Shown here piece after piece: positions 1-64,000 of a DNA stretch of 64,000 nt. Location: assembly GCA_016788905.1 (NCBI GenBank), contig JAEURZ010000012.1:1-64000 (forward strand). Reading direction: 5' to 3'. A program made the position numbers and the translations under genes. The number at the start of each line of letters is the position of its first letter. The first letter of the stretch is position 1. This DNA comes from Elusimicrobiota bacterium. Lineage in GTDB: Bacteria > Elusimicrobiota > Elusimicrobia > FEN-1173. The notes beneath the pieces are model-generated. The model did no database searches and was not told the DNA's origin. It worked only from the letters and a program-made list of their open reading frames with translations.

Positions 1-27
1 GATTACAACGCTGCGATCCGGTAAAAC

Positions 28-76
28 TGTTACCCATGTACCCGGTCTAAAGTGTTACCTATCCCCCGGGTTGCAC
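28..76. repeat. Tandem terminal repeat of an insertion sequence entering from the left edge
   Basis: Two adjacent units of about 25 nt begin TGTTACCCATGTACCCGGT and TGTTACCTATCCCCCGGG. Repeats built on TGTTACC-CCGG like these are, from memory, found at the ends of some IS21/IS481-type insertion sequences; this is inference because the transposase lies outside the window. The stop codon of the neighbouring minus-strand gene (30-32) falls inside the first unit, so the element appears to have cut off the 3' end of that gene. Confidence 0.5.
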
Positions 77-1514
77 AGAGAGGGAATGTTAGCGAAGGAA
101 AACCTCCCCTTATCCGCAGCTTCTCAGCACCATCTCCCACGGAGGGGAGCTGGAATCCCCTTTTTTTCTCCGTCGTAAACTTTAGCGGTCTCAAGTGACA
201 CGAATACTCTTCCCATTCGGAAGGAATGAGGGTAAATTCCACTAACTTCCGGGTCAAAAACCCTTGGCGGGAAAGGGCCAAGAGATCCCGTTCCTCCTCC
301 GAGTGAGCCAAATCAAAGGTAATTTTTTTCTCCGCAACACCAATTTCTTCTATCAAGCGTTCGACTTGAATCCCATCGGAGAGGAGAACGTAGCGCACAT
401 AGGTATCCAGGACTGGGTAATGGGAGAGATTTATTCCCTTCTTCTGACAAACCGAGGTTAAATGGCGGTAAAACACGGCATAGCGAACCTGGCCAGAGCG
501 GTAGGCAATGCTTTCAGAGATGAGCGATTGGGATTCTTCGCTTGTGAGCAGAGCGGCCAGTTTTCCTATTAACGCGGCGCGTTCCCGCTCCACCTCTTTA
601 ATGTTTAGGGATCGCTCCATGTCCAAGGCCACATTAAACGCCTTGATTTCCGGAAACTCTTTTTCTTTTGCCAAATGATCTTGGAGGAGTTGCACATGGT
701 CCCCAAGGGGCACCTTTCCGGATCGGTACTCCCCTATCTTTTGGTCAAGGGCCCATAGGGAGGGAGAAAAAACCCGCTGTTTCTGCTCTTTAACAGCGCG
801 TTCGAAGCTGTGCAACTTGTCAACAATCGCCTCTCGTCCCACGAGAGAATCACGGTATGCTTGCACATTGGCGTCATAATGAACCGGATCTTCGATGCCA
901 AGGATGCGGGGTAATTTCCCCTGAAAGGTGAGAGCTCCATGAATCGGTCCAGAAATTTTGTTTTTTTGGAGAAGAAATTCCGCCGTTTTATCTATTGGAA
1001 TCCGGTCCGGATATTCCACAAAGGGTTGAAGATCAATGTCCCCTGTGGCCCCTTCCAGGGCCAACAGATCAATGAGCCCCGCCTCCATCAAAGCGCGCAC
1101 CGTTTCTCGAATATTCCATTGGGCTTCCGGATTGGCGTGCACATCTTGAATATGAATGACCAGAGGCCCGTGACGGGTTCGCCCTTCAGGAAAAGAGACT
1201 TTGCGAACCATCCCATGAGCAGAAGAAAGGGTGGCCAGGATCTTTTCATAACCTTTTAAAAAATCTTTGGGGACAGAAGCAGCCAGGGAGGAGGAAATCA
1301 CCGCCGAATCAACAGTTCCCTTGGAATACCGGGAAGCCAATCCGCTCATCCCTTGGGATTCGGGCGCTGAAGGAAGGGACGCAAGGAGAGTGGTTCCAGA
1401 AGGCCGAGCCGCTCGCCGTCGTTCCACCCAAAAACTATTTCCCGGTTGATAAGCAAAAAGACACTGACTGGCCATACTGAAAAGAGCCACAAGAGTAGAA
1501 AGTTTAGTGATCAC
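30..1514 (-). CDS. Truncated paralogue of the giant-protein N-terminus (Tiki/ChaN-like domain)
   Basis: The protein starts with a hydrophobic signal segment (ITKLSTLVALFSMASQCLFA), followed by a SFWVERRRAA motif that recurs as SFWSSRRNAA in the 4909-residue giant. Then comes a region with IHIQDVHANPEAQ and LLALEGA that aligns with both giant proteins and resembles the conserved His and Glu positions of the ChaN/Tiki superfamily. The paralogues carry a later AGGFH motif that is missing here: similarity stops near the PSEWEEY string, and the last 50 or so residues are encoded by repeat-like DNA and the insertion sequence end. I chose GTG at 1514 because a -10 hexamer TATACT ends 6 nt upstream and the result is a clean signal peptide. 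In-frame ATG at 1547 and TTG at 1565 lie inside the promoter box. The gene is probably a disrupted remnant; whether it still makes a protein is unknown. Confidence 0.6.
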   Translation of the reverse strand: MITKLSTLVALFSMASQCLFAYQPGNSFWVERRRAARPSGTTLLASLPSAPESQGMSGLASRYSKGTVDSAVISSSLAASVPKDFLKGYEKILATLSSAHGMVRKVSFPEGRTRHGPLVIHIQDVHANPEAQWNIRETVRALMEAGLIDLLALEGATGDIDLQPFVEYPDRIPIDKTAEFLLQKNKISGPIHGALTFQGKLPRILGIEDPVHYDANVQAYRDSLVGREAIVDKLHSFERAVKEQKQRVFSPSLWALDQKIGEYRSGKVPLGDHVQLLQDHLAKEKEFPEIKAFNVALDMERSLNIKEVERERAALIGKLAALLTSEESQSLISESIAYRSGQVRYAVFYRHLTSVCQKKGINLSHYPVLDTYVRYVLLSDGIQVERLIEEIGVAEKKITFDLAHSEEERDLLALSRQGFLTRKLVEFTLIPSEWEEYSCHLRPLKFTTEKKRGFQLPSVGDGAEKLRIRGGFPSLTFPLCATRGIGNTLDRVHG

Positions 1515-1520
1515 CCAATC

Positions 1521-1565
1521 AGTATAACTATCCCCTCGAAAGACCATCTTAAGAGCTTGTAACAA
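1521..1565 (-). promoter_or_regulatory. Giant-gene-type promoter: 18-bp box plus -10
   Basis: Read on the minus strand: TTGTTACAA-GC-TCTTAAG (1565 to 1548), exactly 21 nt, then TATACT (1526 to 1521). The same box and the same 21-nt spacing precede the genes ending at 25849 and starting at 48858. No good -35 hexamer lies at normal spacing. The box is centred near -42 relative to the predicted transcription start, where class II activators bind. The predicted start falls at the GTG at 1514, which would make the mRNA leaderless. Confidence 0.65.
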
Positions 1566-1575
1566 TCTTGTGAAT

Positions 1576-1600
1576 TAATGTGAATGTGAATGTGAATGTG
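1576..1600. repeat. Short tandem repeat of TGAATG units
   Basis: Four consecutive near-identical 6-nt units (TGAATG/TTAATG type) lie directly against the left end of the transposase element. Such a run can vary in copy number by replication slippage. Confidence 0.6.
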
Positions 1601-2635
1601 GGGTCAAGTCTTGACTTTCCATTCATGAAATTTTAAAGTGGGTCATGGCCCGCCCCCTTCGAATTGAATTCCCTGGCGCGTGGTATCACGTCATGAACAG
1701 AGGCGCCCGACGATCACCCACCTATCTCAATGATAAAGATCGAACGACTTTTCTGAACCTCCTTAACGACATCGTTGAAACTTTCCACATTGAAGTTCAT
1801 GCCTATTGCCTGATGACCAACCATTATCACCTCTTGATTCATACTCCTCACGGAAACCTCGGGCAAGCCATGCGCCATTTGAATGGGGTCTATACTCAAC
1901 GATTTAATTTCCGCCATCGGCTGGATGGCCCCTTATTTCGGGGAAGATACAAAGCCATCCTGGTGGACGCCGACACCTATTTGACCCAAGTGAGCCGGTA
2001 CATTCACCTGAACCCCGTGGAATCAAAAACGACAACGGACCCCTCCAATTATCCCTGGTCCAGCGCCCGTTATTTCTCAAAAGATGTGAAAGCCCCCCCC
2101 TGGCTTAAGGTCAATGCCACTCTGGAATATTTCGGAAAAAGAGGTGCCGCAAAAGAAAGCTATGCGAAATTTCTTTCAGCGGGGGTCGATGCGCTTACAA
2201 GAGAGTTTTACGGAAAGCCCAAACAAGGCCCCATCCTAGGAGACGAAGCCTTTCGAAAAAAGTTGCCCTCAGAATCCAACGACGATACGAACAATCCGGA
2301 GATTCCCGAAAAAAAGTTCCTTCACCAACAAGTGCCCATGACAACGATATTCGGAAAAGTGGCGGAAGCGTATGGTCTGCCCGTTGACGAATTGTTTCGA
2401 AGTGGTCGAGGCCGAAGGGACGAGAGCATTCCCCGCATGGTGGCCATGGCCCTCTGCCGCCGCCCGGGAGGGCACGCGCTTAAGGCCATTGGGGAAGCGG
2501 TCCAATCCACCTATTCGGCCGTCTCCGCGGCCGGAATACGCCTAACCGAAAAGATTCAAACTGACCCCACCTTCGCCAAACACGCTCAATCCCTGATCGC
2601 AAACATCTTTAACAACCAATTCAAGACCTGACCCC
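1600..2635 (+). mobile_element. REP-associated (Y1/HUH) transposase element bounded by inverted repeats
   Basis: The left end GGGGTCAAGTCTTGA (1600-1614) and right end TCAAGACCTGACCCC (2621-2635) are inverted repeats with 14 of 15 positions matching, and they enclose one transposase gene whose stop codon lies in the right repeat. Single-gene units bounded by such GGGGTCA ends are common for REP-associated tyrosine transposases. No target duplication is visible, which fits HUH transposition. Confidence 0.7.
1645..2631 (+). CDS. REP-associated tyrosine transposase (Y1_Tnp, IS200-like)
   Basis: The N-terminal 150 residues are a typical Y1_Tnp (HUH endonuclease) domain: the opening MARPLRIEFPGAWYHVMNRG, the metal-binding HUH motif in NHYHLLIH (residues about 59-66), and the catalytic tyrosine in SRYIHLNPV. 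This enzyme class nicks single-stranded DNA at hairpins through a 5'-phosphotyrosine bond and is linked to REP palindromes. The C-terminal part (about 225-320) looks like a DnaA-C-type helix-turn-helix (EAYGLPVDELFRSGRGRRDESIPRMVAMALCRR divided over two helices). At 328 residues it has full family length, with no frameshift, so it may be active. A 49-residue remnant of a second member lies at 39102-39251. Confidence 0.9.
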   Translation: MARPLRIEFPGAWYHVMNRGARRSPTYLNDKDRTTFLNLLNDIVETFHIEVHAYCLMTNHYHLLIHTPHGNLGQAMRHLNGVYTQRFNFRHRLDGPLFRGRYKAILVDADTYLTQVSRYIHLNPVESKTTTDPSNYPWSSARYFSKDVKAPPWLKVNATLEYFGKRGAAKESYAKFLSAGVDALTREFYGKPKQGPILGDEAFRKKLPSESNDDTNNPEIPEKKFLHQQVPMTTIFGKVAEAYGLPVDELFRSGRGRRDESIPRMVAMALCRRPGGHALKAIGEAVQSTYSAVSAAGIRLTEKIQTDPTFAKHAQSLIANIFNNQFKT

Positions 2636-2649
2636 AGAATCACCTGAGC

Positions 2650-4632
2650 TTAGATATTTTCTGTTTTATCAAAAACCGGAAAATGTCCCATTTTTTTTAG
2701 TTGAGTTAACACCTGATTGGGATTTCCATTTAAGAAAAGGACAGCCCGTTCACCGACCGCGCGGGGTCCCATTCGCTGAAAAGCTCTGTTGGCTAAAATC
2801 TCCCGCACCAAAAAAGGATCCTCCACCGTCACATACGTTTCAGCCACTCCCACCTTCACCTGACCATGCTTTTTGCCGATGTCCCCCAACAAACGATGAA
2901 CCGCATCGGGCACCCCTGTTTTCGAGTTTTCCTTAAGGAAATCCAAGATGTTCGTGGGGCTCAGTCCAGCGTTCATAGCGTCCGCTATGGAACCCTTTGT
3001 CAACGTAAACGTATGGGGCCCCGAAAGAACGGCAACCCCAAATAATTTGGCCAACAAAGTTCTTTTCAATCCCGGCGGCACCGAAATATCGAGATGAGGA
3101 AGAACCGCGAATTTGTCTTCTTTCGGCGGAACCTCTAAACCTGAAAAGGCCCCAGAAGTCTTTTCCAAATAAAACTGCCCCCACCGGGTCAACCGTATAT
3201 GCGTAATTCCGCGCTTTCCATTCGAGCCAAGCCTCCATCCGATCTCAACCAAACCCAACCACACCAAACTTTCAGCAACAATGACATGGAGAACGGCACG
3301 ACTGTCCTTGGGTTTCGTTTGAGACTCGGAAAAAACGTAGAAGGGCACATGTTTTTGAAGGGACAGGCGCTTCCATTTCGGCGTTTCCACTCGATCGGTA
3401 AACTCCGAAAACGAAACCCACTGTTCCAAGGGCAGATCTTTCAAGGCATTCATTACCAGACGCCTCTGATCGGGCAAACAGGGGTCCATCTCGCTCGCCG
3501 CTACCCCAAACCGCTGGGGCGACGATTCAACATAGTCCCACGACGTCACCCACCGCTGAACGATCTTCTTCACATTTTCTGTTGGAGATCCCAGACCGTC
3601 GACATGGTGAAGCCCATTCGAATAAAGGAAGAACCCGTAATCAACTTCGTCCACTCCCAACGCTTTTAAAAACGACACCATCCCCCTCTTTTCGGGTAAC
3701 CTTTTCTGAGTGGCCTTGATCGCTTCACTGACCAGCGCCGCCTGAAGAACCCGAAGATCCCCCCATAACCGCAATCCAAAACTGCGCAGGTGGACGGGCG
3801 AATCCTTGGCGGGGGCCATGGGCCCCGTGAGTTCGCGCCGTGGGCGCAACAAAGCCACCACATCCGAAGGAACAACCAAATAAGTGGGATAGGATGGCCG
3901 ATTGGGAAAAAGCATTCCCCGGGAATAGAGCCGTTGAATGGCGTTGTCCGTCCGAGAGCTCATCGCATACTGAAATTCAACAACATCCCGCCACAGAGGC
4001 CCGAGATCACTGGGTTGAAGAATGCCATCGGCGCCCAACGCCTTGTCAAACAAAGCCCTTTCTTCGGTCGACATTTCATGGACAACCGCCTGCGCCACAC
4101 CGGGTGTCAATATTTTTTCTTTAATCTGGAGGGAATGAAAAAGCACAGACCCCCCTTTCCGATCTAAAGCGTAGCGAGTGGCCACAACCGAATGGAATTT
4201 CGACGGCTGGGCAAGCAGTAGCGCCCCCAGCGTATCCTCACCTACCAAGTTGTCAGAATCCCGTGTAAATTCATCCGGAACAGAAACCACATTCAACCCG
4301 GTTTTCATTTTCACCGAAGGGTTTTCAAAAACCAAACACGAGTTAATAAGTCCTTTTAAAATCTCCCGCCCACCCGGGAAAAGGGCCTCCACCTCCTCCT
4401 CCTTCACATGCCCCCCCTGGGCCGTGATGTAGCCAAAAACGTCGGATTCTTTTTTCTTCATCAAACCGATCGCCGACCTCACCTGCCCCCCATCCAGTAA
4501 GATATTCGCCAACACATGAATTCTCTCTGTGGGCATTTCAAAAGGACGCGCGGGCGGCCCACCTAATTGCTCGATCTTTTCGGAGATTTTCTCTGGGGGA
4601 TACCCCTGAAGGATTTCGATTAGACGGGACAA
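2650..4632 (-). CDS. Helicase-associated protein with Helicase_C_3 (XPB partner) domain
   Basis: A 660-residue protein encoded directly after the XPB-type helicase. Its C-terminal third (about 515-650) matches the Helicase_C_3 pattern: an ordered run ending TLTKGSIADAMNAGLSP, then NILDFLKENSKTGVPDAVHRLLGDIG and a final LFLNGNPNQVLTQLKKMGHFPV. In actinobacteria a protein of this class is encoded beside XPB, so a shared DNA-repair or unwinding role is likely, though its biochemistry is poorly known. The rest has repeated winged-helix-like stretches without recognisable catalytic motifs. The start is TTG at 4632, preceded by a G-rich Shine-Dalgarno-like run, and it overlaps the end of the helicase gene by 13 nt, which implies translational coupling. 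Confidence 0.75.
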   Translation of the reverse strand: MSRLIEILQGYPPEKISEKIEQLGGPPARPFEMPTERIHVLANILLDGGQVRSAIGLMKKKESDVFGYITAQGGHVKEEEVEALFPGGREILKGLINSCLVFENPSVKMKTGLNVVSVPDEFTRDSDNLVGEDTLGALLLAQPSKFHSVVATRYALDRKGGSVLFHSLQIKEKILTPGVAQAVVHEMSTEERALFDKALGADGILQPSDLGPLWRDVVEFQYAMSSRTDNAIQRLYSRGMLFPNRPSYPTYLVVPSDVVALLRPRRELTGPMAPAKDSPVHLRSFGLRLWGDLRVLQAALVSEAIKATQKRLPEKRGMVSFLKALGVDEVDYGFFLYSNGLHHVDGLGSPTENVKKIVQRWVTSWDYVESSPQRFGVAASEMDPCLPDQRRLVMNALKDLPLEQWVSFSEFTDRVETPKWKRLSLQKHVPFYVFSESQTKPKDSRAVLHVIVAESLVWLGLVEIGWRLGSNGKRGITHIRLTRWGQFYLEKTSGAFSGLEVPPKEDKFAVLPHLDISVPPGLKRTLLAKLFGVAVLSGPHTFTLTKGSIADAMNAGLSPTNILDFLKENSKTGVPDAVHRLLGDIGKKHGQVKVGVAETYVTVEDPFLVREILANRAFQRMGPRAVGERAVLFLNGNPNQVLTQLKKMGHFPVFDKTENI

Positions 4633-6314
4633 GGGACCCCCCCGATTTCAATATCTCGCACAGCGTAACGGTACCCCTGCTCCGCCAAAAATATTTGCCG
4701 GTGAAGGCCAAACTCTTGCTCCACCGTGTCCGTGGCCACCACCGTGTAAAAGTTAGCCGCCCCCCCGCCCGCTTTCGGTCGCAAAATGCGGCCCAACCGC
4801 TGAGCCTCCTCCTGCCGCGACCCAAACGAGCCGGAAACTTGAATCAACACCCGCGCCTCCGGCAGATCAATGGAAAAGTTCGCCACCCGCGACACCACCA
4901 TGGCCGAAATCTTCCCCGTCCGAAACTGTTCGTACAGCTCCTCCCGCCGTTTGTTGGAGGTCTGCCCCGTGATCAGAGGCAACTTCAGTTCTTTCGCCAA
5001 CCCTTTCAGTTGATCCAAATATTGCCCAATGACCAACGTGGGTTCCCCCGCGTGCTGGGCCAACAGCTGTTTAACGACAGGGGTCTTCCCCACATAGGTC
5101 GCCGCCAAACGAAACCGCACCCTCTGATCCGATGAGGAATAAATAATTTTATGTTTTTCATCCAGGGGCACCCGCAGTTCGTGACACATCGCCTCGGCAA
5201 TCCACCCCTGGTTCTCCAAAATTTTCCAAGGGGCCTCATAGCGTTTCGGCCCAATGAGAGAGAACACCTCGTCTTCCTTGCCATCCTCCCGCACCAACGT
5301 GGCGGTCAACCCCAACCGGCGCCGGGCTTGCAACCCCGCGGTCAGACGAAAGATGGGCGCCGGCAAGAGGTGAACCTCATCATAAATAATGAGCCCCCAA
5401 TTCTGCGCGTTAAAAAGGTCAAAATATTTCAAATCAAAATCGTTGGGATGCCGATAAGTGAGAATGTGATACGTGGCCACCGTAATGGGCCGAATCTCTT
5501 TATTGGCCGCCGTGTATTCCCCCACCATTTCGGGGGGAATATCAGTTTTGTCCAACAGCTCCCGAATCCATTGGTGAACCGCGGCCACCGATGTGCACAA
5601 GATCAACGTACGCCGTTGAATTTGCGCCATCACCCCCATAGCCACCACCGTTTTCCCGGCCCCGCAAGGCAATACGATCACCCCGTTGCCTCCCCGCACG
5701 GTCCCCCCCTGGTAAAAATGAGCCACCGCCTCTTCCTGATAAGCGCGCAAAGTAAACGGGATTCCGCCCAAGGTCACGGGCCGAAGGGCCAGGGCCCGCT
5801 CATCCCCCTCAATAAATCCGGCCAAATCGACGATGGGATAGCCTATCTTGATTAAAACTTGCTTAATCGTCCCCCGGTGAACAGGCGGCAAAGAAAACTC
5901 CCCCGGTGTCCCCCTGGGGGTAATAAATTCCACCGCTTTCGGATGTCTCGCCACCTGTGCCGCAATGGTGGGATCCAACACAGCGAGCCTCAATACCCCC
6001 GGGTCTTCCGTCGCATGAAGTTCAATTTTCCCATACCGCGCGGTCACATGGTCAATTTCCGAAACCACGTTTCCCGGCAACGGATACTTGGAATGGGCGA
6101 CCAAAAATCCCTTAATCCCCCCTGCCGTCATCCCTAACGCCGCCGCGTTCCAAAGGGAAAGAGAGGTGATCCTATAGGTGTGAATATGTTCCGGCGATTT
6201 CACCAATTCCGCAAACCGCCCCAACGTCTCCCGAACCTCGGAATAAAGGGGATGATCGGTTTCAGCCAAAATGCCGTGATCGCTTTGAACAATGAGAGGT
6301 TGATTATTTATCAT
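4620..6314 (-). CDS. XPB/Rad25-type superfamily 2 DNA helicase
   Basis: SF2 helicase motifs are complete: Walker A LPCGAGKTV, a DEVH box in IIYDEVHLLP, motif III as LTATLVREDG, and motif VI as QRLGRILRPK. The RED triplet after motif III is the hallmark of XPB/ERCC3. The N-terminal 190 residues correspond to the damage-recognition-like region of bacterial XPB proteins. XPB opens DNA in nucleotide excision repair in eukaryotes; the bacterial versions are 3'-5' helicases of uncertain pathway. I prefer ATG at 6314 because AAGGGG lies 9 nt upstream; an in-frame TTG at 6371 would add 19 residues. It forms an operon with the downstream Helicase_C_3 gene. Confidence 0.9.
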   Translation of the reverse strand: MINNQPLIVQSDHGILAETDHPLYSEVRETLGRFAELVKSPEHIHTYRITSLSLWNAAALGMTAGGIKGFLVAHSKYPLPGNVVSEIDHVTARYGKIELHATEDPGVLRLAVLDPTIAAQVARHPKAVEFITPRGTPGEFSLPPVHRGTIKQVLIKIGYPIVDLAGFIEGDERALALRPVTLGGIPFTLRAYQEEAVAHFYQGGTVRGGNGVIVLPCGAGKTVVAMGVMAQIQRRTLILCTSVAAVHQWIRELLDKTDIPPEMVGEYTAANKEIRPITVATYHILTYRHPNDFDLKYFDLFNAQNWGLIIYDEVHLLPAPIFRLTAGLQARRRLGLTATLVREDGKEDEVFSLIGPKRYEAPWKILENQGWIAEAMCHELRVPLDEKHKIIYSSSDQRVRFRLAATYVGKTPVVKQLLAQHAGEPTLVIGQYLDQLKGLAKELKLPLITGQTSNKRREELYEQFRTGKISAMVVSRVANFSIDLPEARVLIQVSGSFGSRQEEAQRLGRILRPKAGGGAANFYTVVATDTVEQEFGLHRQIFLAEQGYRYAVRDIEIGGVPCPV

Positions 6315-6685
6315 TTCTCCATTCCCCTTGGACACCCCTTTCCTACCCAAGTCATCCTGGGAGCCTCCCAAGGAAGCAGTAAAAACCTCGGAGGAGGAAG
6401 AGGTAATAATAGTTTATAGCCAATAAAAGAAATTGCATAGCCCATTATTCGACAAATCAAGCCTTTTTTTTAACGCCTCTTCAGCCCTTTGAAACTGTTT
6501 CCCTCGCCCGCTGGCGGGAGAGGGGAGGGAGAGGGAATGTTGTTGACAAAAGTATTGCGGGCCGGTCCCAAATCGGAGGGACAAAGTGTTCCCCTTCCCG
6601 TAGACCAAAAACCTGGGGCTCAGCAGAGAAATTTCATCACGAGTTTTGAGTGTTAGCTAACATTCACAATCACTAGCGACAATAA
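6315..6685. other. Intergenic region with one REP-like element
   Basis: This stretch between the helicase start and the end of the transglutaminase gene holds the repeat at 6478-6540 and otherwise no convincing gene. A 64-codon open frame at 6414-6608 on the minus strand runs through the repeat and has no coding character. Confidence 0.6.
6478..6540. repeat. REP-like palindromic element, type B
   Basis: The core GCCCGCTGGCGGGAGAGGGG forms a short G+C hairpin. It is preceded by TCTTCAGCC...TTTGAA and followed by GAGAGGGAATGTTG. The same order of blocks occurs at 58877-58945, and the central hairpin is related to the copies at 26031 and 36240. Confidence 0.65.
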
Positions 6686-8038
6686 CTATTGTTTTGTGCG
6701 AACCTTTGTCCGTTCAAACGAGAATTGGACGGGAACGGTCACGGGTTTTCCGGCCACTTCCAGGAGAGGATAAGCGAGAAAGTTAATGGGGCCGGAGGCG
6801 GGGGCCGGGTCCACGTTCAAATCCCGACCCCGGCTCAGTTCCAAGCGGTTGGCCGGATGGTGCCCGAAATAATAGGTCGCCAGTGCCGAATACTTGTCAG
6901 CCTCACTAATGTCCACGGGCCACCATTTTCCGTCCGCGTAAAATTCCGCCCAACAGTGGTATCCATCGATGCCTCCGTCGTTCCGTTCCGAGGGGACTCC
7001 CACGCCGATGGCGAAGCGGGCCGGGATCCCCACAGACCGAGCCAAGGCGATAAAATACGCATGAAAATCCGTGCAGTTGCCGGACCGGGAGTCACAGGCG
7101 TAAACAGCATCCCCCTTCCCCCACCCCTCCCCCGATTTCGCGTAACGCATCCGGTCAATCACATGGTCGTAGAGCGCCCGCGCACGGACCAGCTCCCCCT
7201 TTTTCCCTTGAAGAACCTCTTCAGCTGTTTTTTTAAACATGGGATCGCTCGGGACAAGCCGTTCCGGCGCCAGATCCCGAGCCTCCGGTGATGGCGCCGA
7301 ATAGGCGGATTTTTCAAATCGTTGAACCGCAAAGCGGATATCGATGGGTTTACCCGCGTCTCCCGGGTCCAAATCCAGAACGAGGACGCGGTTGCCGTGA
7401 TCCAAATCCTGGGTAAAGGTCTGACGCCCCGGGGCTTGAAGCGAAAGCAACTCCACGTTCTGAAACCGGTCCGTTGTCGGCACGGGGATCCACATGCGGG
7501 CAGGACCATCCAGGGCAGGCAATACGCCCGCGTAGGTAAAGTGGAATGAATCGGTCCCCCGGAGAACGCCAAAATCCATTTCCGAAGCTCTTTCCACGGG
7601 GATCCGATGCCAATTCTTTTCTTTGTCCTGTTCCCACACGTAGTAAGGCTGTCCGTTTAACTTGTGGACCGTGGTTTCCGTCACCGTCATGCGGCCAGGT
7701 TTCCCAGCCATAAAGAAATCCACATCGTAAACATCGCCCTTCTCGTCGGCCAGGTCCACACAGGCGAAATGCCGCTCAGGTCCAAGTTTTGCCAAATATT
7801 CGGTGTGAACACGTACCAACGTCATTTGCAATTCGCGGTCGCCGTGATTTAACCGAAACACGCCCCCCCCGCGGCGGGATTCGTTCTCGATATGCGTTTC
7901 AATCCCCGCCTGAATGTCCGCGCTCACTAATGACGGAGCGGGGCCTTTTGAGGCCCCGCTCCGCGCATTCTGCCCACAAGCTGTAAGAAGGCTCGCCACG
8001 ACTAAAGCGATTGCCCACTGAAGAGGCACGTGAGCCAT
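6686..8038 (-). CDS. Lipoprotein with transglutaminase-like domain
   Basis: The N-terminus is a lipoprotein signal with lipobox LTAC, so the mature protein is expected to be lipid-anchored. Residues about 285-400 form a transglutaminase-like (papain-fold) domain with the full catalytic triad: Cys in GNCTDFHAYF, His in GYHCWAEFY, Asp in WWPVDISEA. Such bacterial domains usually act as peptidases or amidases rather than crosslinkers. The middle region (about 150-250) resembles the beta-rich domain that precedes many transglutaminase cores. The ATG at 8038 lies 4 nt after the stop of the small lipoprotein gene, so the two form an operon. The substrate is unknown. Confidence 0.85.
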   Translation of the reverse strand: MAHVPLQWAIALVVASLLTACGQNARSGASKGPAPSLVSADIQAGIETHIENESRRGGGVFRLNHGDRELQMTLVRVHTEYLAKLGPERHFACVDLADEKGDVYDVDFFMAGKPGRMTVTETTVHKLNGQPYYVWEQDKEKNWHRIPVERASEMDFGVLRGTDSFHFTYAGVLPALDGPARMWIPVPTTDRFQNVELLSLQAPGRQTFTQDLDHGNRVLVLDLDPGDAGKPIDIRFAVQRFEKSAYSAPSPEARDLAPERLVPSDPMFKKTAEEVLQGKKGELVRARALYDHVIDRMRYAKSGEGWGKGDAVYACDSRSGNCTDFHAYFIALARSVGIPARFAIGVGVPSERNDGGIDGYHCWAEFYADGKWWPVDISEADKYSALATYYFGHHPANRLELSRGRDLNVDPAPASGPINFLAYPLLEVAGKPVTVPVQFSFERTKVRTKQ

Positions 8039-8042
8039 CCTC

Positions 8043-8237
8043 TTATTTCGGGTGTTCAGAGGAGGGGTGCTCCGTCGCAGGTTCCGTTGGATGTACTGTC
8101 ATATGTTCCATTGCGTGTTCCGCCGTCGTCGGGTGACCCTGCATCTGTTCCGCGGGAGATTGTGATTTTTGACATCCCACTCCAAGGACTGAACCCAGAA
8201 TTGCCATTGTTGCCATTGTCTTGCTGATCAATTTCAT
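8043..8237 (-). CDS. Small His-rich lipoprotein
   Basis: A 64-residue protein with a signal peptide ending in a lipobox-like VLGVGC. The mature part is short, hydrophilic and rich in His (9), Met, Glu and Pro, as in AEHAMEHMTVHP and EHPSSEHP. The His/Met content might bind metal, but no family is recognised. It has a clear ribosome site (AAGGAG, 7 nt before ATG). It is co-transcribed with the transglutaminase lipoprotein 4 nt downstream. Confidence 0.7.
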   Translation of the reverse strand: MKLISKTMATMAILGSVLGVGCQKSQSPAEQMQGHPTTAEHAMEHMTVHPTEPATEHPSSEHPK

Positions 8238-8284
8238 CGTTTTCTCCTTAAAGAGCGCCTGGTTCGAAAAGAAGGGGCTCCTCT

Positions 8285-8300
8285 AAGTGAGATCATACCA
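8285..8300 (-). promoter_or_regulatory. Extended -10 promoter of the lipoprotein operon
   Basis: On the minus strand TGGTATGAT (8300 to 8292) matches an extended -10, about 55 nt upstream of the ATG at 8237. No good -35 is visible, as is usual for extended -10 promoters. Confidence 0.4.
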
Positions 8301-8329
8301 CTCGCTAACCCTTAAAAGAACGGTCCCCA

Positions 8330-9808
8330 TCACGGGAACGTGCCCCACCCCCGCACAACCCCGATCAAATACCCCATGGTCCTAAGGGGATTGTCCGGGT
8401 TTTTAACCCGCACAATCTCCAGGGCCTCATCCACGCGCGTCCACCCGTATCGGGTCCCCAGCTTCAAAAGCTCTTCGATCCCACGGATGTCCTTATCCTC
8501 ATACACCACCGCCGCGGCATTCCGAGCCCGGTCCACCGCTTCCCCCCCATAAGTGGCTTCCAGAGCGAGAAACTTTTGATCCAACACCAGCGGATCATAA
8601 AGCGCGTTAGGAGTATACAAGGTAGGTTTCCGGGGAGAAGTCCCATCAAAAGCGTAGGGAGCGTATTCCACTTCCAACAAATTCCATCGCCGGAGATCCG
8701 TCACCCCCTGCCCCCAAAAAGGAGCGCGCCCCCCGTAGCGCCGCGCCAAGGTGGATTGGGCCACCGACCACCGGGGCCGCAGGGTCGACACAGCCGCCTC
8801 ATACCGACTCACAAGGAAAAAACATTTCCCAGCAAAAGAGAGCCGCCGATCCCACCCCAAGGACCAATATCCCCCCGGCACCCGCACGGAACGATCCCCC
8901 TCCATCAAAGGAAGAACCTCAATCATCGGATCCTCACCATAATGGGGCGCAAACCGAATCAGCTCGTATTTCTTCTGAAGCTTCCGCAAAATCCGATTAA
9001 TTTGCCGACGATACCCGAACCGGTCCATGTGCCCAATCCCCAAGGCCTGGGCCATTTCTTCATAGTTGAGACGAAAAGAAGTCGAAGACTGCTGAAGGAT
9101 AAAAAGATAAGCATCAAACGCCCGTTCGTCAGGAGTAGAAATCATCCGCCCCAACAAATCCGAATCTTCTAGAAATTTCCCCGGCACGTCCACCCCACCC
9201 TCAAATTCCCCCCACAGGGGCTCCTCCCGAGGGATCTCAGCGAAAGAGTCCAGCACCGCCCGCGCCACAGTCGTGGATCGGATCAACACATTGGCCTCGA
9301 GATTCTTCGTCAACGCCGAGTAAGACCAGTTGGAAGACCCCAAAATCACGGTCTCCTCATCAATCACCACAACTTTAGAATGGGTGTAGGTGGAAGCTCG
9401 GTCGAAAGAAACAGGAATTCCCAAGGCTTTCAGGTAGGTATAGGCCGCGGTATTTTTCCCCTCAAAGGGGTTAAAGGGTTCCCCCTCCACGAAGTTGAAG
9501 TTCTGATCCAAAAGAACCTCAACCTTCACCCCAGCCCCATGGGCCCGCGCAAGCGACTCCGCCAATTCAAACACCGGCGAATCCGATTCCTCTGGCCGAA
9601 ACGAAAAAAGGTAAAGACAAACAGAAACCGAAGACCGCGCCCGAGCCATCTCCCGCTGAACCACCGAAAAATAATCTCCCCCCGCAACATACTTCACCGA
9701 CTCCGAGGCCGTCCCCCCCACGCCACAAAAAAACAAACCCAATAATAAAATCCAACCGCGCCCCCGAAGACCCACCGAAATCGCTCGGTTACAGAGGAAC
9801 AACGTCAT
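8330..9808 (-). CDS. Secreted phospholipase D-like protein with one HKD motif
   Basis: The N-terminus (residues about 15-36) is a signal peptide or membrane anchor. Residues about 40-190 form a PLD-like domain; the motif HSKVVVIDEETVILGSSN fits H-x-K-x4-D-x6-G exactly. A single HKD motif per chain is typical of Nuc-type nucleases, which dimerise to build the active site, so nuclease or phosphodiesterase activity is possible. The part after residue 245 (LNYEEMAQALGIGHMDRFGYRRQINRIL split over helices) looks like a winged helix; the C-terminal 200 residues are not recognised. The start codon overlaps the end of the upstream ATPase gene by 20 nt. Confidence 0.8.
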   Translation of the reverse strand: MTLFLCNRAISVGLRGRGWILLLGLFFCGVGGTASESVKYVAGGDYFSVVQREMARARSSVSVCLYLFSFRPEESDSPVFELAESLARAHGAGVKVEVLLDQNFNFVEGEPFNPFEGKNTAAYTYLKALGIPVSFDRASTYTHSKVVVIDEETVILGSSNWSYSALTKNLEANVLIRSTTVARAVLDSFAEIPREEPLWGEFEGGVDVPGKFLEDSDLLGRMISTPDERAFDAYLFILQQSSTSFRLNYEEMAQALGIGHMDRFGYRRQINRILRKLQKKYELIRFAPHYGEDPMIEVLPLMEGDRSVRVPGGYWSLGWDRRLSFAGKCFFLVSRYEAAVSTLRPRWSVAQSTLARRYGGRAPFWGQGVTDLRRWNLLEVEYAPYAFDGTSPRKPTLYTPNALYDPLVLDQKFLALEATYGGEAVDRARNAAAVVYEDKDIRGIEELLKLGTRYGWTRVDEALEIVRVKNPDNPLRTMGYLIGVVRGWGTFP

Positions 9809-10958
9809 CCAGAGATTTAGAGGGAAGAAGTTTCTTCAGAAAATCGGTCACCGGAAGACATGGAATTCCCTGAACAATGAGGTGTTCCGTTCCCCGATAA
9901 AGGAGAAAGGTTTTCGCTTCGGGATAGTCTTCTTTGAACGATTTGAGCGATCGGAGATCCTGGGAACGAACCCGGGAAGAATTTTTTACTTCGATCGCCC
10001 ACAGTCCCTGAGGGGAGTAAATGACAAAATCAACCTCCACCCCAGCCTGGGTCCGCCAATAAAAAAACGATTGATCGTTCGCGCCGTAAGCCTTCCAAGC
10101 CCTTAAATGTTGAAAAACAAGCCCCTCTAACGCCGCGCCCACCACATCGCCCCCTAAATCCAGTGGCCCTGCGGGACGCAAAGAACGAAAGACCCCGGAA
10201 TCGACAAAATAGAATTTGGGGTGATCCGACATCTTTCGACGGGCCCGCTTCGTAAACACCGGGAGCCGCACGCTCAAGAGCAAATCTTCCAAAAGGTCCA
10301 CATAACCCATAACCGTTTTCCGTTCCACTTCACATTCTCGGGCAACATTGCTGACATTCAGGACTGAAGCGTGGGAAAAACTGATGGCTTCCAAAAAACG
10401 GTGAAAATTCCCCAGATTCCGAACCAATCCCTCGGCCTGAACTTCTTCGCGGACATAGGTCCCGATGTAGGACTTGAGGGATTCCGATGGGTTTGCCGCC
10501 ATCCATATGACTGGGAGCAATCCCTGCTCCAAAGCCCTATCCAAATTAAACGCTTCCCCCAGTTCAACCGCCAGGAACGGGTGCATCGTCCGCGTGATGG
10601 CGCGGCCCGCCAACAAATCCGACCCTGCACGTTTAAGTTGCCGGGCACTGGACCCGGTTAGAACAAACTGCCACCCCCGTTTAACTTCCTGTTCCAACAA
10701 ATCGTGAACCACGGACAAAAGAGCGGGGATTTTTTGAATCTCATCAATCACGATCGTCGCCCCCATGGGTTGGGGAATAACGATCTCCTTAAGCCCTTCC
10801 GGTCGAGAAGAAAGCCGCCGCAACATGTCCATCTCTAACAAATTGACCCAACACGCCTTGGAATAAACCTTTCTCGCCCAAGTGGTCTTTCCGGACCCTC
10901 GAGGCCCAAAAAGAAAAAAGCTCTGAGAAGGCGGTGAAAACAGCCTGTCTAATTCCAT
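9789..10958 (-). CDS. AAA_14/DUF4143 ATPase
   Basis: A 389-residue member of a common family: Walker A GPRGSGKTT (residues about 19-27), Walker B ATIVIDEIQKIP, sensor-like FVLTGSSARQLKR, then a DUF4143 C-terminal part with FYFVDSGVFRSL and a PD-(D/E)XK-like stretch GVEVDFVIYSPQGLWAIEVKNS. These proteins often travel between genomes and have been discussed as solitary addiction-like or nucleic-acid-linked ATPases; their role is not established. It overlaps the downstream PLD-like gene by 20 nt. Confidence 0.85.
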   Translation of the reverse strand: MELDRLFSPPSQSFFLFGPRGSGKTTWARKVYSKACWVNLLEMDMLRRLSSRPEGLKEIVIPQPMGATIVIDEIQKIPALLSVVHDLLEQEVKRGWQFVLTGSSARQLKRAGSDLLAGRAITRTMHPFLAVELGEAFNLDRALEQGLLPVIWMAANPSESLKSYIGTYVREEVQAEGLVRNLGNFHRFLEAISFSHASVLNVSNVARECEVERKTVMGYVDLLEDLLLSVRLPVFTKRARRKMSDHPKFYFVDSGVFRSLRPAGPLDLGGDVVGAALEGLVFQHLRAWKAYGANDQSFFYWRTQAGVEVDFVIYSPQGLWAIEVKNSSRVRSQDLRSLKSFKEDYPEAKTFLLYRGTEHLIVQGIPCLPVTDFLKKLLPSKSLDDVVPL

Positions 10959-11119
10959 TTATGCCCCATAAAAGGAAGTATATTACACAAAAATAGAAAA
11001 TTCAAGGTTCATTCCGCTGTATTTCGGAGCCGACGAACATAGAAGAAATTAATGACAGAAACTTGAGAGTGAGTGGAAAGGGAAGATTTCGGAAAGAAAG
11101 AAAACCAACCGAAATAGCT

Positions 11120-14100
11120 TTACGCCGCTCTTTTCACAGCCCTTTGTGCCTTTAAGGATTCCGTAAACGAGGCGCTCACTTGGCACATGAGTCCACCGCT
11201 CAAAGCAAGGATCAATGAAACAATTCGCTCGTCCATCCCCGTGTAATCCCAAGAGACCCCTGGAATATCCAAAGCAAAAATACTGACGGCCCCATCAAAA
11301 CCCAATTTTTCAATTTCAGTTTTAGCCGAAACAATGTTCTGATCGGAACCCTGTGCCTTTTCCCCCGAAATAACTCCAAAGGATAATGGGCGTCGTTTCA
11401 AATGTTCCAAATTCCCTCTAACTTTTTTTGACAAGAGGGCTTCCAAATTGGCCATGACATCTTCCTGCCGATAACTTTCCCCCTGGGGATCGATAACAGC
11501 AAACCCAATCTTTTTTCCAGATTTAATCCAATCTTCAGCCCGTTCATCCTCCTGACCCAATCGACGTTCCAGTTGGTCAATAAAGTCCAATTGTGTCAAA
11601 TCTTCCGGAGTCAGTTCTCCCCGTTTCCCTTGGGCCATGGCCGGAGAAAGATGAATCAGCATGTCTTCGTTTTTACCAAACGCTTCGGAGAGCGCCGAAT
11701 GACGATCCCGTAAGCCCCACGCCTGAGAGCGAACCCGATTGAACGCCTCTAATCCCTGTTGAACAGGAGAAGCATCCAAATCAAAGGATTCTTGGTCCAC
11801 CGATAGAGTGGCCAGAAACAAGGCAAAATCCCACCCTTGATAAAGACGCCTCACCCGAGAAACCTCTTCCTCGTCGTGCCCCAACCGACGATCCCCCTCA
11901 AAAAGACTTCCCCCCATCGCCATGAGGAGCCCAATCGCTTCTCCTGAAATCGGGGTTCCCCTCTGGGTCCCCTGTAAGATTCGATTGGCAAAAACAGCCC
12001 GCGCTCTTTCTAAAGAGACCTTATTCGACTGCAACAGATGGGAAAGAGCCATGACGAGGGGACCAGGTTGGAAGGCCTCGGGAGAATTGTGGCTATCCGT
12101 CACCACTTTCTCCAACGCGGGTCCAACTTTTCCATTGGTTTGTTTGGCGCCTTCCAATAACCCTGCCGTAAGGTTGGACAAACGATTTTTTCTCTCTTTT
12201 AGGGAACGTTGAACTCCCTCAACCTCATCTGGCAAAAGGATAAGATCCATGAGCGCCGGTCCCGGAGTCAATGGAAATAAATCAGCCAAAGCCGATTCCG
12301 TGGCGGCACGAACGGGATCGTGACGCGGGACGACTCGTAAGGGCAAAGAGAGACCCGTAACTCCATCGTATATGGCCCTTTGAATTCGCCTGATTTCACT
12401 CGCAGAGATCCCCTGCTCAAACAACGCGCGAACACCCGCCTCACCCAGCCCTTCGCGTACCATCCGCTCCTGAGACACGCCGGACTCAAAGGCAAGCCCC
12501 GCAAGAAGGACCGAATACAACATGGTATGACGATATCCAGCAAATTGCACAGCGGCCTTGTCTTTATTTCGCATGGTAACCGTAGAATCCATGGCAGTCC
12601 AAAGTTGGGCCTTCTGCAAACGAATCAAAACACCAAAAACCCCACCCGATTTTGAGCGAGAAACGAGGATTCCACTTGTCCGCAGATTCCCTTTTCGGGG
12701 CGCTTCGTTTAAACCAAAAAGGACTCGGACATTTTCTTCTGTTAGCCGGGCATCGCCAATTTCCTTCAAAACAGTGGAAAGAATTTCTTGAAAGGGATTG
12801 ACAGGTTCCACCGCTTTCAAAGCCGCCAAATAAACTCTTCTTATAACTGAGAGAAGGTAAGGCTCAGGCATTTCCAATAAAGATTCTTCTTCCGACCGAA
12901 CGGCCTTTCCCTCGACACGAAGCGGATACCCTTCAACTCTTTTCGTTGTTTGAGTTTCTTGAGCCTCTGTCATTTTCAAGAGAGAACTGAACAAATCATG
13001 GGAACCGAACAATCCGGTGGCACTCTTGGTCCAATCCCCATAGGCACTAACAACAACCAACCCATGTAAAGCCCTTTCAATTTCAGCTTGAATTAGTTTG
13101 ACTTCCTCTGGCCTTTTCTCAGGTTCATCCACTGTAATTTTAAATTGCCGAACAACTTTTTTCCCCATTTCAGAAATAACATTCAATCCTTCATTGATGG
13201 GTTTAGGATTCTGAACCACCTTGGGTCCTTTTCCCAATTCACCGGAATTCCCATATCTTTCTAATCGGGCATGTAAATCCACTAAGACGAAGGCGGCCTC
13301 CATAAGAAATCGAATTCGCTGTGTAGCAAGGAAGAGGGCATTACGGTTTTCATCCTCCCTTGATTGAACATAGTTTCCAAGCAGGAACAACTTATTTCGA
13401 ACAACGTCCAAATCATTAACGCTGAGTCCCTGGGACAACAGATCCCGAACAAATTCTTGCCCCATACGATAGGCGTCCTCTTTGTTCGATGCCTCATTGT
13501 TTAATCGGTCCGCCAGTTGTCGAATCCGACCATTAATTTGGGCATCGCTCATCATCCGTGTTGAAGCGCGCCTCACGGACCGTCGCCCAAAAACACCAAG
13601 CCCCCCAAGAACACCACCCATCATAAAGGCTAAACCCAGCGGGTCACCGACACCCCAACCCAGTGGATCAACGGTCGACACCACGGCCATGGCCTCCGCA
13701 GGGATGAACAACAAAGAGAGTCCAAGAAGAAAAACAGCACTGACGACAGCTAAAGGATCTCGGAAATTCCTCTCCCCGCCACGAGGGGCAACTTGTCCAA
13801 CAGAAGGAGTTTGCCCACCCCCACCCAGAACTTCCAAATCGACAATAGCAATCCCTTTAAATTCTCGTGACGGCAAGGGTATTGCGATATCCCAATCAAC
13901 CAAACGATCATGCGCAATGGTTAATAGACGATTCAGCCGGTCAACTTCGTCCCATTGTTCTGATTTATTACGGTTTCTTAATGTAAACATATCGAAAATT
14001 GACTGAACAAATTTAAGATTTTGATTGCTCCGGGAATCTCGCCCCCCCATCCAATACGCCGCACTTCCCACGTTGTTCCGTATTCTCTTAATGTCTTTCT

Positions 14101-17100
14101 TTTTCTCCACCAAAACATGAACCCAAGATTTTCCAGACGTGCGCGAATCCTTAATCGACCCAGTCAAATCACGCAGTTCCCCCACCAACCGCAACGTATC
14201 GGCCCACTGCTGAAGAGCCATCGCCTGCTGAAGAACCGGATCCGTGGAATTTTGATTTTCGTAACGCTTTAACCACAAGGCAACATAAAACGAGAAATTC
14301 TTAAGCCCATTGGAATCAAGGGGCTTCCCAAGACGTTTTTTAATTCCAGCCATTAACTCGGCCCCATCCACACGGGGTTTTCCGACATGGGAGAATAAGA
14401 AATCTGCTGCCGGATTTCGGGTGGGCTGGAAAACTCGAGAACCCGGCAATCGTGAAATCTTATTTTGAGACCGAGTTGTTTTTCGCCGTTTATTAACGAT
14501 GGGAGGAAGATCCTCTTCTACATTTTCCCCATAGAATATTTCCATTAAAGAATCCCAAGGTTTCGTTATACCCATAAGAACACCCAAACCAAGAAAGCTG
14601 GAACTCAGAGGAGACAACGACAAGCCCCCCGCCTGAGACCAAACCAGCCCCACCATTTCAGGGGAAGGGACAGTCCAAATCGCGCTGGCAAAGATCATTC
14701 CCAATCCGAGGAGTGCGACAAGGGAAATTGCACCACCAATGACACGCCTCAAATTGTCCGTGCGTAATTTCTCCATGTAATCACGATACGCTTTTTCATT
14801 TTTCGATTCCCTATCAATCCGATCAATAAGTTTCTGACATTCCGCAGTCAATTGCTCTGGCGTCGTCGACTCTTCTTCAAGAAGTTTTTTTATTCGCTTA
14901 ATCGCTTCTTTATCCTGTCCGACACGTCTCATATAGTATTTAACTTCAGGGATTCGGGAAGGGGCCACACTCAAACGAATCGGGTAGGACTCATTTAAAA
15001 TGTGTGCGATGGGCCAAAACACCCGGGACGTGGCCAGAGCACCGCACAATGTCACATCCATCGTTGACCGGGAATTCTTCAACGCCTTCAGAACTTTACT
15101 CATATGTGAAATAACGATGGGCTGGTTGGTGGAAAGCAATCCTCCCAGGGACTCCGCATTTCTTGTTTTCCCAAATATGAACTTTGTTAAATCCGTTGTT
15201 CCAAAATTCAAAAAGGCCGCTTTTTTTAGGAAACCAGGGTTGGTCGAAGCAGAGATCGCCCCGGCCGGGGTCTCAATCATATACCCCACAGGAGGGATAT
15301 CCCATGAGGAACGTTCCCCCACAGGGAGAGACTTCACCGCTTCTTGAATCAGTTTGTCAATATCCCTCGCTTCCTCGGGTGTCGACACAAGGGGGAAAAA
15401 CATCCGAATATTCTTCCGTGTTTGATAAACCCGAATAATGGCACGAATTTCTTGAAGGGCAACTTTTCGCCCATCATGATCATAAAGCAAATAATCAATT
15501 CCCGTTTGCCCCCCATCCCGTTGTTTCACCCCCGCCAACGGCTTGTCGTCTTTCCCTTGATTGTCAACGACACGAATATCAATTGTTTTTCCTTCCATCG
15601 CCCCCACCGCTTTTTCAAACTCCTCCACCAAATAGTTTTCAAAATGGGGGTTCGGTTTCCCCTCCTCATCTAAGGGTCTAAACTCTTCGTTATCAAACAA
15701 AAATTCCGTACGAATCAACCCCACACCCGCGCCCCCTAAAGAAATCACATCTTTAACCTGATGGGGATCGTCAGGGCTGGCCAAAATCGGGACAGACACC
15801 GCTTCATGACGCTCTTCAAAATAAACCCGCTCTTTGGCCATGAGTTCGTGATGAAATCGTTCCAATTCACTAATTCTCTGGATCGAAGGATTAATTTCAA
15901 CCTGCCCACTGGCTCCGTTCACAGCGATCACGACACCGGAAGGAATAACCTCCGCGAGGGAACGATCCCCCACCTTATCGGACTGGAAACCCGTAACGCA
16001 GGGGATACCGTAAGAAATGGCCACAATAGAAACATGGGACCCGATGTTCCCTTTCCGTGAAACGATTCCAACGATTCGAACGCCTCGGGAGATTAATTTG
16101 ATTAAATCCAAAGGCGTTGGAATTTCTTCAGCAATTAAGACAACCTTGTCTGCTTCCGTATCGTAAGGCGATGACGAAAGCCCATCGATCAGATCCGAGA
16201 CAATATCTCCAACACGGAGACCTTGGAGATGAAAGGTGTCCTGGACAAAAAGAAGCGCGGATTCAACGCTCCACCCCTCACGGATTCGATCAACAACTTG
16301 AATATTGAAATTCTTTAAAGTGTCCCCATCCATTGTATGTGGGCTAAATGATTTTTTTCCCCACGCCTCATTAAAGCGACTGACTTCCGTTTCAATTTCA
16401 CCCGAAGGCACCCGCTCATGTGTTTCAGCCATAACGGACAAAATCAATGTTTTTTCTTGATTCCACATTTCTTTCAACTTCTCTTCCATATCCGGCTCAA
16501 TCTCGATCCCTTTAAGTTTCAGTCTTAATGCGCCGAATGCCGACTGCTTACGGCTTTTAATGAGATCTCCAATTTCATTCTCGAGATCCTTGAGGACCAT
16601 TTCATCCACCCCAGCTAATTCAAGTAACTGTTGATGCTGTTCAATTTGCTCCGCGTTAGCACCCTCGGGAAGAGGCGTGTTTTTAAGTCGTTCCACACGT
16701 TCTTGCACCCGCCCAATGGCACGGAGCAACAATTCCCTTTCACGTTTAATAGCCCTTTCAAGATCTTGGTCACTCAAACCAAGGTGTTCCAAAGAATGGG
16801 TCTCCGCCATATGGTTCAACAAATCTTTCTTAAACGATTGGATTTCGGCCTTCAAATGGCTGTCTGCCGTTCCACCCAAACCATCGAGGACATCCACAAT
16901 AGCGGCTTGGGCGTTCACTTTTGATTTTTCAATCTTGTCCAATCCCAGAGCCAAGGTCTTCAAATCTTTTATCGTTTCATACCCCGACACCACTGAATAA
17001 GCCTCTCTGAGTCGCGCTTTTTCTTTCCCGACTTTATTAGCAATAAGTGCTTCCGAATCCCCCGGATTCTGAAGGGAGTAACTCACATAGCGCACAACCT

Positions 17101-20100
17101 CCCCATCCGACACCAATGATTTAAAATGGGTTGCCAGACCGAATTCAATGACTTTGACACCGTTCGTCCCCCCCAAACCAACAAAATATTTGGACCTGTC
17201 CCTGCCGATTTTTTTAATCCCAAGCCCCATCAAAACCAATCCAAGGCCCCCTCCCGCCAAAGCCCCCCCTTCTTGCAAAATCCCTATGCCTGTCCCAAAG
17301 CCAGACAAACTCTCCGCCCCCAGCGCGTCGATTGGAAATCCCAAGAGCACAGCCATAAGGGCGAGCCCCAATACCCATCGCTTCCCATGGATGAGGTTAC
17401 CCCATGCAGACCAAAAAGTCTTCCAAACACTTTCCAGAGGATTTTTCTTCCTTTTCACGCTCTTCGTTATTTCCTCATCTCCGAATACTTTTGAAACCCC
17501 ATTTTTGTGAATAGTCATCCACACCAAAACACTGGCCACCACCATAAAAACAATTCCAAAACCAAGTAAAGGGTCGAGAACCACTGGAACGACATTTCCA
17601 TACATCCCACCCAAAAGAAACGCCGCTGAATACAAATTACTTGGGGATTCCGGCGACTTGAGAACACCAATTCCTTTCCCCTCAGCCAGCGGATCTGCCA
17701 CTCCATTCACGATTTCGGTTGATTCGATTGATAAATCTCCTTGAACAGCATCCAATTCCTTTCGGACCAGAGAGGAATGCTCGTTCCCTTCAGCATCCAT
17801 ATCCATGAGACGTTCATAGGCTGTTTCCGTAAGGTCAACAATGAATTGAATTGAAGGGCCGGAATCTTCTGTCGAAACAGAAAGGGAATTAATATTCCCT
17901 CCCAAAGAAGCCAGCCAGCGCGATAACGCCGCGGTGAGAGAGGTTAAATCCAAAGATTCAGTGGGTCTTCCTTCGGGAAATTCCACTTCTAATTTAACCT
18001 GAAGGTCCCGTTTAGAGACATGCCCTCCTCTCAAGGGGATTTGTTTAAGTGCCGAATTAATCGAGTCCAAATTTTCACGATTCCCAGCGACAAAAACTGC
18101 GATTTTGCGACCTCGTGAAGAAGATGCCCTTACTAATTTCCCACCATTATCAACAATAATTTTCATCACTCGATTAAAAAGACCAGGGCGATCCTTTGAA
18201 TCAATAAAAAATTTAGATCCTTGGTTTTTATCCTGGGAAGTCACAATTGACCCTTCGTACATCTGATATTGAAATTGCGATTTCTGCTCTTGATTAAAAA
18301 CTCCAATCGTAACCAACAAATCCAAAAGGTCTCCAATTTCGTACGCAACAAAGTTCCGCCCCCCCGTTGAAACAACAAGGCTCTCCACGAAAGAAGTAAT
18401 TATCTCACGCGCTTTAATAAGTTCAGGAGGCTCATACCCTCTGTGTTTTTCAGGGGCAGGGTCGGAAGAAAATCGGCCAAAAACGGGGATAATAATTTTG
18501 GGATCCCCTACAACCAACGTTTTAAATTCATCCAATGATAAGTTGAGATGGTTCGCATAGGATTCCAATTCAGCATTTATTCCATCGGAGATTTGTGACA
18601 CATAATCTTTTTGTTTCAACATTGGTTGGTTCCACATATGTAATAGAAATAGAGGATTTAAGATTCCAGGACTCTCTCTACTTACTAAACGAGATAAAGA
18701 ATTGGTCAACCATTGAAAGGCCAAATCAAATTTTTCTTTATGCTTTCTCCTTTCTTCTGGGGAAGTCAGGTCATGCGCCGTCTTTTTTTCGGAACTTCGC
18801 AAACGAAGGATGGCGCGACTCGCTTCAGGGAGAGCAATGGGGGTTTTCCACTCAATGGTTGCTCCCAGGGGAATAGGATTCTCTAGTGAAGCGCTTAATA
18901 AATTCCCGTTGCCCCCAACGAATGGCGTGCTCGCGAAACATTCATTATTCTCCCATTTGATCAATCCACTCATCGCGGCCAAATCAATAAAGGTGGCCGC
19001 CTTCTCACCGCGATTAGGAAGACTCACATATTTGACAGCTGAACCGGTTTTTACCTGAACCACATTTTCCTGGTCCCATTCCTGGGCCAACATCGAAATA
19101 TTTTCCCGCCAATTTTCTTGCAAAACATAGGAATTTGGCGTCAAAACAATTTCCTTTCCATCCGAAAAGATATTTCGGAAGAAATCCGATGCCTTATAAA
19201 TCCAGTAGGGTTTCGTTTTGTTTCCGCCTACCCCAGCCATTCGTTCCAACAAACGGTAGCGGCGATGGGAAAAGAACTGCAACTCTAACGGAACCTCAAT
19301 CTCCTCAGACCCCTCGTTTATCCTGATCAACACCGTCACATAGGTCGCTCCACCCATCACACGGTCACGAACATCGTAATCTTCTATGTTGGTCGTTTTC
19401 AATTCGGAATTAATTTTCTCAACAACCTCGGCGACATCAGCGCCCCACTCCCTTAGTCCTTTGGAATTGGGGAGAACAATTTTAGCCGTAAATAGATCTT
19501 GTACATGATCGAGAGAATAGTCTCGACCCTTCCGTTTTTCTCGCATCAGTTTACTCATTAACGAAAAGATATCTTTAGCGCGAACAGTGACAAAAGCCTC
19601 TGGTTTTGAAAGCGTAAAACCATCAAAACGAGGAAGGACCTCATAATCTTTCCCAAGAACCGTTTTGAGTTTCCCTAAGATCTTTTCCGCAATCTTATTT
19701 CTCCCCATTTCATCGGTTCCCATTCTTTTGTCATAACTCGCCTTCGTGAGGTAATAATCCTGGGGTCGCCATAATTCCATTCCCGCATCAGTTAAATCGA
19801 TGGCCATAGTCGACCATCCCAATCTCGCGGCCAATGTGCCAAACCCCGCCACACTTTTTAAGACAATGGTTTGTTCTTCTTCCGTCAGCTCAACAATCGT
19901 TTTGCTCCGCGCGTAGGCCTCCCTCTTCTCCCGCAACATTCCTTGAACCACACTTCTGGAAAAGTAAAAAACATACTCCATAAGATCAGCGTCACCCGGA
20001 TAAGATCGTTCGTCCGCCCCTTTTCGTTTCTTTCGATCCTCCTTCCTTCTCGAACGATTATCCCTTGCATTGGACACAGGTCGTAATTCTTGCACGACAG

Positions 20101-23100
20101 CTTTCATAAAAAGTTCGGGTTGATCGGGCACCCAACTTCCCTTTGCGTCCTGTCGAACAAAAGGAAGCCCATCGACAATGCGAAGAAATCTCCGGCTCGC
20201 CTCCTCTCCCCATCGTTGCTGAATCGACTGGGCAAATTCTTCTTGAATACCGTGCCAATCGAAAGAGGCATCGCTTGTTTTTTTAATGAGCGCCTGCAAT
20301 TCTGGGGAGGGCGCTGACGTTCGGTTTGGCTCAGCGATCGAACCTCGCTCCGTGATATCCCTTATTTCGTTGGGATCTGTCCCTAAGCTCAACCGATAGG
20401 ATTCCGGAACAACAAAGTTGTAAAGAGCGTGGGAGAAATAGCCGGTAAGACCGGCGTTCAGTAAATTCAGGCTTTCAAGAGGAAGTGATTGGGGCGTAAA
20501 GAAAAGGGTGGGATCCAATCCCCCCACGAAAACCGCAAACGTATTGATAGACAAAGCAACAAGAAACCGAATCGTGAACTGCTTAATGGTCTGTTGAGAC
20601 TCAATGGGGCGACCAAAATCGTCTTTCGGGACAACGAGGGAACTCGGGGGACCCCGGGTCATAACAGGTTTGCCATGGATGAGAGCCATCAGAAAGGATC
20701 CCGCAATAACGCCGACCCAAGGCCCCATAACGGAAGCCACCAAAAGGGATAAACCCACCGAAAGGTACGGAAGGAAAGGCAATTCTGCCAGGGGGACCAG
20801 GAGCGACTGAACATACCGCCCAGAAACGATTTGCCTGGCCCGGGCTGGAGATACCTTCATCACCCGCTCCACCCCTTTGGCCATCATCGAGAAGATGAAA
20901 CTCCCCATGCGAATGGGGGCCCGCGCGTTCAAAACAAGCTTGGCCGCCCTGGCATTTTCAGCCTGAGCCTTACGGAAAACCAATTCCATTTTTCTAAATC
21001 GTTCTTTGGCGCGATCGCTTTTGACATCCATGGAGAGCAGGAAAACGTCTTCGCTGGGTTGAACAACAAAGAACTCCCGGAGTTTTTCTAAGAGTATTTC
21101 TCCCCCATAACGCCGGCCCAAATAGGTGACGACCGCATTTTGCATGGCCGCCACATCTTCAAGGGACAACCGGGGCCCAACGCGATCACTGGGATTGGTG
21201 TCTTCAGTCCTATTCACTCTTAAAAAGGCAGCCCAATCGCCCAAATTAAAATCGTAAACAACGTGAAAGGGTTGTAACTTCTTTTTTTCGTCCGGGTGTT
21301 GTGTCGCTAATTTATTCCGCATGGTGTCTGCCGCTGAAACCAACTGATCTATAGAAGGAGGGCCCCTGGAAAGAGAATAGAACGTGTCCACCGCACGACC
21401 GAGTTTCGTTGGCTCAGAACCAAGGGAGGTCACCATTTCATGGTGAGCTTTAATAGCGTCGTTCCCTTTCCCGTGTTGATCGGATCCCTGCCAGGAATGG
21501 AACGCTCGGGATTGAATACGTTTTTCCAATCCACGCACCCACCGTTCCGGAACAAACCGAAACAGGACGGAGGGTAAATGACGGAACACCCATTCGGATG
21601 TCGCGTTCACCCCCCACCGAAGTCCTTGTTTCCGATATTGGGCTACCTCATAAATCAAAACATGGCCGCTCACTTCTTTTTTTAACCCTTTCCAAAATTC
21701 TTCGGCTTTAGGAACCTTAAAAGCGTCGTGAGACGGGTCTGAATGCTCTTGCATGGTCTGTTTAATATTATCTTCCTTCACTGTGCCAGGCCGTTCAAAG
21801 GAATAGACTTCAGCCAGATCATTCGCGATAAAAACTTGTTTTCGTCCCCGTCCCTTGGCCACCGCCAGCATATCCTCCGCCAAACGATCTGCCCACATCA
21901 TCACCACCGGAACCATTTCAGGGCGTAGGGTTCCGTCCTCGGCGAGTAATTGCAATTTCGGATATTCATCCGTTAACCTTCGAACCACATCCCCTAAACG
22001 CACCCCCCCCATGGAATAGGTAAACAACCCCAACCCCGGCCGGGTGGTGTCCAACCGTTCCCAGGATCCGAGATTATCCAAGCGATTCTCAATCGAATTT
22101 AAATTTTCTCCCGGATAATCTCGTTTCACAGCAATCGTTACGCCATTCCCGTGGCGCACAATGCTCATCCTCCCCCAGGGCCCTATCTCACTTTTAAACG
22201 CATTGGCGATTTTTTCAAGATAAGCCGTTTCTTCTTCCTTCCCATTTGCAAATTGAGGTCCTTCCAGAGAGTAGAACGCAAACTGGTCGCGCATGACATC
22301 GTTTTCAGCATCAATCACTTCCGTCAAAGCGGCTTCGATAGTCTTTCCACCATTTTTTAAGTCTCGCTCATTGAAAATCATTTTGTAATCGTCACCACCA
22401 GGGCCCTTTCTGATTTCTCCTTGCACCTGGGTGATACCCTCTTTAATCCAATACCGTTGCCACCAATAGGGCGAAAAGCCTTCGGAGGCACTCACCACAT
22501 CAACGGACCGAGAATCTCCTAAAACCCCCACCGAATGTTTATTGGTTAAATCGTTAACCGATCCTCCCAAGTCATGATCCGCCACAACCCGAAACACTTC
22601 ATCCAATGCCTCAATACTTTTTCCACCCCATTTTTCAACAAGTTCTTGCGTTTCTTCTTCTCCCGTTAAGGGTTTCCCAAGAGGATCCTGATTAATGGAA
22701 GGGTGCTCGGGTAAATTCTCAAATGTTTTTGAACTGAGAGGAGAAGCGTCAGGAAGGATGTCGAGGACTTCAAGGATCGCGTGGGTCAGGATGGCTCCAA
22801 CGAGACCTAAAACAGGAGAAAGTGAAACCAACACCCAAAGCGTCCCATCCACGCCAACTTGAAATCCAACAAACAGAACCACGGCCGAAACAGAAACCGC
22901 CACAAGGTTCAGGAGGAACGTTCCGCCCATGCGGACCCGTCGCTGGAGGTCGGTTTGGTCACTTCCATGATCTAAAACAAATTTCAATTGGGGTCCGACC
23001 ATGGACCAGATGAAAGATCCCGCCACAGCCAACCCCACCCCCTGTACGATTGTCAGCGAGAACACAATGGCAAGAATTCCCAGCCCCACCCCAGCCAGCG

Positions 23101-25849
23101 CGGCCGGCACACGTCCTTCCCATACAGAACCCCAATTCCAAAGGACTCCGATTTCTTCTATAAGCGATGTTCCGAAAATATCATGGCGTCCCAAAAAGTT
23201 TTTCAGCGTGTTCTCAGTCGAATTTTTCCATCTCTCCAACAACTCATACGTTGAGGGTTTTTGAAGTATGTATTTCTTTAGATGGTTATTCATTTTCCGA
23301 TGATCGGCCAACCATTGATTAACTATTTCTTTCGTTAATCGACCTTGAGCATCGAAAGACAATTCACCAACGTGAACGGTCATCGGTCCACGAACATGTT
23401 CAGGAATATCACGAAGAATTGTTTTTTCTGTGATTCCTTGAATCACAAGCTCTCGCGTTAACCCTTCCCGCGGAATCTCTTGTTCCAGTTTTTCCATGGC
23501 CAACATGATTTGGCTTTCTATCGACACAATACTCATGATCATCGGCGCGAGAGGTTTCGCCGTCGTATCCAACGCGCGGGTGGCGGGCTGGGGAGGGCTG
23601 ACCGCATCCGCTGTCTGACCGAATCCCACTCTCCGAATAGTTCCAAGACCGATGAAACCCAACAACCACTCCCACCCCAGTTCAAAACGCGTGGACAACC
23701 GGTTGGGCCACGCCCGCATGGAAGAAAAAGAATCCCTTATTTGGACTTTCAACGGTCTAGACTTAGGAACCGGCCTCACCGAAACATTTCCATACCCAGG
23801 AATATCAGCCTGATACTCAGAAAGCAATCCGGACTGCGGGTCCGTTGGAATAAAGAATTTATTCCCCCCAGAGAAGGACACATTCACACCCGTAGGGACA
23901 GGGACAGCCTTCGCCTGTATCTGTTCAGGAAAGTGAGCCGGTGTCGATAGGGGCACCTGTGTTGACTGGACACTCAACCCCAAAACAATCGCCACAAGTA
24001 ACGTCGCGAGTTTCGATGCCAATCCAAATCCTTTTCCATCCCCAGCGTCCGAGATATTGCCAATCGCCACCATCCGCGGCGTGGGGATATTGATGGTTTC
24101 CCCCGCAAAGAGCTTTTCCAAAGGCGCGGGATCCCGCGCTAAAAGTTCCAGGGTGCGGTGGCCGTCCGGCAGGGTGCCGTTCACTTTCGGGGTGACGACG
24201 GCGTAGGAAATATCTTTTTGACGGAGCAGTTGGGTCAGGCCTTCCGTGTGAAACCCGCCAGCCACCAAAATGGCGGTGTTGCTTTTTTCCGCGACCATTT
24301 TGGCCATGAGGTTTTGGACCAGGGCCCCGTTCCGACCCAACGCCTGAAGGCAAAATTCCTCAAAGGGCTTCAGAGTCTCCGGCGCAGGGGGGCTTAAAGC
24401 TTCCGGCAATCCCGATTCCTGGGCCAACGACTGAATGACCGTCCCCACACGTTGAATTTCCGTTTCGTGGGTGATGTGGTACAACCAGTCGGCGGGAGTG
24501 TATCCGTGCTGAACCAACCGTTCAAGGAGAGCCAAATGGCGCGCCGCCAAGACGATGCGCCGTTCGTCGTTCGTCACAGCCAAACCGTCCTGCACCGACC
24601 GTTCCAACGTGCTCAGTTCCGTCAACAGGTCATTGCGATTAATCTTCTCGGCCAACAACACGTATCGAACATACGCGCTCAGCTGGCTAAACTCTTCCAA
24701 ATTGATTCCGCTCTGGGAACATAGCTTACGCAGGAACCGGTAGTAGTCTCCATAGGAAATCCGACCCAACCGGTACATCGCACTCCGGTCCACCAGTTGA
24801 GTAAGGCTCGATTTCGAAAGCCCGCTGACAAGTCGCTCCAAAAGGACGGCCCGCTCGGATTCAATCCGCTTAAAATCCAGTGAATCTTCCCAGTGAAGGG
24901 CGTCCTGCAACAAAACAAGGTTAGGGAAATGGGCCCGGGACAGCATTGAAGAGCGCAAAAGATAGCGTGTGTACACACCCAGGGGTTCCTTGCGAGAGTG
25001 ATACCCGGTCAGATGACGGTCAAATTCAAGAAGTTTTGGCGAAAGCCGCTGGTCTTTTACATCCGCTAAAATCCCCCGGGCTTTTCGGAGAAACGCCTCA
25101 ACCTCGGGCCGATTTGCAGCGGAATTCTTCACCGCCGTCACGTTGGCCTTGTAAGCGTCCATGTCTTCCACGCCCCACAACAACGGCATGCGCTTGGCCG
25201 TGATCCCCGCGAATTCCGGTCCGCCTAAATACCCTTCCTCCATAAAATGTTCAGCCACCGCTTTGGTGATATCCGCGTCGGGAAACGATCGAAAGGCTTC
25301 CGTGGCGAAAGCCCCCTGGGCCCCTTCCAACCCCACCAGGTTAACGCCTCGCTCATCTTGCAACGCCTCAACGAGACCGGCAATGTTCCTTTGGGCTTCG
25401 GTCGAATCATGAAGATCTTGGATTTGGATAACGAGAGGCGCGCCAGGCCGTTTTGACAAAAACACATCCCGCATGTTTCCGTACGGCGCAATGACATCGG
25501 CCAACCAACGGGGGAGATCCCTTTCAAAAACAGGAATTTTCCCCCCAACCAAATGTTCTTTGGGAGAAACTGGCATGACGGAACTTTCAACCGGCCCATG
25601 GAAATCCAGCCGAACCCCACCGGGAAGTTGGGCCAAAATGAGTGCGTCGTTGGGGCTCGGGAGGGAAGGGGCTGAGGCGTTTGTTTTCCCCACTTTCTGA
25701 GCGGCGTTACGGCGCGAAGACCAAAAACTGGCCTCCGCCGCGTGACAAAAAACCACGTTGGTGGCCCCATAAACAAAGGCCACAAACCCCGCCAGAAATC
25801 GCCGAAAAAGGCGGTTGGGCTCAATTAAATGAAAGTGATTATGTTTCAT
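11120..25849 (-). CDS. Giant 4909-residue multidomain protein: Tiki/ChaN-like, GGDEF-like, RelA/SpoT-like, PTS enzyme I-like
   Basis: One uninterrupted frame. Approximate order: signal or anchor segment (10-35) and SFWSSRRNAA motif; Tiki/ChaN-like domain (130-565; IQIQDLHDST, LVGLEGA, VAGGFHTEG); membrane segments near 615, 915 and 1000; degenerate GGDEF (1085-1340; DHDLGGSVND, GPGGDDYKMIF, ADRLAEDMLAVAKGRGRKQVF); membrane segments near 1700; RelA/SpoT-synthetase-like region (1990-2220; LAARLGW, VRAKDIFSLMSKLM, LELQFFS); TGS-like part near 2286; ACT-like repeats near 2553 and 2640-2700; membrane segments near 2760 and 2830; PTS enzyme I-like region (2870-3680) keeping phospho-His H3272, R3380 and C3602; more membrane segments near 3700 and 4080; an unrecognised C-terminal 800 residues. 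Whether any catalytic domain is active is unknown. ATG at 25849 lies 7 nt after a -10 (TAACAT), so the transcript is probably leaderless. Confidence 0.85.
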   Translation of the reverse strand: MKHNHFHLIEPNRLFRRFLAGFVAFVYGATNVVFCHAAEASFWSSRRNAAQKVGKTNASAPSLPSPNDALILAQLPGGVRLDFHGPVESSVMPVSPKEHLVGGKIPVFERDLPRWLADVIAPYGNMRDVFLSKRPGAPLVIQIQDLHDSTEAQRNIAGLVEALQDERGVNLVGLEGAQGAFATEAFRSFPDADITKAVAEHFMEEGYLGGPEFAGITAKRMPLLWGVEDMDAYKANVTAVKNSAANRPEVEAFLRKARGILADVKDQRLSPKLLEFDRHLTGYHSRKEPLGVYTRYLLRSSMLSRAHFPNLVLLQDALHWEDSLDFKRIESERAVLLERLVSGLSKSSLTQLVDRSAMYRLGRISYGDYYRFLRKLCSQSGINLEEFSQLSAYVRYVLLAEKINRNDLLTELSTLERSVQDGLAVTNDERRIVLAARHLALLERLVQHGYTPADWLYHITHETEIQRVGTVIQSLAQESGLPEALSPPAPETLKPFEEFCLQALGRNGALVQNLMAKMVAEKSNTAILVAGGFHTEGLTQLLRQKDISYAVVTPKVNGTLPDGHRTLELLARDPAPLEKLFAGETINIPTPRMVAIGNISDAGDGKGFGLASKLATLLVAIVLGLSVQSTQVPLSTPAHFPEQIQAKAVPVPTGVNVSFSGGNKFFIPTDPQSGLLSEYQADIPGYGNVSVRPVPKSRPLKVQIRDSFSSMRAWPNRLSTRFELGWEWLLGFIGLGTIRRVGFGQTADAVSPPQPATRALDTTAKPLAPMIMSIVSIESQIMLAMEKLEQEIPREGLTRELVIQGITEKTILRDIPEHVRGPMTVHVGELSFDAQGRLTKEIVNQWLADHRKMNNHLKKYILQKPSTYELLERWKNSTENTLKNFLGRHDIFGTSLIEEIGVLWNWGSVWEGRVPAALAGVGLGILAIVFSLTIVQGVGLAVAGSFIWSMVGPQLKFVLDHGSDQTDLQRRVRMGGTFLLNLVAVSVSAVVLFVGFQVGVDGTLWVLVSLSPVLGLVGAILTHAILEVLDILPDASPLSSKTFENLPEHPSINQDPLGKPLTGEEETQELVEKWGGKSIEALDEVFRVVADHDLGGSVNDLTNKHSVGVLGDSRSVDVVSASEGFSPYWWQRYWIKEGITQVQGEIRKGPGGDDYKMIFNERDLKNGGKTIEAALTEVIDAENDVMRDQFAFYSLEGPQFANGKEEETAYLEKIANAFKSEIGPWGRMSIVRHGNGVTIAVKRDYPGENLNSIENRLDNLGSWERLDTTRPGLGLFTYSMGGVRLGDVVRRLTDEYPKLQLLAEDGTLRPEMVPVVMMWADRLAEDMLAVAKGRGRKQVFIANDLAEVYSFERPGTVKEDNIKQTMQEHSDPSHDAFKVPKAEEFWKGLKKEVSGHVLIYEVAQYRKQGLRWGVNATSEWVFRHLPSVLFRFVPERWVRGLEKRIQSRAFHSWQGSDQHGKGNDAIKAHHEMVTSLGSEPTKLGRAVDTFYSLSRGPPSIDQLVSAADTMRNKLATQHPDEKKKLQPFHVVYDFNLGDWAAFLRVNRTEDTNPSDRVGPRLSLEDVAAMQNAVVTYLGRRYGGEILLEKLREFFVVQPSEDVFLLSMDVKSDRAKERFRKMELVFRKAQAENARAAKLVLNARAPIRMGSFIFSMMAKGVERVMKVSPARARQIVSGRYVQSLLVPLAELPFLPYLSVGLSLLVASVMGPWVGVIAGSFLMALIHGKPVMTRGPPSSLVVPKDDFGRPIESQQTIKQFTIRFLVALSINTFAVFVGGLDPTLFFTPQSLPLESLNLLNAGLTGYFSHALYNFVVPESYRLSLGTDPNEIRDITERGSIAEPNRTSAPSPELQALIKKTSDASFDWHGIQEEFAQSIQQRWGEEASRRFLRIVDGLPFVRQDAKGSWVPDQPELFMKAVVQELRPVSNARDNRSRRKEDRKKRKGADERSYPGDADLMEYVFYFSRSVVQGMLREKREAYARSKTIVELTEEEQTIVLKSVAGFGTLAARLGWSTMAIDLTDAGMELWRPQDYYLTKASYDKRMGTDEMGRNKIAEKILGKLKTVLGKDYEVLPRFDGFTLSKPEAFVTVRAKDIFSLMSKLMREKRKGRDYSLDHVQDLFTAKIVLPNSKGLREWGADVAEVVEKINSELKTTNIEDYDVRDRVMGGATYVTVLIRINEGSEEIEVPLELQFFSHRRYRLLERMAGVGGNKTKPYWIYKASDFFRNIFSDGKEIVLTPNSYVLQENWRENISMLAQEWDQENVVQVKTGSAVKYVSLPNRGEKAATFIDLAAMSGLIKWENNECFASTPFVGGNGNLLSASLENPIPLGATIEWKTPIALPEASRAILRLRSSEKKTAHDLTSPEERRKHKEKFDLAFQWLTNSLSRLVSRESPGILNPLFLLHMWNQPMLKQKDYVSQISDGINAELESYANHLNLSLDEFKTLVVGDPKIIIPVFGRFSSDPAPEKHRGYEPPELIKAREIITSFVESLVVSTGGRNFVAYEIGDLLDLLVTIGVFNQEQKSQFQYQMYEGSIVTSQDKNQGSKFFIDSKDRPGLFNRVMKIIVDNGGKLVRASSSRGRKIAVFVAGNRENLDSINSALKQIPLRGGHVSKRDLQVKLEVEFPEGRPTESLDLTSLTAALSRWLASLGGNINSLSVSTEDSGPSIQFIVDLTETAYERLMDMDAEGNEHSSLVRKELDAVQGDLSIESTEIVNGVADPLAEGKGIGVLKSPESPSNLYSAAFLLGGMYGNVVPVVLDPLLGFGIVFMVVASVLVWMTIHKNGVSKVFGDEEITKSVKRKKNPLESVWKTFWSAWGNLIHGKRWVLGLALMAVLLGFPIDALGAESLSGFGTGIGILQEGGALAGGGLGLVLMGLGIKKIGRDRSKYFVGLGGTNGVKVIEFGLATHFKSLVSDGEVVRYVSYSLQNPGDSEALIANKVGKEKARLREAYSVVSGYETIKDLKTLALGLDKIEKSKVNAQAAIVDVLDGLGGTADSHLKAEIQSFKKDLLNHMAETHSLEHLGLSDQDLERAIKRERELLLRAIGRVQERVERLKNTPLPEGANAEQIEQHQQLLELAGVDEMVLKDLENEIGDLIKSRKQSAFGALRLKLKGIEIEPDMEEKLKEMWNQEKTLILSVMAETHERVPSGEIETEVSRFNEAWGKKSFSPHTMDGDTLKNFNIQVVDRIREGWSVESALLFVQDTFHLQGLRVGDIVSDLIDGLSSSPYDTEADKVVLIAEEIPTPLDLIKLISRGVRIVGIVSRKGNIGSHVSIVAISYGIPCVTGFQSDKVGDRSLAEVIPSGVVIAVNGASGQVEINPSIQRISELERFHHELMAKERVYFEERHEAVSVPILASPDDPHQVKDVISLGGAGVGLIRTEFLFDNEEFRPLDEEGKPNPHFENYLVEEFEKAVGAMEGKTIDIRVVDNQGKDDKPLAGVKQRDGGQTGIDYLLYDHDGRKVALQEIRAIIRVYQTRKNIRMFFPLVSTPEEARDIDKLIQEAVKSLPVGERSSWDIPPVGYMIETPAGAISASTNPGFLKKAAFLNFGTTDLTKFIFGKTRNAESLGGLLSTNQPIVISHMSKVLKALKNSRSTMDVTLCGALATSRVFWPIAHILNESYPIRLSVAPSRIPEVKYYMRRVGQDKEAIKRIKKLLEEESTTPEQLTAECQKLIDRIDRESKNEKAYRDYMEKLRTDNLRRVIGGAISLVALLGLGMIFASAIWTVPSPEMVGLVWSQAGGLSLSPLSSSFLGLGVLMGITKPWDSLMEIFYGENVEEDLPPIVNKRRKTTRSQNKISRLPGSRVFQPTRNPAADFLFSHVGKPRVDGAELMAGIKKRLGKPLDSNGLKNFSFYVALWLKRYENQNSTDPVLQQAMALQQWADTLRLVGELRDLTGSIKDSRTSGKSWVHVLVEKKKDIKRIRNNVGSAAYWMGGRDSRSNQNLKFVQSIFDMFTLRNRNKSEQWDEVDRLNRLLTIAHDRLVDWDIAIPLPSREFKGIAIVDLEVLGGGGQTPSVGQVAPRGGERNFRDPLAVVSAVFLLGLSLLFIPAEAMAVVSTVDPLGWGVGDPLGLAFMMGGVLGGLGVFGRRSVRRASTRMMSDAQINGRIRQLADRLNNEASNKEDAYRMGQEFVRDLLSQGLSVNDLDVVRNKLFLLGNYVQSREDENRNALFLATQRIRFLMEAAFVLVDLHARLERYGNSGELGKGPKVVQNPKPINEGLNVISEMGKKVVRQFKITVDEPEKRPEEVKLIQAEIERALHGLVVVSAYGDWTKSATGLFGSHDLFSSLLKMTEAQETQTTKRVEGYPLRVEGKAVRSEEESLLEMPEPYLLSVIRRVYLAALKAVEPVNPFQEILSTVLKEIGDARLTEENVRVLFGLNEAPRKGNLRTSGILVSRSKSGGVFGVLIRLQKAQLWTAMDSTVTMRNKDKAAVQFAGYRHTMLYSVLLAGLAFESGVSQERMVREGLGEAGVRALFEQGISASEIRRIQRAIYDGVTGLSLPLRVVPRHDPVRAATESALADLFPLTPGPALMDLILLPDEVEGVQRSLKERKNRLSNLTAGLLEGAKQTNGKVGPALEKVVTDSHNSPEAFQPGPLVMALSHLLQSNKVSLERARAVFANRILQGTQRGTPISGEAIGLLMAMGGSLFEGDRRLGHDEEEVSRVRRLYQGWDFALFLATLSVDQESFDLDASPVQQGLEAFNRVRSQAWGLRDRHSALSEAFGKNEDMLIHLSPAMAQGKRGELTPEDLTQLDFIDQLERRLGQEDERAEDWIKSGKKIGFAVIDPQGESYRQEDVMANLEALLSKKVRGNLEHLKRRPLSFGVISGEKAQGSDQNIVSAKTEIEKLGFDGAVSIFALDIPGVSWDYTGMDERIVSLILALSGGLMCQVSASFTESLKAQRAVKRAA

Positions 25850-25856
25850 AGCTCTT

Positions 25857-25900
25857 ATGTTACAAGTAAAAAGTTAAGGTCACCTTAACATCTTGTAACA
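25857..25900 (-). promoter_or_regulatory. Giant-gene promoter: variant 18-bp box, palindrome and -10
   Basis: On the minus strand ATGTTACAA-GA-TGTTAAG begins at 25901 and its last base is 25884; after exactly 21 nt follows TAACAT (25862 to 25857), then 7 nt and the ATG. This repeats the spacing of the other two giant-family promoters with two differences in the box. The 21-nt spacer also contains most of a perfect interrupted palindrome GTTAAGGT-C-ACCTTAAC (25873-25889), a possible second operator. Confidence 0.6.
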
Positions 25901-26030
25901 TTGTTGTAACGAGTTTTTTGGAATCCAGTAACGCAGGGGGTGTCTCTTTAGCCCTTGAAAGGAATTTCCTTGACCGAGCATCGCCCCTCCAATCCACCGG
26001 CAATGCCACCTATCCAGCAGGTTGCACACG

Positions 26031-26080
26031 TTTCTCCCTCTCCCGCTCGCGGGAGAGGGCCGGGGAGAGGGTGGGGTTTC
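26031..26080. repeat. REP-like palindromic element, type A
   Basis: The core CTCTCCCGCTCGCGGGAGAG is a perfect palindrome and is followed by GGCCGGGGAGAGGGTGGGGTTT. It is nearly identical over 50 nt to the copy at 36275-36325. It sits between the giant gene and the divergent end of the methyltransferase gene. Confidence 0.8.
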
Positions 26081-26095
26081 CGGACACCAGAGTCG

Positions 26096-27025
26096 TTACC
26101 TTTTCCTCTGAAAAACATACACCGCGGGGTCCAATTCAGGGGGCAACACATAGCGGCTCAATGTTTCGTCACGGGCCCAACTAAATTCTTTTTGAAGGGT
26201 GTAGTCTCTCCAATTCCCCGCGGCAAAGGAATGGCGGCTGGCAATCACAATATAGGTTTTTACCGTTGGGAAAGAAAACACCGTCCGTTCAAAATCGTTC
26301 CCCGCCGGAGGCCAAGAACAAAGGACCACTTCGGGCCGATGGGCGGCCAAGGCCGGGCCCACCGACGTTTTTTGAACATGGGAAGGAAACTGAATGGCGT
26401 GGGACCAACTGTGGTTATCCATGGCGTGAATGTGAACCCCTTTATCCGCCAGAAACCGTGTTAACGTTCCATCCCCAGCCGCAATCTCCAAAGCCGGCGC
26501 AGTCCCGATCTTCTGAGCCAATTCTTTCACCAACCGTGTGGTAAAAAAACAATAAATGCCCTTGGGCTGAACCAGCGGCATCAAGAATTTGCGCTGGGTT
26601 AAAAACGGCCAACAAACCCGAAACCACCCATAAGAAGCGGGCTTTCTTTCCAGCCCCCGTCGAAAAAAGAGCCGTTGCAACACCGTCCCGTTCCACCAAT
26701 TAAACCGAAGAGGTCCGGTGTCTTTCCCCACCACCGCCCCAGCCAAAATTTGTTCCATGGCCAAAACCGCCATACGACTTTTGACCAAATCTTTGGTGGC
26801 CCCACTGGAATCGACTTTTTTTCCAGCCAATCGCCCAAGAGCATTGGCCTCAAGCGTGCGCAAATGGGAGAGATGGTCCGCCACCAAGCCCAACCTCCGC
26901 TCGCCCAATACCCCCAACAGTTCCGCGGCCGTTTCCTGCCACCAACGGGGATACCGCGCCTTCAGCCCATCTAACGAGGGATGCCCCGCCAACCACTGAA
27001 CAACGTCATGGTTCGCCCTATGCAT
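26096..27025 (-). CDS. Class I SAM-dependent methyltransferase-like protein
   Basis: Residues about 150-300 form a Rossmann-type methyltransferase: motif I is ALEIAAGDGTLTRFL, the acidic residue after strand 2 is in IHAMDNHSW, and motif IV is VVLCSWPPAGNDFE. The N-terminal half (about 1-140) is an unrecognised helical region. The substrate cannot be told; the SWPP string recalls the (N/D)PP(Y/F) motif of amino-methyltransferases. The ATG at 27025 has no strong ribosome site. It stands alone between REP-like repeat and fic terminator. Confidence 0.65.
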   Translation of the reverse strand: MHRANHDVVQWLAGHPSLDGLKARYPRWWQETAAELLGVLGERRLGLVADHLSHLRTLEANALGRLAGKKVDSSGATKDLVKSRMAVLAMEQILAGAVVGKDTGPLRFNWWNGTVLQRLFFRRGLERKPASYGWFRVCWPFLTQRKFLMPLVQPKGIYCFFTTRLVKELAQKIGTAPALEIAAGDGTLTRFLADKGVHIHAMDNHSWSHAIQFPSHVQKTSVGPALAAHRPEVVLCSWPPAGNDFERTVFSFPTVKTYIVIASRHSFAAGNWRDYTLQKEFSWARDETLSRYVLPPELDPAVYVFQRKR

Positions 27026-27311
27026 AGGTTACAGTGCCCTCCACCCGAGACTAACCCCAGATATACATGTAACCCTCGCGAACAAAAATTACAACCCCTG
27101 AAGAAAATTAAAATCGATACCCCACCGACACCCGAATACTTTAGGTTTCCTCCCAATCAAAAATCCCCCCGTCTCCCAATCTATCCGGGAGGCAGGGGGC
27201 TGAACGTTAAATCCAAAAATCTCAATGAGCGCACGTAAAAAACGAATACTACCCTTTTTATTACCCTCTTTTAGAGGTAATGCCCTTATTCCCTACCCAA
27301 CGACCACCTTT
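27026..27311. other. Intergenic region between methyltransferase and fic genes
   Basis: It contains a likely terminator (27165-27198) and a second hairpin TTACCCTCTTTTAGAGGTAA at about 27262-27281. I see no gene, tRNA or repeat copy in it. Confidence 0.5.
27165..27198 (-). terminator. Probable intrinsic terminator after the fic gene
   Basis: On the minus strand a stem pairs CCCCC-CTCCC with GGGAG-GGGGG around an internal mismatch and a loop of about 9 nt; ATTTTTG follows directly. It would end the long ilv-leu-fic transcription unit about 110 nt after the fic stop codon. Confidence 0.5.
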
Positions 27312-28367
27312 TCATTGTTTATTATCAACTTTCTGCCAGAGTGCCCCGGGACCCCTTCCCAAACTTTTCAACCTCCGTTTGCTTTGAAGAGATCGGACCA
27401 CCCGCCGAACCATGTCTTTGCTCACTCCTGGGCAATTATGTTCAAGTTGGCCAAGAGTAAATTTTTCTTTTTTCATTCCTTCTATGGCCCCTAAAACAAG
27501 GGCCGTCTTGGACCCGCGTGTGGACACGGCCTGTTTGGCCCGATCTTCAAACTCGCGGTAAGCTCTCCGGAGAATCGATAGAAAATAACTAAACCACGGA
27601 ACGAAATCGTGTTGAGCCGTATGCCAATGCAAAGAACTTTCATGCAAAACCCGATAATAATCCTCTTTCGATTCTTCCACGAGCCGTTCCAAACTGATGT
27701 AGCGACCCACTTCAAAATCATTATGGTAGAGCCCGGCCAATGTCAACAATCGTGAAACGCGACCGTTTCCATCGCGAAACGGGTGGATGCACAAAAAATC
27801 AAAAATAAACGCGGCGACCCGGAGCAGAGGATGATGCTCTCCCTGCTCGACCGAGTGTTGATAGGCCAAACAAAGCTCCTCCACTGCCTGTCGAGTGTGG
27901 GCCACCGAGACGGGTTTGAAGCGAATAAGGGGAGGTTGACCTGAGCGGGCCTCAATAATTTCGTTATCGACTTTTTTCCATTGCCCCGCGTCACCAGCCC
28001 CTTCTTGAATGAGTTGATGTAATTTTCTTAGAAGAGCGGGGGTGAAAAGGAGGGCCTTCCCTTCCGCATGAATAAGATTGAGGGCTTGGCGATAACCAAA
28101 GACCTCTTCCTCCGACCGGTCTCGTGGACGGGAAGCGCCAAGGACCAGCGGACGCAATCGCTCGGGGTCGACAGTCACTCCTTCAATTCGGTTGGAGGAC
28201 TCGGCACTCTGAATAAGCGCCATTTCTCTAAGGGCGTTCAGTGTCTGCGGCGATTGCTTAGTGAATAAATCCTGCCGCCCCTGACAACGGGCGATGTCTG
28301 TCATCAGCCAAACCGCACCAGATGGAATTGAAAATTTTGTCAGCCATTGGTCACGGAAAGACATCAT
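27312..28367 (-). CDS. Fic family protein (AMPylator-type)
   Basis: A Fic protein of about 351 residues. The active-site loop HPFRDGNGR is complete, with the catalytic His and the ATP-phosphate-binding residues. Near the N-terminus SSNRIEGV matches the (S/T)xxxE(G/N) inhibitory helix of class II Fic proteins, in which the Glu holds the enzyme off. A winged-helix-like C-terminus (about 285-350) is typical for this subgroup. The family transfers AMP to protein hydroxyls; the target is unknown. I chose ATG at 28367 because GGAG lies 7 nt upstream; the frame could extend to 28454 into leuB. It is the last gene of the leucine cluster. Confidence 0.88.
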   Translation of the reverse strand: MMSFRDQWLTKFSIPSGAVWLMTDIARCQGRQDLFTKQSPQTLNALREMALIQSAESSNRIEGVTVDPERLRPLVLGASRPRDRSEEEVFGYRQALNLIHAEGKALLFTPALLRKLHQLIQEGAGDAGQWKKVDNEIIEARSGQPPLIRFKPVSVAHTRQAVEELCLAYQHSVEQGEHHPLLRVAAFIFDFLCIHPFRDGNGRVSRLLTLAGLYHNDFEVGRYISLERLVEESKEDYYRVLHESSLHWHTAQHDFVPWFSYFLSILRRAYREFEDRAKQAVSTRGSKTALVLGAIEGMKKEKFTLGQLEHNCPGVSKDMVRRVVRSLQSKRRLKSLGRGPGALWQKVDNKQ

Positions 28368-28425
28368 CGGGCTTCTCCAATCACTGAGACAGACATCCCC
28401 GCCTGAATTACACAGGGATTTCGGG

Positions 28426-29532
28426 TTAAACGTTAGCGGCGACCCAATCTCCAATTTCGGAAGTGGACATACCCATTTTTCCGGCGGCTTGGCTTTTCAT
28501 TTTACCGGAATTGAGCAGTTTGATGACCGCGCCTTCCACCCGTTTGGCGGCTTCCTTCTGGCCCAGGGTGTCCATCATCATGCCACCCGCGCAAATGGCG
28601 GCGAGGGGGTTGATCACGTTTTGGCCCGTGTATTTGGGAGCGGACCCACCAATGGGCTCAAACATGGAAACGCCTTCGGGGTTGATGTTCCCCCCCGCGG
28701 CAATGCCCATCCCGCCTTGGATCATGGCGCCCAGATCGGTGATGATGTCACCGAACATGTTGTCGGTCACGATCACGTCGAACCATTCCGGATTCTTCAC
28801 CATCCACATGCAGGTGGCGTCCACGTGGGCGTAATCGGTTTTTACATCGGAGAAGTCCTTGGCTACTTCGTGGAACGCCCGTTCCCAGAGATCGAAGGCA
28901 AAGGTCAACACGTTGGTCTTGCCGCAGAGGGTCAGTTTTTTTTCTTTGGCCCGTTCCTGGGTCAGCTTGAAAGCGTAACGCAAACACCGCTCCACGCCCT
29001 TGCGCGTGTTGATGGATTCTTGAACCGCCACTTCGTCTGGGGTCCCCTTCTTTAAGATCCCGCCAGCGCCCGTGTAAAGACCTTCGGTGTTTTCCCGCAC
29101 CACCACGAAATCGATGTGTTCCGGCCCCTTATCTTTCAGGGGGGTGGCCACGTTGGGGTAAAGCTTCACCGGACGCAAATTGATGTACTGGTCCAGTTCA
29201 AACCGCAGGCGGAGCAAAAGACCCTTTTCCAAAATCCCAGGTTTCACATCGGGATGGCCGATGGCGCCCAAGTAAATAGCGTCCACTTTCCGCAGGTCCG
29301 CCAAGGCGGAATCGGGCAAGATTTCCCCGGTTTTTTTATAACGTTCTCCGCCCAGATCAAAAGGGACCCAGTCGAAGGAAAGATTGAGAGATTTCCCTAA
29401 CGCTTTCAGAACTTTGAGCCCTTCGTTAACCACTTCAGGACCCGTACCATCACCGCCCATCACGGCGATTTTGAAGGATGTTTTCGCTGGCTTCGCGGAT
29501 TGACCCGCTTGGTTGGATACGACAGAACTCAC
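28426..29532 (-). CDS. leuB: 3-isopropylmalate dehydrogenase
   Basis: The protein oxidatively decarboxylates 3-isopropylmalate with NAD+ in leucine synthesis. Evidence is the isocitrate/isopropylmalate dehydrogenase fold over all 368 residues: GGDGTGPEV near the N-terminus, RENTEGLYTG, the metal-binding DNMFGDIITDLGA, and EPIGGSAPKYTGQN. The start is GTG at 29532 with AGGAGG six nt upstream. Its neighbours leuA, leuC and leuD support leuB over tartrate or isocitrate dehydrogenase, though the REN...N motif group is also used by relatives. A PilZ gene separates it from leuD. Confidence 0.92.
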   Translation of the reverse strand: MSSVVSNQAGQSAKPAKTSFKIAVMGGDGTGPEVVNEGLKVLKALGKSLNLSFDWVPFDLGGERYKKTGEILPDSALADLRKVDAIYLGAIGHPDVKPGILEKGLLLRLRFELDQYINLRPVKLYPNVATPLKDKGPEHIDFVVVRENTEGLYTGAGGILKKGTPDEVAVQESINTRKGVERCLRYAFKLTQERAKEKKLTLCGKTNVLTFAFDLWERAFHEVAKDFSDVKTDYAHVDATCMWMVKNPEWFDVIVTDNMFGDIITDLGAMIQGGMGIAAGGNINPEGVSMFEPIGGSAPKYTGQNVINPLAAICAGGMMMDTLGQKEAAKRVEGAVIKLLNSGKMKSQAAGKMGMSTSEIGDWVAANV

Positions 29533-29547
29533 GTGGGACCTCCTGAA

Positions 29548-29976
29548 TTACACTTTTGAAATATTTTTAGGTGACATGCGATGCAATCGGGTTTCATAAT
29601 CTTGAACAAACCCTTCGATAACGCTTTGGAATTCGTGTGGATAGTTTTGAAACTTTAATCCGAAATGATGGGTTTTTGAATACACCCGTTTCCACAACAC
29701 CCGCGCGGGGAGGGCCAACAGGTTCCGCTTATCGAGCAAAACATGAAGCACCACGTCTTCCCCTTCGTTCCACTCGCTCGTGGATTCCACGCAGGCACCT
29801 GAAATGGACAAATCCAATAGTCGGGAAATCCCCCACAAGGTTTTTCCATCCCCATGATAAACTTCCACCACAAAATCCGTGGCCGCCCGACAATCCGCCC
29901 GGGGAATCTGCCCCGACGGTCGCCTCCCCTCGCTCATTTCCATTACGAAATCATCCCTGGGCACCCCATTGGACAT
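29548..29976 (-). CDS. PilZ-domain protein (cyclic di-GMP receptor-like)
   Basis: A single-domain protein of 142 residues at most. The PilZ signature is present: an RxxxR-type motif in RADCRAA and, after about 25 residues, DLSISGACVES (D-x-S-x-x-G). These residues bind cyclic di-GMP in characterised PilZ proteins. It sits between leuD and leuB in the same orientation, an unusual place for a second-messenger receptor. The start is uncertain: ATG at 29976 overlaps leuD by 26 nt and lacks a ribosome site, whereas ATG at 29943 would not overlap. Confidence 0.8.
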   Translation of the reverse strand: MSNGVPRDDFVMEMSEGRRPSGQIPRADCRAATDFVVEVYHGDGKTLWGISRLLDLSISGACVESTSEWNEGEDVVLHVLLDKRNLLALPARVLWKRVYSKTHHFGLKFQNYPHEFQSVIEGFVQDYETRLHRMSPKNISKV

Positions 29977-30568
29977 AAGGCAGTTTGCGCGCCTTCTCTT
30001 TCACCGCGTCCATGGCGGAGAGCAACGTCGCGCTGGAATCCCATGATCCTTCTAAAAAGAGCGCGCGCGAGGACTCCCGCATTTCAACAGAGATCCTCTT
30101 CTCGCCAAAAGAAACCGTGAGCGCTTCCACATCCAATGCCACGTCCCCCTCGGGGTGGTCCGTCACATAGGCCATGAGGGATCGGACATCGGCTTCTTGG
30201 GCCGTCACCGTCGGGAGACCGATGGCCGTGCAGTTTCCCGCAAAAATTTCCGCAAACGATTCCGCCACAATAGCCCGGATCCCCCAGCGCAGAATCCCCT
30301 GGGGGGCGTGCTCCCGGGAAGATCCACAACCAAAGTTTTTGTTGGTTACCAAAACAGAAGCCCCCCGGTGTTTGGGGTCATTAAAAGGGTGAGGCTTCTC
30401 TTTCCCCTGGGGATCAAACCGTTCGTCTTGAAAAGTGTATTGCCCGATGTCCGCAAACGTCACGCAACGGAGATACCGGGCCGGCATGATGCGATCCGTG
30501 TCGATATCGTCCCCCGGAACAGCAACACCCCGCCCCTTCACGTTTTGAATGACTGTATTGACGCTCAT
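29951..30568 (-). CDS. leuD: 3-isopropylmalate dehydratase, small subunit
   Basis: The small (swivel) subunit of isopropylmalate isomerase, 205 residues, the usual length. Typical motifs are [14 protein letters not shown] near the N-terminus and [13 protein letters not shown]. With LeuC it converts 2- to 3-isopropylmalate through a [4Fe-4S] centre held by LeuC. The ATG overlaps the leuC stop as ATGA, so the two subunits are translationally coupled. Confidence 0.95.
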
Positions 30569-31965
30569 AGCATCTCCCTCACATCGGACACGCGCCCCTG
30601 AATAGCGGCGGCCGCCACCATGGCCGGACTCATGAGAAGTGTGCGACCCGTGGCACTGCCCTGGCGACCAATAAAGTTGCGGTTGGAACTGGAAGCGCTA
30701 ATTTCTCGCCCCTTTAATTTGTCCGGATTCATGGCCAAACACATGGAACACCCCGCGTTCCGCCATTCAAAACCCGCGGCCCTGAAAAGCTCGTTTAATC
30801 CCTCAGCTTCCGCCTGCCTCTGCACCTTTTGGGACCCCGGCACCACCAGAGCCCGAACCCCCTGGGCCACGTGACGTCCCTTGGCCACCTTGGCCGCTTC
30901 ACGCAGGTCCGACAATCGGCCGTTGGTGCAGGACCCAATAAACGCCACATTGATCGGGATATCACGAACAGGCGAACCCGGAGCAAAAGAAGTAAACCGA
31001 TAGGCCTCTTCCAAACTGGCCCGATCTCCACCCGACGACGCCCCCGGCATAGGAAGGTTTTCAGAAACACCCACCGCCTGACCGGGGTTAATGCCCCAAG
31101 CCACCTGGGGTTCTAAAGCCGCACCATCCAACGAAAAGGCATCGGCAAACGCGGCGTCTCTGTCCGACGCCATAGAAAGCCACCAGTCGGAGGCTCGCCC
31201 AAAATCGGAATTTTGTGGGGCAAAAGGACGACCGCGCAAATAGTCCACGGTGGTTTGATCCGGATTGATGTACCCCACCCGGGCGCCCCCCTCAATCGCC
31301 ATGTTGCACACAGTCAACCGCTCTTCCATGCTCATGCCCGTAATCGTTTCGCCGGCGAACTCGTAGGCAAATCCAATGCCGCCTTTCACACCCAAAGCGC
31401 GGATCACCGCCAAAATAACATCCTTCGCGTAAACCCCTTTCCCCAGCCGACCCGACACGTGAATGCGTCGGACCTTGGGCCGGGAAAGAGCCAAGGTTTG
31501 GGTGGCCAATATATCCCGAATCTGGGTGGTGCCCACACCAAAGGCGATGGCGCCGAAAGCTCCATGGGTCGACGTGTGGCTGTCCCCGCACGCCACGGTC
31601 AATCCCGGCTGAGTGAGCCCCTGTTCCGGGCCCACCACGTGAACAACCCCTTGCTCGCCCGACTTGAAATCGAAGTATTTGACACCAAATTCATGACAAT
31701 TCTTTTCCAAAGCGGCCATCATTTCTTCCGCCAAACCGTCGGCAAACGGACGGGCCTGATCTTCGGTGGGAATGATGTGATCCGCTGTGGCAAACGTCCG
31801 TTCAGGGAAAGCCACTTTCAGCCCTTTCTCCCGAATCATTTGAAACGCCTGGGGGCTGGTCACCTCATGAATGAGATGCAACCCAATAAACAACTGGGTC
31901 TGCCCGTTGGGCAATTCCCGAACCGTGTGCAGATCCCAAACTTTATCCAGAAGTGTTTTACCCAT
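30565..31965 (-). CDS. leuC: 3-isopropylmalate dehydratase, large subunit
   Basis: Aconitase-type large subunit of about 466 residues. It carries the iron-sulphur ligands in [14 protein letters not shown] and in [10 protein letters not shown], plus [15 protein letters not shown]. It works with LeuD in the second step of leucine synthesis. I chose ATG at 31965, which overlaps the leuA stop by one base (TGATG) and has GAGGG nine nt upstream; a GTG directly before it (31968) is possible. Confidence 0.95.
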
Positions 31966-33521
31966 CACATCCCTCGCTTTTCGACAACCGGTTTTTTCTT
32001 GCCGACCGGGTTTGAAATGATTTTATTCAAGGCGTTCAGATAGGCCTTGGCGCTGGCTTCAACGATGTCGGTGGATGTCCCTTTGCCCGACACCACGAGC
32101 CCCTGGTTCTCCACTTTAACCACCACATCCCCCTGAGCATCCGTCCCAGAGGAAAGGGAACGCAAGGTGTAATCTTTCAGTTCGGGGGACAACCCGGTGA
32201 TTTTATCCATCGCCCGGTAGGCCGCGTCCACAGGACCGTCCCCGCAGGCCGCCTCTTGAAAGACCTTCCCTTCTTTTTTCAAACGAACCGTGGCCGTGGG
32301 GACAATGCCCGTCCCCGACGTGGTATTGAGATAATCCAAATGAAAAACTTCCACCGTTTTGTCTCGGCCTTCCTCTTCCACCAGGGCCAACAGATCGTCG
32401 TCAAAGACATACTTTTTCTTGTCGGCCAAGGTCTTGAATTTCCCAAACAAAACATCCAATTTCGGCGCGGTCAGGGTATACCCCAAATGTTTCAATCGGT
32501 TCTGAACCCCGTTACGCCCGGAACGGGCGGTGAGGAGCAGGGCGCTTTCTTCCACGCCAACGTCGGAAGGGTTCATGATCTCGTAAGTGGTACGGGATTT
32601 CAGTACCCCGTCCTGATGGATCCCCGAAGAGTGGGCAAAAGCGTTCGCCCCCACCACGGCCTTGTTGGGCTGAACGGGGATTCCCGTCAATTTAGAAATC
32701 AATCGGCTGGACCGGGCGATCTCTTTCGTGTTCACCCGGGAGGTCAGCTGGAACAAATCTTTCCGTGTCCGAATGGCCATCACGATTTCTTCTAAGGAAG
32801 CGTTCCCAGCCCGCTCCCCAATCCCGTTCACAGTACATTCCACCTGGCGAGCCCCGTTTTGGACCGCCGCCAAAGAATTGGAAACCGCCAACCCCAAATC
32901 GTTGTGGCAATGAACGCTCACCACGGCTTTTTTAATGTTCGGAACCCGGGAAATCAAACGGTGGATTTTCTCCCCCCACTCGGAAGGAATGGAATACCCC
33001 ACGGTGTCCGGGATATTGACCGTCGCGGCCCCCGCGTCGATCACGGCTTCAATCACCTGACAGAGGTAATCGAAATCCGTACGAACAGCGTCTTCCGCGG
33101 AGAACTCCACATTTTCGGTAAATTGACTCGCGTAGCGAACACATTCCACCGCGCGATCCAAAACCTGCTGACGGGTCATCCTCAGTTTCTGAACGATATG
33201 AAGGTCGGACGTGGCAATAAAGGTATGAATACGGGGACGTTTGGAATGTTTCACCGCGTTCCAACAGGCATCGATGTCCCCTTTTACGGCCCGGGCCAAC
33301 CCACAAATTTCGGCTCCTCGGATCTCCTGGGCAATGGTTTTTACCGCTTCAAAGTCTCCGGGGCTAGACACAGGAAACCCCGCCTCAATCACATCCACAC
33401 CCAGTTCCGCCAATTGCCGAGCGGCCTGCAGTTTCTCAGGGATGTTCAGGCTGGCGCCGGGAGATTGCTCTCCGTCACGCAGGGTGGTATCAAAGATAAT
33501 CAAACGATCGGTTTTTTTCAT
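31965..33521 (-). CDS. leuA: 2-isopropylmalate synthase
   Basis: First committed enzyme of leucine synthesis, joining acetyl-CoA and 2-ketoisovalerate. The TIM-barrel has [12 protein letters not shown] near the N-terminus, the metal ligands in [10 protein letters not shown] and [14 protein letters not shown]; after about residue 390 comes the LeuA dimer/regulatory domain ([17 protein letters not shown]), which gives leucine feedback inhibition in the family. 518 residues is the normal length. It starts 4 nt after the pssA stop and is coupled to leuC. Confidence 0.95.
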
Positions 33522-33525
33522 GGGG

Positions 33526-34419
33526 TTATTTACCGTAATTGTCCAGAGGATCCACTTTCACCACCGGTTTCGTTTCTTGGGGACGCGAGCGAAAAATAAA
33601 ATATCCCACCAGCCCCCACAGAATATACGACACATAGAGAATGAAGATCATGTTCTGAGGATAAACCCAAATCATGAGCAACGCCAATACCGTAATCACC
33701 AGGGCCCGCAATCCCCGCGGCCGAACCAAGTTCTGGACCCGAAACTTCGCGTAGTGGACGTTCGAGACCATGAGAAGACAGAGCAACAACATCACCGCCG
33801 GCACCACTTCATAGAACACCGGCACCTGATTCATGACCAGCCGCAGACTTCGGATCGGAAGACCGATCTCCTGAATGGAATAAAGCAATGCAAAAATAGC
33901 CAATACCCCACCCGCGGCGGGCGTGGGCAACCCCACAAATCCACCTCCGGACGGCTCGCCCATTTGGGCCTTCAGGTTAAACCGGGCTAACCGCAACGCT
34001 CCACAAATCACAAACAACAACGCGATGGCAAACCCCCAAGAGGGATTGTTCTTTAAGACCATCTCGTACATCAACAGAGCGGGAGCGATCCCGAAAGTAA
34101 TCCAATCCGCCAAGGAATCCAGTTCAATGCCGAACCGGCTGGTGGTGCGGGTCAACCGAGCCACGACCCCGTCAAAAATATCCAACACATGCCCCAACAA
34201 AATCGCCTTGGCGGCCATCCCATAATGGCCGGAAACCGCTTGGGTAATGGCAAAAAAGCCCAACCCCATGTTCCCCAGGGTTAAGAGGGAAGGCAACAGA
34301 TAAATTCCCCGCCGGGCGGGCGGACGCGGAGCCAAAGAGGCCTCAGGTAAAGTAGGGGTTCTCTCCCGCCGAATATCGAAAATACCCTGTAAAAAACTGC
34401 GCCGTCCGCTCAATTTCAT
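33526..34419 (-). CDS. pssA: CDP-diacylglycerol-serine O-phosphatidyltransferase
   Basis: An integral membrane enzyme making phosphatidylserine from CDP-diacylglycerol and serine. The CDP-alcohol phosphatidyltransferase signature is complete in DIFDGVVAR...GIELDSLAD (D-G-x2-A-R-x8-G-x3-D-x3-D), within seven or eight hydrophobic segments. The N-terminal 40 residues are a charged extension. The start is ATG at 34419, overlapping the psd stop by one base (TAATG) with GGGGGA upstream; an in-frame GTG at 34434 is less likely. Psd, the next enzyme, is encoded just upstream. Confidence 0.9.
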
Positions 34420-35072
34420 TAGGATTTCCCCCACCGCGCCATGACAGTTTCCCCAGCGCGAACCCGTTGCCCTTCTTTGACCAAAATTTCCACCCCCGGC
34501 GGAACGTAAAGATCCACCTGGGAACCAAAACGGATCAAGCCCACCCGTTCACCCAAAACCACGTTGTCTTCAGGCCGAACCCAACAAAGGATACGGCGGG
34601 CAATAAATCCGGCGATTTGCCGAATCATCACTTTTCCCTGAGGCGTATTAAATTCGATGCTGTTGGCCTCGTTCACGAAAGGCGCCCGGGGGTTCCGGGC
34701 GTCCAGGAAGGAGCCCGCCCGGTATTCTGTCCGAGTCACCTGGCCCGCCACTGGGGCCCGTTGCACGTGCCCGTCCAAAACCGAAAGGAAAATCCGCACC
34801 ACCCGGCCCTGACCATACCCTTCGCCGTCAATGTCCGCCACTTCCAACACCCGCCCGTCCGCCGGAGACAAAATGTCCGTCGTGACGGGAATGCTTCGTT
34901 TCCCGTCCCGAAAGAAGTAGAGAGAAAAGACCGCCAACAGAAGAAGGATCACCCCCACCGATCGGGAAAACCACGGACCCAAGGCAGAAAAAAGTCCCCC
35001 CAAAATTGCAAAGGCCAAAACGAACTTCCACCCATCCCCCGCAATAGGGATAAACCGTGACGGATCATTCAT
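34419..35072 (-). CDS. psd: Phosphatidylserine decarboxylase (short form)
   Basis: Converts phosphatidylserine to phosphatidylethanolamine. It is the short (about 217-residue) form with two N-terminal hydrophobic segments. Seen motifs are SPADGRVLEV, VLDGHVQRAPVAG and, near the C-terminus, LIRFGSQVDLYVP, where the Gly-Ser bond is self-cleaved to create the pyruvoyl group. ATG at 35072 has GGAG about 10 nt upstream; TTG at 35078 is an alternative. Together with pssA it forms a two-step phospholipid module inside the amino-acid cluster. Confidence 0.92.
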   Translation of the reverse strand: MNDPSRFIPIAGDGWKFVLAFAILGGLFSALGPWFSRSVGVILLLLAVFSLYFFRDGKRSIPVTTDILSPADGRVLEVADIDGEGYGQGRVVRIFLSVLDGHVQRAPVAGQVTRTEYRAGSFLDARNPRAPFVNEANSIEFNTPQGKVMIRQIAGFIARRILCWVRPEDNVVLGERVGLIRFGSQVDLYVPPGVEILVKEGQRVRAGETVMARWGKS

Positions 35073-35142
35073 ATACAATCATCTCCCGTGAAAATGTAGA
35101 AACACCAACCCCCACTGCCCCCCGCCCAACAAAAAGTTCTCC

Positions 35143-36189
35143 CTATTCTTTTTTCTTAAGCCAAGGCATCATCGCCCGAAGTTTTTCACCAACGATTTCA
35201 ATCGGGTGAGCCGCGGTGGCCCTCCGGTGGGAGTTGATCACCGTGCTACCCATGGCCTTTTCCATCAAATATTCCCGGGCAAACACACCGTTTTGGACCT
35301 CTTTCAGGTTCCGTTTCATCTGGGCTTTGGTTTCACACGTCACCAACCGGGGCCCCCGACTGTATTCTCCGTACTCGGCGGTATCGGAGATGGAGTAGTT
35401 CATCCACCCAATCCCCCCTTCTTGAATCATGTCGGTGATCAACTTCAATTCGTGAAGACATTCAAAATAAGCGATTTCCGGTTGATACCCGGCCTCGATC
35501 AAGGTTTCGAACCCGGCTTTCACCAGGTCCACCACACCGCCGCACAAGACGTTCTGTTCGCCGAAAAGGTCGGTCTCGGTCTCTTCGGTAAACGTGGTTT
35601 CAATCACGCCCGCCCGTGTGGCCCCAATGGCCTTACAAAAGGCGAGGGCGAGGCTCAACGCCTTGCCGGAATAATCCTGTTCCACCGCAACCAACGCGGG
35701 GGTTCCCTTGCCTTCTTCGTAAGTGCGTCGAACCAAATGGCCCGGGCCCTTGGGGGCGATGAGCACAACATCCGCCTCTTTAGGCGGAGTCACTTGGCCA
35801 AACCGAATGTTAAACCCGTGGGACCAGGAAAGGACCACACCCTTCTTCATGTTCGGCGCCACTTCTTCACGCCACACTTTCCCCTGGGCTTCGTCGGGGA
35901 GGAGGAAATGAATCCAGTCCGCGTCTTTAATGGCCTCCACGTTGTTGGAGATCAGATCTTTGCCCGCGGTCCACCCGTGTTTTACGGCCAAGGTATACCC
36001 TCGACCACTGGGGCGAACAGCGACCACCACGTTCAATCCTGAATCTTTGAGGTTCAACGCCTGGGCGTGCCCCTGGGACCCGTAGCCCAACACGACGATC
36101 TTTTTGCCTTTGAGCAAATTCAGATCACCGTCTTTGTCATAAAAAGTTTTTGCTTTCAGTTCAATTTTTTTTTCGTTTGCCGTGTTCAT
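35143..36189 (-). CDS. ilvC: Ketol-acid reductoisomerase
   Basis: NADPH-dependent second enzyme of valine/isoleucine synthesis, acting on acetolactate or acetohydroxybutyrate. The Rossmann motif is VLGYGSQGHA; the C-terminal knotted domain has the Mg ligands in ETFTEETETDLFGEQ-type sequence and ISDTAEYG. About 348 residues makes it a class I enzyme. ATG at 36189 has a near-perfect ribosome site (AAGGAG, 5 nt spacing), better than the in-frame start at 36225. It lies downstream of the acetolactate synthase gene, separated by two REP-like elements. Confidence 0.95.
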   Translation of the reverse strand: MNTANEKKIELKAKTFYDKDGDLNLLKGKKIVVLGYGSQGHAQALNLKDSGLNVVVAVRPSGRGYTLAVKHGWTAGKDLISNNVEAIKDADWIHFLLPDEAQGKVWREEVAPNMKKGVVLSWSHGFNIRFGQVTPPKEADVVLIAPKGPGHLVRRTYEEGKGTPALVAVEQDYSGKALSLALAFCKAIGATRAGVIETTFTEETETDLFGEQNVLCGGVVDLVKAGFETLIEAGYQPEIAYFECLHELKLITDMIQEGGIGWMNYSISDTAEYGEYSRGPRLVTCETKAQMKRNLKEVQNGVFAREYLMEKAMGSTVINSHRRATAAHPIEIVGEKLRAMMPWLKKKE

Positions 36190-36239
36190 GGAAGCTCCTT
36201 TGAATAAAAAGAAATTTGGTAACAACTCAGGCCCTGACC

Positions 36240-36325
36240 TTTCTCCCTCTCCCGCTTAAGGGAGAGCCTTTGCCTTTCTCCCTCTCCCGCTCGCGGGAGA
36301 GGGGCGGGGAGAGGGTGGGGTTTTC
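36240..36325. repeat. Two REP-like palindromic elements in tandem, type A
   Basis: The first copy (36240-36268) has CTCTCCCGCTTAAGGGAGAG, a palindrome with an altered centre, and is truncated after the hairpin. The second (36275-36325) has CTCTCCCGCTCGCGGGAGAG followed by GGGCGGGGAGAGGGTGGGG and matches 26031-26080 almost exactly. They sit in the ilvB-ilvC gap, where the hairpins could stabilise or separate mRNA segments. Confidence 0.8.
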
Positions 36326-36379
36326 TAACGGTGAACCGATCAATCCCCTGAGCAGTTACGAAGTTCGATTATAACAACT

Positions 36380-38740
36380 CTAGAAGAGGTCGGGAACCGC
36401 GTCGCCTTTCGGTTCCGACACCGCCGCCCCTTTTCCCCGGGACTTGATCCACTCCCCGGTGACCATATCTTTATAGGCCGACCCGGGCCCCACCATAGGG
36501 TACACCATAGCCTTCGTGTCGATCATGACCTCCAAAAACGCGGGGCCAGAGGTGGAAACGAAATCCCGCAGCGCCCCTTCCAGTTCGTCTTGTTTGGAAA
36601 CACGACGAGCAAAGGGGAACCCCATCGCCTCGGCGGCCTTCACGAACTGAATGGAGTGAAGATTTTTATCAATGGCAAAATAACGCTTGCCGAAATACAG
36701 GGTTTGCCATTGGCGCACCATCCCATCCCCCTCATTGTTCAAGAGAAGGACTTTGACGGGCAAATCATAGGTTGTCACCGTCTCCAACTCGCCCAGGTTC
36801 ATGCGAATGCTTCCATCCCCGTCGATATTGATAACAGTTTTGCCCGGATTGGCGAACTGGGCCCCAATGGCCGCGGGCAAACCAAACCCCATGGTCCCCA
36901 TACTCCCGGAGGTCAAGAAATGCCGGGGCAACTTGTGGTGCCCGTACTGGGCGGCCCACATTTGGTGTTGTCCCACACCCGTGGTCAGGATCGCGTCGCC
37001 TTTCGTCAATTCCGAAAGGATCTCCAACACGCGATAGGGCTGAAGGAGAACGCTCTTCCGATCGTAGTTCAACGCGTGATCGTTACGACTGGCTTCCAAC
37101 TCCTTCCACCAGGCGGAATAATCTTTTTTAAAACCGATCCGCCGTCCGGCGTCAATTAAGTCCCGCAATCCCCGCTTCGCGTCAGACACATGACTCCAGG
37201 TGGCCATTTTCACCTTCCCGATTTCCGCCGGGTCGATGTCCATGTGCCCAACAAAGGTGGCTTTGGGCGCGAACTCCGCCACTTTTCCAGCCACCCGATC
37301 GTCAAACCGGGCCCCGATGGAAAACAGGAAATCGCAATCGTCCACGGCGTAATTGGCGAAAGCTGTCCCGTGCATGCCCAACATATGGAACGATTGGGCA
37401 TGATGGTTGTCCAGGGATCCGATCCCCATGAGGGAGGTCACCACCGGCAGATGGAACGCTTCGGCAAACTCCCGCAACTCCGCCGCCGCTCCACTGTTGA
37501 TCACCCCTCCACCAACATAAAGGAGGGGCCGTTCCGCCACGGATAACCGTTCAAAAAAGATCCGCCCCGCCTCTTCCGACAGATGGGCCTTAGCCAACGC
37601 TTCCACCCGCCGTCGATACCCCCGCAACGGAAGAAGTCCGGCCCCATGATAGGGGCCTTGCCACAATTGCACGTCTTTGGGGATATCGACGACCACGGGC
37701 CCTGGCCGACCGGTCCGTGCAATCCAAAACGCCGTGCGAAGGGTGGCTTCCAGGTCTTCCGGTTTCTCCACCAAAAAGACATGCTTGGCGCAGGACATCA
37801 TAATGTTGAATATGGGCGCCTCTTGAAACGCGTCCGACCCAATCGCGGGCCGGGGCACCTGCCCCGTTAACACCACCAGAGGGATCGAATCCGCGGCCGC
37901 GTCCCGGATGGGGGTCACCGTGTTCGTGGCCCCGGGCCCTGAGGTCACAAACGCCACACCCACTTTCCCGGTGGACCGGGCATAACCGGAGGCCATGAAC
38001 CCCGCCCCCTGCTCGTTGGCCGGCACGATGAATCGAATTTGTTTGTTCTCCGGTTGTTTTTCGTTAAACCGGAAAAAAGCGTCGATCCCCGGGAGGATGG
38101 CCCCGCCCGAATAACCGAACACCGTGTCCACCCCTTCTTGGGCGAAAACGCGGGGGATCATGTCCGCCCCGGTCATGGTTTCACCGCCACCGGGCACAGG
38201 CCGCTTCTCTTCCGCGTGAGGCATCAGGTCCGCGGTCACATCCAAGGTTTTCCCCCGCTGCAAAGCGATCCGACCAGTACGGGACACTTCTAGAATGCCA
38301 AAGGGTTCCAAAGCTTGAATCAAAGCATCGGTTTCTTCGCCTCGGCCCGCGGCTTCCACAATGAAGCCATCTTGACCCAAATCGGTCACCCGGGCATGAA
38401 ACACCCGGCACACGGTGTCCAAAGCCTCGCGACCGCTTGGCATCGCAATTTTCACCAACATGAGCTCACTGTCCATACAGTCGTCCCAGCTCAAATCCGC
38501 CACGCGGATCACGTCCACCAGCTTGTTCAACTGATTGACGATCTGGCCCACCACCCGGTGGTCCCCACGGCAAACCAGGGAGATGCGAGAAATTTCAGAA
38601 ATTTGTGTGGCGCCGACCGCCAAGGAATCAATGTTAAAACCACGGGCTGAAATCAGTCCGCTGATGCGCGCCAAAACGCCGGGCCGATCTTCCACCAAAC
38701 AAGAGATGAGATGCAACGCATTTTTTGGATCACCGTTCAT
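36380..38740 (-). CDS. ilvB: Acetolactate synthase with regulatory subunit fused at the N-terminus (IlvN-IlvB)
   Basis: A 786-residue fusion. Residues 1-175 are the small regulatory subunit: an ACT domain opening HLISCLVEDRPGVLARISGL and the IlvH/IlvN C-terminal part. Residues about 190-786 are the ThDP-dependent catalytic subunit: GYSGGAILPG, the catalytic Glu in VPANEQGAGFMA, FVTSGPGATN, and the ThDP/Mg motif INIDGDGSIRMNLGELETV. The usual arrangement is two separate genes with the large subunit first; here the order is reversed and fused. It makes acetolactate/acetohydroxybutyrate for Val, Leu and Ile. ATG at 38740 has GAGG 6 nt upstream. Expression is probably controlled by the leader peptide and attenuator just upstream. 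Confidence 0.93.
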   Translation of the reverse strand: MNGDPKNALHLISCLVEDRPGVLARISGLISARGFNIDSLAVGATQISEISRISLVCRGDHRVVGQIVNQLNKLVDVIRVADLSWDDCMDSELMLVKIAMPSGREALDTVCRVFHARVTDLGQDGFIVEAAGRGEETDALIQALEPFGILEVSRTGRIALQRGKTLDVTADLMPHAEEKRPVPGGGETMTGADMIPRVFAQEGVDTVFGYSGGAILPGIDAFFRFNEKQPENKQIRFIVPANEQGAGFMASGYARSTGKVGVAFVTSGPGATNTVTPIRDAAADSIPLVVLTGQVPRPAIGSDAFQEAPIFNIMMSCAKHVFLVEKPEDLEATLRTAFWIARTGRPGPVVVDIPKDVQLWQGPYHGAGLLPLRGYRRRVEALAKAHLSEEAGRIFFERLSVAERPLLYVGGGVINSGAAAELREFAEAFHLPVVTSLMGIGSLDNHHAQSFHMLGMHGTAFANYAVDDCDFLFSIGARFDDRVAGKVAEFAPKATFVGHMDIDPAEIGKVKMATWSHVSDAKRGLRDLIDAGRRIGFKKDYSAWWKELEASRNDHALNYDRKSVLLQPYRVLEILSELTKGDAILTTGVGQHQMWAAQYGHHKLPRHFLTSGSMGTMGFGLPAAIGAQFANPGKTVINIDGDGSIRMNLGELETVTTYDLPVKVLLLNNEGDGMVRQWQTLYFGKRYFAIDKNLHSIQFVKAAEAMGFPFARRVSKQDELEGALRDFVSTSGPAFLEVMIDTKAMVYPMVGPGSAYKDMVTGEWIKSRGKGAAVSEPKGDAVPDLF

Positions 38741-38776
38741 GGGATTCCTCTTTTTAATTGGATTTTACCCGAAAAC

Positions 38777-38806
38777 AAAAAAACCGCCGGATTCCTGCGC
38801 CGGCGG
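38777..38806 (-). terminator. Intrinsic terminator acting as ilvB attenuator
   Basis: On the minus strand a 7-bp stem CCGCCGG/CCGGCGG with a 9-nt loop is followed directly by seven U. It lies after the leader peptide stop and 36 nt before the ilvB ATG. An alternative pairing of CGGU and GCGC near the leader stop with ACCG and GCGC of the stem's 5' arm could act as antiterminator. Confidence 0.8.
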
Positions 38807-38835
38807 TCTCTCAAACTTTTCGTTAAAACAACCGG

Positions 38836-38916
38836 CTATCGCGCACCACTCCCCAGGCCCGGGACAACGCCCCGGACCAAAAGAACGACAACGCTAAGAG
38901 CTCGATTGTTTAACAT
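38836..38916 (-). CDS. Putative ilv leader peptide (attenuation)
   Basis: A 26-codon frame, ATG to TAG, between promoter and terminator, too short for ordinary gene finding. It is rich in the regulating amino acids: the stretch VVVLLVRGVV contains six Val/Leu codons in a row and two more Val, and 11 of 26 codons are Val or Leu. This is the design of the E. coli ilvB leader peptide IvbL, in which shortage of charged Val or Leu tRNA stalls the ribosome and prevents terminator formation. It has no ribosome site, but its ATG lies 7 nt after the -10 hexamer, so it would be read from a leaderless mRNA. Confidence 0.75.
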   Translation of the reverse strand: MLNNRALSVVVLLVRGVVPGLGSGAR

Positions 38917-38923
38917 GGGAACC

Positions 38924-38953
38924 AGTCTAACAGCAAAGCGGTTTAAATGTCAA
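38924..38953 (-). promoter_or_regulatory. Sigma-70-type promoter of the ilv-leu cluster
   Basis: On the minus strand a perfect -35 TTGACA (38953 to 38948), an 18-nt spacer and TAGACT (38929 to 38924). The predicted start is at or within a few bases of the leader peptide ATG at 38916. Confidence 0.75.
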
Positions 38954-38990
38954 GTTTTTTTTTAGTCTTAGCCTTAGGGGACGTAGCATT

Positions 38991-39279
38991 TATTGTATAC
39001 ATACGCCATTGAGCCAGGACACCTATTCTTCGCCCCTGTTTCTCCGCGTTTGGCGGCGTCCTCATCCATGACAGCCATCATTCTTGCTGCTCAAGCCAAT
39101 TCTACCACCACTTATCCGCCATCATCTTTTTAATCCAGGACAGAAATTCTGGTTGGTCTGCATCGTCAACAAAAAAGGGCCGTCGTTCTATCCCTCTTCC
39201 CATCACGTGCGGAAATGCCCCAGAAACATCCAATCGAGATTGTCTGGGCATGTTGCTATCACCCATTATGTATACAATA
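38991..39279. mobile_element. Decayed REP-transposase element with 13-bp inverted ends
   Basis: TATTGTATACATA (38991-39003) and its exact inverse TATGTATACAATA (39267-39279) bound a 289-bp segment that contains the first 49 codons of a Y1 transposase. The rest of the gene is missing, so it is an internally deleted, non-autonomous derivative. It lies only 38 bp upstream of the ilv promoter -35. Confidence 0.6.
39102..39251 (-). pseudogene. N-terminal remnant of a REP-associated Y1 transposase
   Basis: The 49-codon frame opens MPRQSRLDVSGAFPHVMGRG and continues IERRPFFVDDADQPEFL, which is the standard beginning of Y1_Tnp transposases; compare MARPLRIEFPGAWYHVMNRG of the intact gene at 1645. 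It ends at TAG before the HUH motif, so it cannot be active. Confidence 0.7.
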
Positions 39280-39319
39280 TGATTCTGCTGAAAACCCCCT
39301 CCCGCTGCTTTCCCAATGA

Positions 39320-39535
39320 TTAGGCCGCGTTGATCTCCACCACGGGCAAGTGCAAAAGTTCCAACTTTTTCAAGTCCCTCATTGTCGACGCGTGGTCGAT
39401 ATCGATGCCGACCACACGACCGTCCTTGTCCAGGTCCACAAGAAGGCCTTCCACTATCTCCCGTGTCTCCGCGCTTGGCCTCGAATTCAAATCAATATAC
39501 AGCGAATCCGTATCCCCATAATAATTCAATTTCAT
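39320..39535 (-). CDS. DUF2283 family protein
   Basis: A 71-residue protein with the DUF2283 pattern: YYGDTDSLYIDLNSRPSAET, then VEGLLVDLDKDGRVVGIDIDHAS. The family's function is unknown; it is usually encoded next to a DUF4258-like partner and treated as a possible toxin-antitoxin-like pair. AGGAGGA lies 5 nt before ATG, and a broken DUF4258-like frame ends 9 nt upstream. Confidence 0.85.
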   Translation of the reverse strand: MKLNYYGDTDSLYIDLNSRPSAETREIVEGLLVDLDKDGRVVGIDIDHASTMRDLKKLELLHLPVVEINAA

Positions 39536-39544
39536 GGATTCCTC

Positions 39545-39766
39545 CTATCTCTTAAATCCTCGATCAAAATACGCGTTGTGAACCGTCTCTCCATCCTCTA
39601 ACGTTATAACGCGCAAAACGCGACCATCAAACTCTTCGATCCCCCTCCAAAAACTGATCCGCCCATTTTCTTGAGTTACCCGTTTCATCGGTGACTTCAA
39701 AACGGTTTCTATCCATACCTATCGGACCTCAGGACGTTTCCTTAGTTCGGAATCTTCAGTTGGGCG
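39545..39766 (-). pseudogene. DUF4258-like partner with an internal stop codon
   Basis: On the minus strand the conserved C-terminal half is intact: WIETVLKSP, ENGRISFWRGIEEFDGR, then VLRVITLEDGETVHNAYFD and the stop TAG at 39547-39545. The preceding part, SELRKRPEVR, is in the same frame but is cut off by TAG at 39721-39719, where relatives continue without interruption. The start region runs into hairpin-rich DNA. A sequencing error or a short ATG-initiated form cannot be excluded. Confidence 0.6.
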
Positions 39767-39767
39767 C

Positions 39768-40185
39768 GAGGACCGGCCAGGCTCAGAGAGCCTGGCACCT
39801 GAAGCGGCAGAGCCGCTGATGCGAGACGAAAAAAGCGGGCTTTTTTACGAACAAAAAAGTGCAGGTCGTAGGCCCTTCCCACGCGGGCCATTCCCCCTTG
39901 GCATTCCTGGCTAGCGCCGTCACACTTCCGCTAGCGCGGTCGCGGGGAATACGGACAAACTTTTTTGGGAAGGAAAAAGGCCCGATTTTTTTGTCGAATC
40001 CCGTGATTCAACTGGGGATTTTGGGTTAAATTGTCTACATTCATGCCCCATCAAGCGAAGAAACGGACTTCCATTCCTCTGCCCGGATTTCCCCAGGTTT
40101 GGCGTCATGATATACCGTGGTTGGCTTCATCTTTAATACCCCGTCGCAGACAACCCACCTAAGCTCTCGGCCCCGGGTCCTTACG
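39768..40185. other. Hairpin-rich non-coding stretch
   Basis: Consecutive hairpins: CCAGGCT-CAGAG-AGCCTGG (about 39778-39796), AGCGGC-AGA-GCCGCT (about 39803-39817), AAAAAAG-CGGG-CTTTTTT (about 39829-39846) and GCTAGCG...CGCTAGC (about 39911-39938). I see no convincing gene. It may be a remnant of a mobile element or a structured RNA. Confidence 0.4.
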
Positions 40186-43100
40186 CTAATTCTTCATTCC
40201 AGAAAGACGTTTTTCGATTTGTCCTAACCGATTTTTTATCTGTTCATTTTCTGTTGTTAGTCTTTTGTTTTCAACCTTCATTTCAACATTTTCAGTTTCG
40301 AGCCGCAAAATTTTCTTGTCGACCAAACTTCCCCCCGCCAGCCCAATCCCCACCGCCACATTGACCCGTTTTAATCCAAGATCAGACGACGAGGCCCAGG
40401 AGGTCCCCACAGCATTTTGTATCTCGGCCATGGTCGCCGAACTCCGCGGAACCCCCCGCCCAGTCCCGTCACCGTTGGCCACAATCAAATCCCCTTCATG
40501 AACTTTCCCTCTGACCAGAACCGGCAATTGCCCCGCAAAAGCCACCAGCATCCCGTGCCCCGGTTCTTTGATATCGTTCCCCACAAACGCCGCCGTTTGG
40601 GTGGACGATACCACCACATAAACTCCCCGGTACATAACGATCGATCCCATTGCTGGAATAGGCCCCTCCCAATCCACCCACTCCGCAAAGTCCGCCCCGC
40701 TGGCGTTAATTGTCCCCGCCGCATTAATCGACCGCCCCGTCACCGAGTCCTTCGCCACATACTCCACCGCGTCCGCCGCGTTATACCCCCCCGTAATCCC
40801 CCCGGCCGGACTCACCACTTTCCAATAAACGGTTCCCGCGTTTTGCCCCTGAACCGCCACCGATCCCGCGGTCGTCTGATTCACGTCCAACTTCCCATTG
40901 GGGTTCGTCGTTCCAATTCCCACGTTGCCTGAGGAAACAAGAGTCATCTTCCGTGTTCCCGTAAGGGTCGTGTTATCTGGAGCCGTGTAAAAACGAAGTT
41001 CAGTCGCCGCGTTATTGTTAGTATAACCTCCTCCAATAGCCACTGCACTAACAGCGCTATCATCAATTGCGGCCCCAATGAGAGTCACGGGTTCTTCCGA
41101 ATTGAGCCAATGTCTTGAGGTTAACGCGCTACTTTTAACAGCAGCATCAGTGGTTGTTCTCCCAATAATAATGGCCCGATTGTTATACCCACTTGTATCG
41201 ATGAACTGAGATCGACCCGAAACGTGAAGAGTAGTTTCAGGACTTGTGGTCCCGATACCAACATTCCCCCCGTTTGGATTAATCAACATAGGATACGTTG
41301 TCGCAAGGTTCAGTCCATTTCCTGTTTGTAACCAGAGCCCCGAACCTCCAGCCGACCCGATGTCCAATACAGCCCCATCAGTTCGCCCCAAACGAAGCCG
41401 CTGACCCGCGCTTTGAGACGCCCCGCTAGAAGCGGGAAACGCCGAAGAAACATCATAAATATCCAACTTCGCCCCTGGGTTCACCGTTCCAATCCCGAGC
41501 CGTTTATTGGTGTTGTCCCAAAAGAAGTTTCCGTTGTCCTGCCCCGCCGACGCCGCCCCGTTGGCGAACAGCACGCTCCCGGACGTCAGTCCCGACAAAG
41601 TCCCCGCGCTCCCCTGAAAAGCAAAAGTCTGACGGTTGGTGGTGTTGGTCGAAAAATAGAGGTTCGTACCATCAAATTCCAAGGCCCCCACCTCCGGCGT
41701 CGTCAAACTCGTCCCCGCCGTAAACTTTAACGGCGCGGTGTTCGCGGTGGCTGTCCCTGCCTTCAAATGCAACACTGAGGTGGGTGATGTCGTCCCTATG
41801 CCCACATTCCCTTGGCGGGTCCCCCCAGCGATGACCATCGCAATTCCTGTTCCTCCTGCCCCTCCCGTAAGAAAATTTAAATTTCCCCACGGACCCACAA
41901 GTGAATTAAGACTATTGATAAAGTTGGTGTCCGCAAAAGTCCCGTACCGGAATCCTCCATTTCCCGCGTTTTGTTCTATGTCCAAGTAATTCCCATTTCG
42001 CGAAACACGAAAAATACTACTCCCTCGATTATCCGATCCAACGCTGTTAATAATTGCCAATAACAAATTACTCCCAACAGTCTCACTGCTGTAAACATTC
42101 AATTTCACTCCGGGGCTCCCCGTCCCGATGCCCAGCCTTTTGTTGGCATTGTCCCAGAAGAAGTTGCTGTTGTCCTGCCCCGCCGACGCCGCCCCGTTGG
42201 CGAAGAGGACACTGCCGGAGGTGAGAGGAGCGTTCGTTGAAATGACATTGTTTCCCCCCACGGTGACGGTGGAGGCGGCAACAGAGCCGGCATTGGTCAC
42301 GTTGTTTCCCCCCATATCAATCGATCCGCTCATGGTCCCGCCAGCAAGGGGGAGTTTTCCGCTGTCGGTCCCCGCGGGGATCCGCGCCGCATCCAGAACC
42401 CCACTGGTGATTTTCGCGGCGTCCAGGTTGGGAATGTCCCCCGCGCTTAGCGTGTCCCCCACCGTCACTCGCCCTTTGGCGTCCGTCGTGACTTTGGTAT
42501 ACGTCCCCGCGGTCCCGGTGCTCGTAAGCGTCACCGCACCCGCCGAAGAAATCGTTGCGTCACCGGACAGAGCCACCCCCGCCACCGCATTCGATCCGTC
42601 CCCCACAAGAATCTGACCCGCCGGCAGGGCCGAATCCACTTTGCTATTGAACGTCGCCCAGTCCCCGCTCGCCAGGTAACCGTCCGTGCTCGCGTTGGCG
42701 CGGGAAACAGAAATCGTGGGCGTGGTACCCCCCGAGCTCGACAGCGGCGCGTTCGCGCCAACGCTCGTCACCGTCCCATCACCGGTCGACACCGTTTGCC
42801 AACTCCCGTTCACATAACTTTCCACCGCGTTCAAGGTGCTGTTGTAGCGGGTGTCCCCATTGGCGGGGGTGCCTGGGCGCTCGGCACTTGTTCCGGTGGG
42901 GAGCCTTACCGCGTCGCTCTTGGCGCTGAGGTCAAGGCTCGTGGCCGGGGCGCCACCTAACCCGATCCGGTCTACGTTCAATTGGGCGGTGCCGCTCACG
43001 TGGCTTCCTGAAATGGAACTTGTGGCTATTTTTACACCCGTCACCGCTCCGTCTTGTAACGCCGCAGTATTCACACCACCCGCTTGGACGGATTCCGCCA

Positions 43101-43491
43101 GAGTGGCCACATGGGACCGCGGGACCGGTGTCACACGGAGTTTGGGTAGGAGCGGAGTTCCCGCGACGCTCAAAAGCGCATAGAGAGGTTCACTGCCCGC
43201 ATAGGCGGAGGCATCCAAGGGCGATCCCACGGGGGTACCGGATCCCAGCTCATAAGAAAAAACGCCTTGAGGGTTAATGGGGGTAATGAGGCCAGTTTCG
43301 GTATACACCGGAGTCCCGCCCGTGGTGGCGGGATCGCCATCCCGGTAAAGCCGCCATTCCACCGAGGTCGGTGTTCCGATGGGGTTCCCGTTGTTGTCGG
43401 AAAGGCGCCCCTGAACCATGAAGTTGAAATCGGCCCAGGCAACGCCGCCAACAATAAATATTGAAACCAAAAATGCCAACCGTTTTGTCAC
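40186..43491 (-). CDS. Secreted tail-fibre-like repeat protein with C-terminal coiled coil
   Basis: A 1101-residue protein with a signal peptide (residues 1-20, ending VAWA). An N-terminal domain (about 22-135) precedes long Ser/Thr/Gly/Ala-rich tail-fibre-like repeats with GVALSGDATISSAGAVTLTS-type segments. At least five GIGT(T/G/V)(S/N)P motifs occur, each followed by a short hydrophobic strand (LNVYS, LHLKAG, LDIYD, LHVSG, LDVNQ). Near 920-1040 an ASGADFAEWVDWEG segment resembles autocleaving G2-type tail-spike ends. The last 40 residues are a heptad coiled coil (ENVEMKVENKRLTTENEQI). It is likely a trimeric surface fibre or adhesin. The start is GTG. Confidence 0.75.
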   Translation of the reverse strand: MTKRLAFLVSIFIVGGVAWADFNFMVQGRLSDNNGNPIGTPTSVEWRLYRDGDPATTGGTPVYTETGLITPINPQGVFSYELGSGTPVGSPLDASAYAGSEPLYALLSVAGTPLLPKLRVTPVPRSHVATLAESVQAGGVNTAALQDGAVTGVKIATSSISGSHVSGTAQLNVDRIGLGGAPATSLDLSAKSDAVRLPTGTSAERPGTPANGDTRYNSTLNAVESYVNGSWQTVSTGDGTVTSVGANAPLSSSGGTTPTISVSRANASTDGYLASGDWATFNSKVDSALPAGQILVGDGSNAVAGVALSGDATISSAGAVTLTSTGTAGTYTKVTTDAKGRVTVGDTLSAGDIPNLDAAKITSGVLDAARIPAGTDSGKLPLAGGTMSGSIDMGGNNVTNAGSVAASTVTVGGNNVISTNAPLTSGSVLFANGAASAGQDNSNFFWDNANKRLGIGTGSPGVKLNVYSSETVGSNLLLAIINSVGSDNRGSSIFRVSRNGNYLDIEQNAGNGGFRYGTFADTNFINSLNSLVGPWGNLNFLTGGAGGTGIAMVIAGGTRQGNVGIGTTSPTSVLHLKAGTATANTAPLKFTAGTSLTTPEVGALEFDGTNLYFSTNTTNRQTFAFQGSAGTLSGLTSGSVLFANGAASAGQDNGNFFWDNTNKRLGIGTVNPGAKLDIYDVSSAFPASSGASQSAGQRLRLGRTDGAVLDIGSAGGSGLWLQTGNGLNLATTYPMLINPNGGNVGIGTTSPETTLHVSGRSQFIDTSGYNNRAIIIGRTTTDAAVKSSALTSRHWLNSEEPVTLIGAAIDDSAVSAVAIGGGYTNNNAATELRFYTAPDNTTLTGTRKMTLVSSGNVGIGTTNPNGKLDVNQTTAGSVAVQGQNAGTVYWKVVSPAGGITGGYNAADAVEYVAKDSVTGRSINAAGTINASGADFAEWVDWEGPIPAMGSIVMYRGVYVVVSSTQTAAFVGNDIKEPGHGMLVAFAGQLPVLVRGKVHEGDLIVANGDGTGRGVPRSSATMAEIQNAVGTSWASSSDLGLKRVNVAVGIGLAGGSLVDKKILRLETENVEMKVENKRLTTENEQIKNRLGQIEKRLSGMKN

Positions 43492-43730
43492 CCGAGAAGT
43501 CCACCCTAAGGCAAAATAATGGAGCCGACTCTACCGGCCCCGCGATCAACCGTCCACTGAGGAACGGCCCCTTCCATATACAGCAGGAACGTCCATAATT
43601 CAAGGGTTTCGTAGACCAAGCAACTGAGGGTCGAGTAGCCCGGGGGATTCCACCCCCAGGCTCTCACAGATCCCTACATAAATCTCTCGATTCATACGAC
43701 TCTTCCTGATCAGACCGCATTCCATCGCCA
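43492..43730. other. Intergenic region before higBA
   Basis: No convincing gene. A 31-codon minus-strand frame (43600-43695) and a hairpin around CCCGGGGGATTCCACCCCC are the only features seen. Confidence 0.4.
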
Positions 43731-43759
43731 TTGACAAATATCTCATTATGAGATACAAT
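43731..43759 (+). promoter_or_regulatory. higBA promoter with embedded operator
   Basis: Perfect -35 TTGACA (43731-43736), 17-nt spacer and -10 TACAAT (43754-43759). The spacer holds the inverted repeat TATCTCAT-T-ATGAGATA (43739-43755), positioned so that a bound repressor would block polymerase. HigA-type antitoxins repress their own promoters this way. ATG follows 11 nt after the -10, leaving a very short 5' end. Confidence 0.8.
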
Positions 43760-43770
43760 CGCTTTACATC

Positions 43771-44058
43771 ATGAGGATCATCACGCGAAAACGGTTGATC
43801 GAGTTTTCAAAACGGCACCCCGATGCACGACACGGTCTCACGCATTGGTATCGTGTCATGACGCATACGGATTATGCCTCACGGGCGGCCCTTCGGGTTA
43901 CGTTTCCCAGTGCCGATGCTGTCGATCCGTTAACGGTTTTCAATATTGCAGGAAACGAGGTCCGATTGATTGTAGCGATCCACTACAACCGCAAGATCGT
44001 CTACATCCGCCACGTGTTGACTCACGCGGAATACGACAAAGACAAATGGAAGGAATAA
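43771..44058 (+). CDS. higB: HigB-type toxin (RelE superfamily mRNA interferase)
   Basis: A 95-residue protein opening MRIITRKRLIEFSKRHPDAR and ending with VRLIVAIHYNRKIVYIRHVLTHAEYDK, the signature of the HigB_toxin family. Members cut mRNA on the ribosome and stop growth when free of antitoxin. It is the first gene of the pair, the usual order for higBA and opposite to most toxin-antitoxin loci. The antitoxin begins 4 nt after its stop codon. Confidence 0.9.
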   Translation: MRIITRKRLIEFSKRHPDARHGLTHWYRVMTHTDYASRAALRVTFPSADAVDPLTVFNIAGNEVRLIVAIHYNRKIVYIRHVLTHAEYDKDKWKE

Positions 44059-44062
44059 AAAT

Positions 44063-44464
44063 ATGCGCCTCAAACTGAAAGAAATCATCAAAGCCTGGCC
44101 CGTTCTGTCGAAAGCGCTGTCCGTTCCTCACAAACGTGCCGAGTATGAAGAGACGGTCGCGTTGCTCGATGAATTGATCGACACCGTGGGGGAAAACGAA
44201 AATCATCCCCTGGCCTCTCTCATGGAAACGCTCTCCGCCGTTGTCGAAGCCTACGAACAACACCACGTCCCCGAATTTTCGGAGGAGCCACGCTTTTCTC
44301 TCAGAGCGCTCATGAAAGAACATGGTCTCACCCAGGGGAACCTCCCCGAGGTGGGCAGCCAAGGGGTCGTCTCCGAAGTCTTGAATGGAAAACGACGCCT
44401 CAACATCCGTCAAATCCAAGCACTCAGCCACCGTTTCGGCGTGGCCCCCGCCGTCTTCCTGTAA
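44063..44464 (+). CDS. higA: HigA-type antitoxin
   Basis: A 133-residue partner of the toxin. The C-terminal part is an Xre-type helix-turn-helix (LRALMKEHGLTQ, LPEVGSQGVVSEVLNGKR, IRQIQALSHRFGV), which should bind the palindrome in the promoter at 43739-43755. The acidic N-terminal part (about 1-85) is the likely toxin-binding region. Family members neutralise HigB by direct contact and repress the operon with it. Confidence 0.88.
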   Translation: MRLKLKEIIKAWPVLSKALSVPHKRAEYEETVALLDELIDTVGENENHPLASLMETLSAVVEAYEQHHVPEFSEEPRFSLRALMKEHGLTQGNLPEVGSQGVVSEVLNGKRRLNIRQIQALSHRFGVAPAVFL

Positions 44465-44617
44465 CCCTGATTAAAATCCCCTCACCGGATTGAAACGGAT
44501 CTACCGGACCAGTCCCAACAGGTAGGAATCTTCCTCTGAAAATGGGGCGTGACCCAAGCGCTAAATTTGAACTAAAATAGGGGCCGCATCAGTCCTTTGT
44601 TCTACCGGGTTTTTCTC

Positions 44618-44646
44618 TTGACGAAAAACACACCCTCTGTTACACT
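44618..44646 (+). promoter_or_regulatory. Promoter of the sensor kinase gene
   Basis: TTGACG (44618-44623), 17-nt spacer, TACACT (44641-44646). The predicted transcription start falls within about 2 nt of the TTG start codon at 44655, consistent with a leaderless mRNA. Confidence 0.65.
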
Positions 44647-44654
44647 GAAATACC

Positions 44655-46103
44655 TTGAAACATATTAGCCTTCGCACAAAACTGGTTGCCCATTCCACCC
44701 TGCTGGTGCTTGTGGCCGTCGTCGGGGTCGGGGTTTCCCTTTACATTGCGGAGAAACGCTACCTGATCCAACGATTTGATCAATCCCAAGAAGACAATGT
44801 CAACTCGTTGGTTCAAATCCGCCGGGAAGCCGTCACCGCCCAAAACGATCAACTTCTTTTAAGTTACCTTTCCCTTCTTCGCCGGTCCCGAGCGCTCAGC
44901 TACGCCATGATCCAAGACAACACGGGACGCGTCGTGGCACACACCAACCCCGCCTTTGTGGGGCAACGCCTAACCGACCCCCTCAGTCTTCGCGCCATTG
45001 AGGCCACAAGCCTTCTCCGCCAACAAGGCGGGGCAACAGACGATGTGGTGGATTTGGCTCTCCCGATCATGCAAGGGTTCACCCGAATGGGAATTGCCCG
45101 GGTCGGATATTCGCAGACCTCCATGGGCCTACTGGTGGGGCAAGCCCTGGAAGCCGCTCACCATCGCATCGTGATCGCGGGCCTTTTGGCCATAGGATTC
45201 GGCGTCGTGGTCGCGGTCATGCTGTCCTTGCTCCTAACGCGCCCGATTGGGCTATTGAGGGACGGCGCCCATAAAATTGGTGAAGGAAATTTGGACCACC
45301 GCATTCGCATCACCACACGGGACGAACTGGGTGAACTCGCCCATGAGTTCAACGTCATGGCCACGAAACTCCAGGAATTGGACCAATTGAAACAGGACTT
45401 TGTTTCCAACGTCACCCACGAACTCCGATCCCCCCTCACCTCCCTGCGCGGGTATGTGGAACTTCTCCTCCGAGAAGGGGCGGGCGCCATTAACGAAGAG
45501 CAGCGGGAATTTCTGATCGTTATAAAAAACAATTCGGTTCGGCTGGCCCGGTTCATCGATAACCTTTTGGACGTGGCAAAAATCGAAGCGGGGAAAATAG
45601 AACTTCACCCCGAACGCATCCGGCTACAAGATCTTGCTTTAGAAATGACGGTCGTCTTCCGGCCCCTCGCCCAGGAAAAAGACATCACGTTCCTAACGGA
45701 CTTCCCCCCCCGCCTTCGCCCCATCCACGCGGACGCGGACAAACTTCTGGAAGTGATGACAAATTTATTGAGCAACGCCTTCAAATTCACCCCGGCCCAA
45801 GGGAAAGTCACTCTGGCCGCAACCGAAGAAGAGGGGAACGTGCACATCCTCATCAAAGACACCGGCATCGGGATCCCCCCGGAATCCCTGGGAATTATTT
45901 TCAACAAATTTGAACAGGTCAAACCCACCCAAGGATTGGCCCGAAAAACAAAGGGGTCCGGCTTGGGACTTACGATTGTGAAAGGGATTGTGGAAGCCCA
46001 TGGCGGTCGGGTGTGGATCGAAAGTCAGATGAATCAAGGCACCACGGTCCATGTTCTCCTTCCCCAACCCGGCCGGGAGGAAGAAGATATCGAATTGATT
46101 TAA
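44655..46103 (+). CDS. Membrane-bound sensor histidine kinase
   Basis: Domain order: transmembrane segment 1 (about 10-32), a periplasmic sensor region (33-170) resembling a Cache-like fold, transmembrane segment 2 (about 172-195), HAMP (about 195-245), HisKA with phospho-acceptor H255 in VTHELRSPLTS, and HATPase_c with the N box LLSNAFKFT, DTGIGIP and GSGLGLTIVK. It autophosphorylates and passes phosphate to a response regulator, most likely the one encoded 89 nt downstream. The start is TTG with no ribosome site. The signal sensed is unknown. Confidence 0.9.
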   Translation: MKHISLRTKLVAHSTLLVLVAVVGVGVSLYIAEKRYLIQRFDQSQEDNVNSLVQIRREAVTAQNDQLLLSYLSLLRRSRALSYAMIQDNTGRVVAHTNPAFVGQRLTDPLSLRAIEATSLLRQQGGATDDVVDLALPIMQGFTRMGIARVGYSQTSMGLLVGQALEAAHHRIVIAGLLAIGFGVVVAVMLSLLLTRPIGLLRDGAHKIGEGNLDHRIRITTRDELGELAHEFNVMATKLQELDQLKQDFVSNVTHELRSPLTSLRGYVELLLREGAGAINEEQREFLIVIKNNSVRLARFIDNLLDVAKIEAGKIELHPERIRLQDLALEMTVVFRPLAQEKDITFLTDFPPRLRPIHADADKLLEVMTNLLSNAFKFTPAQGKVTLAATEEEGNVHILIKDTGIGIPPESLGIIFNKFEQVKPTQGLARKTKGSGLGLTIVKGIVEAHGGRVWIESQMNQGTTVHVLLPQPGREEEDIELI

Positions 46104-46192
46104 ACCTGACAGAGATAAAGATATTTACAAAGAGATAGACAATGATCTAGGATGGATTTTCCGATGGGCCATTTTTTCAGGGGGATACCGGA

Positions 46193-46873
46193 ATGATAAA
46201 GAAACGCGTCTTGGTTGTGGATGACGACAGAGACATCCGCCGTTTGGTGGAAAGCATCTTATCCAAAGAGGGATTTGTCACCATCGGGGCGGAAAACGGG
46301 GCCGACGCCTTAAAAAAAGTCGTCAATTCAAAACCTGACTTGATCATCCTTGATCTCCAATTGCCGGACAAAGATGGGTTCGAGATTTGCAAAATCCTTC
46401 GGGCGGATCCTGCCACACGCTACATCCCGGTGGTTTTCCTCACTGTCCAAAACCTAGATTCCTACAAGATCGCCGGGTTGGAAATCGGGGCCGACGACTA
46501 CATCACCAAACCGTTTAACCAAACGGAATTGGTGGCCCGGATCAAAGCCGTCCTTCGCCGCGCCGAATGGCGGGACAAAAAGGACCCCGGCTTAAAAGAA
46601 GGCCCCCTCACCATTGACATGGAAAAACACACGGCTGTCATGGATGGGAAAGCCATCAACCTGGCCCCCAAAGAATTCGATCTCCTCCTCACCCTCATGC
46701 GCAACGAAGGGAAAGTTCTCACCCGCGCCGAACTCTCGGAAACCGTTTGGGGTCAAGAATATTTCGGCAACACCCGAACAGTTGACGTTCATGTGGGCCG
46801 TCTCCGCCGTAAACTGGGCAAACAAGGCGACCGCGTCAAAACCGTCGAACGCATCGGCTACCGCTTCGAATAA
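46193..46873 (+). CDS. OmpR/PhoB-family response regulator
   Basis: Residues 1-120 are a receiver domain: acidic pocket VDDDRD near residue 10, phospho-acceptor D54 in LIILDLQLPDKDG, and the conserved Lys in YITKPFN. Residues about 130-226 are an OmpR-type winged helix (LAPKEFDLLLTLMRNEGKVLTRAEL and TVDVHVGRLRRKLG). It should be the partner of the upstream kinase and act as a transcription factor. GGGGGAT about 6 nt before ATG is the ribosome site. Confidence 0.92.
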   Translation: MIKKRVLVVDDDRDIRRLVESILSKEGFVTIGAENGADALKKVVNSKPDLIILDLQLPDKDGFEICKILRADPATRYIPVVFLTVQNLDSYKIAGLEIGADDYITKPFNQTELVARIKAVLRRAEWRDKKDPGLKEGPLTIDMEKHTAVMDGKAINLAPKEFDLLLTLMRNEGKVLTRAELSETVWGQEYFGNTRTVDVHVGRLRRKLGKQGDRVKTVERIGYRFE

Positions 46874-46897
46874 CACGTCCCAACGTTCCGGTTTTTT

Positions 46898-46937
46898 CTT
46901 CAGCCCCGGAGGAAAAGAGCCAAGGAGAGGGTATGTT
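46898..46937. repeat. Possible diverged REP-like element, type B
   Basis: TCTTCAGCCCCGGAGGAAAAG followed by GGAGAGGGTATGTT shares the outer blocks of the type B element (6478 and 58877) but lacks a good central hairpin, so it is probably a decayed copy. Confidence 0.35.
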
Positions 46938-47039
46938 CTACACGGGAAAACGCCTCGCATCGATTCCCCCAACACGTGCTCGAACAGAAGAGGGGAAGAA
47001 CTCCTTCCTTCGCTTCGTTGAGCTCAACGAAATTCCTCC

Positions 47040-47091
47040 TTTAATAACGATATTGACAATTAAAATATATTGGCATAAGATTTAATAACGA
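47040..47091 (+). promoter_or_regulatory. fic promoter flanked by direct repeats
   Basis: TTGACA (47053-47058), 17-nt spacer, TAAGAT (47076-47081). TTTAATAACGA occurs at 47040-47050, just before the -35, and again at 47081-47091, just after the -10, 41 bp apart. This suggests a regulator binding on both sides of polymerase. The ATG at 47093 would follow a 5' leader of about 5 nt. Confidence 0.6.
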
Positions 47092-47092
47092 C

Positions 47093-47266
47093 ATGAGGCA
47101 AGGAATCCCCAAAACGAACCCTCGTGCGGGCCGATGGGAAAAACAATCTGGGCCGGAACCCTTTTATTGCTTTCTCCCGGCCCCCTTACCACCCCGTCCG
47201 ACCATTGAATTTAACGGCCGCCTCCAAGAGAGGGTGGCAAGGGCAAGCCACGCACTGGGCCGTGTC
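47093..47266 (+). pseudogene. Displaced N-terminal segment of the second fic gene
   Basis: Starting with ATG at 47093 this frame encodes RWEKQSGPEPFYCFLPAPLPP and then IEFNGRLQERVARASHALGR, the expected N-terminus of this Fic subgroup. It leaves the correct frame at about 47262-47270, where the following frame (QLPNPSLLLYTYIRKEAVLSS) takes over. A small deletion or insertion there separates the two halves. Confidence 0.65.
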
Positions 47267-48254
47267 ACAATTGCCCAACCCATCACTTTTGCTTTATACC
47301 TACATCCGGAAGGAGGCGGTACTCTCTTCTCAAATTGAGGGAACTCAATCCTCTCTTTCCGATCTCCTGCTTTTTGAAAACAAGCAGGCCCCGGGTGTTC
47401 CGGTAGGCGATGTCAAAGAAGTATCAAACTACGTGGGGGCCTTGGAATACGGCATGAAACGTCTGAAGGGCGGATTTCCTCTCAGCTTAAGGTTGATGCG
47501 TGAAATCCATGCCGTCCTTCTGAGTGGTTCAAGGGGAGCGCACCAACAGCCGGGAGAGTTTCGTCGCTCACAGAACTGGATTGGGGGGAGCCGACCGGGC
47601 AATGCACTTTATGTCCCGCCACCGGCACGAGAGGTTCTGCCCGCAATGGGCGCATTGGAGAAGTTTATTCATGGGGTTCCCGTCCAAACCCCTACACTCA
47701 TCAAAGCAGGTCTCGTACACGCGCAGTTTGAAAGCATCCACCCCTTCTTGGATGGAAACGGACGTTTGGGACGTCTCCTCATTCCTTTTATTCTCTATGA
47801 GGAACAAGCCTTAACCCATCCCTTTCTATATCTCAGCCTCCATTTTAAAGAGAACCGGCAGTATTATTACGAAACCCTCCAAAGCGTTCGGATCAACGGA
47901 GACTGGGAGCGATGGTTGGATTTCTATTTAGAGGGTATCGAAAAGGTATCAAACCAGGCCTGCGGGACAGTGGAAAAATTGACCTGGATGTTTGAACAAC
48001 ACAAGAGCAAGATCGAAGAAATAGGCCGCGCCGCCAATTCAGCCTTGAACGTGTTTGAACTTTTGAAGAAACGATGCCTCGTTTCTCTCCCGGTCATTCA
48101 GAACGAATTAAAACTCACATTCCCCACCGCCAACAAAGCCCTTTTGAACCTTCAAAACCTGGGCTTCGTCAAAGAAATCACCGGAAAACGCCGGGATCGC
48201 ATTTTCTCCTATGAACCGTATCTCAAGGTCCTCCATACGGGAAAAATGCATTAA
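47124..48254 (+). CDS. Fic family protein, probably frameshifted near its N-terminus
   Basis: From about residue 48 on the sequence is a good Fic protein: inhibitory helix SSQIEGTQSS, the active loop HPFLDGNGRLGR, and a C-terminal winged-helix region (about 290-360). The first 47 residues of this frame lack similarity; the true N-terminus is encoded in another frame from ATG at 47093. So the locus is either a pseudogene, an assembly or sequencing error, or makes a shortened protein. It is a different Fic subgroup from the one at 27312-28367. Confidence 0.75.
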   Translation: MRADGKNNLGRNPFIAFSRPPYHPVRPLNLTAASKRGWQGQATHWAVSQLPNPSLLLYTYIRKEAVLSSQIEGTQSSLSDLLLFENKQAPGVPVGDVKEVSNYVGALEYGMKRLKGGFPLSLRLMREIHAVLLSGSRGAHQQPGEFRRSQNWIGGSRPGNALYVPPPAREVLPAMGALEKFIHGVPVQTPTLIKAGLVHAQFESIHPFLDGNGRLGRLLIPFILYEEQALTHPFLYLSLHFKENRQYYYETLQSVRINGDWERWLDFYLEGIEKVSNQACGTVEKLTWMFEQHKSKIEEIGRAANSALNVFELLKKRCLVSLPVIQNELKLTFPTANKALLNLQNLGFVKEITGKRRDRIFSYEPYLKVLHTGKMH

Positions 48255-48290
48255 CCAGCGCAAACAATCCCCAGTTAAAATCGGAACGGC

Positions 48291-48665
48291 TCAGAAGTCT
48301 CTCGTCTCCAACAACCCCTGCAGGTTTTTGGCGAAAACCGAATACCGGACCGGCTTAATCAGCTTGACTTTCACGGGAGATTCCCCCAACCGGGTTTCGT
48401 CCACCATACCAGAAACAATCATGACCGGCGTTCCGTTCGTCACCGGATGAACCCGTAACCGCCGCAGCACTTCGTAGCCGTTCACGAACGGCATTTCCAG
48501 ATCCAGTGTAATGAGGTGCGGCCGAAATTCAATGGCCGCCCGAAGCGAATCCCGCGCGTCCGTCACACACCGGACGTCAAACCCTAACGCTTCACAAAAG
48601 TCCCCCAACAGATCAGCCATGCCGATGTCGTCGTCGATGACAAGAATTCGTTTTTCATACGACAT
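48291..48665 (-). CDS. Orphan CheY-like receiver protein
   Basis: A single receiver domain of about 124 residues without output domain: acidic pocket IDDD (residues 10-13), phospho-acceptor D55 in LITLDLEMP, conserved Ser in IVSGM and Lys104 in KLIKPVRY. Such proteins act through protein contacts. ATG at 48665 is preceded by AAGGAGG with 5 nt spacing; an in-frame start at 48698 has none. It is divergent from the 3335-residue giant gene, and a copy of the giant-gene promoter box in the shared intergenic region points toward it. Confidence 0.88.
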   Translation of the reverse strand: MSYEKRILVIDDDIGMADLLGDFCEALGFDVRCVTDARDSLRAAIEFRPHLITLDLEMPFVNGYEVLRRLRVHPVTNGTPVMIVSGMVDETRLGESPVKVKLIKPVRYSVFAKNLQGLLETRDF

Positions 48666-48727
48666 GCCCGCCTCCTTCCGATTCATTATGTCACACAATT
48701 ACCCTACACCCAGTCCCGCCCGCCTGC

Positions 48728-48808
48728 CTTAAGATGTTGTAACAATTTCCTGCGTTTACAAATTTGTTACAAATTCTTAAGAGATCCTTTTGTTTTCTTT
48801 GGTATCTT
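48728..48808 (+). promoter_or_regulatory. Divergent giant-gene promoter: two inverted 18-bp boxes plus -10
   Basis: TTGTTACAA-AT-TCTTAAG (48764-48781) is followed after exactly 21 nt by TATCTT (48803-48808), an extended -10 with upstream TGG, driving the giant gene at 48858. A second perfect box in reverse, TTGTTACAA-CA-TCTTAAG (48745 to 48728), points toward the CheY-like gene; 21 nt beyond it lies only a weak -10 (TAGGGT, 48706 to 48701). The two boxes form an inverted pair 18 nt apart. Confidence 0.65.
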
Positions 48809-48857
48809 ACGAATCAAGAATTCACTCAATATTGATTCAAGAAGGACTGATCCCTAG

Positions 48858-51800
48858 ATGCCCATGTTCGGTTTCCCTTTATCTTGCGATCGCTTGATGC
48901 CCACCAAGAAGGTCATCGCTACGGTGACGGCATTGGCTTGTTTTTTTTCCTTTATTACCTCCCCGTTTTTAGAAGCCTCATCTTTAAATCATGCATCCGT
49001 AGGGAACAGTCGTCAGCACTCCGAGAATTCGCTCCCTCAGGTCACGCCCCAAGATCAAGGGGGTAGGATCGGCCCATCGTCACTTCTACGGGAATCCTTA
49101 TGGTCATTGGTCGGTCGGCAGGGCTGGCGCGTGGAGGGACGGTTACTCCCGTTCATTACCCAAATAGAAGACAACCATGGGGACACACCTTCTCAGTTGG
49201 CGGCGGTTCACCTGTTGGACAAGGTGGATTCAGAGCGCGGAAATGAACCCCTTCTCATTGGGGTTGAAGGGGCTTGGGACATCTTAGACATATCACCGCT
49301 TGCCGCTCTCCCACCCGGAGAGTGGCGAAATCGCTGGTTCAATCGTCTTCTCTGGCGGGGCGACCTAACGGGGGAGGAGTATTGGATGTTGATGCGTTCC
49401 CCGACCCGTGTCACTCTCATAGGCATTGATGACCCCGTGTTGCATCAACAGCACAGTGAAGCTCGAAGGATTGTCGAAACCTCCCGAAAGGAAACAGAAT
49501 TATTCCTGCGCGACCTCGCCACCCGCGTGGATCGTTTGAAAAAACATCTTTTCCCACCCGCCTGGGTGATACTGGACAAGGCTTTTTCCGATTACGACGA
49601 AGGATCAATTTCAATTAACGAATTGTCTGTATCGATTCTCGAAAAAGTTTCGCCAACTTGGATGAATGAAAATACCCCCCACTTGTTTTATCTCGCCCAA
49701 ATCCACAAAAACCCCGTAGATCCCAAATCCGTTCAAAAAGAACTCAAAGACATGCTCTCATTTACGTTGACCCCCGCAGAATCCCAACAGCTTTTCTCCG
49801 GATCCCCGATGAAAAATCCCGATGTTTTTTTTAATAATATTTTCGCCATGGCAGACGCCCGCAAATTGACGCTCCCCCACACAAAGAAATACGCCCAGCA
49901 AAGTCTATGGAGCCGAGAGATCGAACCAATGGCCTTGTCAAAAGAAGTCAACGTTGCAAGGAGGTCCCTCTTTACTTCCTCCCCCTCCCATCCCGTAGCC
50001 TCAAAACTCGTTCAAATAAAGGAAACCCTTTTTCTCCTGCGAGGGATTGTCGCCCTCGGCCTCACGCCGGACGATTGGTTGCGATTTCAAACACAGAACG
50101 AATTCAATGACATTCAAAATCTTTCCGACTCAATAAGAGAGCTTGAATCCAACAAATGGTCTCGTGAACCACGAAGTCCTATCCCTTTCTCCTCCACGTA
50201 TGTGATCCAAAATGCCAAAAGATTTTACGAGCTTGCAAAATTAAGAGACCACGCCATGGCCGACAATTTAATTAAACAGGCCCGGCGAGTGGGGGCCACC
50301 CGTTCTGTGGTTATCGCTGGCGGATTCCACACCCCTGGGATGGTCCACCTGTTTCGCCAATGGGGCGCACCCTTTGAGGTCCTGTGCCCGATTCCTGAAC
50401 ACAAGGTCGAACCCACCCTCCGAGCCCTGGACGCTTTCCAACAACCCGAAACGAGGAACCGAATACTCCATGAGACCGCCACCCAATTACAGGCGGAAGA
50501 AAATGACGCGGTTCAACGCTGGATGAATAAATTGTCTTCCCAAAATCGACGCCATTTAAGAAAGGCGGGGTTTGGGGAACCCCAAGCTCTCTCCGTCTTT
50601 TGGACATCCCTTAAAAAAGACCTCACCCGTTGGGCCTATTTCCTCGCCCTCTTCTTACGCGAGCAATGGGACTTCTTTCAAACTCTTCACGGTTCCCAAG
50701 AAAAAACAGCCTGGGCGGTCCTGACAGCACCGATCCCTCCTGTAATGAACTTGATTCCCCCATCCATTCACCAAACCCCGGCTGAATACGCCCCCCCTCT
50801 CCCCCAACGAGAGTCAGGGGAAAAGATCGCGGAAGAATTTCAGTCATTAGTCCAACAATCCCGTTGGGTGGAAGCCGAAAATTTCCTTTGGCAGCTGTGG
50901 ACGGGCCATGGATCGGCCCGATTGATCGGCGAATCGTTCATGGCCCTCAACCTCACCGACAAGGAACCCCGACAGGCCAGAGACCTCGTGGCGAGTCACT
51001 TAAGCCCCCAGGCACTAGGTCTTTTGGGCCAAGGGCTCATGGACTATTTTCAAGACCGGGACTTAGAACGCCTTTACGAACGCCGAAAACTCAACCAGAC
51101 CCTATTAGATAACCTAAACGCCATTGAAAGTAACCGCGATAGTGCGATCCATGGTATTAAAACAACTCTTTCCCAAATCAATCAAAGCCTCCTGGATGAG
51201 GCGAACGGTATCCTTGGGGTCGATTCAGAGGGAACCCCTGGGTTCACCCTCATGGACCCCATGGATCCCGACACGGACGCCGTGGTAAGACAGGTCAAAA
51301 AAGATGGGGAAGAAACAACCTTCCTGGCGAATAAGATCAAGAATCTCATGGATCAATGGGATACGGAATCAAGTCCAGATCTTCTTCAAGAAACAAAAAA
51401 AATGGTCGGAAAAATCAAACTCCACTTTCAACCCACAATAAAAAAGATCCTTTTGCCCACAGCCACCGACCACTTCACGCCGGCGGGACAGACACGAGCC
51501 AAATTGTCCGCGTATCGGGAGTGGCTCCGTTTCACACAGTCAATGGAAGTCTCCCAACGGGAATTGGCCCGGCGGGCGTGGCGATCAGCGGAAACCCTCA
51601 GCCGCTCTATTGCCCAAGGGAAATTGGCGGATCCAACGGCCTATTCAACTCCGTTGGATCGGTCGGCCTTTGGAAAGATCGCTGTAAATCGGGTCGGTCT
51701 GGATCAAACACTATCGACCCTCCGCACCCAGGAAAGGCCGATCGTCGTGGTTTCCCTTCCGTACGAAGAAGCTAAAAATGACGTGATCCAAGACCTGGCG

Positions 51801-54800
51801 CATGCTTTAACGACAACCTCACTTTCCACCCCCGGTCCTCGCCGACTTTTGCGGGTCCGTCTCAGTCGGTTGGAAAGTGATCCTAAATTCCGCGCCACCG
51901 CATTAAAACTTCTGATGGAACGTGCCGGAGAATTGGGGGGCACAGCCTTGGCCATTGATTTAGATGAGGTGGGACCTTTACTGGAAAACGTCGAAAAACC
52001 TCTAGAACATCTGCTCCAAAGCTGGGCCGGTCTGGATTCCCCCCCCCCGCTGGTTTTCATTTCAGCCAGCCGAGCCCATCAAGATCTGTTGAACACGGGA
52101 GGCCAAGACAAATCCGATGTGGTCACGTTTCCCCCGAGCCGAGATTCCGTAAAGTCACTCCTCCAAACCGAAGCCGAACGGATCCAAACAACGTCTTCCT
52201 GCGAAATTCAACCTGAGGTGGTGAGTCGGCTTGTGGATGCCGTCTTTTCCACCGGGACAGTGGACTTTTCCGAAGCCATCAAATCGCTCCGCTGGGCAGC
52301 GGCACAGGCCCTTATCCACTCGGCGTCAAACGGGACCCCTCCCGTGGTCACGCCCCACGATTTGACTCTCCAAGAAGACGCTCGGCTTCGAGACCTGCCC
52401 CTGGCTCGACAGGTCCGCATTGTTGTCGGACGCGTGGATGACCTCTTCGCTCAGGCGCTCAACAATCTCCTGGCCAATTTCGAATCCCTGAGCCCCAACT
52501 CCCCCTTCTATTCGAGCGTCGAAGCCAGACTTCGCCATGCCGTCGGTCTTTGGCATATGTTCCCCAAAGAGACAAACAGCTCCAAAGAGGTTCGGCTGTC
52601 CCAGGAGGAAATAGACACGGGAGTCAGTAATGCCTGGTCCTTTTTCAACGCCCATCTCATGGGATTGGAACGACAAAAACAGGCCGTCATTGACACCTAT
52701 ATCAAGCACGAACTCGAACAACAGGGGAAAAGCCCCCACGCCCCCAGCGACATCCTCTGTCTCGTGGGCCCCCACGGCACGGGGAAAACGGAAATCGCCA
52801 GTCTTCTCGCTCAATATTTAAAGAGAAAACTGATTAAAATCGATGCGGGCGGGGCCAGTTCCGAAGAGCAAATTTTGGGCACAATGAGCACCTTTGTGGG
52901 CTCCCAACCCGGCAAGATTCATCTGGCCCTTGAGGAAGAGGAAACGGACGAGTTGGTCTTGCTCATTGACGAAATCGATAAGGGTTCTCCCGTATTCTGG
53001 AACGCATTGATCCAACTCTTAGAAAAAAATCAACCCCTCGATAGCCGCTACGACACATTCAAAACTCCAAAGCGCCGAATCGTTATCATTGCCACCGCCA
53101 ATGATTGGAGCGCGATTCCCGACGCTTTAAAAAGCCGCCTCCAGCAATCGAATTTCTCGGAATTTTCTCCTTCCGGACTGAAAAGGACGGCGGCCCTCTT
53201 CACCTGGCCCAAAGTGGCGAAACGATTTGAATTTCCGGACTCTTGGGCCCGTTGCGACGATCCCTACCCCCTTATTTCGCTCGTGGTTGACGATTACCTC
53301 GAACGCCCCGCCCTGCGTGAACTGGAACGAATTATCGAGCGCATTCACAGAGCCGCCAATTTGGTCGCCATCGATTTGGACCACAAATATCACCCGGTCG
53401 TCATGGATGAAGCGTTTGTGAGAGAACTCTTGGGCTCACCTGTTCAACGACCCCAACACATGGTGCGGGGAGACACCCCAGGCCAACTCTCGGGGTTAGG
53501 GGTCATGGGAAGTGGGGTGGGTGTCACTATGCCCATTCAAGTCATTGCCCTCCCGCTGGAACAGGTGCCCGGTACCCCTTTACTCATGACCGGTGGAGCG
53601 GCGGAAACCATGCAAGCCAGTGGACAGAACGCTTTAGAGGCATTACGGGGCCGATCTCGACGCCACCCCTCGGACTTTGATGGATCCCTCCCCCTGTCCG
53701 AAATCCGGTTACATGTCCACCTCCCTCCTCTCCAATCCGAAAAGGACGGCCCGTCTGCGGGGATGGCCATGGCGGTGGCCGCGTATTCAGAAATCACCCA
53801 ACGCCAGGTCAATCCTGCCATAGCCATTACCGGAGGGCTACTGCCCAACGGGCAGAGTTTCGCGGTCGGTGGAATATCTGAAAAAATACAAGCCGCCCGA
53901 ATTGAAGGAAAATCGATAATTTTCATCCCAAGCGGGAACGAAAATGACCTCAAAACCCATCTTGAACGTCAAAACAGCGACTCAGAACCCGTGGCCATTG
54001 TCTCGGGTGGAGAAACAACCTTCTTTTTTAACGGGGAAGTTGATCTTCAGGGCATTTCGGAGGAGAAAATAAGACGAGTGCCGGGAGGGATCTACATTCG
54101 CGCAACAGATAGTCCCCACCTCTCAGCAGACAGACAACCAACAACCGTTGTTCTCACCAAATGGATTGACGACATCCTCGACTACCCGGATGCGATCCTA
54201 CCCCGTGGCACTATCATTCCGCCCCTTCAGAAAGGGGAAATCACCACGTTAACCCCAAGGGTTGAGACAAACCAAACATCCAACGATTCAGAACAGGATA
54301 AAGGAAAAATCCCCGTCACGCCACCCGAACCAACCCCTTCCCGTAACACCATACAGGGGAGCTTCATCCCAGATAATGTGTACAATCGATCTGCTTCAAC
54401 CCCCCTCTCTCTTTCAACGGGAGAAACCATGACCCCATCCGAATTTCTCCAAATGAACGAGGCGGATGATCAGCTCAATACCCTTGAAAGATTATTGAAA
54501 TCTGATTCCACAGAAGCCTTACCCCTCTTTGAAGCCCTCACCCGAGCACTGTGGGTCTTGGATCCAACACGAGCCGGGGCCATCTTCAATAAACTTTTTA
54601 ACACCTTGGATACCCAGAACCTCCTCTTCCCCCCCTCCCCCCGGGATGACGACGGCCTGGGAGTGCCCTTTCTCGCCCATATGGTTGCCGCCCAGGATCG
54701 AGCAACAGTCGACAAACATATTTATAGAAAATCCAACTTCATAAAAATTCTTGAAGGAAAACTCAATTCTTTGAAGAGATATGACGCAAATGGGACCCAT

Positions 54801-57800
54801 TCCATTCAAGAAAAGATAGCCGATATTTTCGATTTCATTGTTGAAGATTATGATATTGCAAATGAAACGATTGAAGAACTTCCCGCTGAATTAAAGAACG
54901 ACTTGCCTCATATCATTTCCCTTCGTCTTTACTGGGAGAATCGGCGAAATCAACTGCTTAACGTTTTAAATCAAAGGGACCATTTGTTGACGATGATTGA
55001 AGAAGCTGGGACAGAACCCAGCCCGGAATCTCTAGTAAAGATAACAGAAGCCTACCGCGCCATTCTCCGTTCTACCCTCAATTTCAAGGTGGCCGAACGA
55101 CGCCACATGGAGGAACATCGCGCAACACTCATGAATGATTCACTGCGGCACCCTCTTTTAAAAGCCGTGGGGGAAGAATCCCTGGTTCAAATGCTGATTC
55201 AAGTGGTTGACCAAACGACACGGAGAACCGCGCGAAAAAGCCGGGAACTTGGGAGAGAAGCTTCCCGCCTGGCGGATATCCAGCTTAATCTCGCCCGGCT
55301 GACTATCCCCATCATGGGCAATTACCTCAAAGACCATTCCAACCGATCGGCCCGTTCAGACCAGGCATCTCCCCTCCAATCCATTTCGGAATGGGCCAAA
55401 CCTGCGGCCTCGGCTACGGCAGAAATCGTTTCCAGCATTGGAAATCGGGTTCTCACCGTTGTATGCCCCTCAAACCAACGACGGCTAGAACTTCCCCAGT
55501 TAATCGCCGACCAGTTGCATGAAACCGCGGAATTACCCCTTTCGGCGAAATCAAACCGCGTGCTCAGCTTGAATTTTTCCAAAAATCACACCACCAACGC
55601 CGCGGCCGACTTTGAACTCATGGAACCAATCATCACGCAGGTTCGTGAAACAGAAAGTGCCATCCTCTATATCGACCTCACATCGTTGAAATCCTGGGCC
55701 GGTTCGGACTATTTCGTGGTGATGAAACGACTCCTGCGCGCGGCCACAGAAGAATCCACCCCCCCCCCCCTCCCCTTGATTTTCGGGTCCGACAGGGAAA
55801 CCCACACCCAAACCAACAACACCATTAATCGTTATGGAGCCACCGCGCACACGCTTCAACTTCCTGACCCGACAGCGGGGGAAATCGTCGCACTCTTAAA
55901 CAACCGCGCCCGAGCCTTGATCGATTCGAAATCGCCAGTCCGGTTTGCGGAAACCCTTTGGAAATCCGCCTTAGACGATGGGCGCTTGCCAATAGATCTA
56001 GATGAGTGCCTCGCTGTCTTTAATCAAGTGACCGGGAAAGCGATCCAAGAGAAGAGGACCGAACCCGTTGATAACGATGTTTTAAATTCCGTGATCAAAC
56101 TCCGCGTAAAACAAAAAAATACGATGGATTCAATTTTAAATCGAGCCGAAAGGGAAATCCCATTAATTCCCGACCCTGTAGCGAAACGTCGCGGGGAAGA
56201 ATTTCTCGCCCGTTTGAAAGCCCTTGATTCCAGCGATGCGGAGTCGGTGATTGTCTCCAATTATTTGGAGTGGCTTTTAAAATGGGATTGGAATCCAGCT
56301 CCCGCCCCGATCCCGACCCTCGAAGACATGGCCAAGCTAAAAGCCCGCGCCATACGGATCATGGACCAGCGAATCTACGGCCAACACAAATTGAAACGTC
56401 GTATTTTGGAAATGTATATGGGTTACCTGTGGCAACTTCACCAGGGAAAGAACCCGAAATTGCCCGTCATCGCGCTTCTCGGCCCCTACGGGGCAGGGAA
56501 AACCACAGCCGCCAGCGTGATCGCGGAAGTGTTCAACTTTGTGTTCAAAAAGTTCAGCATGGCGGCCGAGAATGATCCCCGCCGCATTCGGGGCTTTGAA
56601 CACTACGTCGTTGGGGCACAACCCGGTATTCCTTATGAGGCAATGACAGACGCCATGCAGCAGGCCAAAAGAGAACGGGAGGACCCCACAAAAACCCCCG
56701 ACGAAATCCATGAATCAGGCAAAGTCGCTTTTCTCATTGATGAAATTGATAAGGGGGAGCCAGGCCATTTGGGAGACCCTCGAAATGCCCTGTATCCCCT
56801 GATGGACCCTGAACAGCGCCATCATGTGGAGGAAATATTTTTTGGTATTCCCTGGAACTATTCCAACATGATGGTCATCACCACCCTGAACGACGAAAAC
56901 GCTCTTTTGCCCTCGTTGCGGGATCGAATGGAAGAAATCTATGTCCCACTCCTTGAGGACGAAGAAACGGTTGGATTGGCTTCCGACATGCTCCTGGACC
57001 GGATTGCGACCGAGAAAAACATCGTCTTGACCGATGGCCAGGACCTCGAAGACATTGATGCCTCCCTGTCGGCCCGGGTTCTGGATTTTGGGACCCCCCA
57101 AGAAAAGGCGGACTTGTTCCGGGACTTTATTGACGGCTGGGCCCCCGGGGGCCCCCGGGAACTGGGCCGCGCTGTTTCCGCCCTTCTTAATTCGGCCTTG
57201 GACAAGAACAGCGCGATCGCCGCGCAAGCAGGGTACGCCAAGGTTCCCCCCTTCAAAGTGCGAAAAGAAAATCTCCCAGAACTTCTGGGGTCCCGGCGAC
57301 AGGGAGATCCAAGAGCCCAAGCTCTTTCTCCCATCGCGACGGCTGGGGAAGCTCTTTTTTACGGTGAATCCAACCAACCCGGGGGGACTTCCGTTTGGAG
57401 CCGGGAAACGCCCAAAGAACCCGCCCGCCTCCTTTGGCCCCGTGGAGAATTAGAAGAATCCCGATCCCCCCGCGGAGGATCACGGCAAGTCACCAAAATC
57501 AAAGAAATGTTGCAAATCGTTTGGACCGTGGCACAGAAACGTTTTTCACGGAACCTCGCTGGAAACCGGTTTATGGTGGAGTTCCAGGGAGCCCCCAGTG
57601 GCCCAAGTGGGGACGAAGCCCTGGCCACCTTTGCCGCGCTCGCGTCACGAGCCTTCAATCACGCCCTTGGAAAAGAAACAGCCTTCTTCGGAGAAATTGA
57701 AGCCACAGGAAAAATACGCGAGGTGGGACAAGACATGGAACGACGTCTCCGGCGAGCCCGTGCTGACGGCGTATCGCGTTTCCATTTAAATGCGCGCAAT

Positions 57801-58865
57801 GATGATCTATTGAGCCTCATGCACAAACACCCTCGCCTCGCTGGATTTCTCCAGCGGGGGGATCAGGTCTCCCTTTGTCTGCCCAACCGAGAGGTCCCCA
57901 ACACTGAGGAATGGAAAGATCCTGACGGAGTTACTTTCAGCAAAAGACCCATCCATTCCCCCCTGCCGGGATCAGTGGACAACACTGTTTGGTCGGAAAA
58001 GGCCACCAAAGCAATCCTGGATTACGCCAAAACGAATGGTCTTGAAAAAAAATACCGCGCGGGAAGGGGAATCATTGAAATCACCGCCCCGAAAAAAAAG
58101 AACCTTCTCAAGCTATTAAAAGAAGCGGGCATTTCCGAACAGGACGTCCCCCAATTTTTTCTGGCTAATTCTGTGGATGAAGTCTTAACTCATTTAGACC
58201 TTCCTCCAGCCCCCCCCACAGATTCAAATCAAGGTTTGGGTCAGGGAGGATTTTTTCTGATCGCCATCATAGGGGTAACGATGTTGGCGGGATTAATGGG
58301 CTTTGCCTTCCTGGGAGAGACAACAACCGCTCTCTCACTGTTCGGGATAACGGCGTCAGGGCCTATTCAAGTAGGGGATTTCCTCCCCATGGCCCAAAGC
58401 CTGGGAATCGTGGGGCTCCCCCTTCTGTCCCTTTCCATATACAACAAGCTCTCCCTTCCAATAACAAAGAGGGAACAGGAAAGAGAACCCCGCTTAAGGG
58501 CTTTACTGGCCTTTTCTGAAGGGCTCGTGGATTCCGAAAGAGCGTTATTGAAATCCATCGTCATGAAAGAGGGATCAAACGATATCACCCTCAACACCCT
58601 CTCCACCAGAGAAATTCAGTCCATCCACCAGATGGCGGCACCACTGGCACCGAGGGTTCAAGTTCCTTTTATGGGGATTTGGCTAAGCTCTCGGGGTGAA
58701 ATTCTGAACACCTGTGAAAAAGAGTTAATTCGAAGGGGATCTCGACCTCAAACAAGTGCGGAAGACTTTTCCATATCCCATGACTTGATTCCTCGCGCTA
58801 CCCCAGTACACACAGATCCTTCGAGAACGCTGGAGGATTTAAGGGTGATCAAACGGCAGGTTTAA
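48858..58865 (+). CDS. Giant 3335-residue protein: Tiki/ChaN-like domain and two Lon-like AAA+ protease halves
   Basis: Approximate order: hydrophobic anchor (20-40); Tiki/ChaN-like domain (95-520; ITQIEDNHGD, LIGVEGAWD, IAGGFHTPG); first half with a degenerate NTPase-like part (about 955-1120), Lon-type AAA+ (Walker A GPHGTGKTE at 1304-1312, Walker B LLIDEID at 1371) and an S16 protease domain with the dyad S1633 (KDGPSAG) and K1676 (GGISEK), 43 residues apart as in E. coli Lon (S679/K722). The second half repeats this plan: degenerate NTPase-like part (about 2190-2350), YLEWLLKWDW and YGQHKLKRRIL as in Lon, Walker A GPYGAGKTT (2542-2550), Walker B LIDEIDK, and an S16-like domain where S2917 remains but the lysine position is Arg2962. 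Near 3130 are one or two membrane segments. The first protease is probably active and the second not. Confidence 0.85.
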   Translation: MPMFGFPLSCDRLMPTKKVIATVTALACFFSFITSPFLEASSLNHASVGNSRQHSENSLPQVTPQDQGGRIGPSSLLRESLWSLVGRQGWRVEGRLLPFITQIEDNHGDTPSQLAAVHLLDKVDSERGNEPLLIGVEGAWDILDISPLAALPPGEWRNRWFNRLLWRGDLTGEEYWMLMRSPTRVTLIGIDDPVLHQQHSEARRIVETSRKETELFLRDLATRVDRLKKHLFPPAWVILDKAFSDYDEGSISINELSVSILEKVSPTWMNENTPHLFYLAQIHKNPVDPKSVQKELKDMLSFTLTPAESQQLFSGSPMKNPDVFFNNIFAMADARKLTLPHTKKYAQQSLWSREIEPMALSKEVNVARRSLFTSSPSHPVASKLVQIKETLFLLRGIVALGLTPDDWLRFQTQNEFNDIQNLSDSIRELESNKWSREPRSPIPFSSTYVIQNAKRFYELAKLRDHAMADNLIKQARRVGATRSVVIAGGFHTPGMVHLFRQWGAPFEVLCPIPEHKVEPTLRALDAFQQPETRNRILHETATQLQAEENDAVQRWMNKLSSQNRRHLRKAGFGEPQALSVFWTSLKKDLTRWAYFLALFLREQWDFFQTLHGSQEKTAWAVLTAPIPPVMNLIPPSIHQTPAEYAPPLPQRESGEKIAEEFQSLVQQSRWVEAENFLWQLWTGHGSARLIGESFMALNLTDKEPRQARDLVASHLSPQALGLLGQGLMDYFQDRDLERLYERRKLNQTLLDNLNAIESNRDSAIHGIKTTLSQINQSLLDEANGILGVDSEGTPGFTLMDPMDPDTDAVVRQVKKDGEETTFLANKIKNLMDQWDTESSPDLLQETKKMVGKIKLHFQPTIKKILLPTATDHFTPAGQTRAKLSAYREWLRFTQSMEVSQRELARRAWRSAETLSRSIAQGKLADPTAYSTPLDRSAFGKIAVNRVGLDQTLSTLRTQERPIVVVSLPYEEAKNDVIQDLAHALTTTSLSTPGPRRLLRVRLSRLESDPKFRATALKLLMERAGELGGTALAIDLDEVGPLLENVEKPLEHLLQSWAGLDSPPPLVFISASRAHQDLLNTGGQDKSDVVTFPPSRDSVKSLLQTEAERIQTTSSCEIQPEVVSRLVDAVFSTGTVDFSEAIKSLRWAAAQALIHSASNGTPPVVTPHDLTLQEDARLRDLPLARQVRIVVGRVDDLFAQALNNLLANFESLSPNSPFYSSVEARLRHAVGLWHMFPKETNSSKEVRLSQEEIDTGVSNAWSFFNAHLMGLERQKQAVIDTYIKHELEQQGKSPHAPSDILCLVGPHGTGKTEIASLLAQYLKRKLIKIDAGGASSEEQILGTMSTFVGSQPGKIHLALEEEETDELVLLIDEIDKGSPVFWNALIQLLEKNQPLDSRYDTFKTPKRRIVIIATANDWSAIPDALKSRLQQSNFSEFSPSGLKRTAALFTWPKVAKRFEFPDSWARCDDPYPLISLVVDDYLERPALRELERIIERIHRAANLVAIDLDHKYHPVVMDEAFVRELLGSPVQRPQHMVRGDTPGQLSGLGVMGSGVGVTMPIQVIALPLEQVPGTPLLMTGGAAETMQASGQNALEALRGRSRRHPSDFDGSLPLSEIRLHVHLPPLQSEKDGPSAGMAMAVAAYSEITQRQVNPAIAITGGLLPNGQSFAVGGISEKIQAARIEGKSIIFIPSGNENDLKTHLERQNSDSEPVAIVSGGETTFFFNGEVDLQGISEEKIRRVPGGIYIRATDSPHLSADRQPTTVVLTKWIDDILDYPDAILPRGTIIPPLQKGEITTLTPRVETNQTSNDSEQDKGKIPVTPPEPTPSRNTIQGSFIPDNVYNRSASTPLSLSTGETMTPSEFLQMNEADDQLNTLERLLKSDSTEALPLFEALTRALWVLDPTRAGAIFNKLFNTLDTQNLLFPPSPRDDDGLGVPFLAHMVAAQDRATVDKHIYRKSNFIKILEGKLNSLKRYDANGTHSIQEKIADIFDFIVEDYDIANETIEELPAELKNDLPHIISLRLYWENRRNQLLNVLNQRDHLLTMIEEAGTEPSPESLVKITEAYRAILRSTLNFKVAERRHMEEHRATLMNDSLRHPLLKAVGEESLVQMLIQVVDQTTRRTARKSRELGREASRLADIQLNLARLTIPIMGNYLKDHSNRSARSDQASPLQSISEWAKPAASATAEIVSSIGNRVLTVVCPSNQRRLELPQLIADQLHETAELPLSAKSNRVLSLNFSKNHTTNAAADFELMEPIITQVRETESAILYIDLTSLKSWAGSDYFVVMKRLLRAATEESTPPPLPLIFGSDRETHTQTNNTINRYGATAHTLQLPDPTAGEIVALLNNRARALIDSKSPVRFAETLWKSALDDGRLPIDLDECLAVFNQVTGKAIQEKRTEPVDNDVLNSVIKLRVKQKNTMDSILNRAEREIPLIPDPVAKRRGEEFLARLKALDSSDAESVIVSNYLEWLLKWDWNPAPAPIPTLEDMAKLKARAIRIMDQRIYGQHKLKRRILEMYMGYLWQLHQGKNPKLPVIALLGPYGAGKTTAASVIAEVFNFVFKKFSMAAENDPRRIRGFEHYVVGAQPGIPYEAMTDAMQQAKREREDPTKTPDEIHESGKVAFLIDEIDKGEPGHLGDPRNALYPLMDPEQRHHVEEIFFGIPWNYSNMMVITTLNDENALLPSLRDRMEEIYVPLLEDEETVGLASDMLLDRIATEKNIVLTDGQDLEDIDASLSARVLDFGTPQEKADLFRDFIDGWAPGGPRELGRAVSALLNSALDKNSAIAAQAGYAKVPPFKVRKENLPELLGSRRQGDPRAQALSPIATAGEALFYGESNQPGGTSVWSRETPKEPARLLWPRGELEESRSPRGGSRQVTKIKEMLQIVWTVAQKRFSRNLAGNRFMVEFQGAPSGPSGDEALATFAALASRAFNHALGKETAFFGEIEATGKIREVGQDMERRLRRARADGVSRFHLNARNDDLLSLMHKHPRLAGFLQRGDQVSLCLPNREVPNTEEWKDPDGVTFSKRPIHSPLPGSVDNTVWSEKATKAILDYAKTNGLEKKYRAGRGIIEITAPKKKNLLKLLKEAGISEQDVPQFFLANSVDEVLTHLDLPPAPPTDSNQGLGQGGFFLIAIIGVTMLAGLMGFAFLGETTTALSLFGITASGPIQVGDFLPMAQSLGIVGLPLLSLSIYNKLSLPITKREQEREPRLRALLAFSEGLVDSERALLKSIVMKEGSNDITLNTLSTREIQSIHQMAAPLAPRVQVPFMGIWLSSRGEILNTCEKELIRRGSRPQTSAEDFSISHDLIPRATPVHTDPSRTLEDLRVIKRQV

Positions 58866-59093
58866 AAAAAGAAGTGTCTCTTCAGCCTCTTGAAGGGGGG
58901 TTTCCCTCTCCCTCTGGAGGGAGAGGGGCGGGAGAGGGGATGTTTTCGATGGAAGACGTCCATCCATCTCTCCGGATCGCTTTATCTTACAGAGGAGACA
59001 GGGAATCCACTTTCTTATTCCGTCGGGACCTTCAGAGAAGTCAAGAGACACCCCGGAAGAGAACCCTCAAAAACAATAACCGAGATTCCCCGG
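58866..59093. other. Intergenic region between two convergent giant genes
   Basis: It holds the REP-like element at 58877-58945 and no other recognisable feature. A short plus-strand frame covers it but is not coding-like. No clear bidirectional terminator is seen apart from the repeat hairpin. Confidence 0.5.
58877..58945. repeat. REP-like palindromic element, type B
   Basis: TCTTCAGCCTCTTGAAGG, then TTTCCCTCTCCCTCTGGAGG and GAGAGGGGCGGGAGAGGGGAT, the same block order as at 6478-6540. The hairpin CCCTCT-GGAGGG lies between the ends of the two convergent giant genes and might end transcription from both sides. Confidence 0.65.
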
Positions 59094-62000
59094 TTAGGCC
59101 GCCCGGCTGACCACTTTAATCTTTTCCAGGGCCTTCTTGATGTCTTCCACCGCTGTTTTGATCCCAATCATGGCCTCCGCCAAGAGGTTCTTCCAAAGTT
59201 CTTTCTGGCCCGTCAAGACGCGGACGCCCGCGGGCGCTTGACCCAAGAGCCCCATCAAGAGCGCACCAACCTTATTGAAATCAATGGCCCCATAAGATTC
59301 CCCCGCCAACGGCGTGACCGCCACTCCCACCTCGTCAGAGGACATCACGGTAAATAAGGGCAATCCCTGCTCTCCTTTCATGGCGAGACGGGCGCTCAAC
59401 ACCCCAGGCATTCCACCGTTCAAGTTATCCACCACCACAACATTCAATGGGGATTCCGGTGAATTTTGGTTCCATTCACCCGAGAGCTGGGTCATTCTCC
59501 CAAGGATCTCCTCGTTGACAGTCTCGGCCGAACTTAACAGTTCACTGGCGGCCACCAAGAGAACCCGCACGTTGGGGAGGTTCGCCAGATCACGCAGGGA
59601 CGCCGCCATCTTCACATCAGCATCCCGCAGGGTTTCCCAATTCAGTCGTGTGGAAGATTCCCCCACAGCCATCCGGCTGGCGATCAGGGCCGTCAGTTGA
59701 TAGCCCAACCAGAGGCGCACAGGCGTCACGTCCGCCCCCGCCTTCCCATGGAAAGCCTTGATTTCTTCCAGGAAACCCAACAGGCTCAAGCGGGCCATAT
59801 CTTTTGGCATACTCCGCTGGACCAGGGATTCCACCATCGTTTCGCCAGTCTTGGCCAACGATTGCCCCTCTCCAGAGAGGACCGCATGGGCCATCTCATG
59901 GGCGACCGCCGTCAACACCGCATCCCGATTCCCTCCCTGAACATGAATCACATAGGAAGATTTTCCTCCCTCGATAAAGGCCAAGGGAACCTTTCCAAAC
60001 GCGGGGGTCCGAACCGACTTTTGATAGGCCTGAAGATAATCCATCCGGTCATGGAGGACCACGGTCACATTTGGCCGATTTGCAGAGGGAATACCTTCGG
60101 ACGTCAGCATCAGATTCAGCATTCGTTCTGCGGCAACGTTTAACGAAGAATGGGTTAAGGTTAGACCAGGGGCCCCCAAGCTGTTCAGCGTTTGGCGGGA
60201 AAGGGAAACACCCTTCAACCCCGCGATTTCCCGTTCGAGGCTCGCCAACAACTCGTCATCGCTGGTTTCAATCCCCATCTCATTGAGGTAACCGGTCAAA
60301 CGGGCATCCACCAGAATGGCCGAGAGAGCGGGGTCCAACCGTGCCAATTCCGGCGCCAGGACATGCATGAACGCCAGGCTCCGGGCGCGGAGATCCTTCT
60401 GCTCGTTCCACATCCGGGATCCTGCCCGGGCGGTTGCCACGGCTTGTTCCACCTGGGCGATCCGTTTTAATAATACATCCAACGGTAACCCCAGATCGTC
60501 TAGCGTGGCTTCCTTTGGAAGCACAGTAGCCAACGCCACCGCGTTCGCCACCGACAGGGGGAGAGGCACCGTTTTAGCCCCAAAGGTCACATGGCCTTCA
60601 ATATTGACTCCTTGGCGCAGAGCCCGGAGCACAGCCGCCCCCACAGACTCTGTTCCAACAATTTCAAATTTCCCTTGGGGCGTAACCTGGGCCTGCTCAA
60701 CAACGTTCCCCATCACCCGATAGAAAGCGACGGAGGTCCCTTCAGGATTGGTGACCCAGTCAAAGGAAGGTTTCCCCAACGCCCCCACATTTCCATTGAT
60801 TCGCCGGTTCATCATCAAATCGGGCAAGCTATAGGGTGGCGTGTTGGGAAGAACATGAACTTCCGTATGCACGTGACCAACCCCTCCGGCGCCCAACCGG
60901 CTCATTTCACTGGCCATGACCGATAACCCACCCCCTGCCGTCGGCTGACCAGGGAGAAGGATGGCTTGACCAGCACGAACCCCAACAAGGGTTTCAGAAC
61001 CCATTCCAGGGATCCCCGTGCGAACAACCCCAGCGGTCTCCACCGCGCCCTGGGCCGCCGTTGGGGCACCCGCCATCCCCACCGCCGCCAGGAGAACAAC
61101 CACCGCCTTTTTCAACCCACCACCAAACCCCAGTTCCTCCCCCTCTTCGCGCCTCGCCCAAACATCAACCCCTTTCGCCACGACCACCGCTGAGACAAAC
61201 CCAACGACGACAGCCAAAGCAAAACCCAACATAGGGGCCACAACAAGCCCCGTGAGCGCCCCAGAAACCAGCCCCACCTGCATCGATTGAACCGCAAACC
61301 CACTGGCTCGATGAACCGTTTGCTTTTTGACTGTTTTTTCTCCAGAAGTGGTTGGATCCCTCTTTTTATCAATTTGATCAACCACGTCACTTCCCTTTTC
61401 CAAAGGTTTTACGCGCGAAAGGCGTTCAAGCATCGCCCAAGCGGAACCGACGATCTCAGATCTCACATTTGCCAAAGTTTGAAGTAAGCTATATTTAACT
61501 TCTGATCCACTAGAATTAATGGTCCGTATTTTTAGTTGAACGAATATCCCTTTAACAGATTTCTCCGTATTCCTTACAGCTAAAGCTTTTGGAGATGCAC
61601 TTAGACGAGTACCATTTTCTTTGTCGTATTGTTCAATTCGAGACACAACGGTTTGCAAACGTTTATCAACTTCTCTAAACTCGCGATCTAGACGATCCAC
61701 TTTCTCAGCATCCCCGTACGAAGTCCTTAGCTCATCTTGAATTCTATTGTATTCATTCTGCAATTCATCTAATTCTTCCATAAATTCATCCAATTCATCT
61801 TTGTCAAATAACGAAGAAGCCTCAATTTTCTCAACGGCTCGTTCTTTTACAGAAGACACTCCCGCTACAGGTTCGTTGCCAATCCACGCGGGCTCACCGG
61901 CCGATCGCGCCGAAGGGGAAAACTCCACTTTTTGCCCAGCCGCTTCGGCTGAGGGTCGGAGCTCATAACCGCCTATCCCGTCGGTCAATTCACCAACCGC

Positions 62001-64000
62001 TCGAGCCTCCAGCTGAGCATCCAACACAACCGGCTGTGCCGACACGACATTCTTCTTCTCCCGCGCAGGCACCCCAGGCACACTAAACTCCGCACTCGTT
62101 CCCTTAGGAGCAACGGACAGGGGAAGCCCACGCCTTTCAAACAATCCGTCCGAACTGATATCGGACCATGGGGCTGACGTCTCTGCCTCCGCAGAGTCCT
62201 GAACGGAATCGCCCGCCTTGATCACGTGATGGGCGATACCTATTAACCGCAAGGCCCACATCGCCTGGGAAATCTCCCCACGGAAAGAGGCCACCTCAGT
62301 TTCTGCCTGTTTTAACTCGGCTAAAATTTTCTCTTTGTTCTTTTGTTGTTCAGGATCAAGCATCTTATTTTCGTCTCCCGAAACAGAAGGGGAAGACATC
62401 GCATCAAGTTGTTCCTGCAAGTCATTCATTCGTTTAACGGCCAAATTTCGGCTTAGGATATGACGATCTCTATCGTGTTCGTATTTGATTTGTTCCATAG
62501 CAAGATCGTTTGAGCTTTCCAAACCCATTTCCATAAAATGGCCCAAAACCCGAACGCTCTGAACAGCACCCAGTTGGTCAAGAGCGCCGTTATACTTGGT
62601 TTCGACACTCTGTTGATCAACATTTTCTTTTCCCAGCTCCACCTGAGCTTGAGACCGAAGAAGCCTTTCAGCCAATGTTTCCACCATCAATTGCATGGCA
62701 AAAGAGCCGGAAGTGGCTTCCCTTGGCTTTCCAGCCAATATGTTTTCGGCAAGGGATTCGGCTTTACTTGGGATCGAAGAATCCGCTCTTATTTCCGGCA
62801 ATGTCTCTAAGACGATCGTCGTGATTTGATCCCCATGAAGATGTTCCCCATACCGCTTTGTGCTTTGGCCAATAAACTCGAGGAACGTCCCCTCATCCGC
62901 TGACGTCAGATCTTGATATTCCTGGGCATCGCGGATTAAACCGATCCGAGCATTGACCACAGCCGGGGATTTCAAGAGAGTATCCATTGTCACGCTTCCT
63001 TTTTCCGCAGGAGAAAAATTAGCGATCATTTGTTCCGCCAGGGTGGTATCTTCTATTCCCCGTGCCAGTGCCGCCAAGTGGAAAATCGTTGCGGCTTGGA
63101 TGTCGGTGTTGGTCGTGACGCTGTCCAGGTCAGCCAGAGTCCAATCGCCTTGGGCTTCCAGTTTCGACCATTCCGAAATGGCCCTTCGGTCTTCTCCCCA
63201 CGTCCGCCCTTGGACCAGTGCGCGTGATTGACTTACAACAGCTAAGACAAGGGGAGAAACAAGCATCCCAGCCGCATTCAACAACGCCCCGATGCCGAAA
63301 ATCAGATTAGAAGCTCCCATCGATGCCCCAGATATCACGGGCACCCCATAAGCTATGAATCCTTTGTCTTTCAGGGTAGCCATAAACCCATCTTTTTTAA
63401 ACACCCGGGACAATGATTTAATTGTTTCCATTGGGGATTTGGCCCCAGGAGCAAAGGCGTTGATCACACCACCCACAGCAAGGACGGGAATCGCCAAGGC
63501 TAATCCGTGTGTCCCAACCAAAAACATCCCACCAACCGTCACGACATTTCCCACAACCTGAAATGCCTTTCCGAAACGCCCTTCGAGCACTTCATCGATT
63601 TTCGCGGCAAAGGCTTTGGGATCTTTCCCTTGCAACGGCACAAGGGTTTGAAGTTCCCGAAGTTTGGACCGTTCGATAAACCGCGGGGCTTCTTCTCCCA
63701 AGGTTTTTACCAGCTGAAGGGTTAAATTCCTCGCCTCAGAAAATGCACCGGCCTCCAGTGTGACCCCAGCCCGGCCCCGCACGCCCTCGAGCTCCATAAC
63801 GTTTGGAATGGGATTCCCCATTCGAGAAGCCACATCGCCCAAGACATGGGCGGCCTGCTGCCCCGTGTTCGCCAACCGACCCGATTGCCCCGTGTTGCCG
63901 AGCGCCTCAGTGGCCGCCCACGCCACCGATCGGACACCCTCAACAAAAGGCATCACCCCTCGCGCCAACGTCTCCGTCATTGAAATGGGGAGAGTCCCCA
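59094..64000 (-). CDS. C-terminal part of a third giant protein with HExxH metalloprotease motif (partial)
   Basis: The frame is open to the window edge, so the N-terminus is missing; the Met codon at 63980 has no ribosome site and is probably internal. About 1635 residues are visible. There are hydrophobic segments near 150-180, 205-250, 905-940 and 970-995, a coiled coil near 740-800 (DELDEFMEELDELQNEY), and at about 1360 a zinc-peptidase motif in AVAHEMAHAVLSGE (HExxH), with acidic candidates for the third ligand 40-50 residues on (LLGFLEEIKAF). It ends with SRAA; the 4909-residue giant ends with KRAA. It converges with the Lon-like giant. Family membership is inferred from size, membrane segments and position. 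Confidence 0.7.
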   Translation of the reverse strand, partial: GTLPISMTETLARGVMPFVEGVRSVAWAATEALGNTGQSGRLANTGQQAAHVLGDVASRMGNPIPNVMELEGVRGRAGVTLEAGAFSEARNLTLQLVKTLGEEAPRFIERSKLRELQTLVPLQGKDPKAFAAKIDEVLEGRFGKAFQVVGNVVTVGGMFLVGTHGLALAIPVLAVGGVINAFAPGAKSPMETIKSLSRVFKKDGFMATLKDKGFIAYGVPVISGASMGASNLIFGIGALLNAAGMLVSPLVLAVVSQSRALVQGRTWGEDRRAISEWSKLEAQGDWTLADLDSVTTNTDIQAATIFHLAALARGIEDTTLAEQMIANFSPAEKGSVTMDTLLKSPAVVNARIGLIRDAQEYQDLTSADEGTFLEFIGQSTKRYGEHLHGDQITTIVLETLPEIRADSSIPSKAESLAENILAGKPREATSGSFAMQLMVETLAERLLRSQAQVELGKENVDQQSVETKYNGALDQLGAVQSVRVLGHFMEMGLESSNDLAMEQIKYEHDRDRHILSRNLAVKRMNDLQEQLDAMSSPSVSGDENKMLDPEQQKNKEKILAELKQAETEVASFRGEISQAMWALRLIGIAHHVIKAGDSVQDSAEAETSAPWSDISSDGLFERRGLPLSVAPKGTSAEFSVPGVPAREKKNVVSAQPVVLDAQLEARAVGELTDGIGGYELRPSAEAAGQKVEFSPSARSAGEPAWIGNEPVAGVSSVKERAVEKIEASSLFDKDELDEFMEELDELQNEYNRIQDELRTSYGDAEKVDRLDREFREVDKRLQTVVSRIEQYDKENGTRLSASPKALAVRNTEKSVKGIFVQLKIRTINSSGSEVKYSLLQTLANVRSEIVGSAWAMLERLSRVKPLEKGSDVVDQIDKKRDPTTSGEKTVKKQTVHRASGFAVQSMQVGLVSGALTGLVVAPMLGFALAVVVGFVSAVVVAKGVDVWARREEGEELGFGGGLKKAVVVLLAAVGMAGAPTAAQGAVETAGVVRTGIPGMGSETLVGVRAGQAILLPGQPTAGGGLSVMASEMSRLGAGGVGHVHTEVHVLPNTPPYSLPDLMMNRRINGNVGALGKPSFDWVTNPEGTSVAFYRVMGNVVEQAQVTPQGKFEIVGTESVGAAVLRALRQGVNIEGHVTFGAKTVPLPLSVANAVALATVLPKEATLDDLGLPLDVLLKRIAQVEQAVATARAGSRMWNEQKDLRARSLAFMHVLAPELARLDPALSAILVDARLTGYLNEMGIETSDDELLASLEREIAGLKGVSLSRQTLNSLGAPGLTLTHSSLNVAAERMLNLMLTSEGIPSANRPNVTVVLHDRMDYLQAYQKSVRTPAFGKVPLAFIEGGKSSYVIHVQGGNRDAVLTAVAHEMAHAVLSGEGQSLAKTGETMVESLVQRSMPKDMARLSLLGFLEEIKAFHGKAGADVTPVRLWLGYQLTALIASRMAVGESSTRLNWETLRDADVKMAASLRDLANLPNVRVLLVAASELLSSAETVNEEILGRMTQLSGEWNQNSPESPLNVVVVDNLNGGMPGVLSARLAMKGEQGLPLFTVMSSDEVGVAVTPLAGESYGAIDFNKVGALLMGLLGQAPAGVRVLTGQKELWKNLLAEAMIGIKTAVEDIKKALEKIKVVSRAA

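Follow-up and report, generated by a model that had tools for sequence, protein, structure and literature searches.

An uninterrupted open reading frame on the minus strand (11120..25849) of the window, by which we mean the whole stretch of 64,000 nucleotides analyzed here, encodes a single chain of 4,909 aa (4,909 codons), P0001. On the evidence of its sequence, P0001 is a membrane protein in which a conserved hydrolase-like head precedes relatives of three signaling enzymes. It is better viewed as an example of an extensive, modular family of giant proteins, for which we infer a function below. We document here the homologies of the modules, the residues that they have kept and lost, and the family together with its expansion. 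A 14.7-kb open frame with ordered motifs and relatives is far beyond chance; the genes adjoining it translate normally with table 11, and the source genome (G000; 2.51 Mb in 78 contigs) has a completeness of 99.85%.

A sequence-only reading of this DNA had proposed that one chain of 4,909 residues joins GGDEF-like, RelA/SpoT-like, and PTS enzyme I (EI)-like domains. The frame is genuine, and profiles, relatives, and fold searches uphold all three identities as homology; the motif residues that the reading singled out (GGDDY 1151 to 1155, RAKDIFSLMSK 2090 to 2100, H3272, R3380, and C3602) are all in place. As to function, it had offered either combined cyclic di-GMP, (p)ppGpp, and phosphotransfer activities or domains reused as binding or structural modules. 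The latter fits better, because P0001 is one of ~28 paralogs whose downstream modules vary widely. The combination of these three modules occurs in no other protein that we examined, and our literature search for it returned no match.

A giant family with a Tiki/ChaN-like head

The head domain of P0001 (aa 126 to 600; 24050..25474, minus strand) was delimited with a family profile, A1, and by its invariant residues. The profile matches the head at E = 1.9e-198, P0001 itself being in the profile, and H147, Q153, E175, E321, R506, G531, G532, and H534 (GGxH, 531 to 534) are present in all 48 to 51 members scored. An invariant N-terminal H and E, followed by R and GGxH, liken the head to the Tiki/TraB/ChaN superfamily, whose defining motif we take to be a conserved His, a Glu, and GxxH, all found here. 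The family's head differs in being ~470 aa long and in leading giants, whereas known Tiki/TraB/ChaN members are much smaller proteins. By profile, the assignment to Tiki/ChaN is weak: PF04187 (ChaN, Tiki superfamily) weakly matches four of six family members (best, 6.5e-4), P0001 not among them; the head of the paralog P0002 reaches 16.4 bits against a cut-off of 27.7; and no Tiki/ChaN chain is among the PDB matches of the head profile.

The head recurs in ~28 ORFs of G000, the frames of which sum to 71,250 codons, or 8.5% of the genome. It is present in 18 of the 41 genomes searched, and the relatives that have it yield 11 to 55 matches apiece, in frames of up to 13,472 codons. Head loci were collected with a degenerate DNA motif pattern, which matches almost only in Elusimicrobia/Endomicrobia assemblies; from these relatives, the host is taken to belong to Elusimicrobiota. 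Of the 109 pattern loci, 106 encode the head domain, including loci labeled Omnitrophota, Firestonebacteria, Auribacter, and FCPU426. A contig search with a 2,715-aa query gave no match.

Behind the head, family members vary, with Lon, SNF2 helicase, CofD, CAAX-protease-like, RelA/SpoT homolog (RSH), and EI modules all represented. The window itself holds P0002 (3,335 aa; 48858..58865, plus strand), in which the family head precedes Lon-type AAA+ and Lon protease modules, and a 511-aa paralog with the family head (30..1565, minus strand). A second nucleotide-binding (AAA/ABC-type) match lies near aa 2537 of P0002. Paralogs in G000 also show SNF2-type helicase with DUF488, CofD, DUF218, AAA_5, and M23-like matches; the former pair follows the family head in L194 (1466-13444, minus strand). 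On contig C16 of G017, a 6,542-aa giant (L032/L033) has the head, Rce1-like and GGDEF-like modules, and a stretch judged PP2C-like by eye only. Long stretches of the paralogs are without any Pfam match. The C-terminal domain of P0001 (aa 4490 to 4909; 11123..12382, minus strand) is common to P0001 and L263, the RSH-bearing giant of a relative. A single C-terminal domain for the whole family was rejected, sharing being confined to small groups; profile comparison of the C-terminal regions between groups gave nothing above 50% probability (with the parsing of the output unverified).

A constant head, many paralogs, and variable tails could, by analogy with the predation or adhesion proposed for giant proteins of Omnitrophota (PMC10066038), point to surface or contact effectors directed against neighboring cells or hosts. 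We consider this very unlikely: the members scanned contain no adhesin or toxin domains, though M23 peptidase matches occur in two, and the charge pattern described below would place the modules in the cytoplasm.

The palm, RSH, and EI modules

The first GGDEF-like palm domain (aa ~1060 to 1345; 21815..22672, minus strand) carries D1091xD1093, N1099, GGDD at 1151 to 1154, and AK at 1331 to 1332 followed by GR. Pfam GGDEF does not match P0001, and the GGDEF-like identity, weak from P0001 alone, is supported via homologs in other giants and by a PDB profile search. One homolog matches Pfam GGDEF at 0.0023, and a profile of four homologs found ten matches among 235 genomes, all in G000, G008, and G017, in frames of 1,047 to 13,472 codons; homologs of this domain occur only in the giants of two relatives. 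DxD, N, G-x-D, and AK..G are kept in nine aligned palm sequences, with D, D, N, G, and D invariant, and the signature reads GGDDY in P0001 (the final two positions D and Y) and GGDEF or GADE in the homologs. All seven PDB matches of the profile are GGDEF proteins, mostly diguanylate cyclases (best, 0.012).

A degenerate second palm/GGDEF-like domain (aa ~1385 to 1650; 20900..21697, minus strand), with RAFHxxQ-type and RGPP motifs, was recognized from the second stretches of 3ign and 5euh and from the fold search, and the region as a whole is probably a tandem palm pair. Structure prediction, proposed earlier as a check on the GGDEF part, gave palm-type folds (mean pLDDT, 63.7; mostly 70 to 90 in domain 1), but the best fold match is human soluble adenylyl cyclase (5.2e-4), with Cas10/Csm-type tandem palm proteins matching more weakly and unrelated proteins interspersed. 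P0001 thus resembles GGDEF diguanylate cyclases in its motif order (DxD, N, GGD[D/E], AK..GR) and differs from them in lying below Pfam detection, in being paired with a second, degenerate palm, and in this ranking of fold matches; the second palm and the ranking both weaken the case for a cyclic di-GMP function.

The RelA/SpoT synthetase-like core (aa 1984 to 2260; 19070..19900, minus strand) matches canonical RSH at RxKxxxS 2090 to 2096 (R2090/K2092/S2096), D2118, E2189xQ, and WxY 2216 to 2218. Weak for P0001 alone (TIGR00691 at only 0.055; a single-sequence PDB search at 0.01, with RSH chains ranked first), the identity is solid once relatives are included. A two-row RSH profile, in which the clearer row, L263 of G002, may drive part of the matches, has RelA/SpoT chains as 12 of its 12 best PDB matches (best, 3.3e-5) and, at E <= 0.01, has a match in 186 of the 235 class genomes searched; the matches in G008, G017, G033, and G039 fall in ORFs that PF04607 also detects. 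The RSH unit of L263 has HD_4 and ACT_4 matches, and a weak JAB-like match (0.059) was also seen in that frame (1461-6044, minus strand). An AlphaFold model of the P0001 region has a mean pLDDT of 47, with ~60 to 83 across much of the core. The fold matches RSH as the sequence-only reading had anticipated, the best 44 Foldseek matches being RSH enzymes (best, 5.5e-11), a result that is not fully independent because the alignment behind this low-confidence model contained canonical RSHs.

That reading had also placed a TGS/ACT region after the core, of which the ACT domain was recovered (aa 2549 to 2605; 18035..18205, minus strand; PF01842 at 1.7e-6 and 28.1 bits, above the cut-off of 27; SerB2 ACT in the fold search). 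The TGS domain was not: at the position where it would lie (aa ~2280 to 2440; 18530..19012, minus strand), there is no profile match and the model is mostly below a pLDDT of 40. A second ACT-like beta-alpha-beta unit may follow (aa ~2620 to 2720; 17690..17992, minus strand), judging by the secondary structure seen there in the model (pLDDT, ~55 to 65). With its synthetase core, ACT domain, and fold, the module resembles RelA/SpoT homologs; it differs from them in sitting inside a membrane giant and in its losses, the HD hydrolase motif being absent on alignment with canonical RSH and the guanine-binding NGYQSLH-type loop (GTP-loop motif) not being conserved in the three giant RSH modules aligned.

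The EI-like module (aa 3235 to 3643; 14921..16147, minus strand) is recognized by Pfam and NCBIfam, with PEP-utilizers_C (PF02896) at 2.4e-32 and PEP-utilizers (PF00391) at 2.1e-7, both above cut-off, and TIGR01417 at 3.5e-39 across 3224 to 3662 (score, 134.7; cut-off, 341.7), the last match starting at profile position 143. EI chains in the PDB match at 5.9e-25. Against the E. coli-type active site (H189, R296, R332, R358, E431, N454, D455, R465, and C502), seven of nine residues are kept (H3272, R3380, R3426, E3526, D3553, R3563, and C3602), so the claim that phospho-His, Arg, and Cys persist holds; the residues corresponding to R358 and N454 are replaced, and the full active site is lacking. 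P0001 therefore shares with EI a phospho-His swiveling domain and a PEP-binding barrel and differs in these two losses, in its place within a membrane chain, and in having no recognizable N-terminal helical domain for HPr docking, for which Pfam gives no match. EI modules are likewise present in giants of three relatives, and in G017 and G008 one chain carries two.

No stand-alone RelA/SpoT was found in G000, where PF04607 has no match, and PF04607 gives nothing above cut-off in four other genomes of its family. RSH modules lie in long frames of G000, G001 (L288), and G002; the L288 and G002 frames run off their contigs, with the heads out of view. One PF04607 match (E = 0.0137), in an 11,491-aa giant of G017, was judged to be chance because it lies within a coiled-coil-like stretch close to an M23 peptidase. 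P0001 might then be a working multifunctional enzyme that makes or senses cyclic di-GMP and (p)ppGpp, takes phosphate from PEP, and replaces the missing stand-alone RelA/SpoT, for its EI module retains the phospho-His, the Cys, and most PEP ligands, and its first palm retains the metal and GGD positions. We find this distinctly unlikely, given the loss of the HD motif and NGYQSLH-type loop, of two EI residues, and of the HPr-docking domain. G000 also has seven GGDEF matches of the ordinary kind, as well as an ordinary 598-aa PtsI-like ORF, which leaves the alarmone function as the only one that P0001 would have to supply. A related scenario, in which the alarmone enzyme and copies of further metabolic and signaling enzymes moved into Tiki-headed giants, a new class of modular membrane receptors that would each read several cytoplasmic signals, control a periplasmic hydrolase, and replace stand-alone RelA/SpoT, also strikes us as unlikely.

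Predicted membrane topology and a possible sensor or scaffold

Hydrophobicity locates, all on the minus strand, an N-terminal signal/anchor (aa 1 to 45; 25715..25849; core at 18 to 36 after an R/K-rich start), a transmembrane segment after the head (aa 609 to 627; 23969..24025), a transmembrane bundle (aa 917 to 1021; 22787..23101), two hairpins (aa 2739 to 2780 and 2826 to 2881; 17207..17635), and further hairpins at aa 3703 to 3761 (14567..14743) and 4033 to 4088 (13586..13753). A putative CPBP/Rce1-like membrane module (aa ~1680 to 1815; 20405..20812, minus strand; H1725, HxxxN at 1807 to 1811) is proposed from its motif pattern, which is common to P0001 and a relative's giant that passes PF02517; Pfam does not match this region of P0001. 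K or R occupies 0 of 88 positions in the hairpin loops and 33 of 240 in their flanks, by a heuristic on hydrophobicity and charge, with hairpin limits set by hand, rather than a trained predictor. Because K and R lie in the flanks and are missing from the loops, the positive-inside rule suggests that the signaling modules are cytoplasmic. The chain had been described as exported or membrane attached; its N-terminal hydrophobic signal and several hairpins agree with attachment, while export would, on the charge pattern, apply at most to the head.

Several hairpins resemble a signal sequence and then a tail anchor (for example, aa 4033 to 4051 and then EAMA), and the modules are self-contained, features that would suit a polyprotein cut into separate membrane-anchored proteins, with the hairpins as internal signal sequences or linkers. 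This seems highly improbable to us: an AxA signal-peptidase motif follows the first hairpin helix in 3 of 48 cases against a background of 6.2%, which is no enrichment, although this test is weak, as the N-terminal positive control (3 of 41) failed likewise. Processing by signal peptidase is thus weakly rejected.

We tentatively favor, with a little less than even confidence, a membrane-anchored sensor or scaffold built from enzyme-derived ligand-binding modules. On this view, the family of P0001 would consist of lineage-specific giants of the Elusimicrobiota inner membrane, and a signal sequence would place the Tiki/ChaN-like head, which is probably catalytic, in the periplasm. The chain would recross the membrane via the hydrophobic hairpins and hold the modules between them, in P0001 the tandem palm (GGDEF-type) pair, the RelA/SpoT synthetase-ACT unit, and the EI (phospho-His and PEP-binding) unit, in the cytoplasm. 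With active sites that may be sufficiently intact to hold guanine nucleotides, alarmone-like ligands, and PEP, these modules would relay cytoplasmic conditions to the head or to an assembly in the membrane. In support, H147, E175, R506, and GGxH of the head are invariant while the downstream modules differ, and the charge pattern would put the modules on the same side as their ligands. Between relatives, however, the modules are poorly conserved (about 20%), and this, together with a three-module set seen in no other protein examined, counts against a sensor or scaffold.

Alternatively, the downstream modules may be captured or duplicated housekeeping domains decayed to filler or spacers, leaving the head, and perhaps the membrane parts, to do the work. 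This is possible, if doubtful. Module sets differ by member and include such unlikely components as SNF2 helicase, DUF488, CofD, and Lon; many modules are barely recognizable amid the Pfam-blank stretches of the paralogs; and the HD and GTP-loop motifs are gone from the RSH modules. Yet the RSH, palm, and EI modules keep catalytic positions although their overall identity is about 20%, the order of CAAX-protease-like and RSH modules (motif based) is common to giants of two genera (P0001 and L288), and RSH occurs with the same C-terminal domain in P0001 and L263.

Related giants and other genes in the window

Elusimicrobiota are already noted for an abundance of huge proteins with no assigned role. 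Reports on these and on the giant ORFs of Omnitrophota stress size, adhesion, or predation (PMC11573180, PMC10066038, and PMC12057145). P0001 resembles the proteins they describe in coming from the same phylum or its neighbors and in its great length, many transmembrane segments, and few annotated domains; it differs in that we found no description of a Tiki/ChaN-headed family, nor of signaling-enzyme modules within one, in those reports or elsewhere in the literature searched. A shared head with conserved catalytic-type residues and changing enzyme-derived modules offers a handle on what much of these genomes does, and the apparent absence of stand-alone RelA/SpoT from this lineage, together with RSH modules in giants, allows one to test cleanly whether its stringent response has disappeared or has been relocated.

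Elsewhere in the window, P0003 (59094-63980, minus strand; 1,628 aa) has a HEMAH metalloprotease-like motif and no Pfam assignment, and neighboring ORFs at 2653-6371 (minus strand) have XPB/ERCC3-type helicase and Helicase_C_3 domains. A 786-aa acetolactate synthase ORF (36383-38740, minus strand) fuses the regulatory (ACT, ALS_ss_C) and catalytic (TPP) subunits.
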